A DNA stretch of 64,000 bases from Gordonibacter urolithinfaciens (lineage in GTDB: Bacteria > Actinomycetota > Coriobacteriia > Coriobacteriales > Eggerthellaceae). The position numbers and the translations under genes are program-made. The notes beneath the pieces were generated by a model, which was not told the origin of the DNA, ran no database searches, and saw nothing but the letters and a program-made list of their open reading frames with translations. The stretch covers positions 1,612,001 through 1,676,000 of the forward strand of contig NZ_LT900217.1 of NCBI RefSeq assembly GCF_900199375.1. The letters run 5' to 3'. Shown here piece by piece: positions 1-64,000 of this stretch (positions within the stretch are counted from its first letter, which is position 1; each line of letters begins with the position of its first letter).

Positions 1-393
1 CTCGAACGCAGGCTCGCCGTCTTCGCTCATCGTGTAAAGGAAGCCAACGGCCACGCCCTCGTCCTCGCCGGGAATGCCGCCCTCGGCGATGAGCGCATCC
101 TTCGTCTCGTCATCGACTTCCACGTAGCCGTCATAGCACAGAGCGTACGCCTCGGCGCCGCGGGCGTTCTCCACCGTGTGGCGCGCGAAGGCGAAGCATT
201 CGTCCGCCGACTCGCCCGGATGGTTCTCCAAGAACAGGTTCTCCTTCACCACGAGCGCGGTGAACGGCACCACGTCGGCACCTTGCTTCATCTTCTCCTT
301 CGCCTCTTCCAGCGAGAAGAGCAGCACCTTTTCCAGGATCTCGGGGATCTCGGGTACTTCTACGTCCGAGCTCTCCACTACGCGATCGGCCAT
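1..393 (-). CDS. Hypothetical acidic protein, 3' end cut by window edge
   Basis: The ATG at 393-391 follows an AAAGGA ribosome-binding site, and 131 codons run open to the left edge, so the C-terminus is missing. The visible protein is soluble and rich in Glu, Asp and Val, with no transmembrane stretch, signal peptide or cofactor motif that I can recognise. It lies downstream of kdpC on the same strand, with a gap of about 245 bases holding a parS-like palindrome, so co-transcription is uncertain. No family is assigned. Confidence 0.7.
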   Translation of the reverse strand, partial: MADRVVESSDVEVPEIPEILEKVLLFSLEEAKEKMKQGADVVPFTALVVKENLFLENHPGESADECFAFARHTVENARGAEAYALCYDGYVEVDDETKDALIAEGGIPGEDEGVAVGFLYTMSEDGEPAFE

Positions 394-576
394 AGCCTCG
401 TCCTTTCAACTGGCCGCCGCTGCCTGTCCGCTCTTTTTGGCGGCCCGCATGCGGCCCTCGTTTTTCCGTTGCCGACCAGTGTAGGGCTTCCCAGCGAGCC
501 CTCGCTCGCGGACGGCGAGTTATTCGGCGTATCTTCAGATATTGATACGCGGCCGTTATTCAGGACGTTTCCCGCT

Positions 577-606
577 CCCCGGATGTTTCGCGTGAAACAT
601 CCGGGG
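577..606. other. parS-like site in a 30-bp palindrome
   Basis: TGTTTCGCGTGAAACA at 584-599 differs from the window's parS consensus by one base (A to G at the sixth-last central position). The symmetry extends outward through GGAT and CCCC arms to 577-606, interrupted only by that base. It lies in the gap between kdpC and the left-edge gene. Confidence 0.6.
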
Positions 607-638
607 GATTCGGCGGTTTCGAACGGTTGGGAAGGCGG

Positions 639-1241
639 CTACTGGAGGATACCGTCGAGCATGAGGTTCACCTTGAGGACGTTCACGCGAGCATCGCCGA
701 GAACACCGAACTGGGGCTGCTCGGTGCACTGATCGATGATGGCGCGGATCTCGGAAGGCGTCTTGCCGGTGTTCTTCGCCAACCGCTCCACCTGGTACTC
801 GGCGGCAGCCGGGGAGATATGGGGGTCGAAGCCGCTGCCGGAGTTCGTGACGAGGTCACTGGGGATGGGCTCGTCGCCCTTCTCGGGGTGGGCTGCATGG
901 ATCTCGTCGATACGGGCCTGCACCGTAGCGGCAAAATCGTCGCTCGCGGGACTCAGGTTCGACGGGCCGTACCACATGACGGGATTACCCTCGTCGTCGG
1001 TAAACGCAGAGACGTTTGCGTTCGTGAGCCGGCCCCACATATGATCCTGATCGTGGAACTCCTGGCCGACAAGCTCGCTGCCGTACTTTGTCCCATCGAC
1101 CTCGATGATAGAGCCGTTTGCCTGATAAGGGAAGAAGATTTGCGCGACACCCGTGCAAACAGCCGTGTAGACAACACCGCACAGCACTGTTGTAACGAGG
1201 AAGAGGAGCATTGCGCTTCCCCATATTTTCACTTGCTTCAT
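639..1241 (-). CDS. kdpC: Potassium-transporting ATPase subunit C
   Basis: KdpC is the single-span subunit of the high-affinity KdpFABC potassium pump, thought to link the KdpA channel to the KdpB ATPase. The protein is 200 residues, the usual length, with one membrane helix at about residues 6-34 and the family motif around GSGFDPHISPAAAEYQV near residue 140. The ATG at 1241 is chosen because GGAAAGG lies 9 bases upstream; the open frame extends further but lacks a better site. It is the last gene of kdpFABC, about 105 bases after kdpB. No kdpD or kdpE is present in the window. Confidence 0.95.
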   Translation of the reverse strand: MKQVKIWGSAMLLFLVTTVLCGVVYTAVCTGVAQIFFPYQANGSIIEVDGTKYGSELVGQEFHDQDHMWGRLTNANVSAFTDDEGNPVMWYGPSNLSPASDDFAATVQARIDEIHAAHPEKGDEPIPSDLVTNSGSGFDPHISPAAAEYQVERLAKNTGKTPSEIRAIIDQCTEQPQFGVLGDARVNVLKVNLMLDGILQ

Positions 1242-1346
1242 GAGGTGATCCTTTCCAATTCGGTCCGCAGGCCAGTTATTGCTTTTGACCTGCGGAGTAT
1301 TGAATGCAGAGTTTTGCCAAACCAAACTGCTGGACGAGAACTATCC

Positions 1347-3425
1347 TCACGCCACACCCAAAGCCGTCAACATCATGTCGAGCAGCTTGATGACAACGAA
1401 CGGCAGGACGATGCCGCCCAGACCGTATACCAACAGGTTGCGGGACAGCAGGCTCTGCGATGACGCCTCGCGGTACTTCACACCGCGCAGCGCCAACGGA
1501 ATGAGCGCCACGATGATGAGAGCGTTGTAGATGATGGCCGCCATGATAGCCGTGTAGGGGTTCGTGAGGTGCATGATGTTCAGCGCCTCGAGCTGAGGAT
1601 ACAGCGGCACGAACAACGCGGGCACGATGGCGAAGTACTTCGCCAGGTCGTTCGCTATGGAGAACGTGGTCAGGCTGCCGCGCGTCATGAGCAGCTGCTT
1701 GCCGATGCGCACGACGTCGATGAGCTTCGTGGGTGAAGAGTCCAAGTCCACCATGTTGCCGGCTTCCTTGGCAGCCTGGGTGCCGCTGTTCATGGCCACG
1801 GCCACGTCGGCCTGCGCAAGCGCGGGTGCGTCGTTCGTGCCGTCGCCCGTCATGGCCACCATGTGGCCCTCGGCCTGGTACTGGCGGATGGCGGCCAGCT
1901 TCGTCTCGGGCGTGGCCTCGGCAATGAAGTCGTCCACGCCGGCCTCGGCTGCGATGGCGGCGGCCGTCATGGGGTTGTCGCCCGTTATCATGACGGTCTT
2001 GATGCCCATGGTGCGCAAATCGGCAAAGTTTTCCTTGATACCCTGCTTCACGATGTCCTTCAGATGGATAACGCCCAGAATACGATGATCGCGAGCAACG
2101 AGCAGCGGAGTGCCGCCTGCACGCGAGACATCCGCAACGACTGCGGCGCACTCGCCGCTGTACGCGCCGCCGTGCGACTCCACATAATCCTTGACGGCAT
2201 CGGCCGCCCCCTTCCGAATCTCGTGACCCTCGAAGTCAACACCGCTCATGCGCGTCTGCGCGGTGAACGGGATGCTGACCATGCCCGAGCCTTCCAGCTC
2301 GCGGGCGCGGATGCCGAAGCGCTCCTTCGCCAGCACCACGATGCTGCGGCCCTCGGGCGTCTCGTCGGTAAGGCTGGCCAGCTGCGCCGCGTCGGCCACG
2401 TCGTGCTCGGTGGCGCCGTCCACCGGTATGAACTCGGCGGCCTGCCGGTTGCCCAGCGTGATGGTGCCCGTCTTGTCCAGCAAAAGCACATCCACGTCAC
2501 CCGCCGCCTCCACGGCGCGGCCGCTCATGGCCAATACGTTCGCCCGGTTCAGGCGGCTCATTCCGGCAATGCCGATAGCCGACAGAAGCGCACCGATGGT
2601 GGTGGGCGCCAGGCACACGAACAGTGCCACGAGCGAGGTGATGGTGGTGGGATTCGCGATACCCTCCTGGTTCGCGCTGAAGCCGCTGAACGCGAACAGC
2701 GACACCGACACGATCAGGAACACGATGGTCAGCGCCACGAGCAGTATCTCGAGCGCGATCTCGTTCGGGGTCTTCTTGCGGGTAGCCGATTCCACCATGG
2801 CGATCATCTGGTCGAGGAAGCTGTGGCCCGCATCGGCCGTCACGCGCACGACCAGCCAGTCGGAAAGCACGGTGGTGCCACCCGTCACGGCGGAGCGGTC
2901 GCCGCCGGACTCGCGGATAACCGGAGCCGACTCGCCGGTGATGGCGCTCTCGTCCACCGATGCGGCGCCGATGACGATCTCGCCATCAGCCGGGATCTGC
3001 TCGCCAGCCGCCACGTAGAAGAGGTCCTTCTTCTTCAGAACCGCCGAGCTCACCTCGTCGGCCTGCAGGCGGAAGTACTCCGCCGGGTCGTCCACATGAT
3101 GGCCCTTCGCCACCAGGCCCTCGTTGAGCTTGTGCGCGGGCACGTCGCGCTTGGCGGCGCGCAGCGAGTCGGCCTGCGCCTTGCCGCGGCCCTCGGCGAG
3201 CGCCTCCGCGAAGTTCGCGAACAGCACCGTGAGCCACAGCACCGCCGAGATGGCGATGATGAAGCCGGGCTGGGAATCCGTGATGCCGAACAGCGACAGC
3301 ACGAACAGAACGAGCGTCAGGATGGCCGATAGGTACACCATGAGCATAACGGGATTCTTCGCCTGCTCGCGAGGGGCAAGCTTCACGAAGGAGTCGCGCA
3401 CGGCGCGCTTCGCCAAATGGGTCAT
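1347..3425 (-). CDS. kdpB: Potassium-transporting ATPase subunit B
   Basis: KdpB is the P-type ATPase subunit that energises potassium uptake through KdpA. Visible motifs are the TGES actuator loop, the phosphorylation motif DKTGT in [14 protein letters not shown], and the hinge [15 protein letters not shown]. Four membrane hairpin regions flank these. The length of about 690 residues matches the family. The ATG at 3425 has GAGGA eight bases upstream; an in-frame ATG at 3455 lacks a clear site and would add ten residues. The gene lies between kdpA and kdpC in one minus-strand operon. Confidence 0.96.
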
Positions 3426-3476
3426 TTCATTGTTCCTCATAGTTGCCGTTGACATTTCTTTTTTCGCCCGCCTTCC

Positions 3477-5255
3477 CTAGAGCACCATATGAAGCTGCTC
3501 GGCTATCGGGCCCAGCGCCAGCGCCGGGAACATCGACAGAGCGCCAACCAGCAGCACGACAAGGATCAGTAGGAACACGAACATGGCATTGCTCGTGGAG
3601 AGCGTGCCTGCACTCACCGCCACCTTCGGCCGCGCGCACAAGCTGCCAGCCAGCACGAGCGTGGCTGCAAGCGGGATGAAGCGGTTCGCCAGCATTTCGA
3701 AACCCAACACGACGTTGATCATCGGGGTGTTAGCGTTGAAGCCTGCGAAAGCCGATCCGTTGTTACCGCCCGCCGATGTGGCGGCATAAAGTACTTCAGA
3801 GAATCCATGGGCACCCGCGTTGTTCAGACTATCCACCGTCGCCGGATCGAGGCACATGACCGCAGCGCCTATAAGAAGAACCATAGGCGTGGTGATGCAC
3901 AGGATCGTGGCCATGCGCATTTCTTTGGGTCCGATCTTCTTACCCAAGTACTCGGGCGTGCGACCCACCATCAACCCCGCGATGAACACGGTAAGGATGA
4001 CGAAACCTATCATGCCGTACAAGCCGCAGCCGATACCGCCGCCGATGATCTCGCCCAATCCCATGAGAATGATGGGTACCATGCCGCCGATGGGCGTGTA
4101 GCTGTCATGCATGGAGTTGACCGCGCCGTTCGATGCGGCTGTGGTGAATGCGGCCCAGAGAGAGGAGTCGGTCACGCCGAAACGTGCCTCCTTGCCCTCC
4201 ATGTTACCGCCGGACTGATCGTACGTGCCCATGTACACCGAGCCGTCGGCCGCAAGCTGCGGCGTTCCGACCTGTTCGAAGAAGGCTATCACTGCCAAGC
4301 TCGCCACCAGCACCACGAACATGGCCGCGAAGATAGCCCGACCCTGTCGCCGATCGGCCACGAAGCGACCGAAGCTGAACACGAGCGCGAACGGGATGAG
4401 CAGCAGCGAGATACACTGCACCAGGTTCGTGAGCGGCGTGGGGTTTTCCAGGGCGCTCGCCGAGTTCACGCCATTATAGCCTCCGCCGTTCGTTCCGAGC
4501 TGCTTGATGGCAACCTGGCTGGCCTGCGGCCCCATGGGAACCACGCCCTCATCGATCACCTGCACGGCTGCCGGATCATCGGCTTCTACCACATTGCCCT
4601 CTGCATCGATACCGACCGGTTCCAGCAGCTGTACTTCCTGATACTCGGATACGTTCTGCGGCGAGCCCTGCCACACGTCCACCACGGTCACGACGAGCGC
4701 GAGCGGGATGAGCACGAAAAGCACGGAGCGCGTCACATCGACGAAGAAGTTGCCCAGGCCAGGGGCGCCTTCGCTCACCAACCCGCGGAACAGCGCGAAC
4801 AGCACGGCCATGCCCACGGCCGGTGTGACGAAGTTCTGCACGGTCAGGCCGATGGCCTGGGAGAAGTAGCTGAGCGCGCTCTCGCCGCTATAGGCCTGCC
4901 AGTTCGTGTTCGTCACGAAGCTGACCGCCGTGTTGAACGCGAGGTCCCACGTGAGACCGGGGAGCCCCTCGGGATTGCCCGGCAGCACGCCCTGCAACAT
5001 GAGGATGGCGAACAACCCTACCAGCGAGAGCGCCGAGAACGCCAGCGCGCTTATCAGGTAGCGTTTCCAGCCCATGACGTCGGCACGGTCGACGCGGATG
5101 CACCGGTACACCACGTTCTCCACCGGCACGAGCACACGCGAGAGCACGGCCACCCTCTCGCCGGCCATGACCTTGTTGATATAGCCCGACAGCGGGATGG
5201 CGAGCGCCACGAGCAGGGCAAGGTAGATGCCGTATTCCAGCAACTCGTCCATCAC
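3477..5255 (-). CDS. kdpA: Potassium-transporting ATPase subunit A
   Basis: KdpA is the potassium-selective channel-like subunit of the Kdp pump. It has about ten membrane helices over 592 residues. The selectivity-filter loops are visible as TNTNWQAYSG, QLGTNGGGYNGVNSA and SAGGNNGSAFAG. The start is either GTG at 5255 (GAGGGGG nine bases upstream) or the next codon, ATG at 5252; both overlap the kdpF stop codon, which implies translational coupling. It is followed by kdpB after about 50 bases. Confidence 0.96.
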   Translation of the reverse strand: MMDELLEYGIYLALLVALAIPLSGYINKVMAGERVAVLSRVLVPVENVVYRCIRVDRADVMGWKRYLISALAFSALSLVGLFAILMLQGVLPGNPEGLPGLTWDLAFNTAVSFVTNTNWQAYSGESALSYFSQAIGLTVQNFVTPAVGMAVLFALFRGLVSEGAPGLGNFFVDVTRSVLFVLIPLALVVTVVDVWQGSPQNVSEYQEVQLLEPVGIDAEGNVVEADDPAAVQVIDEGVVPMGPQASQVAIKQLGTNGGGYNGVNSASALENPTPLTNLVQCISLLLIPFALVFSFGRFVADRRQGRAIFAAMFVVLVASLAVIAFFEQVGTPQLAADGSVYMGTYDQSGGNMEGKEARFGVTDSSLWAAFTTAASNGAVNSMHDSYTPIGGMVPIILMGLGEIIGGGIGCGLYGMIGFVILTVFIAGLMVGRTPEYLGKKIGPKEMRMATILCITTPMVLLIGAAVMCLDPATVDSLNNAGAHGFSEVLYAATSAGGNNGSAFAGFNANTPMINVVLGFEMLANRFIPLAATLVLAGSLCARPKVAVSAGTLSTSNAMFVFLLILVVLLVGALSMFPALALGPIAEQLHMVL

Positions 5256-5344
5256 CGCTCGTCACCCCCTCGAAGCAGAACGTAGAACAGGTAGAACGCC
5301 ACGATGACGCTCAACCCTCCAACGACGGCGGTTACGTAGTCCAT
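5252..5344 (-). CDS. kdpF: Small membrane subunit of the Kdp pump
   Basis: This 30-residue ORF begins with ATG at 5344 after a strong GGAAGGAAG site and ends in a TGA that overlaps the kdpA start. The peptide is almost entirely one hydrophobic helix (VVGGLSVIVAFYLFYVLL) with a basic and acidic C-terminal end, as expected for KdpF, which stabilises the KdpABC complex in the membrane. It is the first gene of the operon. Identification rests on position, size and hydrophobicity, because KdpF sequences are poorly conserved. Confidence 0.85.
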   Translation of the reverse strand: MDYVTAVVGGLSVIVAFYLFYVLLRGGDER

Positions 5345-5427
5345 CGTCTTCCTTCCTCGTTTCCAGGCCGCCGCAGCGGCACCTTTGCAAACTAGGAAAA
5401 CGATAAGGTTGCGCGGATTAGCGCGCC

Positions 5428-5465
5428 GTTAAGGAGCGAGGGCGGGTGTTAAGAAGGCGTTAAGG
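5428..5465 (-). promoter_or_regulatory. Direct repeats upstream of kdpF, candidate KdpE-type operator
   Basis: On the minus strand YCTTAAC occurs three times, starting at 5465, 5454 and 5434, so the spacings are 11 and 20 bases (about one and two helical turns). OmpR/PhoB-family regulators, including KdpE, bind such direct repeats. The repeats lie 84-121 bases upstream of the kdpF ATG. That KdpE is the binder is inference. Confidence 0.45.
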
Positions 5466-5484
5466 CAGGGCGCGCACGATGGAA

Positions 5485-5508
5485 TGAAAAAAGCGCCCGG
5501 AGGCGCTT
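5485..5508 (-). terminator. Rho-independent terminator after tRNA-Ser
   Basis: On the minus strand the stem AAGCGCC/GGCGCTT with a four-base loop is followed by a run of T. It sits just beyond tRNA-Ser(CGA) and separates the tRNA unit from kdpFABC. Confidence 0.8.
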
Positions 5509-5520
5509 CATCTGGAAAAC

Positions 5521-5613
5521 TGGCGGAGGAGGAGGGATTCGAACCCTCGTTACCCGGGTTACGGGTAAAACGGTTTTCGAGACCGCCGCATTCAACCACT
5601 CTGCCACCCCTCC
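5521..5613 (-). tRNA. tRNA-Ser (CGA)
   Basis: A 93-base class II tRNA with encoded CCA end. The anticodon loop CTCGAAA gives anticodon CGA, reading UCG. The long variable arm includes ACCCGTAACCCGGGT, and the T arm GGGTTCGAATCCC is perfect. The acceptor stem GGAGGGG pairs with CTCCTCC. It is the second of two tandem serine tRNAs. Confidence 0.95.
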
Positions 5614-5671
5614 GCGTGGGGTGCGGGGCTAGGCCCCGTATGGAACGCGCCTCGCGGGCGCGGGTGTAAGC

Positions 5672-5762
<91 letters not shown>

Positions 5763-5815
5763 GCTCGTCCGAAACGCGCATGCTCGCGCTGGGCGCGGAC
5801 GTGCAGCAGCTACGT

Positions 5816-5844
5816 AGTATACAACAGCTAATAGGCGCTCACAA
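5816..5844 (-). promoter_or_regulatory. Promoter of the tRNA-Ser pair
   Basis: On the minus strand TTGTGA (5844-5839) and TATACT (5821-5816) are separated by 17 bases, about 54 bases upstream of tRNA-Ser(GGA). The -35 element lies within the last codons of the ABC ATPase gene. Confidence 0.6.
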
Positions 5845-6664
5845 GCGAGAAATAAGCATCCTCTTCGGCATTTTTCGCGACAGCGGGAACCGCCGTGCGC
5901 TTCACGCGCAGGGGGACGTCGAACAGCGCGCTCATAGTGTCGTCTGAGAGCAGCCGCTCCTTCGGGCCGTCGGCGAACACGGCACCGTCCTTCACGAGGA
6001 CGAGGCGGGCGATCTCGGGGATGACGTCCTCGGGATAGTGCGTCACCAGCACGATGGACTTCCCCGCCTGGGCCAGCGCGCGCATGCTGCGGCGCACGTA
6101 GAACATGCCCTCGGGATCGAGGCCGGTGCAGGGCTCGTCGAACACGAGGGCCTCGGGATCGTGCACGAGCGCACGGGCGATGAGAGCGCGGCGCGCCTGG
6201 CCGGTAGAGAGCGTCATGGCGTCGCGGGCGGCGAGGTCGGCGATGCCGAGCAGCCCCATGGTGGCGAGCGCCCGGTCGCGGGCGCCATCGGCATCGGGGG
6301 CGGCAACGGTCTGCGGGATGCCGAGGGCGCCGAACAGGCCGCCGGCCACGATGTCCACGACCGGCAGGTGCACCGTCATCTGCTCCTGCATGGTAGACGA
6401 CACCACGCCCAGGCTGCGCTTGACTTCGGCGAGCATTGCGCGATCGCGGCCCTTGAAGAGCACGGGGGGCTCGTCGCGGTGCAGCGGCAGCATCTCGCGC
6501 GTGACGAGCTTCACGAACGTCGACTTGCCTGAACCGTTCGGCCCGAGCAGGGCGATGTTCTCGCCGCACGCAAGCTCGAACGCGTCGATCGTCAGGATGG
6601 CGCGTCCGGCTCGGCGCACGACAGCGTTGCGCAGCTGGAGGAAGGGAGGCGGGGTGAGGCTCAT
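5828..6664 (-). CDS. ABC transporter ATP-binding protein
   Basis: A 278-residue ABC ATPase. The Walker A motif GPNGSGKST lies near residue 42, the signature LSTGQ near 153, Walker B ALVFDEP near 173, and the H-loop histidine is in VLVTHYPEDV. The sequence resembles stand-alone cytosolic ATPases of the ModF/YlmA type rather than a subunit tied to a neighbouring permease. No permease or binding-protein gene is adjacent, so the substrate is unknown. The ATG at 6664 is preceded by CAGGAGC at a rather long spacing of about 13 bases. Confidence 0.85.
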   Translation of the reverse strand: MSLTPPPFLQLRNAVVRRAGRAILTIDAFELACGENIALLGPNGSGKSTFVKLVTREMLPLHRDEPPVLFKGRDRAMLAEVKRSLGVVSSTMQEQMTVHLPVVDIVAGGLFGALGIPQTVAAPDADGARDRALATMGLLGIADLAARDAMTLSTGQARRALIARALVHDPEALVFDEPCTGLDPEGMFYVRRSMRALAQAGKSIVLVTHYPEDVIPEIARLVLVKDGAVFADGPKERLLSDDTMSALFDVPLRVKRTAVPAVAKNAEEDAYFSLVSAY

Positions 6665-6689
6665 GTTCGTTTAATCGCTCCTGTTCAGT

Positions 6690-6715
6690 GGAAGTGCTTC
6701 ACGTGAAACACTTCC
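6690..6715. other. parS-like site
   Basis: TGCTTCACGTGAAACA at 6695-6710 has one mismatch to parS. Symmetry continues to 6690-6715 (GGAAG/CTTCC arms). It lies between the ABC ATPase and the foldase gene. Confidence 0.6.
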
Positions 6716-6810
6716 GAAGTGGCCGGGCGCGGTTGTGCGGCAATGCAATCGAAGGGGCGCTTGAAGCGGAAAGGCCGCGGATACCCCAAGAGGAAGACAA
6801 AACCGGGAAA

Positions 6811-6846
6811 GAAAAAACGGCGGGCACCCCGCAGGATGCCCGCCGT
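6811..6846 (-). terminator. Terminator of the PrsA-like gene
   Basis: On the minus strand a perfect ten-base stem (ACGGCGGGCA/TGCCCGCCGT) with a ten-base loop is followed by TTTTTTC, 40 bases after the stop codon of the foldase gene. Confidence 0.9.
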
Positions 6847-6885
6847 TCGTGATCGTCTGCGCACCTGCACCGTGCGGTCGTACCG

Positions 6886-8205
6886 CTAAGCCGCCTCGGC
6901 AGGCTGCTGGTTCGCGCTGTCGCCGCCTTCTGCAGGCTGGTCGCCGGCCGCGTTGTCGGCAGAACCGTCGGCGCTACCCGTCGCATCGCCCCCATCCGCA
7001 GCATCGGCCGAGCCGCCGTTGTCGGCGGAGCCGTCCGCCGTTCCCTCGGCACTGCCGTCGGCATTCTCGCCGGCAGCGTTCTGCTCGGCGCCCGTCGACC
7101 CCTCGGCCGGCGTGTACTTCGACATGTCGACGGCGTAGGGCAGGCCCTCCGGCATCGGGTTGATCTGAATGTCGGCGTTCTCCTTGTACTCGTTGAACCA
7201 CTCCTGAACCGCCGTGCTCTGGTTCTGCTGCTTGAGGGATTCCTTCACGCTGTCCAAGAACTCGACGGGAATCTGGTCGAGGCTCGTGAGCTCGACGGTC
7301 TCGGTACCATCCTCGCCGACTACCTTCGGCGCGTTGAACACGTCGGTGCACTTGATGATATGGATGCCGTACTGGCTCGTGACCAAGCCGCTGACCTGAT
7401 CCTTCTCAAGGCCGCCCAGCGCGTCGGTGTACTCGGTCACGAAGCTGTTCAGCTTGTCCCAGCCCACGTCGCCGCCCTTCGCTGCGCTGCCGCCGGTACC
7501 TTCCGCGTTGTCCTTGGAGTACTGCTTGGCAGCCTCGGCGAAGTCCAGCTGGCCGCTGTTGATCTGGTCGAGCACGCTTTGGGCCGTGGCCTCGTCGCCG
7601 CTGTCGAACAGGATGTGCGAGGAGCGCTTCGCTCCGTCGTAGGCGGAGGCGTACATCTGCGCGTACTTCAGCAGGTCCTCTTGGCTGGGCTCCTCGTCGG
7701 AGGCGAACGACTCGGTCAGCTTCTTCTGCAAGAGCTGGCTCTCAACGTTCTCGCGGTACTTCTCCTCGGTGAAGCCGGCCTGCTCGAGGGCGGCCTTCCA
7801 CTTCTCGTCGTCCTCGTAGTTCGACTTCGTCTTGTTCACGATGTCGTCGATCTCGGAGCTCTCGACGGTTATGTTCTTCTCCTTAGCGCCCTGCTTGATG
7901 AGTTCCTGCTGAGCGAATGAATCGATCATCTCCTCGCGGACGGACTCGGGCGTCATGGCGTTGTCAGCAAGCCACTGGCCCCAGGTGTCGGTATCGGTCA
8001 TGCTCATTTGGGAGCGGATGCTCTCGACCATGCCCGTGACTTCGTCCTCGGGAATCTCCGTGCCGTTGACCGTGGCCGCCACGCCGCCGGTATAGGTCTT
8101 CGCGCCGGAAGCGGAGGCACCGCCCGCACAGGCCGCCAGGCTCCATACGCACGTGGCTGCCAACCCGGCAACGCACACGGCCTTCATGATGTTAGCAGTC
8201 TTCAT
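6886..8205 (-). CDS. Lipoprotein peptidyl-prolyl isomerase (SurA_N/PpiC, PrsA-like)
   Basis: Probably a surface lipoprotein that helps secreted proteins fold after export. The start at 8205 has GGAAGGG and gives a signal peptide ending in a lipobox, LAAC, at residues 23-26, so Cys26 would be lipidated. A SurA-type N-domain spans about 35-190. A parvulin (PpiC) domain covers about 200-310, with the hallmarks SSHILF, FAEAAKQYSKD, GGDVGW and YGIHIIKC. The C-terminal 75 residues are a low-complexity tail rich in Ala, Gly, Asp and Glu. The open frame extends 15 codons upstream but would bury the signal peptide. The gene is monocistronic, with its own terminator. Confidence 0.88.
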   Translation of the reverse strand: MKTANIMKAVCVAGLAATCVWSLAACAGGASASGAKTYTGGVAATVNGTEIPEDEVTGMVESIRSQMSMTDTDTWGQWLADNAMTPESVREEMIDSFAQQELIKQGAKEKNITVESSEIDDIVNKTKSNYEDDEKWKAALEQAGFTEEKYRENVESQLLQKKLTESFASDEEPSQEDLLKYAQMYASAYDGAKRSSHILFDSGDEATAQSVLDQINSGQLDFAEAAKQYSKDNAEGTGGSAAKGGDVGWDKLNSFVTEYTDALGGLEKDQVSGLVTSQYGIHIIKCTDVFNAPKVVGEDGTETVELTSLDQIPVEFLDSVKESLKQQNQSTAVQEWFNEYKENADIQINPMPEGLPYAVDMSKYTPAEGSTGAEQNAAGENADGSAEGTADGSADNGGSADAADGGDATGSADGSADNAAGDQPAEGGDSANQQPAEAA

Positions 8206-8355
8206 AGAACCCTTCCCTTGAACATGCCGGCTGCCGCAGCTGCCGTGCATGATGTAAGTTACTGATCAGTATTTTCGCACACGCGGCAATTGCCCCCTTA
8301 GCGATGCACAATATGCCCACTTTCGCTTCACGAAGCGTGGACGGGGCCTTATGCG

Positions 8356-8392
8356 AAGAGGCACCCCCTACGCTGACGTGGAGGTGCCTCTT
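8356..8392 (-). terminator. Inverted repeat after typA
   Basis: AAGAGGCACC/GGTGCCTCTT, a ten-base perfect stem, begins 32 bases past the typA stop codon. There is no clear T run on the minus strand, so termination activity is uncertain. Confidence 0.45.
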
Positions 8393-8423
8393 GTCGAAGC
8401 GCATGCGAACCTGCGGAAACCTG

Positions 8424-10235
<1,812 letters not shown>

Positions 10236-10335
10236 GCTGTTCCTTCTTCTCTCGGTATCGGTTGCGCGGCGCGGGGCCGCGGTGGTTCCCTTGCAGGTGC
10301 GCCGGGTGCCGGCGCGAGGTGGAAAGGCGGCGGGG

Positions 10336-10893
10336 CTACTCCAAGTCCTCCAGCTCGCTTTCCAGGCGGCGCTGCTCGGCCTTGAGCTCGTCGATATGCT
10401 CGTTGAGCGTGCCGATGGTGCGCTGGGCGCCGACAGCCTGGATGATGCCCCACACCACGGCCGTCACACCTGCCGTGGCCAGGATGAGCAGCGGCCCCGG
10501 CTTGCGGAACAGGATGGCCACCACTGCGCCGACACCCGCCATGACCAGCCCGTTGCGGCGCTCGTCGTACACGACGTCGCGCTGGTGCACCAGCTGCGTG
10601 CGCGCCGCGGCAATGCCGGCGAGGCGCGCCTCGGCCCGGCCTCCCGGCCCATAGGCGCGCGTTGCGGAAGCGGTGCGGCCGGCCTTCGTGCGCGAACCTT
10701 TTCCGCTGGTCAGGTATTCGTATGCCTCTTGGAGGTTCTTGAACTGCTCGGTGGCGCGGTCTTGGAGCTTCTTGTTCGTGGCGAAGCGGTCGGGATGCAG
10801 GATCTGCGCCGTTTCCTTGTAAGCCGTCTTGATGTCGGCGAGGGTGGCATCCTCGTCGAGTCCCAAGATGCGCAGTGCTTCCGTCCGGTTCAT
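10336..10893 (-). CDS. Membrane-anchored J-domain protein
   Basis: A 185-residue protein with an N-terminal J domain (about residues 1-58) containing the HPD motif in ILHPDRF. It therefore probably stimulates an Hsp70 such as the DnaK encoded at 58 kb. Two membrane helices follow at about 110-150, then a short C-terminal coiled coil rich in Glu and Leu. The ATG at 10893 with GGGGAG just upstream is preferred over a frame extending to 11079, which overlaps the neighbouring protease gene. The client is unknown. Confidence 0.85.
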
Positions 10894-11029
10894 AACTCCC
10901 CGCAGGATCGTGGTGGCGCGCTGCTCGCGCGTTTGTTTGCCGAAGAAGTATAGTACCACGTCGGCATGGGGAGCCGCGGCGCGGCAAGGGGCGTCACAGA
11001 ATGCACGCGGGACGAAGGCCGCAGCAGGA

Positions 11030-11839
11030 TCAAGCCAGCCGGTCGGCTCGTGCCAAGCCGCGGAGCGCGGCGACGGCAAGAGGAACGAATAGCGCGATCG
11101 TTCCCAGCAGAACGGCCAGGTCGGCGGGGCTGCCCGTCACATAGGTTTCCACCAGCTGCCCGCTCGTCGCGAACGACGGCAGCTCTGACAGGGCATTGAA
11201 CGCCGCATGCGCGCCTGAGACCAACCACAGGTTCCCCGACTGCGCGTACACGCCCGCCATGATGACGCCGAACAAGGCCGCCTGCACCGGTTTGCCCGCA
11301 AGCTGGACGAGGAAGACGGCATCGGCCGGCGGAGCAGCGGTTCCCGAAACATGCAGGATGCCGAAAATCGCAGCCGAAGCCGCTGCTGCGACGAGCAGCG
11401 GGCGGCAGGTTCCCGCCCTTTCCAGCGACTCCGCAAAGCTGCGGAACAGGACCCCGCGGAACAGCGCCTCCTCGAACACGCCGGTAAGAAGGCAAAGGAT
11501 CAGGAATAGGGCGATATCCTCAGAACCGGGAGGCTTTATCCCGGCCGCCGCCCCTGCGAGGCCGGCCGTCGCAAGCCCCGCCGCAAGGGCGATGGCCAGC
11601 ACACCGGCGCACATGAGGAAGGCGCCGCATGCGCTTCTCGGTATGGGACGCCTGATTTTCAGGACCGCCGGATCGAACAGCGCGAGCACCGCGAGGACAG
11701 CGGCTCCGGCTGCGGCCGTCTGCGCGGCAACAGCGCCCGGCGAGCTGCCGGGCACGACGTTCAGGCACACGACGGCCAACGTACAGGAGGCGACGACGTA
11801 CGCAAGGAGGTGGCGGCGGCGTAAGGCAGGAAGGCTCAT
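11030..11839 (-). CDS. CPBP family intramembrane glutamic protease
   Basis: A 269-residue polytopic membrane protein with about seven hydrophobic helices. The CPBP (Abi, CAAX-like) motifs are present: EEALFRG near residue 120, FGILH near 160, and a later HAAFN near 210 that completes the predicted catalytic Glu/His set. In other bacteria members act in bacteriocin self-immunity or membrane protein processing; the substrate here is unknown. The ATG at 11839 has no Shine-Dalgarno but lies about seven bases after a TATACT box, so the message may be leaderless. It diverges from the TraX gene. Confidence 0.82.
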   Translation of the reverse strand: MSLPALRRRHLLAYVVASCTLAVVCLNVVPGSSPGAVAAQTAAAGAAVLAVLALFDPAVLKIRRPIPRSACGAFLMCAGVLAIALAAGLATAGLAGAAAGIKPPGSEDIALFLILCLLTGVFEEALFRGVLFRSFAESLERAGTCRPLLVAAAASAAIFGILHVSGTAAPPADAVFLVQLAGKPVQAALFGVIMAGVYAQSGNLWLVSGAHAAFNALSELPSFATSGQLVETYVTGSPADLAVLLGTIALFVPLAVAALRGLARADRLA

Positions 11840-11846
11840 GGGATGC

Positions 11847-11873
11847 AGTATAATCGATGCCTTGCACCGTCAG
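11847..11873 (-). promoter_or_regulatory. Candidate promoter of the CPBP gene, overlapping a TATAAT in the opposite direction
   Basis: On the minus strand CTGACG (11873-11868) and TATACT (11852-11847) are 15 bases apart, with the ATG only seven bases downstream. The same sequence reads TATAAT at 11849-11854 on the plus strand, toward the TraX gene, so the two promoters may exclude each other. Confidence 0.45.
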
Positions 11874-11908
11874 GTGCACGAAACAGCCGCGGAGACGGAG
11901 GCAAGCCG

Positions 11909-12865
11909 ATGGCAGGCAGCGAACGAGGGGCAGCATGTGCCGGAACCGGCGGGCTGTCGTCGTTCGCGCTCAAGGCGGTGGCCATCGTCGGCATGACCGC
12001 GAACCACGCGGGCTACCTCTTCGCAGACCAGCTTCCGCTCTGGGCGTCATGCGTGCTCATCGGATTGGGCGGCCTCACGTTTCCCACCATGGCCTTCCTG
12101 CTGGTCGAGGGATACCGCCGCACGTCCAACGTCAAGCGGTACGCGTTCCGGCTCGGGGTGTTCGCGCTGGTATCCCAGCTTCCCTATGGCCTGTTCCTCG
12201 CCGATAACGGCAACGTGCTGTTCACGCTGCTCATAGGCCTGGGCGTGCTGTACGCCGACGAGCATATGCGCAACCGCGGTGCGTTCTGGGCAATAGCCGC
12301 AGCGGGGGCGCTGGTCAGCCTGACATGCGACTGGGGCTTTATCGGCGTGGTCGTGATCGTGCTGTTCAAGAAGCTGGGCGCCGGCCCGTGTCCAAAAGGC
12401 GGGGCACGACCAGCGGAGGCGCCCACATCGAAGGCCTCTCCTGCAAGCGCTGCGACGGACAATGCCGAGAAGGTGTCCGCCGCCGTCTCGGCTGCCGCAC
12501 CCGACACCCCGCTTGTCGCCGCGCCCGACGCGAGTGCAAGCTCCTCCCCTTTCGTCCACGGCGCCGACGACGCCGTGCCCGCCCTGCTGCGCACGCCGCT
12601 CGGCGCCGTGGCCGCCCCGGTCCTGTTGGTTGCCATCGCCGACGGCCTTCCCCTACTCGGAGAGCTCGCGAGCTTCGTTATCAGGAGCGGAGACTGGTCA
12701 CTGCTCCCCTTCGTCCTCTACCCGCTCGTAGGCTGCCCCGCAACCATCCCGCTGCTCTACGCTTATCGCGGCCGCCGCGGGCTTCCCATGAAATGGTTCT
12801 TCTACGCCTACTACCCGGCCCATATTGCTGTGCTGGGCGTAGTGCACCTGCTGCTGTTCGGTTGA
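11909..12865 (+). CDS. TraX family membrane protein
   Basis: A 318-residue polytopic protein of the TraX family. In F plasmid TraX N-acetylates pilin; chromosomal relatives are acyltransferase-like proteins of unknown substrate. Family signs are the opening SSFALKAVAIVGMTANHAGY, the loop RRTSNVKRYAFRLGVFALVSQLPYG and the end MKWFFYAYYPAHI. The ATG at 11909 has GGAGACGGAGG upstream. An Ala/Pro/Ser-rich insert of about 75 residues (about 165-240) interrupts the fold between membrane helices. No conjugation gene is nearby. Confidence 0.85.
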   Translation: MAGSERGAACAGTGGLSSFALKAVAIVGMTANHAGYLFADQLPLWASCVLIGLGGLTFPTMAFLLVEGYRRTSNVKRYAFRLGVFALVSQLPYGLFLADNGNVLFTLLIGLGVLYADEHMRNRGAFWAIAAAGALVSLTCDWGFIGVVVIVLFKKLGAGPCPKGGARPAEAPTSKASPASAATDNAEKVSAAVSAAAPDTPLVAAPDASASSSPFVHGADDAVPALLRTPLGAVAAPVLLVAIADGLPLLGELASFVIRSGDWSLLPFVLYPLVGCPATIPLLYAYRGRRGLPMKWFFYAYYPAHIAVLGVVHLLLFG

Positions 12866-12893
12866 GGAAAAAAGAAACGGCCTCGCGGCCGTT
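12866..12893 (-). terminator. Terminator of tRNA-Ala
   Basis: Minus-strand stem AACGGCC/GGCCGTT with a four-base loop, followed by TCTTTTTT. It lies just beyond the tRNA-Ala 3' end and immediately next to the TraX stop codon. Confidence 0.8.
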
Positions 12894-12901
12894 GGATGAT
12901 A

Positions 12902-12977
12902 TGGTGGAGCATAGGGGGATCGAACCCCTGACCTACGGCTTGCAAAGCCGTCGCTCTCCCAGCTGAGCTAATGCCCC
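12902..12977 (-). tRNA. tRNA-Ala (TGC)
   Basis: A 76-base tRNA with encoded CCA. The anticodon loop TTTGCAA gives TGC. The D arm GCTCAGCTGGGAGAGC and T arm GGGTTCGATCCCC are standard, and the acceptor is GGGGCAT/ATGCTCC. Confidence 0.96.
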
Positions 12978-13051
12978 GTTCTGTTTCGTCTCGCGCCTGC
13001 CGCCTCGGAACGAGCCTCGGCAAAGGGAAACGGCACTTTCTTCGGAAAATA

Positions 13052-13095
13052 ATAAACGCTCCACCGGCTAACTCGGCTCACGGTGGAGCGTTTAT
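13052..13095 (-). terminator. Terminator of tRNA-Ile
   Basis: A 15-base perfect inverted repeat (13052-13066 with 13081-13095, core AAACGCTCCACCG) with a 14-base loop. On the minus strand it is followed by a T-rich tail, and it separates tRNA-Ile from tRNA-Ala. Confidence 0.75.
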
Positions 13096-13104
13096 CGCAA
13101 AAAA

Positions 13105-13181
<77 letters not shown>

Positions 13182-13199
13182 GTAAAAAAGTGCCTGGAT

Positions 13200-13229
13200 A
13201 CTGTAACCCAGAATCAACGGTTTGGTCAA
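13200..13229 (-). promoter_or_regulatory. Promoter of tRNA-Ile
   Basis: Minus-strand TTGACC (13229-13224) and TACAGT (13205-13200) with an 18-base spacer, about 20 bases upstream of the mature tRNA. Confidence 0.7.
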
Positions 13230-13503
13230 GCGATTTTCAAAAGGAATTTCAAAAGGTTTCCCTGACGACGCTTTCGAGCATCCTTCCCGCAAAGCCGAGA
13301 GGAGCGACGGTCGCGCCGTCCGCCCTGCACTGACTATCGAAACATCGCGATCGACACGGAGACCGACGAAGGCTCGCGGACAGTTTGCCACAGGCCCGTC
13401 ACACGAGGAAAACGCCTTCCTCGCGAACCGTCCCGGCCTCAAGGGAGCGGTATAATCGGGATTAAGCGACGTACCGGCGAACCCGAGGCAACGAGGAGCT
13501 GCG

Positions 13504-14007
13504 ATGAAACCCGTCAACGTGCAAACCCTGATCGTGTCGGCCGCGCCGGCGCCCTCCATTCTCGTACTGCAGCCGATAGAGGAACCGTCGCAGCCCGGAA
13601 AGTACCGCATCGTGCCCATCTGGGTTGGCATGAACGAGGCCACTCAACTGGGGATAGCCCTTGAGAAGGCCCGTTTGACGCGGCCCATGACGCATGACTT
13701 GTTCCTCGATGCGCTCACGAACCTCGATGCGCGCGTCGACCACGTGGTCATCAACGACGTGAAGGGCGCCATGTTCTTCGCACGCCTCACGCTCAAACAG
13801 CACGACCGCCTGATCGACCTGGATGCGCGCCCGTCCGATGCCATCGCCCTCGCGCTGCGCCAGCAGGCTCCCATCTTCATCGAGGAGGACGTGCTCGAGC
13901 GGGCGTCGTTCCCCTATGTGTTCAAGAACGCGCCGGATGCGGAAGACGAGCTCGCCGATTTCCGCACATTCCTGGAAGAGCTGGCCCCGGAGGACTTCGA
14001 AGGATAA
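13504..14007 (+). CDS. Bifunctional nuclease family protein (DUF151)
   Basis: A 167-residue cytosolic protein of the DUF151 family, some members of which have DNase and RNase activity in vitro. Visible family features are the central segment with LPIWVG-like IVPIWVGMNEA, the block RPMTHDLFLDAL and the signature LDARPSDAIALALR near residue 110. The ATG has GAGGAG eight bases upstream, and a TATAAT at 13452-13457 is a likely -10 element. It stands alone, convergent with the MATE exporter gene. Confidence 0.85.
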   Translation: MKPVNVQTLIVSAAPAPSILVLQPIEEPSQPGKYRIVPIWVGMNEATQLGIALEKARLTRPMTHDLFLDALTNLDARVDHVVINDVKGAMFFARLTLKQHDRLIDLDARPSDAIALALRQQAPIFIEEDVLERASFPYVFKNAPDAEDELADFRTFLEELAPEDFEG

Positions 14008-14093
14008 ACCCAGCACCGGCCTGCCGACTGCTGCCCTGAAGGGGCGGGCGGCGGCAGTTCGGCGGCGGGCGGCGGGGCCCGAGAAAGCCCCGC

Positions 14094-15815
14094 TTACCAG
14101 AACGACGAGGCGATGTCGTCGAGAACGGACGCCGTGTTGCTGCCGTCGAACGCTGTGGTCACCACGAACGAGGGGGCGTTCACCCCCACGATCTCGCCCT
14201 GCTTCACCCGTGTCGGCGCAAAAGGGCCGAACGTCGGCTCGGTAGGCGGCAGTTCAGGCTTCTCCAGGGCCGCAGACGCACGTGAGCCGCCCTCATCGAT
14301 GCCGGTCGACGCCGGATGTCGCCGGCGCGAGCCTGCATGTTCCCTTTCGCCCCCTTGGGCAGAGCCGGGCACCCGTCGCTTCCAGCCCCCACGCGCGAAC
14401 GTGGCGATGAGGAAGCCGGCGCGCAGCCATTCGTCGATGCACATCGCTATCCACATGCCCACGAGGCCCCAGCCCCAGCCGATACCCAACAGCCAGCCGC
14501 CGCCCACTGCGAACACCCACGAGAACGCCACGTTCACCGTTACCGGCGTGCGCACGTCGCCGAGCGCGATGAGAGCGCGCACCATCACGATGTTCAGGCT
14601 GCGGCCTATTCCCAAGAACACCTCCACCAGCATGATCTGCCGGCCCAGCTCGTGCACGACCGGGTCGGCGGTGAGCAGACCCACCACGGCGTCGAAGTTC
14701 CACCACAGCGTGAGCGACACGGCCGTGGTGAGCACGGCCGCGATGAGGTCGGCCATCCATACGCGCCGGCGCACGATGTCGAACTTGCCGGCGCCGAACA
14801 GGTAGCCTAGCACGATCTGCGTCGCCTGCGAAAGCGCGATGGAATACAGATAGGCAATGCTCGCCAGCATGGAGCAGTACACTTTCACCGTGACCACCGT
14901 CGTACCCAGCACGTTGATGAACGACAGGATGACGATCTGCGCCAGGTCGTAGTTCATCTGCTCGCCCGACGAGGGAATGCCCACGCCCAGCATGTTCTTG
15001 AGCGTCTTTTTCGGGAACGGACGCAGCAGCCGCGGCGACGGGCGCACGTCGGTGTGGCGCAGCAACAGGAACGCCGCCAACCCCAGGCCCACGACGCGTG
15101 CCGCCACGTTGGCGGCTGCGGTGCCCTCCACGCCGAGCGCCAGCACGCCGCCCAGACCGTTCACCAGCACGAGGCCCACGCCAACGTTCACCGCGTTCAT
15201 GGCCAGGCTGGCACCCATGACGTCGCCCACGCGCGCGAAGCTGCGCAGAAGAGCCGTGATGGCGAAGAACGCACCTTGCAAGATGGTGGTGGAGCCCACG
15301 ATAAGCAGGAACGAGGAGCCCATGCCCCACAGCGTGGCATCGATGTGCAGCCACCCGAAGAACTGCGGCCAGAACGTGAACAGCACCGCCGTCATGAGCG
15401 CGCCCAGGGCCATGTTCACCACGAGCGCGACGGTGGCGATCTCCGATATCGTGCGCTTGGACGAGGCGTTCCCCAGCACGCGCGTGACCAGCACGGTGGA
15501 CGCCGTTCCCATGGCTGACAACGCGATGGTGATGATGTTGAGTATCTGCAGCGCGTTGCCCACGGCGGCGGTCGGGTCGGTGCCGTGCGGGGCCAGCATC
15601 ATCTGGTTCACGTTGCCTACCATGATCTGCATGAACAGCTCGATGAACAGCGGGACGGACAGCACGAACACGTCGGCCGACGAGGTCTTCTCGGCCGGCG
15701 CCCGGCCGGCGCGGGCCCTCCGCGCCTCTCCGGCGCGCCGCCGTGCGCCCTGCGCGTGCCCCCAGGCTCCCTGTGCGCACCCGCGCGCCCCTTGGGCCAA
15801 TGCGGTTATGGACAT
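14094..15815 (-). CDS. MATE family efflux transporter
   Basis: A 573-residue multidrug/toxin extrusion transporter with about twelve membrane helices between residues 50 and 480, in two six-helix halves as the family requires. Both ends are unusual. The first 45 residues are a cytosolic tail of Ala/Gly/Arg-rich near-repeats (ARGCAQG, AWGHAQG), and about 90 residues after the last helix form a hydrophilic tail. Typical members have about 450 residues. The ATG at 15815 is preceded by AAAGGGGGCGGAG. The substrate is unknown. Confidence 0.88.
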   Translation of the reverse strand: MSITALAQGARGCAQGAWGHAQGARRRAGEARRARAGRAPAEKTSSADVFVLSVPLFIELFMQIMVGNVNQMMLAPHGTDPTAAVGNALQILNIITIALSAMGTASTVLVTRVLGNASSKRTISEIATVALVVNMALGALMTAVLFTFWPQFFGWLHIDATLWGMGSSFLLIVGSTTILQGAFFAITALLRSFARVGDVMGASLAMNAVNVGVGLVLVNGLGGVLALGVEGTAAANVAARVVGLGLAAFLLLRHTDVRPSPRLLRPFPKKTLKNMLGVGIPSSGEQMNYDLAQIVILSFINVLGTTVVTVKVYCSMLASIAYLYSIALSQATQIVLGYLFGAGKFDIVRRRVWMADLIAAVLTTAVSLTLWWNFDAVVGLLTADPVVHELGRQIMLVEVFLGIGRSLNIVMVRALIALGDVRTPVTVNVAFSWVFAVGGGWLLGIGWGWGLVGMWIAMCIDEWLRAGFLIATFARGGWKRRVPGSAQGGEREHAGSRRRHPASTGIDEGGSRASAALEKPELPPTEPTFGPFAPTRVKQGEIVGVNAPSFVVTTAFDGSNTASVLDDIASSFW

Positions 15816-16017
15816 GGGCTTCTCCGCCCCCTTTCATCACGTTGCGCCGCCCCTTCGGCGGACGCGCTTACGATCACAAGGCGTGCAGTATACGGCACGT
15901 CAACATCCGTGTTACGGACGGGCATCCCATCCACGAAGTCCGCATTCATGAGTACGAACGTTCGCTAAAAATAAGCGCGTAATGAATTTTTAATTCATGA
16001 TTTTTTGAGTCATCAAA

Positions 16018-16033
16018 TGTTTCACGTGAAACA
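16018..16033. other. parS site (exact)
   Basis: TGTTTCACGTGAAACA, with symmetry extending to 16015-16036. A degenerate copy sharing the GTGAAACA half follows at 16032-16047. Confidence 0.92.
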
Positions 16034-16138
16034 TTTTGCGTGAAACACCGCAAAAATTGAAATTATTGCAAACATTGAAAGAGTGAACGAGAGTAAATAA
16101 CGGGGAATAGAAAATCGGATCATCAAAAAAATTATTTT

Positions 16139-16186
16139 CCTTATTAGGAGAATGTACTAATAAGGAGAAATACACTTCTCCTTATT
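16139..16186. promoter_or_regulatory. Two overlapping, mutually exclusive hairpins
   Basis: CCTTATTAG (16139-16147) can pair with CTAATAAGG (16157-16165). The latter overlaps AATAAGGAGAA (16159-16169), which can pair with TTCTCCTTATT (16176-16186) and is followed by TTTTC on the plus strand. Only one hairpin can form at a time, as in an attenuator. No gene is obviously controlled. Confidence 0.4.
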
Positions 16187-16264
16187 TTTCTCCTTCGCCT
16201 TTACTTAGCCTTTACCCACCGTTTCCCTTCGGCTCCCCTCGCAACTGCCATTCCAAATCGCCAT

Positions 16265-16294
16265 CCCAAACAACAACGGGCCCTTTCGGGCCCG
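16265..16294 (-). terminator. Terminator of gyrA
   Basis: Minus-strand stem CGGGCCC/GGGCCCG with a GAAA loop, followed by TTGTTGTTT, 33 bases past the gyrA stop codon. Confidence 0.8.
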
Positions 16295-16326
16295 CTGTCG
16301 ATGATTCTTATATTTCCCGTTCGGCT

Positions 16327-19104
16327 TTAAGCCTCGTCGATCTCGTTCTTGGCGAGGTCGCCTTCCTCGGACTCCTCTTCCAGAAGGTCGATCTGCGACT
16401 CGTCCTCGGCTCCGGGCTTCTCGCCGGCGGGGCGCTTCTTCTTGGCACGGCTTGAGATGGCCACAGCCGTCACGCGGTCGCCGTCGCCCACCTTCATCAC
16501 GCAGACGCCCTGCGTGGAGCGGCCGAGCTCGGAGATACCGGACACCGGGGTGCGCACGACCACGCCCTCCTCGGACATGATCATGATCTCCTCGTCGGGC
16601 GCCACGATCTTCATGGCAGCCAAGAGGCCCTTCTTCTCCGTCATCGTGATGGTGAACACGCCCTGGCCGCCGCGGTGGTGGTCGGGGTAGTCGCTCACCG
16701 GGGTGCGCTTGCCGAAGCCCTTCTCGGTGATGACGAACAGCTCGGTACCGGGCTTGGCTATCTCCATGCCCAGCACGCGGGCGATGGGCGGCACGTTCAT
16801 GCCGCGGACGCCCATGGTGTCGCGACCCATGCCGCGCACCTCGCCCTCGTCCCACTTGATGGCCTTGCCGGCGCTCGACACCATGATGACCTTCTCGCCG
16901 GGAGCGACGCGCTTCACCGAGATAAGCTCGTCATTATCCTTCAGGTTGATGGCGATGAGGCCGTCGCGGCGCGTGCGGTCGTACAGCTCCATGGACGTCT
17001 TCTTCACCATGCCATGAGACGTGGCGAACATGAGGAACTCGTCGGATGGGAAGTCCTTCGTGGCAATGACGGCGGAGATGGTCTCCCCCTTCGCCAGCGG
17101 CAGCAGGTTCACGATGGCCGTGCCGCGCGCATGGCGCGATGCCTCGGGAAGCTCGTACACCTTCAGGCGGTACACCTTGCCGGCCGTGGAGAAGAACAGC
17201 ATGTAGGCGTGGGTCGACGCCACGAACAGGTGCTCCACGTAGTCGTTGTCCTTCAGGTTCACGCCCTGCATGCCCTTGCCGCCGCGCTTCTGCTGGCGGT
17301 ACGTGGCCACGGGCAGGCGCTTCACGTAGCCGGCCTTCGTCACCGTCACCACCATGTTCTCGTCGGCGATGAGGTCCTCCACGTCGATGTCCTTGGCGTC
17401 GGCCGAGAGCAGCGTCTTGCGCGGCGTGCCGAACTTCTTCTTGATCTCCTGCAGCTCGTCCTTGATGATCTGGCGCACGAGCGTCATGTCGCCCAGGACG
17501 CGCCGGTAGTAGTCTATCTTCTCGCGCAGGGCGGCCAGCTCGTCCTCGATCTTGCCGCGCTCCAAGCCGGTCAGGCGGCGCAGCTTCATCTCCAGGATGG
17601 CGTCGGTCTGCTTCTTCGACAGGCCGAAGCGCTCGGTGAGGCGGGAGGCCGCCTCGGCGTCGGTCTGCGAGGAGCGGATGATGCTGATGACCTCGTCGAT
17701 GTTGTCAAGGGCGACCACCAAGCCCTCGAGGATATGCGCGCGCTCCTCGGCCTTCGCCAGCTCGTAGCGCGTCCGGCGCACAATGACGTCTTCCTGGTGC
17801 GCGATGTAGTAGTGCAGCATCTCCTTGAGCGAGAGCACGCGCGGCACGCCGTCCACGAGCGACAGCATGATGGCGCCGAAGCCCACCTGCAGCTGCGTGT
17901 GCTTGTACAGCTTGTTGAGCACCACCTGCGGAATGGCGTTCTGCTTGAGGTCGATGATGATGTCGATGCCGTGGCGGTCGGCGCCGTCGTGGATGTTCGA
18001 GATTTCGGGCAGCTTCTTGTCGCGCACGAGCTCGCCCAGCTTCTCCAGCAGGCGCTGGCGGTTCACCATGTAGGGGATTTCCTTCACGATGATGGAGCTG
18101 CGGCCGTTCTTCTTCTCCTCAACCTCGCAGCGGGCGCGCACGGTGAGCGAGCCGCGGCCCGTCTCGTAGGCGTCGATGATGCCCTTCTTGCCCATGATGA
18201 TGCCGCCCGTGGGGAAGTCGGGGCCCGGCAGGGCCTTCATGAGCTCCTCGGTGGTGACGTCGGGGTTGTCGAGCATGAGGCACGTGGCGTCGATGGTCTC
18301 GCGCAGGTTGTGCGGCGGGATGTTCGTGGCCATGCCAACGGCGATGCCCTGCGAGCCGTTCACCAGCAGGTTCGGGAAGCGGGCCGGCAGCACGACGGGC
18401 TCTTCCAAGCTCTCGTCGTAGTTCGGCTGGAAATCGACCGTCTCCTTGTCGAGGTCGGAGAGCAACTCCATGGCCGCCTTGTCGAGGCGCGCCTCGGTAT
18501 AGCGCATGGCGGCCGCGCCGTCGCCGTCGATGGATCCGAAGTTGCCGTGGCCGTCGATCAGGGGCACGCGCATGGAGAACGGCTGCGCGAGGCGCACCAT
18601 GGTGTCGTACACCGCCGAGTCGCCGTGCGGGTGGTACTTGCCGATGACGTCGCCCACGGTACGGGCCGACTTCATGTGCGGGCGCGAGGGCGTGTAGCCG
18701 CTCTCGTTCATGGCATAGAGGATGCGGCGATGGACCGGCTTCAGGCCGTCGCGCACGTCCGGCAGGGCGCGGGCGACGATGACGCTCATGGAGTATTCCA
18801 GGAACGACGTCTGCATCTCCTTGCCCAGGTACGCCGTGCGCACGATGGTGCCGTTGCCTCCGTTGGCGCCCTCCACGATCTCGCCATGGGCGCTCGGCAG
18901 GTCGTCCTTGATGAGCGCCTTCGCGCGCATCTCGTCGGAGATCACCGAGCCTGGGCCGCGCGGGGCGTCGTCGTCCTCCTCAGCATCCTCGGCATCGGCG
19001 AGGGCGCCTTCCAGGTCGTCCTCTTCCCCGTCGCCGTTCGCCGCGTCGAAGTCCTCCTCCGCGCGGTTCAGGAACTCGTCGAAAGAATCGTTGTTGTCTG
19101 CCAC
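16327..19104 (-). CDS. gyrA: DNA gyrase subunit A
   Basis: GyrA is the breakage-reunion subunit of gyrase, which introduces negative supercoils with GyrB. The catalytic tyrosine region RYTEARL, the quinolone-determining segment [11 protein letters not shown] (with wild-type Ser and Asp) and the C-terminal beta-pinwheel with the GyrA box QKRGGKG are present. At 925 residues it is long, because about 75 very acidic residues precede the usual start of homology ([21 protein letters not shown]). The start is GTG at 19104 with AAGGAG seven bases upstream, 11 bases after the gyrB stop, so the two are an operon. Confidence 0.97.
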
Positions 19105-19115
19105 TTAGATTCTCC

Positions 19116-21095
<1,980 letters not shown>

Positions 21096-21222
21096 TCAGT
21101 GCGTTTTTTCGTGAGGACGCGCCGCGGTCCCGCGCGGGACGGGCACGGGCGGCGCAGCCGTCGCGGGCCGCCTCGGCCAAGGTCGCTTAGCGACGGCCGG
21201 ATGGCGGGACGGCAACTGGAAA

Positions 21223-21251
21223 ATTGTACCATAACCACGGTACGGCACCAA
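21223..21251 (-). promoter_or_regulatory. Promoter of gyrBA
   Basis: Minus-strand TTGGTG (21251-21246) and TACAAT (21228-21223) with a 17-base spacer and a TATGG extension before the -10, about 140 bases upstream of gyrB. Confidence 0.6.
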
Positions 21252-21257
21252 CAATTT

Positions 21258-21290
21258 AAACGGCTTTTAAAGGCTTTGAGAAGCCGTATG
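21258..21290 (-). terminator. Stem-loop after the recF-DUF721 unit
   Basis: Minus-strand ACGGCTT/AAGCCGT with a 14-base loop followed by TTAAATTGTT. It lies about 105 bases after the DUF721 stop codon and just before the gyrB promoter. The T run is imperfect. Confidence 0.45.
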
Positions 21291-21395
21291 AGGGGAGATT
21301 GGACGAATGTGTAGTAATTTTGTCGAAACGGTCGTTCAGAACCTTGTAGGAGCAGGCTTCGCATCCCCTGGGACGGGGTTGGCCGCAAAAGGCCT

Positions 21396-22100
21396 CTAAC
21401 GGCGCGGCGCAGAGGGACGCCCTCCCTTGGCGCTCCCGCCGGACGCCCCCGGGCCCCCGCCCACCGTCGGCGACCCGGGGGCGGACGCGGCGGCGTCCGC
21501 CGCGTCCCCATCGCTGCGCGCGGCGCTCGCCAGCAGGGCTCGGTAGAGGGCACGGCGCACGGTTGGGTCCTCCACCTGGTCGGCGCTCTGATGCACGGCG
21601 GCCAGCTGGCCCTCCGTCAACGCGCGGACCGTGCGCACCGGGCGCACGAAGGAACGGGCGGGCGCGCCGGGGCGGGCGGCCTCCTCGCGGAAGGGATGGC
21701 GGTTCTTCATGTCGCGGGTGGAGGGCAGTATCCGCAGCGCTTCCACGTCCTCGCCCTGCTCCTTGAACTTCATCTTCAGCAGCTCCTGGCGGTTGTCCAG
21801 CTCGGAGCGCACCATGCTGTCGTCGCAGTACACGGCCAGCACCTTGCCCGCCACGAACCCTTGGGTCTCGCTGCGCGGCCGGTCGAAGCGCCGCAGGTTG
21901 CCCCCCTGCTCGCCCGACATCACGTACACGCTGTTCGTATGGTCGAGCACGAGATCCGCCGAATCACCGCCGAAAACGGCTCCGACGGCATTCCTCCACA
22001 GATCGTTCACCTCCGCGAAGCGCAGCGCCTCGGCGCCGCCGGGGTTCTTCTCCTCCAATATGGCCTTCAACCGGTCAAGGTCCGCCTTGAGCTTCCTCAT
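21396..22100 (-). CDS. DUF721 (DciA-like) protein
   Basis: A 234-residue protein with an N-terminal DUF721 domain (residues 1-125: WRNAVGAVF, then SSELDNRQELLKMKF-like SMVRSELDNRQELL). DUF721 includes DciA, which works with the replicative helicase in bacteria lacking DnaC/DnaI loaders; a helicase-loading role here is inference from family and context. The C-terminal 70 residues are low complexity (Ala, Gly, Ser, Pro). The ATG overlaps the recF stop codon by four bases (ATGA), so translation is coupled. The placement recF-DUF721-gyrB is typical of actinobacteria. Confidence 0.85.
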   Translation of the reverse strand: MRKLKADLDRLKAILEEKNPGGAEALRFAEVNDLWRNAVGAVFGGDSADLVLDHTNSVYVMSGEQGGNLRRFDRPRSETQGFVAGKVLAVYCDDSMVRSELDNRQELLKMKFKEQGEDVEALRILPSTRDMKNRHPFREEAARPGAPARSFVRPVRTVRALTEGQLAAVHQSADQVEDPTVRRALYRALLASAARSDGDAADAAASAPGSPTVGGGPGASGGSAKGGRPSAPRR

Positions 22101-23341
22101 CGCCCACCCTCCCCCGTTGACGGGCCGGCCGCCGCAGGGCCGCTCCCAGCGTGTCGTCGAGCCGCGCTGCGCTCGTCCGCGGCATCCGCACCAGCCGCGC
22201 CCGATGCGCGCTCCTCATCCGGCTCCGCCGCGCCTTCCAGCGGCAGTTCCACCACGCGGGCACGGGAGAGCAGGTCCTCGTCGAAGTAGGCGAGGTTCGC
22301 GGTGGTGATGAACGTCTGGATGTCTCCCTCGATGAACGACACGAGCGCGTTGCGACGGCCCTCGTCGAGCTCGCTCATGACGTCGTCCAGCAGCAGCACC
22401 GGCTTCTGGCCCAGCATCTCCTGGATAAGCGCGGCTTCGGCCAGCTTGAATGCCAGCACGACGGAGCGCTGCTGGCCCTGGCTACCGTAGAGCGCCACGT
22501 TGCGCCCGGCGATGAAGAACTCCACGTGGTCCGCATGCGGGCCCACGATCGCCCGCCGGCGCGCACGTTCCTCGTCGCGTCGGCGGGCGATCTCGGCCTG
22601 AAGCCGCTTGCGCGCCTCGTCGCGTCCGAAGGCGAACGTGGCCGGAAGATCAGGGTCGTGGGGTTCCCACGACGGCACGTAGCCCATCATCAGCGCCTCG
22701 CGCCCGCCGGCGATAGCGGCGTAGTAATCGGCCACGCGAGGCGCCAGCTTCTCCACGAGCGCGGAGCGGTAGCATGCCAGTTGCGCTCCGCACGTCACGA
22801 GCGTCTCGTCGATGCTCGCCACGAGCTCGGGAAGCGCATCGTCTTTCAACAGGCGGTTCTTGTAGCGCACCACCTTCTCGTAGTCCTTCTTTATGACGTA
22901 GTGGTTCGCCGAGAGCTGCGAGCCCAGCGCGTCGAGCGCAGCGCGCTTGACCGCAGGCGCCCCCTTCGCCAGCTCCAGATCGTCGGGTGCGAACGTCACG
23001 GAGGGCACAAGCCCCTTGAGATCGGCTGTTCGCTTGCCCTTCCCGTTCAGAAGATAGCGCTTCTTCCCCTCGCTCACTTGGAGCGACAGCGCGAGCTCGC
23101 GGCTGCCGTCGGTCACGTCCGCGTCAAGGCGCGCGAAATCGGCGCCCTGGCGCACTATCTGCTCGAGGGAGGGGCGGCGAAACGACTGCAGCGCCGTGAG
23201 GAGCTGGACGCCCTCCACCACATTCGTCTTTCCCACGGCATTCGGGCCCACGAGCACCGTCAGCGGCCCCAAGGCTGACAATTCGAAGGTCTCGTAGTTC
23301 CTGAAGTTGCGAAACGCTATGCGTTCGATACGCAGGTGCAT
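22097..23341 (-). CDS. recF: DNA replication and repair protein RecF
   Basis: RecF loads RecA at gaps with RecO and RecR. The 414-residue protein has the SMC-like Walker A GPNAVGKTN at about residues 33-41, the signature region SQGQQRSVVLAFKLAE near 275 and Walker B VLLLDDVMSELD near 305. The last 45 residues are an acidic, Ala-rich extension. No clear ribosome-binding site precedes the ATG at 23341; it follows the dnaN stop by 24 bases and may be coupled to it. Confidence 0.95.
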   Translation of the reverse strand: MHLRIERIAFRNFRNYETFELSALGPLTVLVGPNAVGKTNVVEGVQLLTALQSFRRPSLEQIVRQGADFARLDADVTDGSRELALSLQVSEGKKRYLLNGKGKRTADLKGLVPSVTFAPDDLELAKGAPAVKRAALDALGSQLSANHYVIKKDYEKVVRYKNRLLKDDALPELVASIDETLVTCGAQLACYRSALVEKLAPRVADYYAAIAGGREALMMGYVPSWEPHDPDLPATFAFGRDEARKRLQAEIARRRDEERARRRAIVGPHADHVEFFIAGRNVALYGSQGQQRSVVLAFKLAEAALIQEMLGQKPVLLLDDVMSELDEGRRNALVSFIEGDIQTFITTANLAYFDEDLLSRARVVELPLEGAAEPDEERASGAAGADAADERSAARRHAGSGPAAAGPSTGEGGR

Positions 23342-23365
23342 GGGATGCAGAGGGCGCGGATGCGC

Positions 23366-24466
23366 CTAGGCGATGCGTACCGGCATGACGAGGTACAGGA
23401 AGTTCTCCGGCTCGGCTGCCTTGAAGATGCCCGGCTTGAGCGACGACTGTACCTCCAGGAACACCTCGTCGGTCCCCACGGCGGCAAGGCCGTCGAGCAG
23501 GTAGGCGTAGTTGAAGGCTATCTCCACGTCCTCGCCCTCTCCGGAGCACGCGATGGTCTCCTGCGCCGAGCCCACGTCCTGGGCCACGGACGACAGCTGC
23601 GTGGTCTGCGAGGCGATGTTGATGTCGAAGCGCACGGGCGAGGAGGACTGGCCGAGCAGCGACGCGCGTTTCACGCCCGCCACGAGGTGTTCCACGGGCA
23701 TGCTCACGCGGGTAGTGTGGGAATCGGGCAGCAGCTGGCGGTAGTTCGGGAAGTTTCCCTCTATGCGGCGGTTCACGAACACCGTGTCCTGGTAGGTCAC
23801 GACGATTTGGTTCTCGGCCAGCGCGAACGAAACGGGTCCGTCGGTCTTCGGCAGCGCGGCGATATCCTGCAGGAATGTGCCTGCGATGACGGCCTGAAAC
23901 TCCTCGCCCGCGTACTCGGGCAGCTCGGCCTCGGTGATGGCCAGGCGGTACGAGTCGGTGGCCACCATCTTCAGGCGCCCGTCTTCGATGGTGATAAGCA
24001 CACCGGTGAGGATGGCCCGGCTCTCGTCCTTGGAAACCACCCGGGCCACGCGGCGAACCATGGACGAGAACTGGGCGAACGGGATATCCACGCGCTGGGT
24101 CACGTCGACATGCGGAAATCCGGGGAAGTCGTCGGGATTGAGCGCCTTGATGGAGAAAGAGGCCGTGTCGCAGGTGATGACGGCGTTCTCCTCGTCGGCC
24201 TCCACGTGCACGGCCGCATCGGGAAGGTTCTTCACGATGTCGGCGAACAGCTTGCCGGGCACGACGGCGCGGCCGGGCTGCTCCACGAGGGCGGCAACCG
24301 TGTACTGCACGGACAGCTCGAGGTCCGTGGTTTGCAGCGTGAGGGAGTCGTTGTCCGCCTCGAGGAACACGCCGGAGAGGATGGGAAGCGTCGATCGCGT
24401 GGCCACGCCCTTGAGCACCACGCTCAAGGCGTTCTGAAGTTCCGATTGGTTGATGCTAAATTTCAA
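23366..24466 (-). CDS. dnaN: DNA polymerase III beta subunit (sliding clamp)
   Basis: The ring-shaped processivity clamp of the replicative polymerase. The 366-residue length and three repeated clamp domains fit, as does the C-terminal YLVMPVRIA, which matches the conserved end of beta clamps. The start is TTG at 24466 (MKFSINQSEL), with GAAAGGGA eight bases upstream; no ATG or GTG would include the conserved N-terminus. It heads the dnaN-recF-DUF721 unit. The 679 bases upstream separate it from dnaA. Confidence 0.96.
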   Translation of the reverse strand: MKFSINQSELQNALSVVLKGVATRSTLPILSGVFLEADNDSLTLQTTDLELSVQYTVAALVEQPGRAVVPGKLFADIVKNLPDAAVHVEADEENAVITCDTASFSIKALNPDDFPGFPHVDVTQRVDIPFAQFSSMVRRVARVVSKDESRAILTGVLITIEDGRLKMVATDSYRLAITEAELPEYAGEEFQAVIAGTFLQDIAALPKTDGPVSFALAENQIVVTYQDTVFVNRRIEGNFPNYRQLLPDSHTTRVSMPVEHLVAGVKRASLLGQSSSPVRFDINIASQTTQLSSVAQDVGSAQETIACSGEGEDVEIAFNYAYLLDGLAAVGTDEVFLEVQSSLKPGIFKAAEPENFLYLVMPVRIA

Positions 24467-24676
24467 GGCGTTCCCTTTCTCTCACCTATGCGCGCGCGCA
24501 GTTCCACCCAGTATGGCAAACATCACGTCATGTTACGCTGCCATTATAAATTCTCCCGGTTATTTTGCCTCACGGTTTTGTCCGGCTGCGGCGAGCACGC
24601 CGCGATTCTTTTCTCTAAAGGTCTTCCTTTAATTTATCTGAGTTTTTAATAATGATAATAATAAGGACGGTGGATT

Positions 24677-24685
24677 TGTGGATAA
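24677..24685 (-). promoter_or_regulatory. DnaA box (exact)
   Basis: TGTGGATAA, the reverse complement of TTATCCACA, directly beside the AT-rich run in the dnaA-dnaN gap. Confidence 0.75.
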
Positions 24686-24960
24686 CTTGCATCATCCCTC
24701 TTCAACATCACTTTTTATTGCTGTTTCCGACGTGGAGGGCACGTACCCTCCCTCAACATATTTTATCGCTTTCATTATCTTTCCCAAGCGAACCGGTGGT
24801 TTTCACCAAGTTGCCAGTCATCTTTCAGTCATGTTTCCGCCGAACGATCGTTCGCTCTATGCCAGTCCGCGGATCTTGCGGTGCTCGGAAAAACTTCCAA
24901 TAGCGAAGGCTTCACATGCAACGTCAGCTTTGAGCTTGAATGCCGTGGACGAGTTGCCTG

Positions 24961-24976
24961 TGTTTCACGTGAAACT
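24961..24976. other. parS site (one outer mismatch)
   Basis: TGTTTCACGTGAAACT keeps the full 14-base core GTTTCACGTGAAAC; only the last base differs. Confidence 0.85.
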
Positions 24977-25024
24977 GCACAGCGGTGCCGTCGAACGGAA
25001 ATGCACGTTCGGTCTAATCGAGCG

Positions 25025-25040
25025 TGTTTCACGTGAAACA
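25025..25040. other. parS site (exact)
   Basis: TGTTTCACGTGAAACA; symmetry extends one base on each side. It is the middle site of three upstream of dnaN within 137 bases. Confidence 0.93.
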
Positions 25041-25081
25041 CAGGAGGTGCGATCAGGCCCGCCACGGCCCGCCCAATAGGA

Positions 25082-25097
25082 TGTTTCACGTGAAACA
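25082..25097. other. parS site (exact)
   Basis: TGTTTCACGTGAAACA within the 22-base palindrome 25079-25100, about 50 bases past the dnaA stop codon. Confidence 0.93.
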
Positions 25098-25145
25098 TCC
25101 GGCGGGGTTTACTTCTCTCCTTGTTTTCCCGTCATCTGCTGAAGC

Positions 25146-26747
25146 TTATATTTCCCGGATGAGCTGCTTCAGGGTTTCCAATTCCTCGCGCAGCTCGCGG
25201 CTTTCCTTCATCTTCTCCTCCACGTTCGTCACCGAGTACATGACGGTGGAGTGGTCGCGGTTGAACTTCTTGCCGATGTCGTTGAACGGCAGGTCGAGCA
25301 TCTGCCGCGATAGGTAGATGGCGATCTGCCGCGCGTAGATGATGTTGCGCGTGCGCTTCTTTCCCACCAAGTCAGCGTGGCTCACCTTATAGAACGTCTC
25401 CACTTCCTTCTGGATGTCGGCGATGGTCAGCCGCTTCGACGGTCCGCCTGAGAAGTGGTTCTCCAACAGGCTGCGCACATCGTCCAGGCTCAGGTCGGGC
25501 TGGTTGAAGAACGTCATCTGGTAGATCACCTTCGTCACGGCGCTCTTCAACTCGCGGATGTTCGAGCTGGAGCTCTCCGCGATATACATCTGTATATCGT
25601 CGGGGATGGAGAAGCTGGCTTTTCCTTCGGTGGCTCGGTACTCGTCCACGAAACTCTTCACGATGCCGAGCTTCGTCTCTATCTCCGGCGGTTGAATGTC
25701 GAACGTGCCGCCGGAGTTGAAGCGGCTCTTGTAGCGCTCGTCGATGTCGATGTTCTTCGGCGCGCGGTCGGCCGAGAGCACCACCTGGCGTCCTTGGCCG
25801 GTGAGCTTGTTGAATATCTGGAACACGATATCAAGTGTCTGCTTCTTGCCCTGCAGGTACTGCACGTCGTCGATGAGTAGCACGTCGGCTTCCTCGTAGC
25901 GCGTCTTGAAGTTCTTGTAGCTGGATTTCTCCTTGTCGTGCGCAGCACTGGCTTCCATGTAATCAGAGAGCAGCTCGGCTGAGTCCACGTAGATGGTAGA
26001 GAGGTTGGGCATGGTCTCATGCACATAGTTCTGGATGGCGCGCAGCAAGTGGGTCTTTCCGAGGCCCGACTTGCCATAGATGAACAAGGGGTTGAGGTGC
26101 GCCTTGCCCGGCATCTCGGCCACGGCCACGGCCATGGAGTAAGCCATGCGGTTGGAGTCGCCGATGACAAAGTTCTCGAATGTGAGCGTGGACGTGGGCC
26201 TATCGGGTCCGCCCGGCTCATCTTCGTCTTGGTAGACGTCGCCCAGGGCATCGTCGCCGACCGGCTCGTAAGCGTCGGCGATCTGGGAGGCGATGGGCGG
26301 TTGTTCGGCCGCCGTCTGCTGGGAGGGGGGTTGGGAGGTCGTAGGCGACCCTGCCGTGTAGCCGCCGACGCCTGCAGGTGCTCCTTCTGCAGCAGCGGCC
26401 GGTGCCCCTGCCGGCGCCATCGTTGCCGACGAAGACGCGGCCGGCGCCGAGGCAACCGTGCCCTGGGCCGCTCCGGCTGCCTCCGCTGCGATATCCACCT
26501 CGATGAGCACGGTGAACGCCGTGCGGTACAAATCCATGAGCGCCTGCTTGATGAAGTCGACGTAGTGCCGCTCGATCCATGTCTTGATAAAGTCGTTGTC
26601 GGCTGTGAGCATGAGGAAATCCTCGCTCATCGCCTGGGGCTGCAGCCGCGAGAAGAAGGCATTGATCTGCGAAGGGTCTATGTTGTTGTAGCTTTTGACC
26701 TGATCGCAAACTGCGCGCCAGACCTGCTCGAGCTTTTCGCTTTCCAT
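25146..26747 (-). CDS. dnaA: Chromosomal replication initiator protein DnaA
   Basis: DnaA binds oriC and opens the duplex. Domain I covers about residues 1-85. A disordered Ala/Pro/Gln-rich linker (about 88-185) is longer than average. The AAA+ domain has Walker A GKSGLGKTH near 225, Walker B LLIDDVQ near 290 and sensor elements. The C-terminal DNA-binding domain carries the signature FNRDHSTVMYSV near 500. The 533-residue length includes the long linker. The ATG at 26747 has GAGGGGA eight bases upstream. Confidence 0.98.
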   Translation of the reverse strand: MESEKLEQVWRAVCDQVKSYNNIDPSQINAFFSRLQPQAMSEDFLMLTADNDFIKTWIERHYVDFIKQALMDLYRTAFTVLIEVDIAAEAAGAAQGTVASAPAASSSATMAPAGAPAAAAEGAPAGVGGYTAGSPTTSQPPSQQTAAEQPPIASQIADAYEPVGDDALGDVYQDEDEPGGPDRPTSTLTFENFVIGDSNRMAYSMAVAVAEMPGKAHLNPLFIYGKSGLGKTHLLRAIQNYVHETMPNLSTIYVDSAELLSDYMEASAAHDKEKSSYKNFKTRYEEADVLLIDDVQYLQGKKQTLDIVFQIFNKLTGQGRQVVLSADRAPKNIDIDERYKSRFNSGGTFDIQPPEIETKLGIVKSFVDEYRATEGKASFSIPDDIQMYIAESSSSNIRELKSAVTKVIYQMTFFNQPDLSLDDVRSLLENHFSGGPSKRLTIADIQKEVETFYKVSHADLVGKKRTRNIIYARQIAIYLSRQMLDLPFNDIGKKFNRDHSTVMYSVTNVEEKMKESRELREELETLKQLIREI

Positions 26748-26840
26748 GGTTATTCCCCTCTTGAGGAGGTTTTACTTACGGTTGAACGGATGCCGCCCTG
26801 TTGCGTCCTGCGACGGCGGATGCCCGTCCCTTCGTGGCGA

Positions 26841-27683
26841 TTATAGCGAATTCGCCACGTGGAAGCCCAGATCGGTCAGAATGCGCTTCTGTCCGGCGGT
26901 CTTCTCTATAAGGCCGGCCTCTTCCAGCTTCGAGAGGGTTACGTACGTGCTCGACTGGGGCACTCCGGTGAGCCGGGCTAGGTCGGTGACGCCCAGTGCA
27001 CCCTCGCTCAAGAAGATGGGCAGGAAGTCGCGCTCGCGCTGCGATAGCGGCGGAAGCGGCGGCATTGCCGGCTGCGGAGCGTATCCTCTCCCGCTATTGG
27101 CAGGTCTTCGCTGGTCATAGGGTGATTCCGGTACGTAGGCCGCCGGTTCCTCATTGCTTTTCAGGCTGATGGTGACCACCGCGCCAGTACCGAGGTTATC
27201 TTCGATCGAGATAGTGCCGTGCGAGAAGTCCAGGTACTCCTTCACGATGGGAAGGCCCGATCCGACACCGCGGATATAGTGCTTCATCGGCTCGATGGCC
27301 GATGTGAAGCCGGGCAGCTGCGCCTTGTCTTTCATCATGATCCCTGGACCCTGGTCGGCGAACCTGATGGTGTTCCCCTCGTCAAGGATGGAGACGATGA
27401 TCTCGGCGAACCGTGCATGGATGAAGTTTTCCGACACCTCGCGGATGACGGTATAGGGAATCGTGCCGCCCGCCATCTTCGCCTGTTCGTAGATTTTCGA
27501 GGCAAGGTGCTCGATGAAGTCCGCCGTGGGTGCCGGCTGGATCTCGGTGATACGCGGCGCGCTGCGGAGATCATCGTACTGAGCTATGCGCGCAACGGTC
27601 TGCACATAGGTATAGTCGAACGCACCGGCGTTGCCATCAGTGGGTTCATTGCCTTGGTTTGAATGTTCAATCTGGTCGTTCAA
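26841..27683 (-). CDS. GHKL ATPase with C-terminal winged helix, function unknown
   Basis: A 280-residue protein joining two domains. Residues about 50-175 form a GHKL ATP-binding fold: the N box EVSENFIHARF resembles SpoIIAB/RsbW-type kinases, G1 is DQGPGI, G2 GVGSGLPIVKEY and G3 GTGAVVTI. There is no dimerisation/phospho-histidine domain. After a Pro-rich linker, residues about 205-280 form a winged helix of the MarR type (GVTDLARLTGVPQSSTYVTLSKLEEAGLIEK). The start is TTG at 27683 with GGAA upstream, which is uncertain. It lies between dnaA and the likely origin, so it could be an ATP-responsive regulator of either. Confidence 0.8.
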   Translation of the reverse strand: MNDQIEHSNQGNEPTDGNAGAFDYTYVQTVARIAQYDDLRSAPRITEIQPAPTADFIEHLASKIYEQAKMAGGTIPYTVIREVSENFIHARFAEIIVSILDEGNTIRFADQGPGIMMKDKAQLPGFTSAIEPMKHYIRGVGSGLPIVKEYLDFSHGTISIEDNLGTGAVVTISLKSNEEPAAYVPESPYDQRRPANSGRGYAPQPAMPPLPPLSQRERDFLPIFLSEGALGVTDLARLTGVPQSSTYVTLSKLEEAGLIEKTAGQKRILTDLGFHVANSL

Positions 27684-27852
27684 TGGTATTCCGTTTTTCA
27701 GATTCGATATTCAACATTTTTCAAAGACATTCAACGGCATTGTACCTTTTTTTCATGCGTGAATCTATTCACCTGCGGAATTCATGGATTGAATTTGCTT
27801 TCATTCATTATCGAATGAAAATGAAAGCAGTAACGAAAAGGGTTTTTCAGAG

Positions 27853-27861
27853 TTATCAACA
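27853..27861 (+). promoter_or_regulatory. DnaA box variant
   Basis: TTATCAACA, one mismatch from TTATCCACA and a variant used in other origins, within the AT-rich origin stretch. Confidence 0.55.
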
Positions 27862-28226
27862 TTTTATTCAGAAAAAGTGGAAAACCATGAACAAGACTGA
27901 ATGGAGAATTCTGGAAAACGTTGAAAAGCGCCTGAATTGTTGAAATTTTCATTGACTTGCAAGAGGAAAAGGTTTCCCCAGATAGGATTCATCTACCCAT
28001 GCAAATGGTGTCGATTCGGTGTAAGGAACATTGCGATACGGCAACCTCTGAAAATAATTTGTATGGTGGATCGATGAGAAATACCAGATCAAAAGCGTGT
28101 TCATTAAGAGTGGAATCCAAAATGGCTGATAGGGCCTCTGTAAATTCCTTTTAAACACACCCTTGACAAACGGCTGTCGTTAGAGATTTCCACAAAGGCT
28201 GCCGAATGAAATCGTAGTTTTCCCCA

Positions 28227-28235
28227 TTTTCCACA
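28227..28235 (+). promoter_or_regulatory. DnaA box variant
   Basis: TTTTCCACA, one mismatch from TTATCCACA. A weaker ATTTCCACA lies at 28186-28194, about four turns away. Confidence 0.5.
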
Positions 28236-28458
28236 ATTTATCGCTCACTTCGAGCATTAATCCTGATTGGTTATGTTGGGAAAAAGCCGTGGCAGGCGCT
28301 CTACCATAGGTTTTCCCCTCAAGAGAGTTATGAAAATGGCATGGAGGTGAACAGGTGTTCTTTCCTTAAGTGGAAAACGTGTATGACGAATCCCCCCGTT
28401 TCCTTGTCTCCGAACGACTCATCCTTCGATTTATTGCCGCTGCTTCGAGGAAAAACGC

Positions 28459-28486
28459 TTGACGGCTCGGCAACATGATATATACT
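28459..28486 (+). promoter_or_regulatory. Promoter of rpmH-rnpA
   Basis: TTGACG (28459-28464) and TATACT (28481-28486) with a 16-base spacer, 40 bases upstream of rpmH. Confidence 0.75.
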
Positions 28487-28525
28487 TTGGAAGTTGCTCT
28501 TGAAAGTATCGAAAGGGAAATGACC

Positions 28526-28660
28526 ATGAAGCGCACGTATCAACCTAACACGCGCAAGCGCGCCAAGTGCCACGGCTTCCGTGCCCGCATGTCGACGAAG
28601 GGTGGCCGCGCCGTCCTGTCTGCTCGTCGCGCCAAGGGACGCAAGCGCCTCTGCGTGTAG
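28526..28660 (+). CDS. rpmH: 50S ribosomal protein L34
   Basis: A 44-residue, strongly basic ribosomal protein with the standard L34 sequence from [14 protein letters not shown] to the C-terminal GRKRLCV. The ATG at 28526 follows GAAAGGG; an in-frame start 51 bases upstream is a shadow. It is the first gene of the conserved origin-proximal run rpmH-rnpA-yidD-yidC-khpB. Confidence 0.97.
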
Positions 28661-28674
28661 CCAGGGGTTCTGGG

Positions 28675-29004
28675 TTGGAGACCATAAAATCCAACGCGGA
28701 GATATCGTCCCTGTTTACCCACGGCAAGCGTTTGCAGACGCCCTACCTCACGTTCATCGTGGTACGCAACGAAAAGCAGCACGACCCATCCGGTCGTGCT
28801 GCTTTTATTGCTGGGAAGAAACTGGGCAATGCAGTGTGGAGGAACGGCGCCAAACGGCGCATGAGGGCGATATGTCGCGAACTTGGCGGCCCTTGGAGGG
28901 GCTACGATGTGATTTTCCTCGCAAAGTCGAACATCGTGCGGGCGTCTTATAGTAAAGTGCTAGCAGCATGTGACGATACGTTGAAGCGAGCCGGGGTGCG
29001 ATGA
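28675..29004 (+). CDS. rnpA: Ribonuclease P protein component
   Basis: The protein subunit of RNase P, which matures tRNA 5' ends with the catalytic RNA. The 109-residue product has the signature RNGAKRRMRAICRE near residue 60 and the usual start METIKSNAEISSLFTHGKR. The start is TTG at 28675, with AGGGG eight bases upstream; longer frames overlap rpmH. It begins 14 bases after rpmH. Confidence 0.93.
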   Translation: METIKSNAEISSLFTHGKRLQTPYLTFIVVRNEKQHDPSGRAAFIAGKKLGNAVWRNGAKRRMRAICRELGGPWRGYDVIFLAKSNIVRASYSKVLAACDDTLKRAGVR

Positions 29005-29014
29005 GGTTCACGCG

Positions 29015-29257
29015 ATGGGGACGATCTCCGATTTCATAAAACACCTGCCCTGCAAGACCGCGGTGTTTATGATCACGTTCTACCGCGCAGCCATCTCTCC
29101 GCTTTTTCCCTCGTGCTGCCGTTTCACGCCAACTTGCTCTGAATACGGGATCATCGCGTTTCGGCGCTACGGGTTCTGGAAGGGGCTGAAGCTGACGGTG
29201 AAGCGGATTCTACGATGCCGTCCGGGAGGCCCTCACGGATACGATCCCGTCCCTTGA
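29015..29257 (+). CDS. yidD: Membrane protein insertion efficiency factor YidD
   Basis: An 80-residue protein of the YidD family, thought to assist YidC-dependent membrane insertion. It has the family's core FYRAAISPLFPSCCRFTPTCSEYGIIAFRRYG, with three characteristic cysteines, and the ending RCRPGGPHGYDPVP. It begins 10 bases after rnpA and ends 48 bases before yidC. Confidence 0.95.
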   Translation: MGTISDFIKHLPCKTAVFMITFYRAAISPLFPSCCRFTPTCSEYGIIAFRRYGFWKGLKLTVKRILRCRPGGPHGYDPVP

Positions 29258-29305
29258 CCGGGAGGATCGTGCGGCTTCTTTGGTATATAGGAAGGAAAAA
29301 GCTAC

Positions 29306-30076
29306 ATGTGGGACGCATTTAAGGATCTGATATTCCAGATCATCCAGTTCTTCTATAATTTCTGCGGGGACTGGGGCCTGGCGATTATCATCGTAACGGT
29401 CATCTTCCGCGTGCTGATCTCGCCGCTCATGCACAAGCAGACGAAGTCTTCTTTCCAGATGCAGAAGGTTCAGCCTCTGATGAAGGAAATCCAGACGAAG
29501 TATGCCGACGACCCGCAACGGCAGCAGGAGGAGATGCAGAAGCTCTATGCCGAGGTGAAGTTCAATCCCCTGGCGGGCTGCCTGCCCATGCTCCTTCAGA
29601 TGCCTATCTTCATGGCCCTGTTCCAAGTGCTTTCCGAGATGGGGGCCCGTACCGAGGGCTCCACGTACGAGTTCTATAACCTGGTACCCAGCCTTGTCGA
29701 GCGGCCTTCCGAGGCGTTTGCACAGGGTTTTGGAACATTTGTTCCCTATTTGATCCTCATGGTGGTGTTCGCCGGCGCCACGTTCCTCCCGATGGTTCTG
29801 CAGCAGATGAACAACAAGGACAACGCACAGCGCAAGCAGATGGTGATCATGTCCGCGGTCATGAGCGTGTTCATGCTGTGGATCAGCTGGGGCTCTCCGG
29901 CTGGTGTTCTGCTGTTCTGGGGTGCTTCCTCGCTTATCGGCCTCGGCCAGCAGCAGATCTCCATGCGCATCATGAAGAAGCGCGACGCGGAGGCTGCCGA
30001 GACCATCGAGGTGAAGCCGATCGAGGTCGACGTCACGCGCAAGGTTAAGAAGCCTCGTCCGACGAAGAAGCGCTAG
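29306..30076 (+). CDS. yidC: Membrane protein insertase YidC/Oxa1
   Basis: A 256-residue insertase of the short Gram-positive type, without the large periplasmic domain of proteobacteria. Five membrane helices are visible, with the first cytosolic hairpin (KSSFQMQKVQPLMKEIQTKY) and the conserved NPLAGCLPMLLQMPIFMALF. The conserved basic residue of the hydrophilic groove falls at IIIVTVIFRVLISP. The basic C-terminal tail (KKPRPTKKR) resembles tails that contact the ribosome. No signal-peptide lipobox is present. Confidence 0.95.
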   Translation: MWDAFKDLIFQIIQFFYNFCGDWGLAIIIVTVIFRVLISPLMHKQTKSSFQMQKVQPLMKEIQTKYADDPQRQQEEMQKLYAEVKFNPLAGCLPMLLQMPIFMALFQVLSEMGARTEGSTYEFYNLVPSLVERPSEAFAQGFGTFVPYLILMVVFAGATFLPMVLQQMNNKDNAQRKQMVIMSAVMSVFMLWISWGSPAGVLLFWGASSLIGLGQQQISMRIMKKRDAEAAETIEVKPIEVDVTRKVKKPRPTKKR

Positions 30077-30089
30077 GCTTCGCACCGAT

Positions 30090-30105
30090 TGTTTCACGTG
30101 AAACA
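30090..30105. other. parS site (exact)
   Basis: TGTTTCACGTGAAACA in the 91-base gap between yidC and khpB; symmetry to 30088-30107. Confidence 0.93.
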
Positions 30106-30167
30106 ATGGGGCTCGGAAGATCGGTTTCTCCCCGCCTCATTTGGATTGCCTATTGAAGGAGTCTGCC

Positions 30168-30701
30168 ATGGCTGATGAAATTGTCGAAGAGAAGCAGAGC
30201 GCTGGGGAAACTGTGGAGGAGCCGGTTGATCTGACCGACGAGGAGCTCGATCGCATTGCCGACACGGCCATTGCGGCGCTGCAGGATATCCTCAAGTACT
30301 TCAACGTCGGCGAAGTGACGATCGACGAGTACGAGGGCGATGAGGGTGAGCTTATTCTCGATATCACAGGTGACGATCTTGCGGTGCTTATCGGTCGCCA
30401 TGGAAAAACGCTCGACGCCCTGCAATTCCTGGTATCTGCCATCACGGTGCGCACGATAGGGTATCGCTATCCGGTCGTTGTCGATATCGAGGGTTATAAG
30501 GGGCGTCAGCGTGAAAAGCTGGAATCCATTGCCCGTTCATCCGCCAACCGTGCAGCCAGCCAGAACCGTAGCATCAAGCTCCGTCCAATGACGCCTTACG
30601 AGCGACGTATCGTTCATATCACGCTTCGAGACGATGATCGCGTGGAAACCGCGTCAGAAGGTGAAGGAAGCGCCCGACACGTTGTGATCCTCCCTCGTTA
30701 A
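30168..30701 (+). CDS. khpB: RNA-binding KH-R3H protein (Jag/KhpB)
   Basis: A 177-residue RNA-binding protein. A KH domain (about 60-115, with the GxxG-type loop LIGRHGKTLDALQFL) is followed by an R3H domain (about 118-175, with RxxxH-like RRIVHITLRDD). The N-terminal Jag_N domain of longer homologues is replaced by about 45 acidic residues. The ATG at 30168 follows AAGGAG. Its place after yidC is conserved across many bacteria. Confidence 0.92.
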   Translation: MADEIVEEKQSAGETVEEPVDLTDEELDRIADTAIAALQDILKYFNVGEVTIDEYEGDEGELILDITGDDLAVLIGRHGKTLDALQFLVSAITVRTIGYRYPVVVDIEGYKGRQREKLESIARSSANRAASQNRSIKLRPMTPYERRIVHITLRDDDRVETASEGEGSARHVVILPR

Positions 30702-30704
30702 TTG

Positions 30705-30730
30705 AAAGCCTCCCAATGGGAGGCTTTTTT
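30705..30730 (+). terminator. Terminator of the rpmH-khpB run
   Basis: Stem AAGCCTCCC/GGGAGGCTT with a three-base loop followed by TTTTT, just after the khpB stop codon. Confidence 0.93.
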
Positions 30731-30738
30731 ATAGGCGA

Positions 30739-30754
30739 TGTTTCACGTGAAACA
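30739..30754. other. parS site (exact)
   Basis: TGTTTCACGTGAAACA between the khpB terminator and rsmG. Confidence 0.93.
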
Positions 30755-30809
30755 TTCTGCGTGATGGTACACTTGTGGTGAAAACTCGCCTCGTATCGAA
30801 GGATTGCCC

Positions 30810-31463
30810 ATGCAGCACGAAGCACTCATCGATCTCTATTTGGAGAAGATTCTTGAAGCGAATGAAAAAACGAATCTCACGCGCATCTCTTCGCTCGAAG
30901 AAGCGCGCAAACTTCATATAGAAGACTCGCTAGCCGGACTGGAGGAGTTGATGAAGGCTCCTGAAGGCTTGTACGGCGATCTTGGGAGCGGTGGCGGATT
31001 TCCTGGTGTTCCTTTGGCACTTGAATCAGGGAGGAAGACCATTCTCGTAGATTCCGTTCAGAAGAAAATGGCTATCGTCGGTACAGTTCTTTCAGAGCTT
31101 GGGCTAGCCGAGCAGGTGTCGACCTATGGTGGCCGTATCGAAGATCTGGCTCTCGAGCGCCCTCGCGCGTTCGCAGCGTTGTCCGCACGCGCTCTTTCGA
31201 AGCTGTCGGTTCTCATGGAATTGGCAAGCCCGTTGCTTATAAGCGGCGGGCTGCTGATCTGTTATAAAGCAAACGTGCAAGACGAAGAATGGGAGCATGC
31301 TCTGTCGTTGCAAGAGAAACTTGGTATGCGCCTGTATTCTGATAGAACGCTCATGCTAAGCGATGGTGAAACTTCTCGAAGGATCATAACCTTCGAGAAA
31401 TCAGGTCGCTCTAAGTTAAAGCTTCCCCGTCATGTCGGTTTTGCCCAAAAGAAGCCTCTTTAA
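30810..31463 (+). CDS. rsmG: 16S rRNA (guanine-527-N7)-methyltransferase
   Basis: RsmG (GidB) methylates G527 of 16S rRNA using S-adenosylmethionine. The 217-residue protein shows the cofactor motif GDLGSGGGFPGVPLAL near residue 58 and the later ARAL/KG-like segments. The ATG at 30810 follows AAGGA; a TTG six bases earlier is less likely. It lies between two parS sites and is convergent with the DUF559 gene. Confidence 0.94.
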   Translation: MQHEALIDLYLEKILEANEKTNLTRISSLEEARKLHIEDSLAGLEELMKAPEGLYGDLGSGGGFPGVPLALESGRKTILVDSVQKKMAIVGTVLSELGLAEQVSTYGGRIEDLALERPRAFAALSARALSKLSVLMELASPLLISGGLLICYKANVQDEEWEHALSLQEKLGMRLYSDRTLMLSDGETSRRIITFEKSGRSKLKLPRHVGFAQKKPL

Positions 31464-31471
31464 CCAAAGAA

Positions 31472-31487
31472 TGTTTCACGTGAAACA
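31472..31487. other. parS site (exact)
   Basis: TGTTTCACGTGAAACA nine bases after the rsmG stop codon; symmetry to 31469-31490. Confidence 0.93.
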
Positions 31488-31506
31488 TTCGAGTGTTCGA
31501 GCGACA

Positions 31507-31544
31507 ACAAGCGATGATGTTTCACGTGAAACATCATCGCTTGT
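31507..31544. other. parS site in a 38-bp perfect palindrome
   Basis: The exact parS at 31518-31533 is the centre of an unbroken palindrome whose arms are ACAAGCGATGA and its complement. The stop codon of the convergent DUF559 gene lies inside it. It may double as a terminator for both flanking genes. Confidence 0.92.
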
Positions 31545-31935
31545 TTCGAACTTCTGAAAGAGGGATAGACGAAAGGTCATTCCTTCGGAGTTCGACTTCT
31601 CGGTGAATAGTCTCGCACACTCCTTCGAAATGGTCCCAAATATAAGAGTTTGGGAAACGTAATTCCTTGATTACTTCCATTTCCAAGTAAGTAGTTCGTA
31701 TCTCGTCGTATTTTCGGTGGACCTCCTCGTAATGTTGGGATCCATCGAGCTCTATGCTTAACCTTACTTTTCTGCAATAGAAATCGACGATGTAAGGACC
31801 GACGATAATTTGGTTCGAGAATCGAATGGGATATTCACGGAGGAAGCGAAACCAAAGTATCTTTTCCGCTTCGGTCATATTCTTTCTCATGTATCTGGCC
31901 CGTTCAGCTAGGCGGGTACGCGCAGCACGGTTCAT
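31534..31935 (-). CDS. DUF559 endonuclease-like protein
   Basis: A 133-residue protein of the DUF559 family (PD-(D/E)XK fold, related to very-short-patch repair endonucleases). Core features are the N-terminal MTEAEKILWFRFLRE, then IVDFYCRKVRLSIELDGSQHYE, where Asp, Glu and the Asp of ELDGSQH are candidate metal ligands. The ATG at 31935 follows AAGAAGG; the frame extends further to 32049 without a site. It is noticeably less GC-rich than typical genes here and is the only minus-strand gene between rsmG and parA. The substrate is unknown. Confidence 0.82.
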   Translation of the reverse strand: MNRAARTRLAERARYMRKNMTEAEKILWFRFLREYPIRFSNQIIVGPYIVDFYCRKVRLSIELDGSQHYEEVHRKYDEIRTTYLEMEVIKELRFPNSYIWDHFEGVCETIHREVELRRNDLSSIPLSEVRNKR

Positions 31936-32026
31936 TGGCACCTTCTTAGGTTGATCGACGTTATCATCCAGATCATAACGCCGCAACCTTGCCGGAGAAC
32001 CGTATTTCAATCGGCTCCCAGTTGCT

Positions 32027-32103
32027 TGGACCTTGCAGGAAAACAACATGGCAGCCGGCTGAATCTTGCACCTATCAGACAGGGTTCTTGCATGGATCTT
32101 GCA
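32027..32103 (+). repeat. Three direct repeats of TGRAYCTTGCA with exact 33-bp period
   Basis: Copies begin at 32027, 32060 and 32093. A related CAACCTTGCC occurs 44 bases further upstream, from 31984. The spacing is always a multiple of 11, so copies would lie on one face of the helix. They are 88-164 bases upstream of parA. Confidence 0.6.
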
Positions 32104-32114
32104 AGAACCCTGTC
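32078..32114. promoter_or_regulatory. Strong stem-loop upstream of parA
   Basis: A perfect 15-base stem (32078-32092 with 32100-32114, core GACAGGGTTCTTGCA) with a seven-base loop. No T run follows. It precedes a parS and a TATACT box (32155-32160) that could be the parA -10 element. Confidence 0.55.
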
Positions 32115-32129
32115 AATCCGCCGCTATAG

Positions 32130-32145
32130 TGTTTCACGTGAAACA
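32130..32145. other. parS site (exact) at the parAB promoter
   Basis: TGTTTCACGTGAAACA, 61-46 bases before the parA start and occupying where a -35 element for the TATACT at 32155 would be. ParB binding could repress its own operon; that is inference. Confidence 0.9.
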
Positions 32146-32190
32146 CAAACAAGGTATACTAGCTTCAATGCTCTTGAAAGGGGGCCTTTT

Positions 32191-33174
32191 GTGGGACTGT
32201 TCGATAGTCTGAAACGTGATAGAAAAGCAGCTGAGACTGTCAAATCAAATGAAGAACCCATCATTATCGAGAATACGACGTACGAGGACGATATCGTCAT
32301 AGAGGATATCGAGGTAGTCGAACGTGAAGTTGTTCCCGAGGTGGAAAAGGATATACCCCTTAAACCTATCAAGTCTTTCAAGGACAAAGCACCGGTAAAG
32401 CATGTGGTGGGCCAGACGAAGGTCATGGCGATCATCAACCAGAAAGGCGGCGTCGGGAAATCAACGACCGCGATCAACTTATCTGCTGCGCTCGGTGAAA
32501 TGGGCAAGCAAGTGCTCTTGGTAGATCTCGACCCCCAGGGCAACTCTTCGAGCGGACTCGGTATCGAGAAAAGCCGTGTCGAACACTGCGTTTACGATGT
32601 GCTTTTGAATGATGTACCGGTAGAGGGCGTTATCATTCCCGACGTATGCGAAGGTTTGGACGTTATTCCCGCCACTATCAACCTGGCCGGCGCGGAAGTC
32701 GAGCTGGTTGCCGAGATGGCTCGTGAGAACCGCCTGCGCGACTCGGTTGGCTCGTTGCGTGGTAAATACGATTATGTTTTCATTGACTGTCCCCCCTCGC
32801 TTGGCTTGCTTACCGTAAATGCCCTCGTGGCCGCTGACAAGCTTCTCATTCCTATCCAATGCGAGTTCTATGCACTGGAAGGTGTGACAAAACTCCTCGA
32901 TTCGATGAAACGTGTCAAAACACGCCTTAATCCGTCATTGGATATCTTCGGTGTGTTGTTGACGATGTACGACGGCAGAACCACGCTTTCAAAGCAGGTT
33001 GTCGAAGAAGTGCGCAATTATTTCGGCAAAATTGTTTTCGATACGCTCATTCCGCGTACCGTTAAGCTTTCCGAGGCTCCAAGCTTCGGGCAACCGATAA
33101 CACAGTACGATCCGTCTGGTAAAGGCGCCCAATCGTACGTTGATCTTGCAAAGGAAGTGATAAACCGTGGCTAA
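32191..33174 (+). CDS. parA: Chromosome-partitioning ATPase ParA (Soj)
   Basis: ParA is the nucleoid-bound ATPase that, with ParB-parS, separates new origins. The 327-residue protein has the deviant Walker A KGGVGKST near residue 90, the A' motif LVDLDPQGNSS and Walker B YDYVFIDCPPSLG. About 80 acidic residues precede the ATPase core, an extension absent from short Soj proteins. The start is GTG at 32191 following AAAGGGGG; the upstream frame runs through the repeats and a parS and is not used. Its end overlaps parB by eight bases. Confidence 0.95.
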   Translation: MGLFDSLKRDRKAAETVKSNEEPIIIENTTYEDDIVIEDIEVVEREVVPEVEKDIPLKPIKSFKDKAPVKHVVGQTKVMAIINQKGGVGKSTTAINLSAALGEMGKQVLLVDLDPQGNSSSGLGIEKSRVEHCVYDVLLNDVPVEGVIIPDVCEGLDVIPATINLAGAEVELVAEMARENRLRDSVGSLRGKYDYVFIDCPPSLGLLTVNALVAADKLLIPIQCEFYALEGVTKLLDSMKRVKTRLNPSLDIFGVLLTMYDGRTTLSKQVVEEVRNYFGKIVFDTLIPRTVKLSEAPSFGQPITQYDPSGKGAQSYVDLAKEVINRG

Positions 33175-34228
33175 ATCGACGAAAAGCGGATTGGGACGCG
33201 GTCTGAACTCGTTGTTGGGCGGCTCTTACGAAGAAGCGGTTCCTCCGGAGCCGGCAAAACCGGCACCTCGGGTTGTTATCGAGGCAGAGGAGCTTGACGA
33301 GTCGATGAAGCGCGCGTATTCGGCTCCGGTATCTGCCGAGGCGCCGGCTCCTCCACTTGTGCCGCAGGACAAAGGCGTATCTGCAGATAATTTCATCAAG
33401 GACGAGGACCACGTGACCATTAAGAGCGTGGTGCAGCGCCGAACCGACGAAGTGCCGCTCGAATCAATATCGCCGAATCCCGACCAGCCGCGAACGAACT
33501 TCAAGCAAGAGGAAATCGAGGAGCTTGCGACCTCTATCCAAAAAGACGGTCTACTGCAACCTATTCTCGTAAGGCCGGTCGGTTCTCATAAGTACCAGAT
33601 CATCGCTGGAGAGCGTCGATGGCAGGCATGTCGTTCGATCGGCATGAAAACCGTTCCTATCCGCATCAAGGAAGCGGATGATGATAAGGCGCTCGAGCTG
33701 GCTTTGGTGGAGAATATCCAGCGTTCGGACTTGAATCCCATCGAGGAGGCGTACGGTTACCGTCGAATGATGGAGCGACGCAACCTCACGCAGTCGGAAG
33801 TCGCCCAGGCAATGTCGAAAGGACGGTCGACGGTCGCCAATGCGCTGCGTCTTCTGGAATTGCCAGAAGAGGCCCAGCAATTGCTGTTCGAGGAGAAGAT
33901 CACGGCAGGTCATGCGCGTGCAATCCTGTCCATCCCTTCGAAGGAAGGAAGACTGAAGCTAACCCAGAAGCTGGTGGAAGAAAAGCTTTCGGTCAGGGAA
34001 ACGGAGGCAATTGCACGCCTGCTTGCCGGCAAGAAGAGCCCAGAATCGGCCCAAACGCGCCAACCGACGCCGAAATCATTTAAAACCGTGGCGAAAGCGC
34101 TTAGGGATGTCTTGCACACGAACGTCCGGGTGAAAACCGTGCAGGGCAAGAACAAGATCGAGATCGAGTTCAAGGATGAAGAGGAATTAGAGAAGCTGTT
34201 CGAGGAATTGATAGCATCGACTTCGTAA
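33167..34228 (+). CDS. parB: Chromosome-partitioning protein ParB (Spo0J)
   Basis: ParB is a CTPase clamp that loads at parS and spreads along DNA. The 353-residue protein opens with the ParA-stimulating peptide KSGLGRGLNSLLG. The CTP-binding N-domain has PNPDQPR and the hallmark GERRW; the helix-turn-helix follows (LTQSEVAQAMSKGRSTVANALRLL), then a C-terminal dimerisation region ending in a Glu/Leu-rich helix. About 80 linker residues separate the opening peptide from the N-domain. The start is GTG at 33167 with AAGGAAG upstream. Its targets are almost certainly the many parS sites in this window. Confidence 0.96.
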   Translation: MAKSTKSGLGRGLNSLLGGSYEEAVPPEPAKPAPRVVIEAEELDESMKRAYSAPVSAEAPAPPLVPQDKGVSADNFIKDEDHVTIKSVVQRRTDEVPLESISPNPDQPRTNFKQEEIEELATSIQKDGLLQPILVRPVGSHKYQIIAGERRWQACRSIGMKTVPIRIKEADDDKALELALVENIQRSDLNPIEEAYGYRRMMERRNLTQSEVAQAMSKGRSTVANALRLLELPEEAQQLLFEEKITAGHARAILSIPSKEGRLKLTQKLVEEKLSVRETEAIARLLAGKKSPESAQTRQPTPKSFKTVAKALRDVLHTNVRVKTVQGKNKIEIEFKDEEELEKLFEELIASTS

Positions 34229-34244
34229 TGTTTCACGTGAAACA
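34229..34244. other. parS site (exact)
   Basis: TGTTTCACGTGAAACA immediately after the parB stop codon. Confidence 0.93.
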
Positions 34245-34256
34245 CTTCAGATTAGA

Positions 34257-34287
34257 AAAAAGAGCGCCCTTCCGAGGTGCTCTTTTT
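34257..34287. terminator. Bidirectional terminator between parB and rlmN
   Basis: AAAAAGAGC (34257-34265) pairs with GCTCTTTTT (34279-34287), extended by further pairs inside the loop. It has an A run before and a T run after, so it can serve both convergent genes. Confidence 0.88.
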
Positions 34288-34304
34288 GTGCGATGAGATT
34301 GGAA

Positions 34305-34320
34305 TGTTTCACGTGAAACA
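34305..34320. other. parS site (exact)
   Basis: TGTTTCACGTGAAACA directly abutting the rlmN stop codon. Confidence 0.93.
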
Positions 34321-34321
34321 C

Positions 34322-35353
34322 CTAGAGATGTTTCACAGCATTCTTCAGTTGGCCGCATGCGCCAGCGATATCGCTTCCACGCGAATGCCGTATGGTCGTC
34401 TCTATGCCGCTCTTATTGAGGGACAGGTACCATTGGTTCATTGTTTGGATCTTGCTTGGGGAAAACTCTGACTCTTCGATTTCGTTCAAAGGAATAAGGT
34501 TGACATGGCAGAGCAATCCCTCGCAAAACTCTATGAGTGCTTTCAGGTCGTTTTCGTTGTCGTTAACGCTGTTCATCATGGCATACTCAAGGGTGATGCG
34601 CCTATTCGTACGCTCGAGGTATTTGAGGAGCGCCGTTTTAAGCTTGCCTAGCTCATAGTTTGCAACGCCCGGCATGATCTTGTCACGCGTACGCTGAATT
34701 GCCGCATGAAGCGACACTGCAAGGGTAAACTGTTCGGGTTCGGTGCCGAGGCGGTCGATACCAGAAAGGATACCGCAGGTGGAAAGCGTGATGTGTCGCG
34801 CTCCGATATTGAGGAGTCTCTCGTCGTTGAGAATACGCAGGGCGCTTAGCGTCTGCTCGTAATTGAGGAAGGGCTCCCCTTGTCCCATAGCCACCACATT
34901 GGATACACGTTTTCCCATACGCGTCTGCGCGATCAAAACCTGCTCGACTATTTCTCCAGCCGAGAGATTGCGGGTGAAGCCCTCTTTGCCCGTAGCGCAG
35001 AAGGCACATCCCATGGCACAACCAGCTTGCGTTGAACAGCACACGGTGAGCCTGCCATCGGATGAAGGTATGGCAACTGTCTCTACCCGTGCCCCGTCAT
35101 GGTAAGAAATTACATACTTTGTTGTTCCATCTTGCGAAGTTTGAGAATCCGCGACATTGGAAACGAAAAGGGGATAGTCGATGGAAAGTTGCTCACGCAA
35201 AGTTCGAGGAAGGTTCGTCATCTCGTCATAGCTGCTCGCATTATGCAAGTAGAGCCATTCGTAAAGCTGTTTTGCCCGAAAAGCCGGTTGACCGAGTTCC
35301 TTCATCAGCTGTTGAAGTTCTTCGAGCGAATATGTTTTGATGGGTTTTATCAT
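34322..35353 (-). CDS. rlmN: Dual-specificity RNA methyltransferase RlmN
   Basis: A radical-SAM enzyme that methylates C2 of A2503 in 23S rRNA and A37 of some tRNAs. The cluster motif CAMGCAFC near residue 110, the GQGEPF segment, and the later Cys in GACGQL, matching the acceptor cysteine, are present. The product has 343 residues. The ATG at 35353 is chosen because TATAAT lies only eight bases upstream, implying a leaderless message; the frame extends seven codons further. It diverges from ddl with a parS between. Confidence 0.93.
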   Translation of the reverse strand: MIKPIKTYSLEELQQLMKELGQPAFRAKQLYEWLYLHNASSYDEMTNLPRTLREQLSIDYPLFVSNVADSQTSQDGTTKYVISYHDGARVETVAIPSSDGRLTVCCSTQAGCAMGCAFCATGKEGFTRNLSAGEIVEQVLIAQTRMGKRVSNVVAMGQGEPFLNYEQTLSALRILNDERLLNIGARHITLSTCGILSGIDRLGTEPEQFTLAVSLHAAIQRTRDKIMPGVANYELGKLKTALLKYLERTNRRITLEYAMMNSVNDNENDLKALIEFCEGLLCHVNLIPLNEIEESEFSPSKIQTMNQWYLSLNKSGIETTIRHSRGSDIAGACGQLKNAVKHL

Positions 35354-35386
35354 GGCCGCATTATATCTCATCATAGTTGTTTGAAA

Positions 35387-35402
35387 TGTTTCACGTGAAA
35401 CA
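35387..35402. other. parS site (exact) between divergent rlmN and ddl
   Basis: TGTTTCACGTGAAACA, symmetry to 35385-35404. It lies between the rlmN TATAAT on the minus strand and a ddl TATACT (35407-35412), so bound ParB could touch both promoters. Confidence 0.92.
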
Positions 35403-35452
35403 TTGCTATACTCAGCAAGCTATTGGTTCTTCAACGAAAGAAGGTTCGTTTC

Positions 35453-36400
35453 ATGGTTGCATGCGTTGACCCCCAGCATTGCCATGTTGCGCTGCTCGTT
35501 GGCGGCATCAGCGGTGAACGTGAAGTATCGCTTGCGTCGGGCGAGGGAGCACACCAGGCTTTGGCGGAGGCGGGTTTTCAAGTGACGGTACTTGATCCTG
35601 CTGACAAAGAGGACCTGAAGAAGCTCATCGATGGCGGATTCGATGTGGCATTCATCTGTCTGCACGGCAAATACGGGGAAGATGGAACGTTGCAGGGAAT
35701 GCTCGAGATGATTGGACTTCCTTATATTGGTTCGGGCGTGTGGTCAAGTGCCCTTGCCATGGATAAGGTGAAATCAAAGGTCTTTTACCAAGCGGCCGGC
35801 ATTCCAACACCCCCATCTGTCACATTGCGTTCTGCTAACCCTGCTGACATCGATATGATTGTAGACAGCTTGGGAGAGCACTGCGTGGTGAAACCTGCCA
35901 CAGAGGGAAGCGCTTTGGGTGTTTTCATAGTCGATGAGCGAAAAGCACTTCAAGAGGTGATTGAGAGAGTTCGCGAGCTTGATAACGAGATATTGATCGA
36001 GCGCTATATAAAAGGAAAAGAATTGACCGTGGCAGTAATCGGCAACGATGATCCGCGAGCTCTTCCGATTATCGAGATCGTTCCAGTAAACGACTTCTAT
36101 GATTACGAGGCAAAATACAAGCCGGGCGCTTCGCAGCATCTTTGCCCGGCCCCTCTTTCGGAAGAAACGACGAAGCAGATCCAGGAAATGGCCGTCAAAG
36201 CGCATAAGGTCCTCGCTTGTGCTGGCGTGTCTCGGTCGGACTTCATTCTGGATGACGAGGGAAAGTGGTGGATACTTGAGACGAATACCATCCCGGGTAT
36301 GACGGGTACTTCGCTGCTCCCCGACGCGGCCCGCGCTGATGGGATATCGTTTCCCGAACTTTGTACGATGCTGATTGAATTCGCACTGGAGAAAAAATGA
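35453..36400 (+). CDS. ddl: D-alanine--D-alanine ligase
   Basis: An ATP-grasp ligase that makes D-Ala-D-Ala for peptidoglycan. The 315-residue protein has the N-terminal ALLVGGISGEREVSLASG, the grasp loop CVVKPATEGSALGV, and the metal-binding end ILETNTIPGMTGTSLLP. In the active-site region the motif EREVS carries the usual Glu and Ser. The ATG at 35453 follows GAAGG. It is followed by three parS sites and is convergent with a hypothetical gene. Confidence 0.94.
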   Translation: MVACVDPQHCHVALLVGGISGEREVSLASGEGAHQALAEAGFQVTVLDPADKEDLKKLIDGGFDVAFICLHGKYGEDGTLQGMLEMIGLPYIGSGVWSSALAMDKVKSKVFYQAAGIPTPPSVTLRSANPADIDMIVDSLGEHCVVKPATEGSALGVFIVDERKALQEVIERVRELDNEILIERYIKGKELTVAVIGNDDPRALPIIEIVPVNDFYDYEAKYKPGASQHLCPAPLSEETTKQIQEMAVKAHKVLACAGVSRSDFILDDEGKWWILETNTIPGMTGTSLLPDAARADGISFPELCTMLIEFALEKK

Positions 36401-36422
36401 TCAGTGCGGGTCGGCTGATATA

Positions 36423-36452
36423 AAGTCAATGTTTCACGTGAAACATTGACTT
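36423..36452. other. parS site in a 30-bp palindrome
   Basis: Exact parS at 36430-36445, with arms AAGTCAA/TTGACTT giving an unbroken palindrome 36423-36452. First of three sites in 128 bases after ddl. Confidence 0.93.
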
Positions 36453-36477
36453 AAGGGGAAGAGTCAAAATAAAAATG

Positions 36478-36511
36478 ATCGCCGATTGTTTCACGTGAAA
36501 CAATCGGCGAT
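36478..36511. other. parS site in a 34-bp palindrome
   Basis: Exact parS at 36487-36502; arms ATCGCCGAT and its complement make the full 36478-36511 symmetric. Middle of the three. Confidence 0.93.
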
Positions 36512-36532
36512 TTCTCAAGCAAGCACCAAGGA

Positions 36533-36548
36533 TGTTTCACGTGAAACA
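36533..36548. other. parS site (exact)
   Basis: TGTTTCACGTGAAACA, symmetry to 36531-36550, twelve bases from the stop codon of the convergent hypothetical gene. Confidence 0.93.
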
Positions 36549-36559
36549 TCTGGAGAGGG

Positions 36560-37201
36560 TTAGAATACTCCACATGTTTTCAGCCCGAACAGGGCAAGCG
36601 CAACTACAGCGAGTATGAATATCCAACTAACTATGTAGCAGCCCTTGTTACCTTTGCGTCCTTGCTCGATAAGCTTCTCCGACATCTTGCGTCGGCCCTT
36701 CATGATCACCGTTCCTGGCTTCTTGGTTGGAAGAGGCACCGTTTTCGAAGGTGACCAAGTGCCGTTGCTATCAAGTATCTGTTTGATGCCCTGCTCGCCA
36801 AGGTCGACTTCGGGGCGGATTCCTTCCATCAAGCGCTGGGCGACGTTGCCTGCAAATGTCGTGAAAGCCTGCTCGTGCTCTGGTGAGAAGCAGAGAATGG
36901 CAACCTCGCCCCAGTACTCGCCTGGTTCCGGGCTGTCCGTGAAGGCGACGAAAGAGAGCAGCGCCTTGATCATCCAATTGCGGGCGTGAAGTACGCGGAG
37001 CCGTCTCGTTGTATCCGCATCGAGGAAGGCGACGCGGTGTCCGAAACGGTTTACTATCCAGGCTACGGCCGTGCCTTCTTCGGTGACGAATTCCACATCG
37101 AAAAGGTCGCCGACAAGATTGTCGGCTCCAAGCAGTACCGCAGCGTCCTTTTTGGATGGTGTATCGAAGCGTGCGTAAAATCCAGTGTAGGTGGTTTCCA
37201 T
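36560..37201 (-). CDS. Hypothetical protein with C-terminal membrane anchor
   Basis: A 213-residue protein that I do not recognise. Residues 1-155 are soluble, a basic patch (KGRRKMSEKLIEQGRKG) follows, and one membrane helix at about 190-208 ends the protein, as in tail-anchored proteins. The ATG at 37201 has GAGGGG six bases upstream. It is divergent from the DinG-type gene and convergent with ddl, and parS sites flank it on both sides. Confidence 0.72.
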   Translation of the reverse strand: METTYTGFYARFDTPSKKDAAVLLGADNLVGDLFDVEFVTEEGTAVAWIVNRFGHRVAFLDADTTRRLRVLHARNWMIKALLSFVAFTDSPEPGEYWGEVAILCFSPEHEQAFTTFAGNVAQRLMEGIRPEVDLGEQGIKQILDSNGTWSPSKTVPLPTKKPGTVIMKGRRKMSEKLIEQGRKGNKGCYIVSWIFILAVVALALFGLKTCGVF

Positions 37202-37247
37202 GGTATCCCCTCGAGCGGTTCAGGTGCAGGATGAAGTGTACCATGAA

Positions 37248-37263
37248 TGTTTCACGTGAAACA
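37248..37263. other. parS site (exact) at the start of the DinG-type gene
   Basis: TGTTTCACGTGAAACA; it would be translated in frame (NVSRET) if the gene began at ATG 37243 rather than 37270. Confidence 0.92.
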
Positions 37264-37269
37264 TTTCTG

Positions 37270-40200
37270 ATGTTGGATGGGCTTTTACCCGGGCAAGGGC
37301 GTTTTGGTTTGTACGAACAGTTGAGAGATGGTAGGCTGATCGTTATGGAAAAGCACAGCGAGCAGGCGCATGGTATCCTGCAAACTTTTATAAGCGATGG
37401 GACGCCTGCAGCTATCGAGGCGCGTTACGCTTCGCTGCCGGCAATCGCCGCTGAAAGCGATTATGGGGATCTTGATCGCAATATCGTGGTCCTCGACACC
37501 GAGACGACCGGTTTCTCGTTCAATCACGACGAGCTGACGCAGATCGCCGCCGCCCGCATGGAGCAGGGGAGGATCGTCGACTGGTTCATCACGTTCGTGA
37601 ACCCGGGGAAGCCTATTCCGGAGGATGTCGCCTATTTGACCGATATCCACGACGAGGACGTGGCGGATGCGCCACTTCCATCCGATGCCTTGTCTGATCT
37701 GGTAAAATTCGTGGGAGATGCGAAAATAGTCGCGCATAATGCCGAGTTCGACCGCACGTTCACCACCCGCCATCCCAGTGGTTATCCGCTGCTGGAGAAC
37801 ACGTGGATCGATTCGCTCGACCTTGCGCGCATCGCGCTTCCGCGTTTGAAATCGCATCGCCTGCTCGACTTGGTGAAGGCCTTCGGCGCGCCGCTCTCGA
37901 CGCATCGGGCCGATGCCGATGTCGAGGCCACCTGCTCCATCTTCCGCATCCTCTTGGCGGCTGTCGGAGCGATGCCCGTGCCGCTCGTGCGCGAGATAGC
38001 GCGCATGGCGACGCCCGAGCAATGGCCGACCCAGGTCGTGTTCGATTATTTCGCCGGCAAAAGAGGCGATGATGATATCATATGCGCAGGTCAAACGAAA
38101 GAATTGGGAAAACCAGAATCCGAGGCAGCACGTCAGCGCTTCTCGCTGCGCGCCCTGCGCCGTGAGCGTGTGGCGAAGTTCGACCGCAAGCCGAAGACGG
38201 ATGCCGATGCCATAGCAGCCGATCCCCTCCGCGATCTGGCATTCCCTTCTGACGAGGAGATCACCACCGCCTTCGCCGCCGAAGGGTTGGTGGGAGGCCT
38301 CTATCGCAACTTCGAGCCGCGTGCCGAGCAACTGGCGATGGCCGAGGCCGTGCGCGCCGCCTTCGCCGCCTCCGAGAACCTCATGGTGGAGGCCGGTACG
38401 GGCGTGGGAAAGTCTATGGCCTATTTGGTTCCGGCAGCCTTGACGGCCCGCAAGAACAATATTGCCGTGGGTATTGCGACGAAGACCAATGCCCTGCTCG
38501 ACCAGCTTGTCTACCATGAGCTGCCGGCGCTGGGCACCGCGCTTGCGGAGGCGGGTATCACCGGTGGAAACGCTCCGTGCGATAATGCTGATGCCCTTGG
38601 TGAAAGCCCTGAAGGGCTCACCTATGCCGCGCTCAAGGGATTCTCCCATTACCCGTGCCTGCGGAAGATCGACCGCTTGACCGTCGAAGGGCCCGGCACG
38701 CGCCTCGTTGCCGGCAAGGAGCAGTCGCAGGCTCCCGCGCTCGCCGCGCTGCTCTCGTACATCGAGCAGACCGAGTACGACGACATGGACGGCCTGAAGA
38801 TCGATTACCGCCTGCTTCCGCGTTTCGCCATCACCACGACGAGCCACGACTGCCTGCGACGCAAGTGTCCCTATTTCGGCACGTCGTGTTTCGTTCACGG
38901 CGCCCGCCGCCGCGCCGAGAGCGCGGATATCGTGGTAACGAACCATAGCCTTCTGTTCTGCGATCTGGCTGCCGACGGGGGATTGCTGCCGCCGATCCGC
39001 TACTGGGTGGTCGACGAGGCTCACGGTGCCGAGGCCGAGGCTCGCCGCGCCTTCTCGCTGGCACTTTCGGCCGAGGATATCCTGCGCCTGACCACGCGCT
39101 TATCTGCCGACGAGGCGTCGCGCAATGTGTTCCTGCGCGCCGAGCGCCGTGTGATCGCGCCGGAGAAAGGGGAGGGCGCTGTGCTGTTCTACGCCCTCAC
39201 CAGCAAGGCGCGCGCCGCCGGCAAGGTCTACGGCGAAGCCGCCCGGGAGTTCACCTCCCACTTGAAGGACCTGTTGTTCTTCGATGCGAACAAGCGCGGA
39301 AAGGCCTACGACTACGTGGAGCTTTGGCTCAACGACGACATCAGGAGCAGCGAGACGTTCTCTTACGTGGCGTCGCTCGGCCGCGTGATGGCCGATGCGG
39401 CCGAGAAGCTCGTCACCCCGTGCCAGGAACTGGTGGGATACCTGGAGGACGTCGATGGCGCCGCCGACGTGCAGCGTGAGATAGCCTCCCTCGCTATGGA
39501 ATTGAAAGACCAGATCAGGGCCGTCGAGCTGATTCTCGTGCAAGCGCCGGATGGCTACGCCTACGCGGCGTCGCTCTGCCGCAAGAACGACAAGGCCACC
39601 GACAAGCTGGAGGCCCTGCTGCTCAATGTGGGCGAAGCGATGAACGAGACGCTGTACGCCCGCACCCATTCCGTGGTGTTCGCCAGCGCCACGCTGGCGG
39701 TGGACGAGAAATTCGACGCCTTCGAGGCGGCCCTGGGCTTGAACACCGGCGAACTGTCGCACTGCCGCGCTTGCAAGCTGGATTCGAGCTACGACTTCGA
39801 CGCGCATATGACGGTGTACGTGGCCTCGGACATGCCCGAACCGAACGACCCTGCCTACCTGGAGCGTTTGCAGGGGTTGCTCGTGGACGTGCACCGCGCG
39901 CAGCAGGGGTCGATGCTCACGCTGTTCACGAACCGCCGCGAGATGGAACGTTGCTTCGATGTGGTGCAGCCGGCGATCAAGACCGACGACCTGCGCCTCG
40001 TGTGCCAGAAGTGGGGCGTGTCGGTCAAAGGCCTGCGGGACGATTTCCTCGCGGACGAGCACTTGTCGCTGTTCGCGCTCAAGAGCTTCTGGGAAGGATT
40101 CGACGCACCGGGCGCCACGCTCAAGGGCGTCGTCATTCCGAAGCTGCCGTTCGCGAAGCCCACGGACCCGCTCTCATGCGAGCGTGCTGCACGCGACGAC

Positions 40201-40440
40201 CAGGCATGGAGGCGTTACGTGCTGCCTCAGGCCGTGCTGGAGACGAAGCAGGCGGCCGGCCGCCTCATCCGCAAGGCGGACGATCGCGGCGTGCTCATCC
40301 TGGCGGACACGCGCCTGGTGACGAAGGGCTACGGCAAGGCGTTCCTGAACTCGCTGCCCAGCCGCACCATCAAGGTGTGCACGTGTGCCGAGATCGTGGC
40401 GGAGCTCGCAGCGGCCGCTGACGACGAGTCGCCCGCCTGA
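37270..40440 (+). CDS. DinG-type helicase with N-terminal 3'-5' exonuclease domain
   Basis: A protein of about 1056 residues. The DEDDh exonuclease domain (about 71-235) shows VVLDTETTGF, then IVAHNAEFD and HRADADVEAT. The XPD/DinG-like helicase follows, with Walker A EAGTGVGKS near 372, four cysteines between about 463 and 542 (CLRRKCPYFGTSC) suited to an iron-sulphur cluster, and the DEAH box VVDEAHG near 581. The C-terminal motif QAAGRLIRKADDRGV matches motif VI. This exonuclease-helicase fusion is known in Gram-positive DinG. The start is uncertain: ATG 37243 is also possible and would include a parS in the coding sequence. Confidence 0.88.
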   Translation: MLDGLLPGQGRFGLYEQLRDGRLIVMEKHSEQAHGILQTFISDGTPAAIEARYASLPAIAAESDYGDLDRNIVVLDTETTGFSFNHDELTQIAAARMEQGRIVDWFITFVNPGKPIPEDVAYLTDIHDEDVADAPLPSDALSDLVKFVGDAKIVAHNAEFDRTFTTRHPSGYPLLENTWIDSLDLARIALPRLKSHRLLDLVKAFGAPLSTHRADADVEATCSIFRILLAAVGAMPVPLVREIARMATPEQWPTQVVFDYFAGKRGDDDIICAGQTKELGKPESEAARQRFSLRALRRERVAKFDRKPKTDADAIAADPLRDLAFPSDEEITTAFAAEGLVGGLYRNFEPRAEQLAMAEAVRAAFAASENLMVEAGTGVGKSMAYLVPAALTARKNNIAVGIATKTNALLDQLVYHELPALGTALAEAGITGGNAPCDNADALGESPEGLTYAALKGFSHYPCLRKIDRLTVEGPGTRLVAGKEQSQAPALAALLSYIEQTEYDDMDGLKIDYRLLPRFAITTTSHDCLRRKCPYFGTSCFVHGARRRAESADIVVTNHSLLFCDLAADGGLLPPIRYWVVDEAHGAEAEARRAFSLALSAEDILRLTTRLSADEASRNVFLRAERRVIAPEKGEGAVLFYALTSKARAAGKVYGEAAREFTSHLKDLLFFDANKRGKAYDYVELWLNDDIRSSETFSYVASLGRVMADAAEKLVTPCQELVGYLEDVDGAADVQREIASLAMELKDQIRAVELILVQAPDGYAYAASLCRKNDKATDKLEALLLNVGEAMNETLYARTHSVVFASATLAVDEKFDAFEAALGLNTGELSHCRACKLDSSYDFDAHMTVYVASDMPEPNDPAYLERLQGLLVDVHRAQQGSMLTLFTNRREMERCFDVVQPAIKTDDLRLVCQKWGVSVKGLRDDFLADEHLSLFALKSFWEGFDAPGATLKGVVIPKLPFAKPTDPLSCERAARDDQAWRRYVLPQAVLETKQAAGRLIRKADDRGVLILADTRLVTKGYGKAFLNSLPSRTIKVCTCAEIVAELAAAADDESPA

Positions 40441-40468
40441 CGGGCGGCGGTTCTCGCGGAGCCGATGC

Positions 40469-41860
40469 ATGGGCAAGCGAAACGACAAACTGGGACGGGC
40501 CGCCCACATCAAGCGACATACCGTGGGCACGTCGAACGAGATATCGTTCAGCGTGCTCGACGCCGCTAAAAACGAGCTGGAGGGGGACGTCGGGAAGGAC
40601 GCCGCCGCGCGCCCTTCCCGGTTCGGTCATGTGTCTCTGTTCACCTTGCCGCTACGTCGGAAGAAGAGCATCGCCACCCCCACAAAAGAGCGCGGTCTGC
40701 TGCTCTCGAGCGGTGAATTCGCCTCGGCGGAGAACCCGACCCCTGCTTCTTCTTTGGGAACGGTAGACGTCGGCTCTCCCAAATCCGATGTTGCGGGTCC
40801 GACTACGGTGCCAACAGGAGCGCCGCGCAAGACGGCCGCTGCCGGCTCCGCGGCGCCGGCAGGATCCGCCGCACCTGCCCTGCCCGCTCCCTCGAAGGTT
40901 CGTTCTCCCGAGGAAGAGATAGCCCTCCGCAAGGCCCGGCGCCGCCTTCATCGCATGTTGGCGGCTACCCTCGTGGTAGTGGTGGGTCTGTGCCTTGCGG
41001 GCGCGGGCGGTTGGTATCTTTACCAGGATCATCAACGGCATTTGCATCAGGTGGCCCAACTCGACGAGGCGCTCGATCTCATCAGGGAGGCTGACGAGAC
41101 GGTGGTGGCACTGGACGGGATCGTGGCGAATCCGCTCGATGCCGGCTCCTTGGCCCAAGCCGACAGCGTGCTCGCAAAGCTCCCCGCTGCGCTCGCACAG
41201 CTTGAGGAGGCCGATGCTGCCGCGCGCCGCGTGTCGGTTGACCTGCGCGAGTCCGAGGGCAAGGAGGCGGCGAACCAGACCGTTGCGGCCACAGGTGCGC
41301 GTACCGCGCTGATCGAGAGCGGCCGGCAGATCGTCGAGCAGGCGCAGCGGGCGGACGAGGCGGCGCGCGCCGTCAGGGAGGCATGGCAGAGGGTCGTCGA
41401 GGCCGATGCCCTCGCCCGCGATGCCGCCGCCTTGGTGGCCGATACCACCGCAGAGCATGTGACGGCCTCCAAGGATAAGACCAATGCGGCGGTCGGAGCC
41501 TTCGCAGATGCCCAGGCGGCGCTCGAAGCGCTTGACTCCGCGTATGCAGACGTCGATCTGGCGGGCCCGCTCGACTACGTGGCAAAGCGAATAGAGGCCA
41601 TGGGCCACGCGCTGGCGTCCGATGACGCGTTCCTGGCAAAAAACAAGGAGGAGGCCGTCGCCCAGAACGATGCCTACAACCGTGCGGATGCCGAGGCCGC
41701 GACGCTGGCCGCAGGCCTTCCCGACGATGTGGCGCAGCTGGTTTTCGATGCCTACGATCAGGCAACCGGCACGCTTTTCGAGACGTATTCAACGGCTCGT
41801 TCACAAGCTGGAGCAGCGGATGCGTTTCTTCGTGATTATTTGGGAACCACCAGCAAATAG
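40469..41860 (+). CDS. Hypothetical single-span membrane protein with coiled coil
   Basis: A 463-residue protein that I do not recognise. The first 150 residues are cytosolic and low complexity (Ala, Pro, Ser, Thr). One membrane helix lies at about 165-187 (MLAATLVVVVGLCLAGAGGWYLY). The remaining 275 residues are an Ala/Glu/Asp-rich helical region, likely coiled coil and outside the cell, with heptad-like leucines. The ATG at 40469 has GGAG eight bases upstream. It lies 28 bases after the DinG-type gene, so the two may be co-transcribed. Confidence 0.75.
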   Translation: MGKRNDKLGRAAHIKRHTVGTSNEISFSVLDAAKNELEGDVGKDAAARPSRFGHVSLFTLPLRRKKSIATPTKERGLLLSSGEFASAENPTPASSLGTVDVGSPKSDVAGPTTVPTGAPRKTAAAGSAAPAGSAAPALPAPSKVRSPEEEIALRKARRRLHRMLAATLVVVVGLCLAGAGGWYLYQDHQRHLHQVAQLDEALDLIREADETVVALDGIVANPLDAGSLAQADSVLAKLPAALAQLEEADAAARRVSVDLRESEGKEAANQTVAATGARTALIESGRQIVEQAQRADEAARAVREAWQRVVEADALARDAAALVADTTAEHVTASKDKTNAAVGAFADAQAALEALDSAYADVDLAGPLDYVAKRIEAMGHALASDDAFLAKNKEEAVAQNDAYNRADAEAATLAAGLPDDVAQLVFDAYDQATGTLFETYSTARSQAGAADAFLRDYLGTTSK

Positions 41861-41923
41861 CGTATACTAACGGCATATATGCCTAGCAGGATGTCACAAG
41901 TTCGTGAGCGAAAGGCAAAGGGT

Positions 41924-44900
41924 ATGCCGGAAATTCTAGACCACGTTGCATATTTGTCGCAGCAAATAGGCCCGCGTCCTGCCGGAACGGAAGAAGAGCA
42001 GCAGGCTGCGCTGTACATAACCGAGCAGATGCAGAAGGAAGCTGGCCTGTCGGCCGTCATCGAGGATTTCAGCGGTGCCGGAAGAGCCGACGCCCCCCGC
42101 GCGATCTGCTGTGGGGCCACTTTGGTCGTGGCCGTGCTGGCACTGTTCCTTTCCGTCATGGTTATCCCTGCTCTTATCGTGTCCCTGATCGCCTTGTTGC
42201 TGTTGGTTGCCGAGGTGCTCGACCGACCGGTGTTGTCAAAGACATTCGCGCGGGGGGTCAGCCAGAATGTCGTTGCGAAATACGAGCCCGGCTACACGTC
42301 CGAGGCAGGCGGCTCGCGGCGCCGCAAGATCATTCTCGTGGCTCGTTACGACAGCGGCAAGGTGCGCTCCGAGTTGAAGCAGCCCTTCCTTTCGGCGCTG
42401 CCCGTGCTCCGTTGGGTGAACCTCGGCGCCATGGCGGCCGTCCCGTTGCTGCTTGTTTTGCGGGCGACGCTCTTCCTCCATGCTGCCGGCACCACCGAGA
42501 TAGTGCTCAACGTGCTCATGGCCATCGTGCTCGTACTCGTGGCGCTGCCGGTTCTTGAAGCGCTTGCACACAAGTTTGCGGCCTATAACGAGGCGGCGAA
42601 CTGCAACGCCTCAGGCGTCTCCGTGCTGCTTGACGTGGCGCGTCGGGTGGGCCGCGGGCGGGTGAGCGAGGCCGAGCTGGCCGCGCGCGCCGAAGGGGCT
42701 GCCATCCATGGCGAGGAGGCTGCTCGTGCAGCCGGCCTCGTGCCCGAGGGAGTGGAGATCGTCTATGCGGCTTCCAACGTGAAACCTCCCGAGCTTGCTC
42801 CCCAAAGCGAGGCCGCCCGCCTGGCGGCCGCTAAGGCCGCCGTTGCCGCGCTCACGGGCAAGCCGGTAAGCGGACGCCTGTCCACCGACTTGGCCGAGAA
42901 TCTTGTCCAGGTGAAGGAGCCCCCGCTGCCGAGTCCGACCGACGTGGACTTCCAGTCGCAGCGCGGCGAGACCCGCGAGGCGTTCACCACCATTCCTGCC
43001 GAGACGGTGCAGGCGGCGCTTGCGAACGCAGAGGCTGCTGCTTTGAACGGGGCCGAAGCAGCCGCAGCAGCTGCCGCGGGTATCCCGACATCCTTCCCGC
43101 CTGCTCCCGCACCGGCTGCCGAGCCCGTTTCCAGCGACGGGGTGCCTGATTGGTTCAAGAAAGCTCAGGAGAAGGCTAAGAAACCCGTCGACAACAAGCA
43201 GGTGCACCGCTCACGCTATGCCGATGCCCTTGATGCTGCCCTCGGTGACAACGCGGAAGGTCCCGCCGAGGAACCTCCGACGCCGCCGTCCGACATGGAG
43301 GTGCGCCTGCAGAGTATGCGCGAAGGCATCATGGAGGTCAAAGCGCCGCAAGCAAATCGCTCGGATGAATCTCCGGCGGGCGGGCAAACGGAAACCTTCG
43401 CGAACACCGTCGCCGTCGCGATGGACGGCGCCGCTCCCGAAACGGTTCCTGCGCAGGCTTCGGCGACCATGCCGGAGGTGCGCTTCAAATCTCATGATGG
43501 TGCGGATGCCCCTGATACGGGTGCTACGTGCGCTATGCCGCCCATCGATGTGAGCGAGCTGCGCCTTGGCGACGTGCCGCCCATGGGAGATGTGCCCATG
43601 CCCTCGTTCCTCGATCCGGCGAAGGCTCAGGCCGAGAAGCTCGAGGAGCGCGGCGAGGTGAACCGCACCGCGAATCGCGTCGACGTGACCGCCGCGCCAA
43701 TCGGCGACAGCGGCCGTATCGAGCTCCAGTCGGCGCAGGGCGCCCCTTCGGTGCAGCCTGCTGGTGCACCCGTACCTGTGTCCCCTGAAGGCGGCGAAGC
43801 TGCTCCTGCTTCGCAACGTCGTCCCATCGTCCTGCCCGACATTGGCGTGGCGGCTGCCAACTTAACGCCCATCACCGAGCTGCCCAAGCAGCGTGCCCCG
43901 CTCGCCGAGGCCGAGACGTCCGGCAAGAGTGCGGCCAAGAGCCTTCTCACCATGCTGCCGTCCATCGAGCCCGTATCGGATACCGCCATCCCTGCAGTCG
44001 GCGATGCTCCTGCGGTGCCGGCTCCCCAGCGACCCGACCTGCGCGCAGCGCTTCCCTCGTTGTCCGGTGCCATCGCGCGACCCGACGAGGCTGCCGTCAG
44101 CACAGCCGGCGCATTCGTCCCGGCCGGCGCCACCGGGGCGTTCGCCCCGGTAGGCGATGAGTTGCTCGAGAACGTCGATCCCGACGACATCTACGTGGAT
44201 GATGCCGACGATTCCGCCTATGAGGGCGAGTATACCGAAACGGGTGCCTTCGCAGGTACCGGTTACGTGGAAATGCCGAAGTCGCGCGCGCATCGCTTCC
44301 TCGACAAGCTGCGTTTCCGCAAGCGCAAGGAAGAAGAGGAGCCCACGCCTCAAGAATGGCTCGAAGTAGACGAAACGTTCGATGCCCGTACCGCCGGCGC
44401 AGCGCGCGGCGGTTGGGAGAGTTTCCGCGAAGAGCAAAGTGCCGCCCCGGACTACTACGAGGAGACGTACGAGGACGATGCCTACGTCGACGACGGGGAA
44501 GAGGACTCTTACCTGGCTCCCTTGGTGGGGAAGAGCCCCGAGGACACGTTCGCGGGCGTCACGAGCGCCTCTCCCGCCGCTGGTTTTGCCGATGACGATT
44601 TCTCGCTCGACGATGTGGACGAGTACGAGGATGACGCGTTCCGCTCCGATGCCGGTCGACGCTGGAACGGCGGTGGATTCTCGCGCCTGCGCATGGGCCG
44701 TGCCAACGACGTGACGCCCGAGGAGCTGAACCCCGAGGACGACCTGCGGGCCGCCCATCCGGACGACCCGGCGACACCTCCCGAACTCAAGGAGATATAC
44801 CAGTTCCGCAACCCCGACATCAATACCGAGGTGTGGTTCGTCGCGTTGGGCTCCGAGCTGGCGCAGCACGGCGGCATGCATGCGTTCCTCGCCGAGCACA

Positions 44901-45256
44901 ACCAGGATCTGCGTGGTTCCATCATCATCGATATCGACGCGTTGGGTGCGGGCGAGCTCTGCATGATCGAGCGCGAAGGAATGTATCGCAAGGCCAAGGC
45001 CTCCTCCCGCATGAAGCGCTACACGAAGAAGGCATCGCAGGCCACCGGCCTGTCAATTGGCGCCGCGTCTATCATGTGGGAGGACAGTGCGGCTTCAATT
45101 GCAATCAAGCAGGGCTTCCAAGCTATGCACCTCGCCGGCATGGATGGTGCGAAACCGGCGTTCTTCGCGCAAGGGGACGATGTTCTCGAGAACATCGACG
45201 AGGAGACGTTGAACAACAATGCGGAATTCGTTATGGAGTTGTTGAAGAATATATAA
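41924..45256 (+). CDS. Degenerate M28-peptidase-like membrane protein split by a large disordered insert
   Basis: A 1110-residue protein. Its two ends look like one M28 aminopeptidase fold: IGPRPAGTEEEQQAALYI at 15-32, KIILVARYDSG at 135-145 and NCNASGVSVLLDVAR at 226-240, then the second half from about 955 (VWFVALGSELAQHGGMHAF, IIDIDALG). Metal ligands look lost: His becomes Arg141, the bridging Asp becomes Cys227 and the EE pair becomes SE. Membrane helices lie at about 60-98 and 165-212. About 700 Ala/Pro/Glu-rich residues separate the halves. The ATG at 41924 has AAAGG; an ATG at 41879 is possible. TATACT lies at 41863-41868. Confidence 0.75.
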   Translation: MPEILDHVAYLSQQIGPRPAGTEEEQQAALYITEQMQKEAGLSAVIEDFSGAGRADAPRAICCGATLVVAVLALFLSVMVIPALIVSLIALLLLVAEVLDRPVLSKTFARGVSQNVVAKYEPGYTSEAGGSRRRKIILVARYDSGKVRSELKQPFLSALPVLRWVNLGAMAAVPLLLVLRATLFLHAAGTTEIVLNVLMAIVLVLVALPVLEALAHKFAAYNEAANCNASGVSVLLDVARRVGRGRVSEAELAARAEGAAIHGEEAARAAGLVPEGVEIVYAASNVKPPELAPQSEAARLAAAKAAVAALTGKPVSGRLSTDLAENLVQVKEPPLPSPTDVDFQSQRGETREAFTTIPAETVQAALANAEAAALNGAEAAAAAAAGIPTSFPPAPAPAAEPVSSDGVPDWFKKAQEKAKKPVDNKQVHRSRYADALDAALGDNAEGPAEEPPTPPSDMEVRLQSMREGIMEVKAPQANRSDESPAGGQTETFANTVAVAMDGAAPETVPAQASATMPEVRFKSHDGADAPDTGATCAMPPIDVSELRLGDVPPMGDVPMPSFLDPAKAQAEKLEERGEVNRTANRVDVTAAPIGDSGRIELQSAQGAPSVQPAGAPVPVSPEGGEAAPASQRRPIVLPDIGVAAANLTPITELPKQRAPLAEAETSGKSAAKSLLTMLPSIEPVSDTAIPAVGDAPAVPAPQRPDLRAALPSLSGAIARPDEAAVSTAGAFVPAGATGAFAPVGDELLENVDPDDIYVDDADDSAYEGEYTETGAFAGTGYVEMPKSRAHRFLDKLRFRKRKEEEEPTPQEWLEVDETFDARTAGAARGGWESFREEQSAAPDYYEETYEDDAYVDDGEEDSYLAPLVGKSPEDTFAGVTSASPAAGFADDDFSLDDVDEYEDDAFRSDAGRRWNGGGFSRLRMGRANDVTPEELNPEDDLRAAHPDDPATPPELKEIYQFRNPDINTEVWFVALGSELAQHGGMHAFLAEHNQDLRGSIIIDIDALGAGELCMIEREGMYRKAKASSRMKRYTKKASQATGLSIGAASIMWEDSAASIAIKQGFQAMHLAGMDGAKPAFFAQGDDVLENIDEETLNNNAEFVMELLKNI

Positions 45257-45400
45257 AGGCGGCCGGCATCCCCGGTGCGCCTGCATCGCGGTACCGTATA
45301 ATGGCGGCCGTGTGTTGCTCGTAAGATTTCTTGAATCTCGCGCGTTCTCACGCGGGCGCTGCGCCCGATTCAACAAAGAACAGAAAGGTGTTTGGAAGCC

Positions 45401-45553
45401 ATGGCTATTGAAGCGTATTGCGTGAAGTGCAAGGCCAAGAAGATCATGCAGGACCCCGTCGAGAGCACGACGAAGAACGGCAAGCCCATCACGAAGGGCA
45501 AATGCCCCGACTGCGGTACCACCATCTGCCGTATCGGCGCCGCGAAGAAGTAG
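45401..45553 (+). CDS. Small zinc-ribbon protein (DUF5679-like)
   Basis: A 50-residue basic protein with two CxxC pairs, CVKC at residues 7-10 and CPDC at 35-38, plus a further Cys in TTIC. This spacing suggests a zinc ribbon. Similar short proteins (DUF5679) are common in actinobacteria and of unknown function. A strong ribosome-binding region (GAAAGG, GGAAG) precedes the ATG, and a TATAAT lies at 45297-45302. A stem-loop follows. Confidence 0.85.
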   Translation: MAIEAYCVKCKAKKIMQDPVESTTKNGKPITKGKCPDCGTTICRIGAAKK

Positions 45554-45580
45554 CTCCGGCTCATCCAAATCCTTGGACGT

Positions 45581-45616
45581 ACCACGGCCCCCGCGCTTCT
45601 GCTCGGGGGCCGTGGT
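45581..45616 (+). terminator. Stem-loop after the zinc-ribbon gene
   Basis: A 13-base perfect stem (45581-45593 with 45604-45616, core CCACGGCCCCCG) with a ten-base loop; no T run follows. Confidence 0.65.
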
Positions 45617-45643
45617 GTAGCCTGACCGGCCCGCGTCCATGGA

Positions 45644-45659
45644 TGTTTCACGTGAAACA
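45644..45659. other. parS site (exact)
   Basis: TGTTTCACGTGAAACA, 31 bases upstream of the tRNA-Gly -10 box (TATAAT, 45691-45696). Confidence 0.93.
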
Positions 45660-45706
45660 TTTTCCGTCTGCGTGCTGCTAGTATTTGCGCTATAATCTGT
45701 CATCAT

Positions 45707-45781
45707 GCGGGTGTCGCCAAGTGGTAAGGCCCAAGCTTCCCAAGCTTGTATTCGCGGGTTCGAGTCCCGTCACCCGCTCCA
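45707..45781 (+). tRNA. tRNA-Gly (CCC)
   Basis: A 75-base tRNA with encoded CCA. Anticodon loop TTCCCAA gives CCC. Acceptor GCGGGTG/CACCCGC is perfect. TATAAT lies 11 bases upstream. Confidence 0.96.
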
Positions 45782-45793
45782 TCGATACCACGG

Positions 45794-45816
45794 TCCAAGC
45801 TTCGGCTTGGATTTTT
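45794..45816 (+). terminator. Terminator of tRNA-Gly
   Basis: TCCAAGC/GCTTGGA with a TTCG tetraloop followed by TTTTT, 13 bases after the tRNA. Confidence 0.92.
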
Positions 45817-45841
45817 CGTTTAAAGGCGAAAGGATGCGCTC

Positions 45842-46507
45842 ATGATAGACGCAACGACGCCCCGGTTCAACACCTTCGTGTTCGACCTCGACGGCACACT
45901 GCTCGACACGCTACCCGACCTCGTGGTCCTCACGAATGCCGTGTTGCGCGAGTGCGGCTTTCCCGAGCGCACGTCCGCCGAGATCCTTAGCTATGTGGGC
46001 AACGGCGTGAAGGCGCTCATGTACCAGGCCGTTCCCCAGGATGCCGATGAGGAGGCTGTCGAGGCAGCCATGAGCCGTTGGAAAGAACTCTACCCGCAGT
46101 ACGGGTATCGCCTGACCAAGGCCTATGCGGGCATTCCAGAGACGGTTGCCGAGCTCAAGCGCCGAGGCGCGCGGCTCGGCGTGCTGTCGAACAAGTTCGA
46201 CGCGGGCGTCCAGGATGTCGTCGGGGCCTATCTGCCCGGCCTGTTCGCCGTGGCGCGCGGCGAGAGCGCCGATACCCCTCGCAAACCTGATCCGACAGGA
46301 CTTCTGCGTACCATCGAGGAGCTGGGGTCGACGCCCGAGCGCACCGCCTACGTGGGCGACTCGACGGGCGATATAGCCGTGTCTCGCAACGCTGGCACCT
46401 ATGCTGTGGCCGTCACGTGGGGTTATCACGGTGCTGAACGCCTTCGCGCGGCGTCGGCCGACCTGGTGATCGACGACCCGCGAGCGCTGCTCGACCTTTT
46501 GGGATAG
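45842..46507 (+). CDS. HAD-family phosphatase, phosphoglycolate phosphatase-like
   Basis: A 221-residue HAD hydrolase. Motif I FDLDGTLLDT lies at residues 14-23 with the nucleophile Asp, a helical cap (about 25-95) follows, motif II Ser is in GVLSNKFD, motif III Lys in PRKPDP and motif IV in YVGDSTGDI. The size and cap fit Gph/PgmB-type small-molecule phosphatases, but the substrate cannot be fixed from sequence. The ATG has AAAGGA eight bases upstream. It ends 38 bases before the VanZ-like gene. Confidence 0.85.
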   Translation: MIDATTPRFNTFVFDLDGTLLDTLPDLVVLTNAVLRECGFPERTSAEILSYVGNGVKALMYQAVPQDADEEAVEAAMSRWKELYPQYGYRLTKAYAGIPETVAELKRRGARLGVLSNKFDAGVQDVVGAYLPGLFAVARGESADTPRKPDPTGLLRTIEELGSTPERTAYVGDSTGDIAVSRNAGTYAVAVTWGYHGAERLRAASADLVIDDPRALLDLLG

Positions 46508-46545
46508 CCGCCCACTGTCTCGGACTGTTTGGGAGGACTGCCGCT

Positions 46546-47031
46546 ATGGTTAGAAAATCGACGGCGTTTGTCGTGGCGAGCTGGGTGCTCGTGGTGCTCT
46601 GCGCCGGCTTCATCTTCTTCATGTCGTCTAATACGGATACCGGTTTGAACGACGATCTGGGATTGTTCTCGCTCGTCTTCCAGGATCTGAAAGCTCTGCA
46701 GGCGCAGCTGCTCGGACCCGGGGTGGACGTGGTCTCGTCGACTGCCCACTTCTGCGAGTATGCGGTTTTCGGGGCGTTGCTGGCGAATGCCCTGCGCTGC
46801 CATATGCCCCTGCGCCGTGCTTGCCTCGTGGCGGTGGCCTGCGCCAGCCTGTACGGCGTGTCCGACGAGTTTCATCAACTGTTCGTGCCGGGGCGCATGT
46901 GCGATCCGATGGATTGGCTCGTAGACACCGCCGGTGCTGCGCTGGGATCGGGGTTGGCCTACCTCCAGCTTAGGAGGAGGCGGCGGGAAGGCGAAGAACG
47001 CTTGGGCAAGGAGCCGTTGCCGAAGAGGTGA
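46546..47031 (+). CDS. VanZ family membrane protein
   Basis: A 161-residue protein with about four hydrophobic helices. The VanZ pattern is visible: an N-terminal helix ending in FIFFMSSNT, then HFCEYAVFGALLANAL and SDEFHQLFVPGRMCDPMDWLVDTAGAALG near residues 105-130. VanZ affects teicoplanin resistance in one operon, but most family members have no known role, and no van cluster is nearby. GGGAGG lies upstream of the ATG. Confidence 0.85.
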   Translation: MVRKSTAFVVASWVLVVLCAGFIFFMSSNTDTGLNDDLGLFSLVFQDLKALQAQLLGPGVDVVSSTAHFCEYAVFGALLANALRCHMPLRRACLVAVACASLYGVSDEFHQLFVPGRMCDPMDWLVDTAGAALGSGLAYLQLRRRRREGEERLGKEPLPKR

Positions 47032-47049
47032 TAGCCGGAGAGGGAATGG

Positions 47050-47364
47050 TCAGCCAAGGCGCGCGTGGCGTTTTGGCATACTCTGCGTTGGCGGTTCGCC
47101 CGGATTGGTGAGCAGTTCTTGCGGTGTGGTTTCCAGAGCATCGGCCAAGCGGAGGATGACGGACAGGCGCGGGTCGGCTGTGCCGTTCTCTATGCGGTTG
47201 AGGAAGGGGCGTCCCACGCCCACCATGAGAGCGAACTTCTGCTTTGTGATCTTTGCTTGCTTGCGAAGGCGCGTGACATTGCGCCCGAGGATGACGGAAG
47301 TCTCGCTTCTGTTGTCCAAGGCTGCATGCTGTGAGCTCGCGGTCTGTCCGACGTTGTTCGCCAT
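47050..47364 (-). CDS. XRE-family helix-turn-helix regulator
   Basis: A 104-residue protein with an XRE/Cro-type helix-turn-helix at about residues 26-82 (LGRNVTRLRKQAKITKQKFALMVGVGRPFLNRIENG). Flanking residues are polar with no partner domain. The ribosome-binding site before ATG 47364 is weak. It is on the minus strand between the VanZ-like and LCP genes; the target is unknown. Confidence 0.8.
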   Translation of the reverse strand: MANNVGQTASSQHAALDNRSETSVILGRNVTRLRKQAKITKQKFALMVGVGRPFLNRIENGTADPRLSVILRLADALETTPQELLTNPGEPPTQSMPKRHARLG

Positions 47365-47672
47365 GTGGGAAAGCCTAGCCGCTCTCGCGCCTGGTACCGT
47401 AACCGCTGGAATACGATTTGGGGAATTATTGGAAAAGCGGGCATGGCTTGATCCGCTGTGTATCGTTTGTCCCTATAGCATGCCATTTTTATGGCGTTTC
47501 GCCCATCGATGATAGAATGTAAAGGTATATTGTGCGGTTTGCGCATACGACCTCGAACGATAGGGTTGAATCGTGAAGGGGCCGGTGCCGGAGGGAAAGC
47601 GGTGCCGCGCATGCCCGCCGGCTCTGCGTTTCGCCTGCAAGCGGTTGAGCCAAGGCTGTTGAGGAGAAGTAC

Positions 47673-49070
47673 ATGGCGTCACGAAACTCTCGCACCAACC
47701 GACCGGCTGCCCGCTCCTCGCGTGCACCGCAGTCAGCACGTGCTGTGCGCTCGGCGAAGGCGGCCCAGTCGGGCCGTATCGCCTCTCGTGGAACCGCCGA
47801 GCAGTTTTCTCGCAATCGCGGTGCGCAGCAGGCCAGCTCCTCTGCCTACCGTTCAGCCTACACGCCCGGAAGCCAGGGGCGCAGCGCCAACACCGCCTAT
47901 TCCCGCCAGTCAGCCGCTAGCCAGTACTCTCGCAACAATCCCCAGTACTCCCGTAACGCGAACCGTCGCATGAGCCGCGGCAAGAAGGTGGCCATCGGCA
48001 TTTTGGCTGCCGTTCTCGTAGCTGTCGTGGGTTGCGGCACCGCATTCGCCCTGTACGTCAACTCCATCAACAACGAGCTGGTCGGCGATATGACTTCCGA
48101 GGAGATGCAGGCCATCCAAGACGTGCTTGCTCCGAAGAAGAGCTTCGACGAGCCGTTCTACATGATGCTCGTGGGCTCGGACGAGCGTACCGGAAGCGAC
48201 GAGGCCGGCGCGCGTTCCGACACGAACATTGTCGTGTACGTCGATCCCACGAGAAACCAAGCCAGCATCGTGTCCATTCCGCGCGACACCATGATCGACA
48301 TCGACAACGTGGGTATCTCGAAGTTCAATGCCGCCTACAACTACGGTGGCGTGTCGTCCACCATCCGCGAGGCCAGCCAGCTGCTCGGGGTGGATATCTC
48401 CCACTATGCTGAGGTGAACTTCGAGAACATGGTGCAATTGGTCGACGCGGTGGGTGGCGTTGACGTGGAGGTGACGGAGCGCATCGACGACACGGATGCC
48501 GACAACACCACGGACAACCCGTATGGCCAGCGCATCATCATCGAGGAGGGCCTGCAGCATCTCAACGGCGAGCAGGCACTCGTGTTCGCGCGCAGCCGCG
48601 CCTTCGTCGACGGGGACTTCACGCGGACGGCCAATCAGCGCAAGCTCATCATGGCTCTGGTGAACAAGGTGCTCGACATGCCCGTCACCGATCTTCCCGG
48701 CGTTATTCAGGGTGCGGCGAAGTGCGTGACTACGGACTTGTCCGTTACCGATATCATCTCGCTGGCCGAGCAGTTCAAGGGCAAGGGAGACCTGACGGTG
48801 TACTCGGCCATGGCACCCACCGTGTTCATGGATCAGATGGTGGACGGCCAGTCGTTCGTGCTGAACGATCCCACTGCTACGAAGCAGATGATGGAGACGA
48901 TAGAGGAGGGGGGCGACCCGAGCAACATCGTGGGCGTCAGCGGCTTGGGTCCCAGGGGCTATACCAGCGGGTCAGGATCGTCGGGCTACTCCAGCGCCAG
49001 CTCTACAGGTACGGGCAGCTCGGGATATTACGATGAGGAGTCGTATGACGATTACGATCCGTCCTACTAG
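47673..49070 (+). CDS. LytR-CpsA-Psr family glycopolymer transferase
   Basis: A 465-residue membrane protein that probably attaches a glycopolymer to peptidoglycan. About 100 basic, Ser/Ala/Arg-rich cytosolic residues are followed by one membrane helix (about 104-127). The LCP domain outside the cell (about 160-345) has the polyprenyl-phosphate ligands SDERTG, ARSDTNIVV, VSIPRDTMIDI and ARSRAFVDGDFTRTANQR. A Gly/Ser/Tyr-rich tail ends the protein. The ATG follows GAGGAG. The 308 bases upstream carry only a TGATAGAAT -10-like box near 47510. Confidence 0.92.
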   Translation: MASRNSRTNRPAARSSRAPQSARAVRSAKAAQSGRIASRGTAEQFSRNRGAQQASSSAYRSAYTPGSQGRSANTAYSRQSAASQYSRNNPQYSRNANRRMSRGKKVAIGILAAVLVAVVGCGTAFALYVNSINNELVGDMTSEEMQAIQDVLAPKKSFDEPFYMMLVGSDERTGSDEAGARSDTNIVVYVDPTRNQASIVSIPRDTMIDIDNVGISKFNAAYNYGGVSSTIREASQLLGVDISHYAEVNFENMVQLVDAVGGVDVEVTERIDDTDADNTTDNPYGQRIIIEEGLQHLNGEQALVFARSRAFVDGDFTRTANQRKLIMALVNKVLDMPVTDLPGVIQGAAKCVTTDLSVTDIISLAEQFKGKGDLTVYSAMAPTVFMDQMVDGQSFVLNDPTATKQMMETIEEGGDPSNIVGVSGLGPRGYTSGSGSSGYSSASSTGTGSSGYYDEESYDDYDPSY

Positions 49071-49206
49071 CCGTGCTGCAACTCGGCTTCCTCGCAAAGC
49101 GGGCCGGATGGCGAATAGGGTGACGGTGGCTATTCCGCTTCCCCTGTCGACGCGGGATACGCTGCGCGGCACGAACGCCGATATCGTGCAGCCAAACCTT
49201 CTTCAA

Positions 49207-49240
49207 CGCCCGTTTCCCCATAAGAGAAGCGGGCGCTTTC
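49207..49240 (+). terminator. Terminator after the LCP gene
   Basis: CGCCCGTTTC/GAAGCGGGCG (one G-U pair) with a nine-base loop, followed by CTTTC. Confidence 0.65.
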
Positions 49241-49363
49241 GTGTAACGGAACGCAAGCACTTGCGCGTCAACCTTGTTTTTTGCCCTGGCCGAGAACATG
49301 CTATCGAATTCGGGAATGCCCTCGAACACGTGCGCTCGCGTGAAAGCAAGGAATTCTGACCTG

Positions 49364-51220
49364 ATGGCCGAGCCAACCGAAACCAAGCACGAAAATCGGC
49401 CGCGCCGCTGGCGTCGGCTTGGGTCGCCGCGCACGTTCGCCGTCCTCGCCGCGTCCATCCTCATCGTGGGCGCTATCATCTACGGCGTGTTCATCGCATA
49501 CTCGGTCTCGTTGGGCGAGGAGTTCAACAAGATGTCGGCCGAAGGTATGAACGATTTCACCACGGCGCAGAAAATCGAGTCCGAATCGTCCATCGACGAG
49601 ATTCGCAATACCGTGCTCACCATTCGGACGTTGGCAGAATCAACCGATATCGACCCTGAAGGCGAGGTGTTCACCGATTTTCTTAACTCATGGAACGAAC
49701 GCGCGACTTTCGGTGTGACCTACGTATCCATCGCCTCGCTCGAAGAGGGCGTTGTCGAGTCGAATCGGAAAGAGAGCGACCTCGAGATCTTGAGAAGGCT
49801 CAAGGCCGGCGAGAGCGTCGTGTCGGACGTGCGCAAGTCTCATCGGCTTAACGGATTCTTTTACAGCATAGCCGAACCGGTGGTAAAGGAGGGCGTGGTC
49901 GTCGGCGTGCTTCGCAGTATCGTCGACGCTCATAGTCTCATCGATACGACCCAGATCAAATCGTCGGTTACGCTGCTGGGTTCCGTGCTCATGAAAGGCG
50001 ATGGCACCATTATCGTCGACTCCGAGAAGTCGGAGCTCTACGACGGGTTGAACCTGTACGAGGTGTTGCGCAACCAAGGGTATGCGGACGCTATCGTGAG
50101 CAAGATGCAGGAGAACGTGGAGAACGATAGCGATGTGGCCACCCTTGCTATTGGCAAGCGCGATGGCAAGACGACTTTCTTCACTTCCGTACGTCTCAAT
50201 GAGAACGATTGGACTATCGTGAACTTTACCGAGGAGAATACGATAGCCGAGCATTCCCAGGTCATCCTGCACGACACGGTAGTGGCGGGAACGGTTCTCG
50301 TCATCATCAGCACCATAGCCTGTGTCGCGGTTGCCCTGGTCATAGGACGCTTCCGTCGTCGCGCGCTCCGCGGGGCCGAACGCTATGCCGTGCTTGCGGA
50401 GTTCTCGGATACGGTATTGTTCGAGTACTCGTACGGCGATGACGTTTTGGAATTGACCCCGAACGCGCGCAGCGTGTTCTCACTCGACAGCCTACGACGC
50501 GAACACTATTTGGAGCGCGGAATCCCGCTCGTCGATTTCCACGAAGAGGACGTTTCGCTGGTTGAGGAGATTCTCGAGCACCCCGCACCGTCGGGCGAGG
50601 CTCGGCGGGCTACCGTGCGCGCATGCACGCTGACCGGCGAGTACCGCTGGTTTTCCATCAAGTGCCGCTACCTGTACGAAGGGCAGGAGCCCTACGCCGC
50701 AGTGGGGAAGATGGTCGACATAACGCAGCAGCGCGCCTTGGAGGAGCAGTTGGTACGCCGATCGCAGATAGACGGTTTGACGAAGGCGCTCAACAAGGTA
50801 ACGGCCGAAGAGAAGATAACCGCATCGCTTGCCGCGCATGATCGCGGCCTGCTGTTCATGATAGACGTCGATGACTTCAAACAGATCAACGATCGCAACG
50901 GGCACCGTGTGGGCGACCAGGTGCTTGCCGCCATCGCCCGCGCTCTGTTCGACGTGTTCCGTTGCGACGATCCGGTTGGGCGTATCGGCGGGGACGAGTT
51001 CGTGGCGTTCGTGCGCGATGTCGACGAAGCCGATGTGGTCGACGCCAAACGGCATGCGTTGCGCGATCATGCCGAAGCCATTACGAGGGACTTGGGTGTA
51101 TCGGTTTCCCTGAGCATCGGGGTGGCGCGCTATCCGCACGACGGTACGAACTATCAGGAGTTGTTCGATGCTGCCGATCATGCGATGTACCGAGAGAAGC
51201 AGGAGCGCGACGATAAATAA
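49364..51220 (+). CDS. Membrane sensor diguanylate cyclase (CACHE-PAS-GGDEF)
   Basis: A 618-residue enzyme predicted to make cyclic di-GMP. One helix (about 20-42) and a second (about 285-308) flank an extracellular sensor of the double-CACHE type. A PAS domain (about 325-440) is next, with the WFSIKCRYLYEG strand, then a GGDEF domain. The active-site motif GGDEF is intact in GRIGGDEFVAF, and RCDD five residues upstream fits an inhibitory I-site. The ATG at 49364 lies about 14 bases after AAGGA, so the start is not certain. It is convergent with galE. Confidence 0.9.
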   Translation: MAEPTETKHENRPRRWRRLGSPRTFAVLAASILIVGAIIYGVFIAYSVSLGEEFNKMSAEGMNDFTTAQKIESESSIDEIRNTVLTIRTLAESTDIDPEGEVFTDFLNSWNERATFGVTYVSIASLEEGVVESNRKESDLEILRRLKAGESVVSDVRKSHRLNGFFYSIAEPVVKEGVVVGVLRSIVDAHSLIDTTQIKSSVTLLGSVLMKGDGTIIVDSEKSELYDGLNLYEVLRNQGYADAIVSKMQENVENDSDVATLAIGKRDGKTTFFTSVRLNENDWTIVNFTEENTIAEHSQVILHDTVVAGTVLVIISTIACVAVALVIGRFRRRALRGAERYAVLAEFSDTVLFEYSYGDDVLELTPNARSVFSLDSLRREHYLERGIPLVDFHEEDVSLVEEILEHPAPSGEARRATVRACTLTGEYRWFSIKCRYLYEGQEPYAAVGKMVDITQQRALEEQLVRRSQIDGLTKALNKVTAEEKITASLAAHDRGLLFMIDVDDFKQINDRNGHRVGDQVLAAIARALFDVFRCDDPVGRIGGDEFVAFVRDVDEADVVDAKRHALRDHAEAITRDLGVSVSLSIGVARYPHDGTNYQELFDAADHAMYREKQERDDK

Positions 51221-51221
51221 G

Positions 51222-51259
51222 CAACAGCCCCCGGTTCGAAGTCGAACCGGGGGCTGTTG
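51222..51259. terminator. Bidirectional hairpin between the diguanylate cyclase gene and galE
   Basis: An 18-base perfect inverted repeat (51222-51239 with 51242-51259, core CAGCCCCCGGTTCGA). On the minus strand it is followed by TTGCTTATTT. Confidence 0.8.
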
Positions 51260-51295
51260 GCAAAGAGGGCCGAATTCGCTGTACCGACCAGGCTG

Positions 51296-52438
51296 CTAAG
51301 CTATAGGTGCGGCCGTGGAGTAGCCGTTCGGATTCTGCGACTGCCAGCGCCAGCTGTCGGCGCACATGCGATCGAGGTCGTACTCGGCGATCCAGCCCAG
51401 CTCGTCGCGGGCCTTGTCGCAGGCGGCGTAGTTCTCGGCGATGTCGCCTGCGCGCCGCGGCTTCACCTCGTAGGGCAGCTCCTTGCCGCAGGCGCGCTCG
51501 AACGCGTGCACGACGTCGAGCACGCTCGAGCCCGTGCCGGTACCCAGGTTGAAGATGCCCACGCCGCGCCGGGTTCCGTCGTCGGCCGGCTCGCCGGCGA
51601 TGGTGCCGAGCGTGTTGGCCGCACCGGTGCCCACCTTGCCGCCCATCCAGTCGAGGGCCGCTACATGGCCGCGCGCGAGGTCGACCACGTGGATATAGTC
51701 GCGCACGCCCGTGCCGTCCGGGGTGGGATAGTCGTCGCCGAACACGCCAACGCACGCCAACTTGCCCACGGCAACCTGCGCCACGTAGGGCAGCAAATTG
51801 TTCGGGATTCCCTTCGGATCCTCGCCGATGAGCCCGCTTTCATGCGCTCCGATGGGGTTGAAGTAGCGCAGCAGCACGACGTTCCACTCGCTGTCTCCTA
51901 CATACAGGTCGGTGAGCACCTGCTCCAGCATGCTCTTCGTCTGGCCGTAGGGGTTCGTGGCATCGTGTTTCGGGCAGTTCTCGGTGATGGGGATGAACTC
52001 GGGCTCGCCGTACACCGTGGCGCTCGACGAGAACACGAGGTTCTTGCATCCATGATCGCGCGCCGCCTCGCACAGCACGAGGGTGCCCGCCACGTTGTTC
52101 CAGTAGTATTCAAGCGGCTTCTGCACGCTCTCGCCCACGGCCTTGAAGCCGGCGAAGTGGATGATGGCGTCGATGTCGTTCTCGGTGAAAACGCGGTCGA
52201 GCGCCTCACGGTCGAGGATGCTGGCCTCGTAGAACGCCAGACGGTCGTCGTCGATGCCGGTGATGGTGCGGACGCGGTCGAGCGCAACCTCGCTCGAGTT
52301 GCTCAGGTCGTCCAGGACGACCACGCGGTACCCCCGGTTCAGCAGCTCGACGCACGTATGGCTGCCGATGAATCCGGCACCTCCCGTGACCAGCACGCAG
52401 GTATCCGAGGGTCCCTTAGCAAGGCTTTTGTTCGCCAT
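51296..52438 (-). CDS. galE: UDP-glucose 4-epimerase
   Basis: An NAD-dependent extended short-chain dehydrogenase interconverting UDP-glucose and UDP-galactose. The 380-residue product shows the NAD motif GGAGFIGSH near residue 17, the catalytic Ser in SSSATVYGEPE, YxxxK as YGQTKSMLE, and GVRDYIHVVDLARGH. The ATG at 52438 follows GAGAAG; 14 in-frame codons upstream lack a site. Together with the phosphohexomutase it would supply sugar nucleotides for cell-surface glycans. Confidence 0.94.
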   Translation of the reverse strand: MANKSLAKGPSDTCVLVTGGAGFIGSHTCVELLNRGYRVVVLDDLSNSSEVALDRVRTITGIDDDRLAFYEASILDREALDRVFTENDIDAIIHFAGFKAVGESVQKPLEYYWNNVAGTLVLCEAARDHGCKNLVFSSSATVYGEPEFIPITENCPKHDATNPYGQTKSMLEQVLTDLYVGDSEWNVVLLRYFNPIGAHESGLIGEDPKGIPNNLLPYVAQVAVGKLACVGVFGDDYPTPDGTGVRDYIHVVDLARGHVAALDWMGGKVGTGAANTLGTIAGEPADDGTRRGVGIFNLGTGTGSSVLDVVHAFERACGKELPYEVKPRRAGDIAENYAACDKARDELGWIAEYDLDRMCADSWRWQSQNPNGYSTAAPIA

Positions 52439-52593
52439 GGTCTTCTCGCTTTCGTTTCCGGCGGCCGCCGCGCCGCGCACGAACTTTTCTCTTACGGCTA
52501 TTGTACCGGCGATGGCGTACCGCTGGATGATTTCGTCGAAAGCAACATGAGTGGCGAAGAGAAGCCCGGGGGTGGCTCCCCGGCGATCGGTAA

Positions 52594-52645
52594 TTTATAC
52601 AAAGATAAAGATATTCTTGACAAAGTATAATAACGTGGATAATAT
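52594..52645. promoter_or_regulatory. Divergent promoter pair upstream of galE
   Basis: Plus strand: TTGACA (52617-52622) and TAATAT (52640-52645), spacer 17. Minus strand, toward galE: TTGTCA (52623-52618) and TATAAA (52599-52594), spacer 18. Their -35 elements overlap. Confidence 0.6.
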
Positions 52646-52651
52646 AGTTGG

Positions 52652-52735
52652 CGAGCAAGAGAAAAACTCCTCCACTCTTCTCTCTCCACTCGTCCAGATC
52701 GAGGCCGCTCCCCCCGCAGCCTCGATCTGCATTAT
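52652..52735 (+). ncRNA. Candidate small RNA, about 85 bases
   Basis: A consensus-like plus-strand promoter ends at 52645. An 11-base perfect stem (52693-52703 with 52717-52727, core AGATCGAGGC) lies about 45 bases into the predicted transcript and is followed by a T-containing tail. No ORF with a ribosome-binding site starts here. The stretch could instead be part of a long leader of the phosphohexomutase gene. Confidence 0.3.
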
Positions 52736-52862
52736 CGTTCTTGCGCACGAGCAGATCCCCTCTTGGCTTGCACGTTGTCCTTGGCCCATCATCCTACCGG
52801 TGTTCCATCATTGGATTGCCCTTCAACCCATTTCGACCTGCTTAACCCCTGATTGGGGCACA

Positions 52863-52902
52863 TTCTCCGGGCGGTGTTTCACGTGAAACACCGCCCGGAG
52901 AA
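52863..52902. other. parS site in a 40-bp perfect palindrome
   Basis: Exact parS at 52875-52890. The GC-rich arms TTCTCCGGGCGG and complement make the longest parS palindrome in the window. It lies in the galE-phosphohexomutase gap. Confidence 0.93.
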
Positions 52903-52979
52903 GCGGATTCGTGCTAATTATTTCGCTGCTCTGTCGGTGATGATCCTGCATCGTTTTCGCGAGCCTTGGTGATGAGCCT

Positions 52980-52985
52980 TATAAT
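52980..52985 (+). promoter_or_regulatory. -10 box of the phosphohexomutase gene
   Basis: TATAAT 67 bases upstream of the GTG start; no good -35 match is seen. Confidence 0.45.
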
Positions 52986-53051
52986 GAGTGGAAATACGGA
53001 CGGGCGTGCGCCTGCCCGCAACCGAGGCTTCCCGTGTGGAAAGGACTACCT

Positions 53052-54464
53052 GTGGCAGACATACACTTCGGCACCGATGGATGGCGCGCCATCATCGGTG
53101 AAGATTTCACAGATGACAACCTGGTGCGCGTCGTGGATGCGGCAGCGCGCATCTTCAAGGAGGATGCCGTCTCCGCCGGGCGCCCGGCGGATGCTCCCGG
53201 CACCCTCATCGTGGGCCACGATTGCCGCCGGGACGCGCATGCGTATGCCCGCCTTGCGGCCGAGGTCGCGGCGGCGCACGGTTTCCGCACGCTGCTCACG
53301 CAGGACTACTGCCCCACGCCGACGCTCTGCTGGTCGGTGGCGCAGGATGCCGATGCCGTGGGCGGCATCATGCTCACCAGCAGCCACAACCCGGCCGAGT
53401 ACCTGGGCGTGAAGCTGCGCATGGCCGACGGCGGCGCGGCGGGCAAGGAGTTCACCGACCGCGTGGAGGCCGTGCTGCCCGGTGCCGCTACCGTGGAGCA
53501 CGGCACTTGCGAGGAGGCCGACCTCATGACCGCCTACCTCGACGCCCTTAAGCAGCGTGTGGACGTAGAGGCCATACGCGACGCCCACCTGCGCGTGGTG
53601 GTGGACCCGCTCTACGGCGCCGGTCGCCACTACCTGGCCGACCTGCTGCGCGATCTGGGCGTGGAGGTGTGCGAGATCAACAACGCGGAGGATCCGACCT
53701 TCGACGGCCTGCATCCCGAGCCCATTCCGCCTTGGGTCGACCGCTGCATTGCGAAGGTGCCCGAGATGGGCTATGACGCCGGCTTCATCAACGACGGCGA
53801 TGCCGACCGCATCGGCGCAGTGGACGAGCACGGCACCTTCGTCAACCCGCACCGCATTATCACGCTGCTCGTGTCGCACTTGGCCGAGGACAAGGGCCAG
53901 CACGGCCGGGTCGTGTCCACCATAACCGCGTCCGCCATGCTCGCCCGCCAGTGCAAGCGCCTGGGCCTGGAGCTCACCAGCACGCCGGTCGGCTTCAAGT
54001 GGATCTACGCCGAGATGGAGAAGGGCGACGTCATGCTGGGCGGCGAGGAGTCCGGCGGCATCGGCATCCCCACGCACGTCATGGAGCGCGATGGCCTGCT
54101 CATGGCCCTGCTGCTGGCAGAGACCATGGCGCAGCGCGGCATGAGCCTGGGCCAGCTGGTGGACGACATGTTCCAGAAAGTGGGCAAGCTGGAGTTCGAG
54201 CGCCGCGGCCTTTCCATCACCGAGGAGCAGATGGCGCGCTTCCGTGCGAGCGTCGTGCCGGATTACGCGCCCGACGAGGTGTGCGGGAAGAAGGTCGTGG
54301 ACGTCGACCGTCGCGACGGCGTGAAGTTCTACCTCGAAGGCGACGCCTGGGTTATGATGCGCCCCTCCGGAACCGAGCCGCTCGTGCGCGTGTACGCCGA
54401 GGCCGAGACGGTGGACGAGGTGCGCGCGCTGCTCGATGCGGCGGAAGCCGTGGTGAGGGCGTAG
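53052..54464 (+). CDS. Phosphoglucomutase/phosphomannomutase family enzyme
   Basis: An alpha-D-phosphohexomutase of 470 residues. It has the N-terminal FGTDGWR, the phosphoserine loop TSSHNP near residue 105, the metal loop DGDADR near 245, the sugar-binding loop GGEESGG near 330 and the phosphate loop RPSGTEPLVRVY near 440. Whether glucose-, mannose- or glucosamine-phosphate is preferred cannot be fixed. GTG at 53052, six bases after AAAGGA, is a better start than GTG at 53034. It is convergent with the next gene, with no gap. Confidence 0.92.
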   Translation: MADIHFGTDGWRAIIGEDFTDDNLVRVVDAAARIFKEDAVSAGRPADAPGTLIVGHDCRRDAHAYARLAAEVAAAHGFRTLLTQDYCPTPTLCWSVAQDADAVGGIMLTSSHNPAEYLGVKLRMADGGAAGKEFTDRVEAVLPGAATVEHGTCEEADLMTAYLDALKQRVDVEAIRDAHLRVVVDPLYGAGRHYLADLLRDLGVEVCEINNAEDPTFDGLHPEPIPPWVDRCIAKVPEMGYDAGFINDGDADRIGAVDEHGTFVNPHRIITLLVSHLAEDKGQHGRVVSTITASAMLARQCKRLGLELTSTPVGFKWIYAEMEKGDVMLGGEESGGIGIPTHVMERDGLLMALLLAETMAQRGMSLGQLVDDMFQKVGKLEFERRGLSITEEQMARFRASVVPDYAPDEVCGKKVVDVDRRDGVKFYLEGDAWVMMRPSGTEPLVRVYAEAETVDEVRALLDAAEAVVRA

Positions 54465-54989
54465 CTAGCGCTCACCGTACCGCGGCAGCTTCTTGAGCAG
54501 AGCCCAGGCGGCCTGCTTGCTCTGCGCGTCGTCCAGCATATGCTCGAACGACTTGAACGACACGGCGTCTCGCCCGAACAGGCGGCAGGCGCCGTCGAGG
54601 GGAACTTCCTGACGATATGCGGCGCCGAGTGCCCGAGCGGCCTCGGCGTCCGCTGCCACAACGACCAGCGGATCTAATCCTTCCAGCAGCAGAAACAGCG
54701 CCTGGCCGTCGAGTTCTGCCTCTCCGGCAACCTCGTGATCGGCAGTTCTCTCCTTGTCAGTTCCGCTTTCTTCGGTGCCCGGGGCCTTCCCGGCTGCGCT
54801 TTCCGACCGCAGGGCGACGTACGTGCAGCACGCGCGCCCGTATCCGAGCGCCGCGGCCGAGTTCTCGAGCGCGCTCCGCGCTGCGTCGCCGAGCCGGGCC
54901 GCGCTCGCCACGCACACGACGCCCGTCCGCGCGCCATCGAGGTAGGGCGAGAACAGCTCCCACATCTCTTCGAGCGCTACCTCGTACAT
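54465..54989 (-). CDS. Hypothetical soluble protein
   Basis: A protein of about 174 residues (192 if the GTG at 55043 is used), with no recognised family, no membrane segment and a central acidic, low-complexity stretch. It begins MYEVALEEMWELFSPYLDGA and ends in a short basic segment. Neither start has a strong ribosome-binding site. Its stop codon abuts that of the phosphohexomutase gene, and it diverges from the gene at 55129. Confidence 0.55.
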   Translation of the reverse strand: MYEVALEEMWELFSPYLDGARTGVVCVASAARLGDAARSALENSAAALGYGRACCTYVALRSESAAGKAPGTEESGTDKERTADHEVAGEAELDGQALFLLLEGLDPLVVVAADAEAARALGAAYRQEVPLDGACRLFGRDAVSFKSFEHMLDDAQSKQAAWALLKKLPRYGER

Positions 54990-55128
54990 GTTACCATTTG
55001 CGGAATTTTTCACACTGTCCCTTGCGGTCGCCGGGCGTTCCACGTATAACGATCATGATAACAAGAACCGACGGCAACGGCGAGGCGCCCTTCGGCGCGC
55101 GCCGCGAAACGATACAGGAGGCAGCCTT

Positions 55129-55383
55129 ATGTGCACCAACGGAGTGAATACCGGACAGCTCGAGCAGATGATCGAGCAGGTCGACGACCACGTGAAGCTG
55201 GAGCGCCGCTGGGCGCACACGCTGGGGCATCTGGCGGGCGACGCCGGCTTCGCCACCGTGTCCGAGAAGATGCATGCTGCCCAGGCGTTGCTCGATGACG
55301 TGCGTGCGCTGCTCGGCGAGGCGAAGGACGCCCTCGAGGACGACGCCGCAGCAGCCAGCAACGTCACCGTCAACCTGGTCTAG
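55129..55383 (+). CDS. Hypothetical 84-residue protein upstream of nikR
   Basis: A small, mostly helical protein with several His residues (DDHVKLERRWAHTLGHLAGD) and an acidic second half. It has a strong AGGAGG site before ATG 55129. It ends ten bases before nikR, so the two are probably co-transcribed. The family is not recognised; a link to nickel is only suggested by the neighbourhood. Confidence 0.75.
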   Translation: MCTNGVNTGQLEQMIEQVDDHVKLERRWAHTLGHLAGDAGFATVSEKMHAAQALLDDVRALLGEAKDALEDDAAAASNVTVNLV

Positions 55384-55392
55384 GGCACGTCG

Positions 55393-55815
55393 ATGAGCAA
55401 CGATCTGATGCGGTTCTCGGTGGCTATGCCCGAGGACCTGCTCGTGCGCTTCGACCGGCTCGTTGCCCGCCGCGGACTGGCCAAGAACCGCAGCGAGGTC
55501 GTGCGCGACCTCGTGCGCGATGCGCTGGTGGAAGAGGAATGCTCCACGCCGGGCGCCGAGGTCATGGGCACGCTCACCATCGTGTTCGACCACCATGCCA
55601 GCGACCTGCAGGAGAAGCTGCATGCCATCCAGCACGAATACTTCGAGTCCATCGTGTCCTCGATGCACGTGCACCTCGACGAGCACAACTGCCTCGAGGT
55701 CATCGTGCTGCGCGGCGAAACGGGGCTCGTGCAGGATATCGCGAACCTCATCTTGGGTACGAAGGGCGTGAAGAACGGGCGCCTCGTAGTTACGACCACA
55801 GGACAGTATATATAG
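55393..55815 (+). CDS. nikR: Nickel-responsive regulator NikR
   Basis: A 140-residue ribbon-helix-helix/ACT-fold repressor. The N-terminal DNA-binding part (MRFSVAMPEDLLVRFDRLV, then KNRSEVVRDLVRDAL) is typical. The high-affinity nickel ligands are in place: one His in LHAIQHEYFES and the HVHLDEHNC run, which supplies the H-x-H-x5-C set. It is the second gene of a plus-strand run leading to hypE. No clear GTATGA-type operator is visible nearby. Confidence 0.94.
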   Translation: MSNDLMRFSVAMPEDLLVRFDRLVARRGLAKNRSEVVRDLVRDALVEEECSTPGAEVMGTLTIVFDHHASDLQEKLHAIQHEYFESIVSSMHVHLDEHNCLEVIVLRGETGLVQDIANLILGTKGVKNGRLVVTTTGQYI

Positions 55816-55951
55816 GTAGAAGGCCCGTCGGCTCGTTGGCGGTCGAAAGCAGGAGGGTTTCAAGCGCCGCGGAAACCTCCCTTTACGAGCCGGGTCGAAG
55901 ATGTTTCACTTAAACCTTCGTTTGTATGGACGAATCGAGGCAAGGAGCGTT

Positions 55952-56974
55952 ATGGATAGCACGGTGATGTTGGGACACGGAAGCGGCGGTACGATGATGA
56001 AACGCATCATCGACGACGTGTTCTTCGCTGCCTACGCGGGTGACGAGCTGCTGCGCGGCGACGATGCCGCCGTGCTGCCCGCGCCGGCGCCGGGCGAGCG
56101 GCTGGCATTCTCCACGGACAGCTTCGTGGTGACGCCTCATTTCTTTCCTGGCGGCGACATCGGTCGGCTCGCCGTGTGCGGCACGGTGAACGATGTGGCC
56201 ACGAGCGGCGCGACACCCCGCTACCTGAGCGTGGGTTTCGTTCTGGAAGAGGGTTTCCCCATCGACGATCTCAGGCGCATCTGCAACTCCATGGCGGAGT
56301 GCGCCCGTGAGGCGGGCGTGGCGCTGGTGACGGGCGATACGAAGGTGGTCAACCGTGGCCATGGCGACGGCGTGTTCATCAACACGAGCGGCGTGGGAAC
56401 GCTGGCGCCGGACGTGGAACTGGGCGGCGCTCGGTGTCGCCCGGGCGACAAGGTGCTGGTCACTGGAACGCTGGGCGACCACGGCATCACCATCATGAGC
56501 TGCCGCGAGTCTCTGTCGTTCTCGGCCGACCTTGAAAGCGATGCCGCCCCGCTCAACCATCTCATCGCCGACGTGCTGGCGGCCGCCCCCCATACGCGCT
56601 GCTTCCGCGACCCCACGCGCGGCGGCCTGGCCTCCACGCTGAACGAGCTTGCCGCGCAGTCGGACACCGACATCACCGTGGAGGAGGATGCCGTGCCGGT
56701 GAAACCGGCCGTGCTGGGCGCCTGCAAGATGCTGGGCTACGATCCGCTGCAGGTGGCGAACGAGGGCAAGATGGTATGCGTGGTGGCGCCCGACGAGGCC
56801 GACGCCGCGCTCGCCGCCATGCGCGCGAACCGCTACGGCGCGGATGCTGCGATCATCGGCGAGGTGGCTGCAGCGCAGCCCGAGCGCGGCCCCAAGGTGT
56901 TCCTGCGCACGGCGTTCGGAGGCACGCGCATCCTCGACATGCTCGTAGGCGAGCAGCTGCCCCGGATCTGCTAG
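55952..56974 (+). CDS. hypE: Hydrogenase maturation protein HypE
   Basis: HypE dehydrates the thiocarbamoyl group on its C-terminal cysteine to make the cyanide ligands of the [NiFe]-hydrogenase site. The 340-residue protein has the opening MLGHGSGGTMMKRII, the ATP-binding core (FSTDSFVVTPHFFPGGDIG, GTVNDVATSGATP) and the diagnostic C-terminal PRIC. The ATG at 55952 has AAGGAG five bases upstream. The other hyp genes and the hydrogenase itself are not in the window. Confidence 0.95.
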   Translation: MDSTVMLGHGSGGTMMKRIIDDVFFAAYAGDELLRGDDAAVLPAPAPGERLAFSTDSFVVTPHFFPGGDIGRLAVCGTVNDVATSGATPRYLSVGFVLEEGFPIDDLRRICNSMAECAREAGVALVTGDTKVVNRGHGDGVFINTSGVGTLAPDVELGGARCRPGDKVLVTGTLGDHGITIMSCRESLSFSADLESDAAPLNHLIADVLAAAPHTRCFRDPTRGGLASTLNELAAQSDTDITVEEDAVPVKPAVLGACKMLGYDPLQVANEGKMVCVVAPDEADAALAAMRANRYGADAAIIGEVAAAQPERGPKVFLRTAFGGTRILDMLVGEQLPRIC

Positions 56975-57015
56975 AGTCGGCTGGCGGATCCGAGGTCCCG
57001 CGGAGAGTATTCTAC

Positions 57016-57054
57016 GCATGCCGAGGGCTCCTGTGCGGAGGCCCCTCGGCATGC
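57016..57054 (+). terminator. Hairpin after hypE
   Basis: GCATGCCGAGG/CCTCGGCATGC with additional inner pairs (GCTCC/GGAGG); no T run. It starts 42 bases after the hypE stop. Confidence 0.6.
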
Positions 57055-57187
57055 GGGCGCCGCTTCCGGGCGGAAGTCCCGCATCCTTCGCGTGCCCCTC
57101 GTTGTCGCCTGCGCACGCGCAAGCGCGCCATCTTCACGCTGCCCGAGCGCACGCCAAGCATCCATGAAAGAATTCGTACCGTACCCT

Positions 57188-57234
57188 GAAAAATCGCCGA
57201 TTTTTCTTGCATTTGCATAGAACCATGGTATCTT
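57188..57234 (+). promoter_or_regulatory. Ferredoxin promoter with an adjoining palindrome
   Basis: TTGCAT (57207-57212) and TATCTT (57229-57234) with a 16-base spacer. The palindrome GAAAAATCG-C-CGATTTTTC (57188-57206) ends directly against the -35 element and could be an operator. Confidence 0.55.
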
Positions 57235-57302
57235 GCGGGCAGTAAGTTTTTGGGGAAGTTGCCCGTGTGCTCGCGGGTCTTTTGGACGAGAAGGAGAATG
57301 AC

Positions 57303-57491
57303 ATGTCTCACCCGGTTATCGATGCCGATGAGTGCATTGGCTGTGGCATCTGCGTCGACGCCTGCCCGCAGGAAGTGCTCGAGGTTGTTGGCGGCAAGGC
57401 CGACGTCGTGAACGAGGATGCTTGCATCGCGTGCGGCGACTGCGTCGAGGAGTGCCCCATGGGCGCTATCCCGGAGGTCGTCGAGGACTAA
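57303..57491 (+). CDS. 2[4Fe-4S] ferredoxin
   Basis: A 62-residue clostridial-type ferredoxin. Two cluster motifs, CIGCGICVDACP near residue 11 and CIACGDCVEECP near 40, give eight cysteines for two [4Fe-4S] clusters. It is acidic, as usual for a soluble low-potential electron carrier. The ATG at 57303 follows AAGGAG. It has its own promoter and terminator. The partner enzymes are not in the window. Confidence 0.96.
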   Translation: MSHPVIDADECIGCGICVDACPQEVLEVVGGKADVVNEDACIACGDCVEECPMGAIPEVVED

Positions 57492-57525
57492 CGCCTCGCA
57501 AGCGATCCCCGTACCGGATCAACCG

Positions 57526-57568
57526 GCCCCCGCATCTGTGGAAGCAGATGCGGGGGCTTTTGCTTTTT
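57526..57568 (+). terminator. Terminator of the ferredoxin gene
   Basis: A 13-base perfect stem (57526-57538 with 57545-57557, core CCCCCGCATCTG) with a six-base loop, followed by TTTTGCTTTTT. Confidence 0.95.
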
Positions 57569-57683
57569 CGGGATAACCTGCAAAGGTGCTCGGTGGGTGC
57601 CCGAAAAACGAAACGAGAATTCCGTCTGCGGCGTGCGCCGCCCAATAAGGACGCGCGCAGTTGCTCGCATAATAGCGCACAAA

Positions 57684-57699
57684 TGTTTCACGTGAAACA
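57684..57699. other. parS site (exact)
   Basis: TGTTTCACGTGAAACA, the rightmost copy, in the 611-base gap between ferredoxin and dnaK; symmetry to 57682-57701. Confidence 0.93.
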
Positions 57700-57897
57700 T
57701 TGTCCGACGCTTACCCCTTCCCTGCGCCGCCGCCCTCTGTCTCTCCATTGACCGCACACATTCGATCCTATTGGGGCATCGTGCGGGAAACGAACGAATG
57801 CAGGGGCCGTAACGCTCTTGTCCCAGCCGTCTCGTTGCCTTCCGTATGAGTATAGTGTGCATTGTTACAAAACATCAACAGCAACTTATGATATAAC

Positions 57898-57926
57898 TTG
57901 ACAACGTAAGACTTAGATTATATAGT
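57898..57926 (+). promoter_or_regulatory. Promoter of the dnaK operon
   Basis: TTGACA (57898-57903) and TATAGT (57921-57926) with a 17-base spacer, predicting a leader of about 170 bases. CTTGACA-N7-ACTTAGA over the -35 has the spacing of an HspR (HAIR) site, CTTGAGT-N7-ACTCAAG, but matches it only partly. No CIRCE element is present. Confidence 0.75.
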
Positions 57927-57952
57927 GCAAAACGTCGAAAGAAGATTGAGCG

Positions 57953-58020
57953 GCAAAGAGCACCCGTTCGCCGCCCGATGTTCGTACGGCGAATGGGTGC
58001 GCGGTTGCGCACCTCTTTGC
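57953..58020 (+). promoter_or_regulatory. Three-way-junction structure in the dnaK leader
   Basis: GCAAAGAG (57953-57960) pairs with CTCTTTGC (58013-58020). It encloses a 13-pair hairpin (57961-57973 with 57987-57999, one G-U pair) and a short CGC/GCG hairpin (58000-58009). The arrangement is fully inside the predicted leader. Confidence 0.55.
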
Positions 58021-58039
58021 ATAGAAGGCGAACCTCAGA

Positions 58040-58069
58040 GCACGACCCGGCACGAACCAGCACGACCCA
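58040..58069 (+). repeat. Three 10-bp tandem repeats in the dnaK leader
   Basis: GCACGACCCG, GCACGAACCA and GCACGACCCA follow one another without a gap, ending 33 bases before the dnaK ATG. Confidence 0.75.
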
Positions 58070-58102
58070 ACAAGGTAACAACTCCAACAGAGAGGAACGA
58101 TA

Positions 58103-60013
<1,911 letters not shown>

Positions 60014-60018
60014 CCGCC

Positions 60019-60792
60019 ATGGCCAAGCCGAGCACACCCCCGTCCGGGCGCCCGGCGCAGGGCGCTGGCAGGAACATCCCCATCGAGGACACGCGCGGGG
60101 CGGCCGGGGATTCCCAGCCCTCCGCGAACCAGGCCGACGCGGTCACCGGCTCTGCTGCCCCCTCCCCAGAGCCCGGTGCCACCGCCGCGTCGTCCGACCC
60201 GAAGGGATCGGCCGCCGGCAGCGATGCCGACCGTATCGTCGCAGAGGCCGAGGCGGCCCTGGAAGGCGAGCCTGCAGAGGCCGCGCCCACTGACAGCGAG
60301 CAGGTGGCTGCCGCGAAGGCCGAGGCCCAGGAGTGGCAGGACAAGTTCCTGCGGCTGCACGCCGAATGGGACACGTACCGCCGTCGTACGACGGAGCAGC
60401 GCGAGGTCGAGAAGGCCCGCGCGACCGAGAAGCTGGTGTCGAGCCTGCTTCCCGTGCTGGACGACTTCGAGCGCACCATCGATTACGCGACGAAGAACGG
60501 CGAGCAGGGGCTGCTGGACGGTGTGAGCGCCGTGCACACGAAGATGGTCGACGTGCTGAAGAAGGACGGCGTGGAGGTCATCGACCCGCAGGGCGAGGCA
60601 TTCGACGCGCTCGAGGCTCAGGCCGTCGCCACGGTGGACGACGCGAACGTGCCCGACGAGACGGTGGCCGAGGTCTATCAGAAAGGTTACAAGATGGGAT
60701 CGAAAGTCTTGCGACCAGCGATGGTGACCGTGACCAGCGGCGGCCCGAAACGCGAGAAAGCGCCTGACGAGGGCACAAAAGACAAGAAATAG
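60019..60792 (+). CDS. grpE: Nucleotide exchange factor GrpE
   Basis: GrpE releases ADP from DnaK. The 257-residue protein begins with about 95 disordered, Ala/Pro/Glu-rich residues. The dimerising helix (about 100-150, with WQDKFLRLHAEWDTYRRRT) and the beta-wing domain (ERTIDYAT, then VYQKGYKMGSKVLRPAMVTVTS) follow. The ATG begins five bases after dnaK, and 71 bases separate it from dnaJ. Confidence 0.95.
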   Translation: MAKPSTPPSGRPAQGAGRNIPIEDTRGAAGDSQPSANQADAVTGSAAPSPEPGATAASSDPKGSAAGSDADRIVAEAEAALEGEPAEAAPTDSEQVAAAKAEAQEWQDKFLRLHAEWDTYRRRTTEQREVEKARATEKLVSSLLPVLDDFERTIDYATKNGEQGLLDGVSAVHTKMVDVLKKDGVEVIDPQGEAFDALEAQAVATVDDANVPDETVAEVYQKGYKMGSKVLRPAMVTVTSGGPKREKAPDEGTKDKK

Positions 60793-60863
60793 CGGCAGGT
60801 GGAAGCGGGCGGATTCAAGGCCCGCTTCTGCTTGATACGAGATAGAACGAAAGGTGGTGGAGC

Positions 60864-61829
60864 ATGGCAGCGACTCCCGACTACTATAAAACGCTCGGCG
60901 TTGCGCGCAACGCCACGGCTGACGAGATAAAGAAGGCGTTCCGCAAGCTCGCGCGCAAGCACCACCCCGACACGGGCGGCGACGAGGCGAAGTTCAAGGA
61001 GCTCAACGAAGCGTACGAGGTGCTGTCCGACGACAAGAAGCGCAAGTTGTACGACCAGTACGGGACCGCGAACGAGAACCAGATCCCGCATGGCTGGGGC
61101 GGTGGCGGCAACGTGAACGTCGAGGACATCTTCGGCGGAGCCGGAGCCGGCGCCGGCGGGTTCGGCAGCTGGGCCGACATCCTTGAGAGCATCCGCCACG
61201 GCGACGGCGCCTTCGGAAGCGATTGGGACTTCGGCGACCTGTCCGGCTTCGGCGGCGGCGCGCGCCAGCCACGGCCCCGCAAGGGCCAGGACATGAACGT
61301 GACGCTGAACGTGTCGTTCGACGAGGCGTTCAAGGGCGCAGAAAAGCTCGTGACCGTGCGCGTGCCCGGACGGGCCGACAAGGAAACGCTCACGGTGAAG
61401 ATACCGGCCGGCGCTGTGGATGGCGGCCGCCTGCGCTTCAAGGGCAAGGGCGGTCCCGGCGAGAACGGCGGCGCGGCGGGCGACCTGCTGATCACGACGA
61501 AGATCGACGAGCACCCCTACTACTCTCGGAAGGGGGCCGACGTGGAGGTGAACGTGCCCGTGACCGTGGCCGAGGCGGCGCTGGGCGCCAGCGTCGTCGT
61601 GCCCGCACCCGACGGCACGAAGGTGCGCGTCCGCGTGCCCGCCGGCACGCAGGATGAGACGGTGCTCAACATCAAGGGCAAGGGCGCCCCGCGCGTGAAG
61701 GGCGAGGGCACCGGTGACCTGAAGGTGAAGATAGACGTGCAGGTGCCGAAGGCCATGAACGACGGCCAGAAGAAGGCCATGGAGGACTTCCTTGCGGCAA
61801 CCACGGACGACGTGAGGAGCTGGCAATGA
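60864..61829 (+). CDS. DnaJ-family co-chaperone without zinc finger (CbpA type)
   Basis: A 321-residue Hsp40. The J domain (residues 5-70) has HPD in KHHPDTGG. A Gly/Phe-rich segment with WGGGGN and GGFGS follows (about 75-140). Two C-terminal beta domains (about 145-310) bind clients. The four CxxCxGxG zinc repeats of classical DnaJ are missing, so it is class B, yet it occupies the dnaJ position in the operon. Its stop overlaps the hspR start by four bases (ATGA). Confidence 0.92.
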
Positions 61830-62218
61830 CCGACCGTACCGACCGCAACCGCCCGCTCTACATGATAAGCGTGGCCGCCCAGCTTGCCGGCGTGCATCCG
61901 CAGACGTTGCGCACCTACGAGCAGAAGGGCCTCGTCACGCCGCAGCGCACGAGCGGCAACACGCGCATGTACTCGCAGGCCGACATCGAGCGGCTGGAGC
62001 TCATCAACGAGCTCACCGGCGAGGGCATCAACCTGGCCGGCGTCATCCGCATCCTGGACTTGCAGGGGCGGCTGGACGAGCGCGACAACGAGCTGGACGA
62101 CCTGCACAAACGCGTGCGCCGATTGGCCGATCGCGTGCACGAGCTGGAAACGCGCGAGAGCGTGAACTCGCTCGTGCGGGCATCCGACATGCCCACGGCG
62201 CTGCGGCGCCTTCCCTGA
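61826..62218 (+). CDS. hspR: Heat-shock repressor HspR (MerR family)
   Basis: A 130-residue MerR-type repressor. The winged helix (residues 10-80) begins [25 protein letters not shown], the HspR hallmark, and a coiled coil follows ([26 protein letters not shown]). In actinobacteria HspR with DnaK represses this same operon, so feedback is expected. The start overlaps the upstream gene by four bases. It is 52 bases from clpB. Confidence 0.95.
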
Positions 62219-62270
62219 CCTTGCATTCTCGGCTTTTGCCATTGGACGAAAGCGAAGGAGGAACGAACCT

Positions 62271-64000
<1,730 letters not shown>

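Follow-up and report, generated by a model that had tools for sequence, protein, structure and literature searches.

An M28-fold membrane protein of Gordonibacter urolithinfaciens, very likely a pseudopeptidase, with a long disordered segment inserted in its fold

What kind of protein carries the two ends of an M28 peptidase domain some 700 residues apart, and what might it do if its metal site is degenerate? The question is raised by a gene in the 64,000-nucleotide stretch of Gordonibacter urolithinfaciens DNA analysed here (the window; all coordinates are window positions on the forward strand). The gene (41924..45256, stop included) encodes an M28-fold membrane protein of 1110 residues, identified from its open reading frame, an orthologue alignment, an AlphaFold2 model and a fold match. 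The frame is also readable from 41879 upstream; the start at 41924, adopted in an earlier note on this DNA, fits the orthologues, as all 48 have a methionine within eight residues of its alignment position.

AlphaFold2 models residues 1–250 (41924..42673) and 964–1110 (44813..45253) confidently, with pLDDT values in the first part, averaged by tens, mostly between 86 and 97, falling to 70 at residues 121–130 and 241–250. The N-terminal part holds both membrane hairpins, comprising helices 57–75 and 77–98 (42092..42217) and helices 155–182 and 190–218 (42386..42577), so that the earlier reading of a membrane protein with two membrane regions in its first half is borne out by sequence and model, with four helices in all. 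Pfam PF04389 matches the C-terminal half alone, at 21.4 bits against a cut-off of 21.3, and NCBIfam has no match for the protein or for the product of the gene upstream. A profile of the N-terminal half, built like its C-terminal counterpart from 48 orthologues, finds the Bacillus subtilis aminopeptidase YwaD (6hc6, E 5.9e-15) in three stretches (6–54, 105–142 and 216–244), indicating that the membrane segments are insertions in M28, while the C-terminal profile matches 2ek8 (E 3.4e-4) and 6hc6 (E 0.01). The modelled halves form one M28 domain that superposes on 6hc6 with a Z of 32.0 and an RMSD of 2.0 Å over 246 residues. The proposal that the two ends belong to a single M28 domain, and the structure prediction suggested as its check, thus came out as expected; a match of this strength rules out a chance likeness to M28, and since both halves build one fold, a fusion of unrelated ends is ruled out too.

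M28 peptidases bind metal through five ligands, H, D, E, D/E and H, a set that can also be read from compact relatives. The window protein retains only D1005, with R141 (42344..42346) at the first His, C227 (42602..42604) at the bridging Asp, E978-L979 (44855..44860) where the catalytic Glu-Glu pair is expected and A1082 (45167..45169) in place of the last His. The Arg and Cys substitutions had been recognised previously, while ‘EL’ is the better reading of the third site, given as ‘SE’, and the loss of the last His had been overlooked. In the ungapped alignment E978 fills the general-base position and L979 the ligand position; an alignment with two gaps would shift both and yields the ‘SE’ reading, leaving the Glu-pair site somewhat ambiguous. 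In the family of the window protein, mostly H/R/N is found at the first H, C/N/S at the D, L at the second E and G/A at the last H. Cysteine-based chemistry at C227 is ruled out, the position being C in 36 of 57 aligned proteins (the window protein and 56 of the 68 named relatives) and otherwise mainly N, S or D.

The complete six-residue site, H-D-E-E-D-H in order, is found in 0/31 Eggerthellaceae-type rows from our genome set, 0/68 named Eggerthellaceae-type rows and 0/18 rows from other families of the order, which we take to be Coriobacteriales in the GTDB sense; as the first two sets overlap, these 117 rows comprise 98 distinct proteins, none with the site. With one fold modelled and the site missing throughout the order, the earlier suggestion of a pseudopeptidase holds. 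The accompanying proposal to examine orthologues at these positions gave a divided answer, since 12 of 23 proteins from other orders of the class Coriobacteriia have the full active site, an outcome that the earlier note had named as a refutation. Among compact relatives 6 of 17 have it too. An inactive site in all orthologues is thereby ruled out for the class as a whole; judged from the alignments, the intact sites outside the order leave the inactive reading of the window protein standing and show the loss to be lineage-specific.

The halves of the fold are separated by a mostly disordered insert of 713 residues (251–963; 42674..44812), absent from all 17 compact relatives. Its composition (A 18.3%, P 10.1%, E 9.6% and D 8.3% over residues 251–950) and a pLDDT below 50 for 493 of the protein’s 1110 residues agree with the Ala/Pro/Glu-rich disordered middle of about 700 residues noted before, but the tract is not featureless, as it contains conserved motifs, above all in residues 728–834 (44105..44425). 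A further motif at residues 407–436 (43142..43231), VPDWFKKAQEKAKK...RSRYADAL, includes R429 and S430, which are invariant in 57/57 aligned Eggerthellaceae-type proteins. The core of the larger block, residues 812–834, WLEVDETFDARTAGAARGGWESF, has counterparts across the class: the pattern WLGVD..FDAR..G..SWDNF is found in 23/23 proteins from other orders and 0/17 compact relatives. The block gave no match in four proteins (L041, L052, L133 and L141) and weak matches in two (L038 and L056). We define the Coriobacteriia membrane M28 family here by an insert between the halves that carries this block, as is found in the window protein. A search of the block against PDB sequences gave a best E of 0.038, the other rows listed being mostly viral haemagglutinin chains at E of at least 0.085, which we take as chance, and within its own genome the block was found in the window protein alone.

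The span between the halves ranges from −2 to 10 residues in compact relatives, from 107 to 388 in other orders and from 329 to 1278 in the order. Because other-order orthologues with intact sites have a shorter insert with the same motif, the insertion probably came first, with catalysis lost later and more than once. The compact membrane M28 proteins of other Actinomycetota (G330, G144, G112 and others) are the probable founding family: the N-terminal profile aligns through their membrane segments and the C-terminal half matches, while their fold is unbroken, without the insert and motif block of the window protein, in frames of 385–481 residues in 16/17 (580 in L207). Support for a single class clade comes from a constrained-tree test and the shared insert, not from the free tree. 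The tree that holds the class proteins together is 3.75 log units better and not rejected (p-AU 0.605); the free tree, from which 19 Eggerthellaceae rows of the genome set and all 68 named rows were left out for size, groups compact proteins that have an intact site next to intact class proteins (support 85), without resolving the base. The named set is the best 80 of 250 confirmed stretches, from 74 loci, and so leans to close relatives, while the 23 other-order proteins were picked non-randomly, for family spread, from 62 other-order genomes with a match. Five half-only proteins and six loci in which no single frame contains both halves (L081, L114, L123, L128, L147 and L149) were dropped.

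Of 119 class genomes 115 carry a single copy of the gene, as do 106/106 good ones. This retention of one copy in almost all relatives examined makes it probable that the protein fulfils a core function at the cell membrane other than catalysis. By inspection it has no signal sequence. In 117 rows the M28-side flank at residues 99–113 averages 2.54 K/R against 0.76 D/E, and the loop between the third and fourth membrane helices 0.03 K/R; the four M28-side flanks differ, with K/R in excess in one, a near balance in another and an acidic or neutral character in two. This distribution of charges is moderate evidence that the M28 domain would face the cytosol.

The role of membrane scaffold or receptor suggested in the earlier note is plausible. 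We think it somewhat probable that the protein derives from a compact membrane M28 metallopeptidase that gained an insert before its metal site decayed, and that it now serves as a membrane-anchored cytosolic scaffold or adaptor. The ancestral enzyme would have sat at the cytoplasmic side of the membrane, where, in the class ancestor, an unstructured motif-bearing segment may have entered the catalytic fold at a loop, probably adding a second, binding role. Decay of the metal site would have followed in Coriobacteriales and, as a separate event, in other parts of the class, while selection continued to act on the fold, the membrane hairpins and the insert motifs; within the order the insert would have grown to its present lengths. 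The M28 body could act as a rigid, membrane-fixed docking module, with short linear motifs in the long insert recruiting cytosolic partners, and, where present, the single-pass protein encoded upstream may couple it to the envelope through a bundle beyond the membrane. More tentatively, and with the odds against it, this could be extended to an assembly platform throughout Coriobacteriia, in which the disordered arm was gained first and catalysis lost independently in several lineages as the arm’s scaffold function became selected. Some core process, for example growth of the envelope or cell division, would depend on such a platform, which is perhaps controlled by kinases and FHA domains and coupled to the envelope where the partner occurs.

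The putative partner gene (40469..41860; 463 residues) ends 63 bases before the M28 gene, and its product has a disordered N-terminal region of 146 residues, one membrane helix (~163–181) and, across the membrane, a confidently modelled helical bundle. Possibly, though we consider it improbable, the two proteins form a receptor or sensor, in which the dead M28 pocket would bind peptides (cell-wall or protein fragments) and relay a signal with the single-pass protein. The first-helix region, residues 16–30, is indeed the best conserved stretch of the M28 protein, with a mean identity to the window protein of 0.97 over the 57 proteins, and the partner’s helical domain weakly resembles sensor domains. 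These Z values (TorS 10.5, McpS 10.1, PilJ 9.6) nevertheless lie in the background range for helical bundles, with a designed protein ranked first and PhoU (12.3) and spectrin (10.4) scoring as high, and Foldseek gave no match for the partner fold at E 0.001 or better; the partner alignment comprised the window protein and 52 of 62 proteins. A receptor would also leave the motif-rich insert without explanation. The partner matches in 65 of 74 named loci and, in 23 of 26 genomes that carry it, lies upstream of the M28 gene within ~9 kb on the same contig and strand, but it was not found in 15/24 genomes of other families of the order (E <1e-20), in 10/10 genomes of families f4 and f10, or in 5/30 genomes from other orders (E 1e-10 or better). 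Most genomes without it still keep the M28 protein, so the partner is not obligatory. Further upstream, an exonuclease-helicase gene (37156..40440; Pfam RNase_T, DEAD and Helicase_C_2), presumably DinG-like, adjoins in most named loci and is probably a housekeeping neighbour; gene order around M28 in other orders (M28, GGDEF, Lit, TrkA) pointed to no clear function.

Less likely still is a platform under phosphorylation control, with Ser/Thr kinases acting on the T-G-[AS]-F sites of the insert (T737 and T773) and FHA-domain proteins docking there. Position 737 is T in 49/57 proteins and 773 is T or S in 49/57, both sites have F at +3 in the window protein, acidic residues precede T773, and searches of the genome gave five matches to kinase domains and four to FHA. 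The pattern recalls mycobacterial kinase-dependent Thr sites, which are reported to have acidic residues upstream and a hydrophobic residue at +3 (PMC7164672). The mycobacterial preference at +3 is, however, for Leu or Val (same source), T737 has no acidic residues just upstream, and the likeness was drawn post hoc, after the sequence had been seen.

We regard it as very unlikely that the protein remains an enzyme whose metal site is altered or mononuclear, acting like a glutaminyl cyclase or through E978. The E978 position is E or D in 55 of 57 proteins, glutaminyl cyclases with the M28 fold rank among the close neighbours in structure (7cjg, Z 29.4), and one orthologue from the order, L045, has all five ligands and lacks the general base alone, so some members may still bind metal. 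Against this, four positions of the site (H, D, second E and last H) are variable or lost in the family of the window protein, and the last is His in none of the 99 Eggerthellaceae-type rows (two are gapped there); another His lies near that position in 5 of the 68 named proteins. A gene decaying without function, as fast change at catalytic positions and the very variable insert length might suggest, has a negligible probability and is rejected on dN/dS, which in four pairs is 0.09–0.14 and 0.03–0.04 in the core parts, 0.13–0.19 in the insert and 0.01–0.04 in block 728–834 (rough values, as dS is high at 0.4–2.2), as well as on single-copy retention and a full-length frame in 48/54 orthologue loci, the other six comprising five truncated by the end of a contig and a single split one. 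With an M28 fold, a degenerate site and purifying selection, as in non-peptidase homologues of this fold, the window protein is very likely a pseudoenzyme.

Among known systems, the soluble zinc aminopeptidases YwaD/BSAP (6hc6) and Aneurinibacillus 2ek8 share its fold over 246–276 residues (Z 31–32), its element order and its conserved first helix, but the window protein has no metal site and adds two membrane hairpins and ~700 inserted residues. The M28-fold domain of transferrin receptor 1 (Z ~26–27) is reused for binding and not known to act as a peptidase, in an animal extracellular receptor with other extra domains. Nicalin, too, is not known to act as a peptidase, and its lumenal M28 domain is not known to carry a long disordered insert or interleaved membrane hairpins. 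It was matched by Foldseek (7tm3 chain 7, 9c7u; E 2.2e-5) and is, like the window protein, an M28-fold membrane protein, sitting in a multi-subunit assembly, the BOS complex of the multipass translocon; it was modelled on nicastrin within the Nicalin-TMEM147-NOMO complex (PMC7505659). Nicalin is eukaryotic, the window protein bacterial.

M28 pseudopeptidases as such are already known, most examples being receptors or components of translocons or secretases in eukaryotes. The window protein is a bacterial variant that probably lies on the cytosolic side and whose catalytic fold is interrupted by membrane hairpins and hundreds of disordered residues. As far as the retrieved text extends, searches on M28 pseudopeptidases, inactive bacterial membrane M28 proteins, pseudoenzymes of the transferrin receptor and nicastrin kind and Eggerthella lenta M28 peptidase returned nothing on this Coriobacteriia family, nor did a search on essential genes in Gordonibacter or the best 5 of 25 matches for transposon studies of essential genes in Eggerthella lenta. 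Since almost all sampled genomes of a class that includes common gut bacteria carry the gene once, it should point to a core process, of which we met no description in the literature searched. Living relatives display the stages of compact enzyme, enzyme with insert, lost base, lost site and giant insert, so whether a binding role precedes the loss of catalysis is directly testable in this family.

The gene at 41924-45256 (+) encodes 1110 residues, and residues are numbered here on that form, starting at 41924; a methionine lies within eight residues of that alignment position in all 48 aligned orthologues. The genome that carries it is a single contig of 3.29 Mb, with Gordonibacter records the closest named relatives among the matches listed. 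As a single sequence the protein matches Pfam PF04389 through its C half only (21.4 bits, cut-off 21.3). The earlier note had proposed that the two ends of the protein form one M28 domain, and this is borne out by searches with profiles of 48 orthologues, in which the N half matches the B. subtilis aminopeptidase YwaD (E 5.9e-15, as three segments separated by the membrane hairpins) and the C half 2ek8 (E 3.4e-4). It is also borne out by a full-length AlphaFold2 model (57 sequences in the alignment), in which both ends superpose on 6hc6 chain C (VIA-align Z 32.0, rmsd 2.0 Å and 24% identity over 246 residues, spanning 2-1110 of the model). The pLDDT is mostly 86-97 over residues 1-240 (70 at 121-130) and 94-97 over 971-1110; for the whole protein the pTM is 0.51, with pLDDT below 50 at 493 residues.

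Comparison of six site positions on a common alignment (His, Asp, base Glu, ligand Glu, Asp and His) gives R141, C227, E978, L979, D1005 and A1082 in the window protein. The Arg-for-His and Cys-for-Asp replacements noticed earlier are present, but are a local state only, since both positions vary across the 57 aligned proteins (residue 141 is His in 25, Arg in 20 and Asn in 11; residue 227 is Cys in 36). The Glu pair is likewise altered, but reads E-L in the ungapped alignment rather than S-E, a one-residue ambiguity. No complete site was found in the order Coriobacteriales, either in 117 rows from the overlapping genome and named-match sets or in the 98 distinct cores that these represent (80 Eggerthellaceae-type and 18 others). 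Neither the ligand Glu nor the last His is kept in any of the 31 Eggerthellaceae proteins of the genome set. Among the 68 named proteins from the matches listed, one keeps the ligand Glu and none the last His (two gaps); in five of them another His lies close by, at most seven residues ahead of that column or five beyond it. Other families of the order (n=18) keep the ligand Glu in seven proteins, the last His in seven and the base Glu in none. Among orthologues, the absence of a complete site thus holds for the order but not for other orders of the class Coriobacteriia, where the site is complete in 12 of 23 proteins, lacks the base alone in four more and is more degenerate in seven. It is complete in 6 of 17 compact relatives, the insert-less M28 membrane proteins of other Actinomycetota.

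The spacing between the M28 halves is -2 to 10 residues in these compact relatives (n=17), 107-388 in other orders (n=23), 329-1059 in other families of the order (n=18) and 464-1278 in Eggerthellaceae-type proteins. The middle of the window protein (251-963) is mostly disordered in the model, as had been claimed, but it is interrupted by conserved islands, one with W410, R429 and S430 (no variation in 57/57 aligned proteins) and a second spanning residues 728-834. The core of this block reads Trp-Leu-Gly-Val-Asp ... Phe-Asp-Ala-Arg ... Gly ... Ser-Trp-Asp-Asn-Phe, mostly preceded by a basic stretch. It occurs in 23/23 other-order proteins, in most order proteins (L038 and L056 match weakly) and at one place only in its own genome; searches gave no match in the full-length proteins of loci L041, L052, L133 and L141 or in any of the 17 compact relatives, and no convincing match among PDB sequences (best E 0.038). 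Counting-method dN/dS for four pairs (the window against Gordonibacter loci L080, L082 and L086, and L080 against L082), rough values at dS 0.4-2.2, is 0.09-0.14 for residues 1-250, 0.03-0.04 for 964-1110, 0.13-0.19 for the insert and 0.01-0.04 for block 728-834, so the block is as constrained as the better-held part of the core.

Helices 57-75/77-98 and 155-182/190-218 pair as two hairpins, which places the M28 body, the insert and both termini on one side of the membrane, and no N-terminal signal sequence was seen on inspection. We infer that this side is cytosolic, with moderate support from charge (n=117): one of four M28-side flanks is rich in K/R (2.54 against 0.76 D/E), one is about even (2.23 K/R, 1.91 D/E) and the remaining two are acidic or neutral; the TM3-TM4 loop is nearly devoid of K/R (0.03).

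A search of 60 related genomes, its own included, matched the protein in 57, and in 49 of 50 good genomes. Across the class the protein is matched in 115 of 119 genomes, always exactly once, and in 106/106 good ones; 66 of the 119 lie outside the order, 62 with a match, of which 23 were read. The Gordonibacter pamelaeae 7-10-1-b record (L004 and L081) has the gene in two frames, broken at ~266-268 of a 1125-residue form, either a sequencing error or a genuine frameshift. N-half relatives occur in 96/296 Actinomycetota genomes, and the proteins read outside the class include compact ones that align through the membrane segments (open frame 385-481 aa in 16/17). Eleven of the 17 compact proteins have a degenerate site (L207, L210, L211, L213, L215-L221) and are likely additional pseudopeptidases lacking the insert; genome G112 encodes one alongside an intact protein.

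An unrooted tree of 70 core sequences, with the six site columns removed, recovers the order and the Eggerthellaceae each as one clade (support 100 for both). Constraining the 53 class proteins to one group raised the likelihood by 3.75 (p-AU 0.605), so the test does not reject that the insert arose once. L233-L236, L239 and L241 form a second class clade with a degenerate site, separate from the order; their inserts are 107-388 residues long. Parsimony on the class rows gives three changes between intact and not-intact states, and since it cannot separate gain from loss on an unrooted tree, the direction is only inferred; re-acquisition of a full dinuclear site is implausible, which favours an earlier insertion with catalysis lost afterwards, more than once.

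The putative partner gene (40469-41860, +), ending 63 bases upstream of the M28 gene, encodes a 463-residue single-pass protein with no Pfam family above cut-off. Its model shows a single long membrane-crossing helix together with a helical bundle predicted at high confidence (pLDDT 96-99 in blocks of ten over 171-460), with no clear relative among structure matches; the disordered N-terminal stretch bears a motif with invariant G20, N23, E24, S26 and L30 (53 rows). By tblastn among the matches listed (74 loci from the best 80 of 250 stretches), 65/74 named loci have a partner homologue and 69/74 an exonuclease-helicase gene. Several partner misses are contig ends, yet at L113, L143 and L149 the helicase gene adjoins the M28 gene with no partner match. 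At E under 1e-20 the partner is found in 9/24 genomes from the order's other families, in 3/3 from family f11 (another order) and in 0/9 with compact proteins; families f4 and f10 gave no match in any of 10 genomes. A second set gave 26/35 genomes at E 1e-10 or better (other orders 25/30, own family 1/1, f4 0/4), 23 with the partner upstream on the same contig and strand within ~9 kb and three with it on another draft contig. The partner is an undescribed protein linked with the M28 gene across much of the class, and likely an associate of its product, not an obligatory one. At loci of other orders (L225-L227, L253-L258, L260-L262), with families assigned on representatives only, a GGDEF gene and a Lit-like (lipoprotein transacylase) gene lie 3' of the M28 gene on the same strand, as do TrkA-type genes in 10/13 loci. 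Window positions 24001-36000, possibly acquired, have a G+C of 0.51-0.56 against 0.59-0.67 elsewhere, and over 56001-64000 AT skew climbs to 0.13 and 0.27, the window maxima.

Loss of the metal site throughout the order, with fold, hairpins and motifs kept, suggests that selection acts on binding, not hydrolysis, in these proteins. A rigid body fixed in the membrane, from which a long flexible arm bearing short conserved motifs extends, has the geometry of a scaffold or tether, and we consider it somewhat more likely than not that the window protein works in this way. A peptide receptor or sensor is less likely. A scaffold controlled by a kinase and FHA domain is possible and overlaps with the scaffold reading, but depends on a post hoc motif match. 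A residual enzyme is unlikely. No paper on the Coriobacteriia membrane M28 family was found in openly licensed papers. M28-fold pseudopeptidases are already known as a kind; what is new in this family is its architecture, its standing as a core protein across a whole bacterial class, and the graded steps by which its members pass from enzyme to pseudoenzyme.
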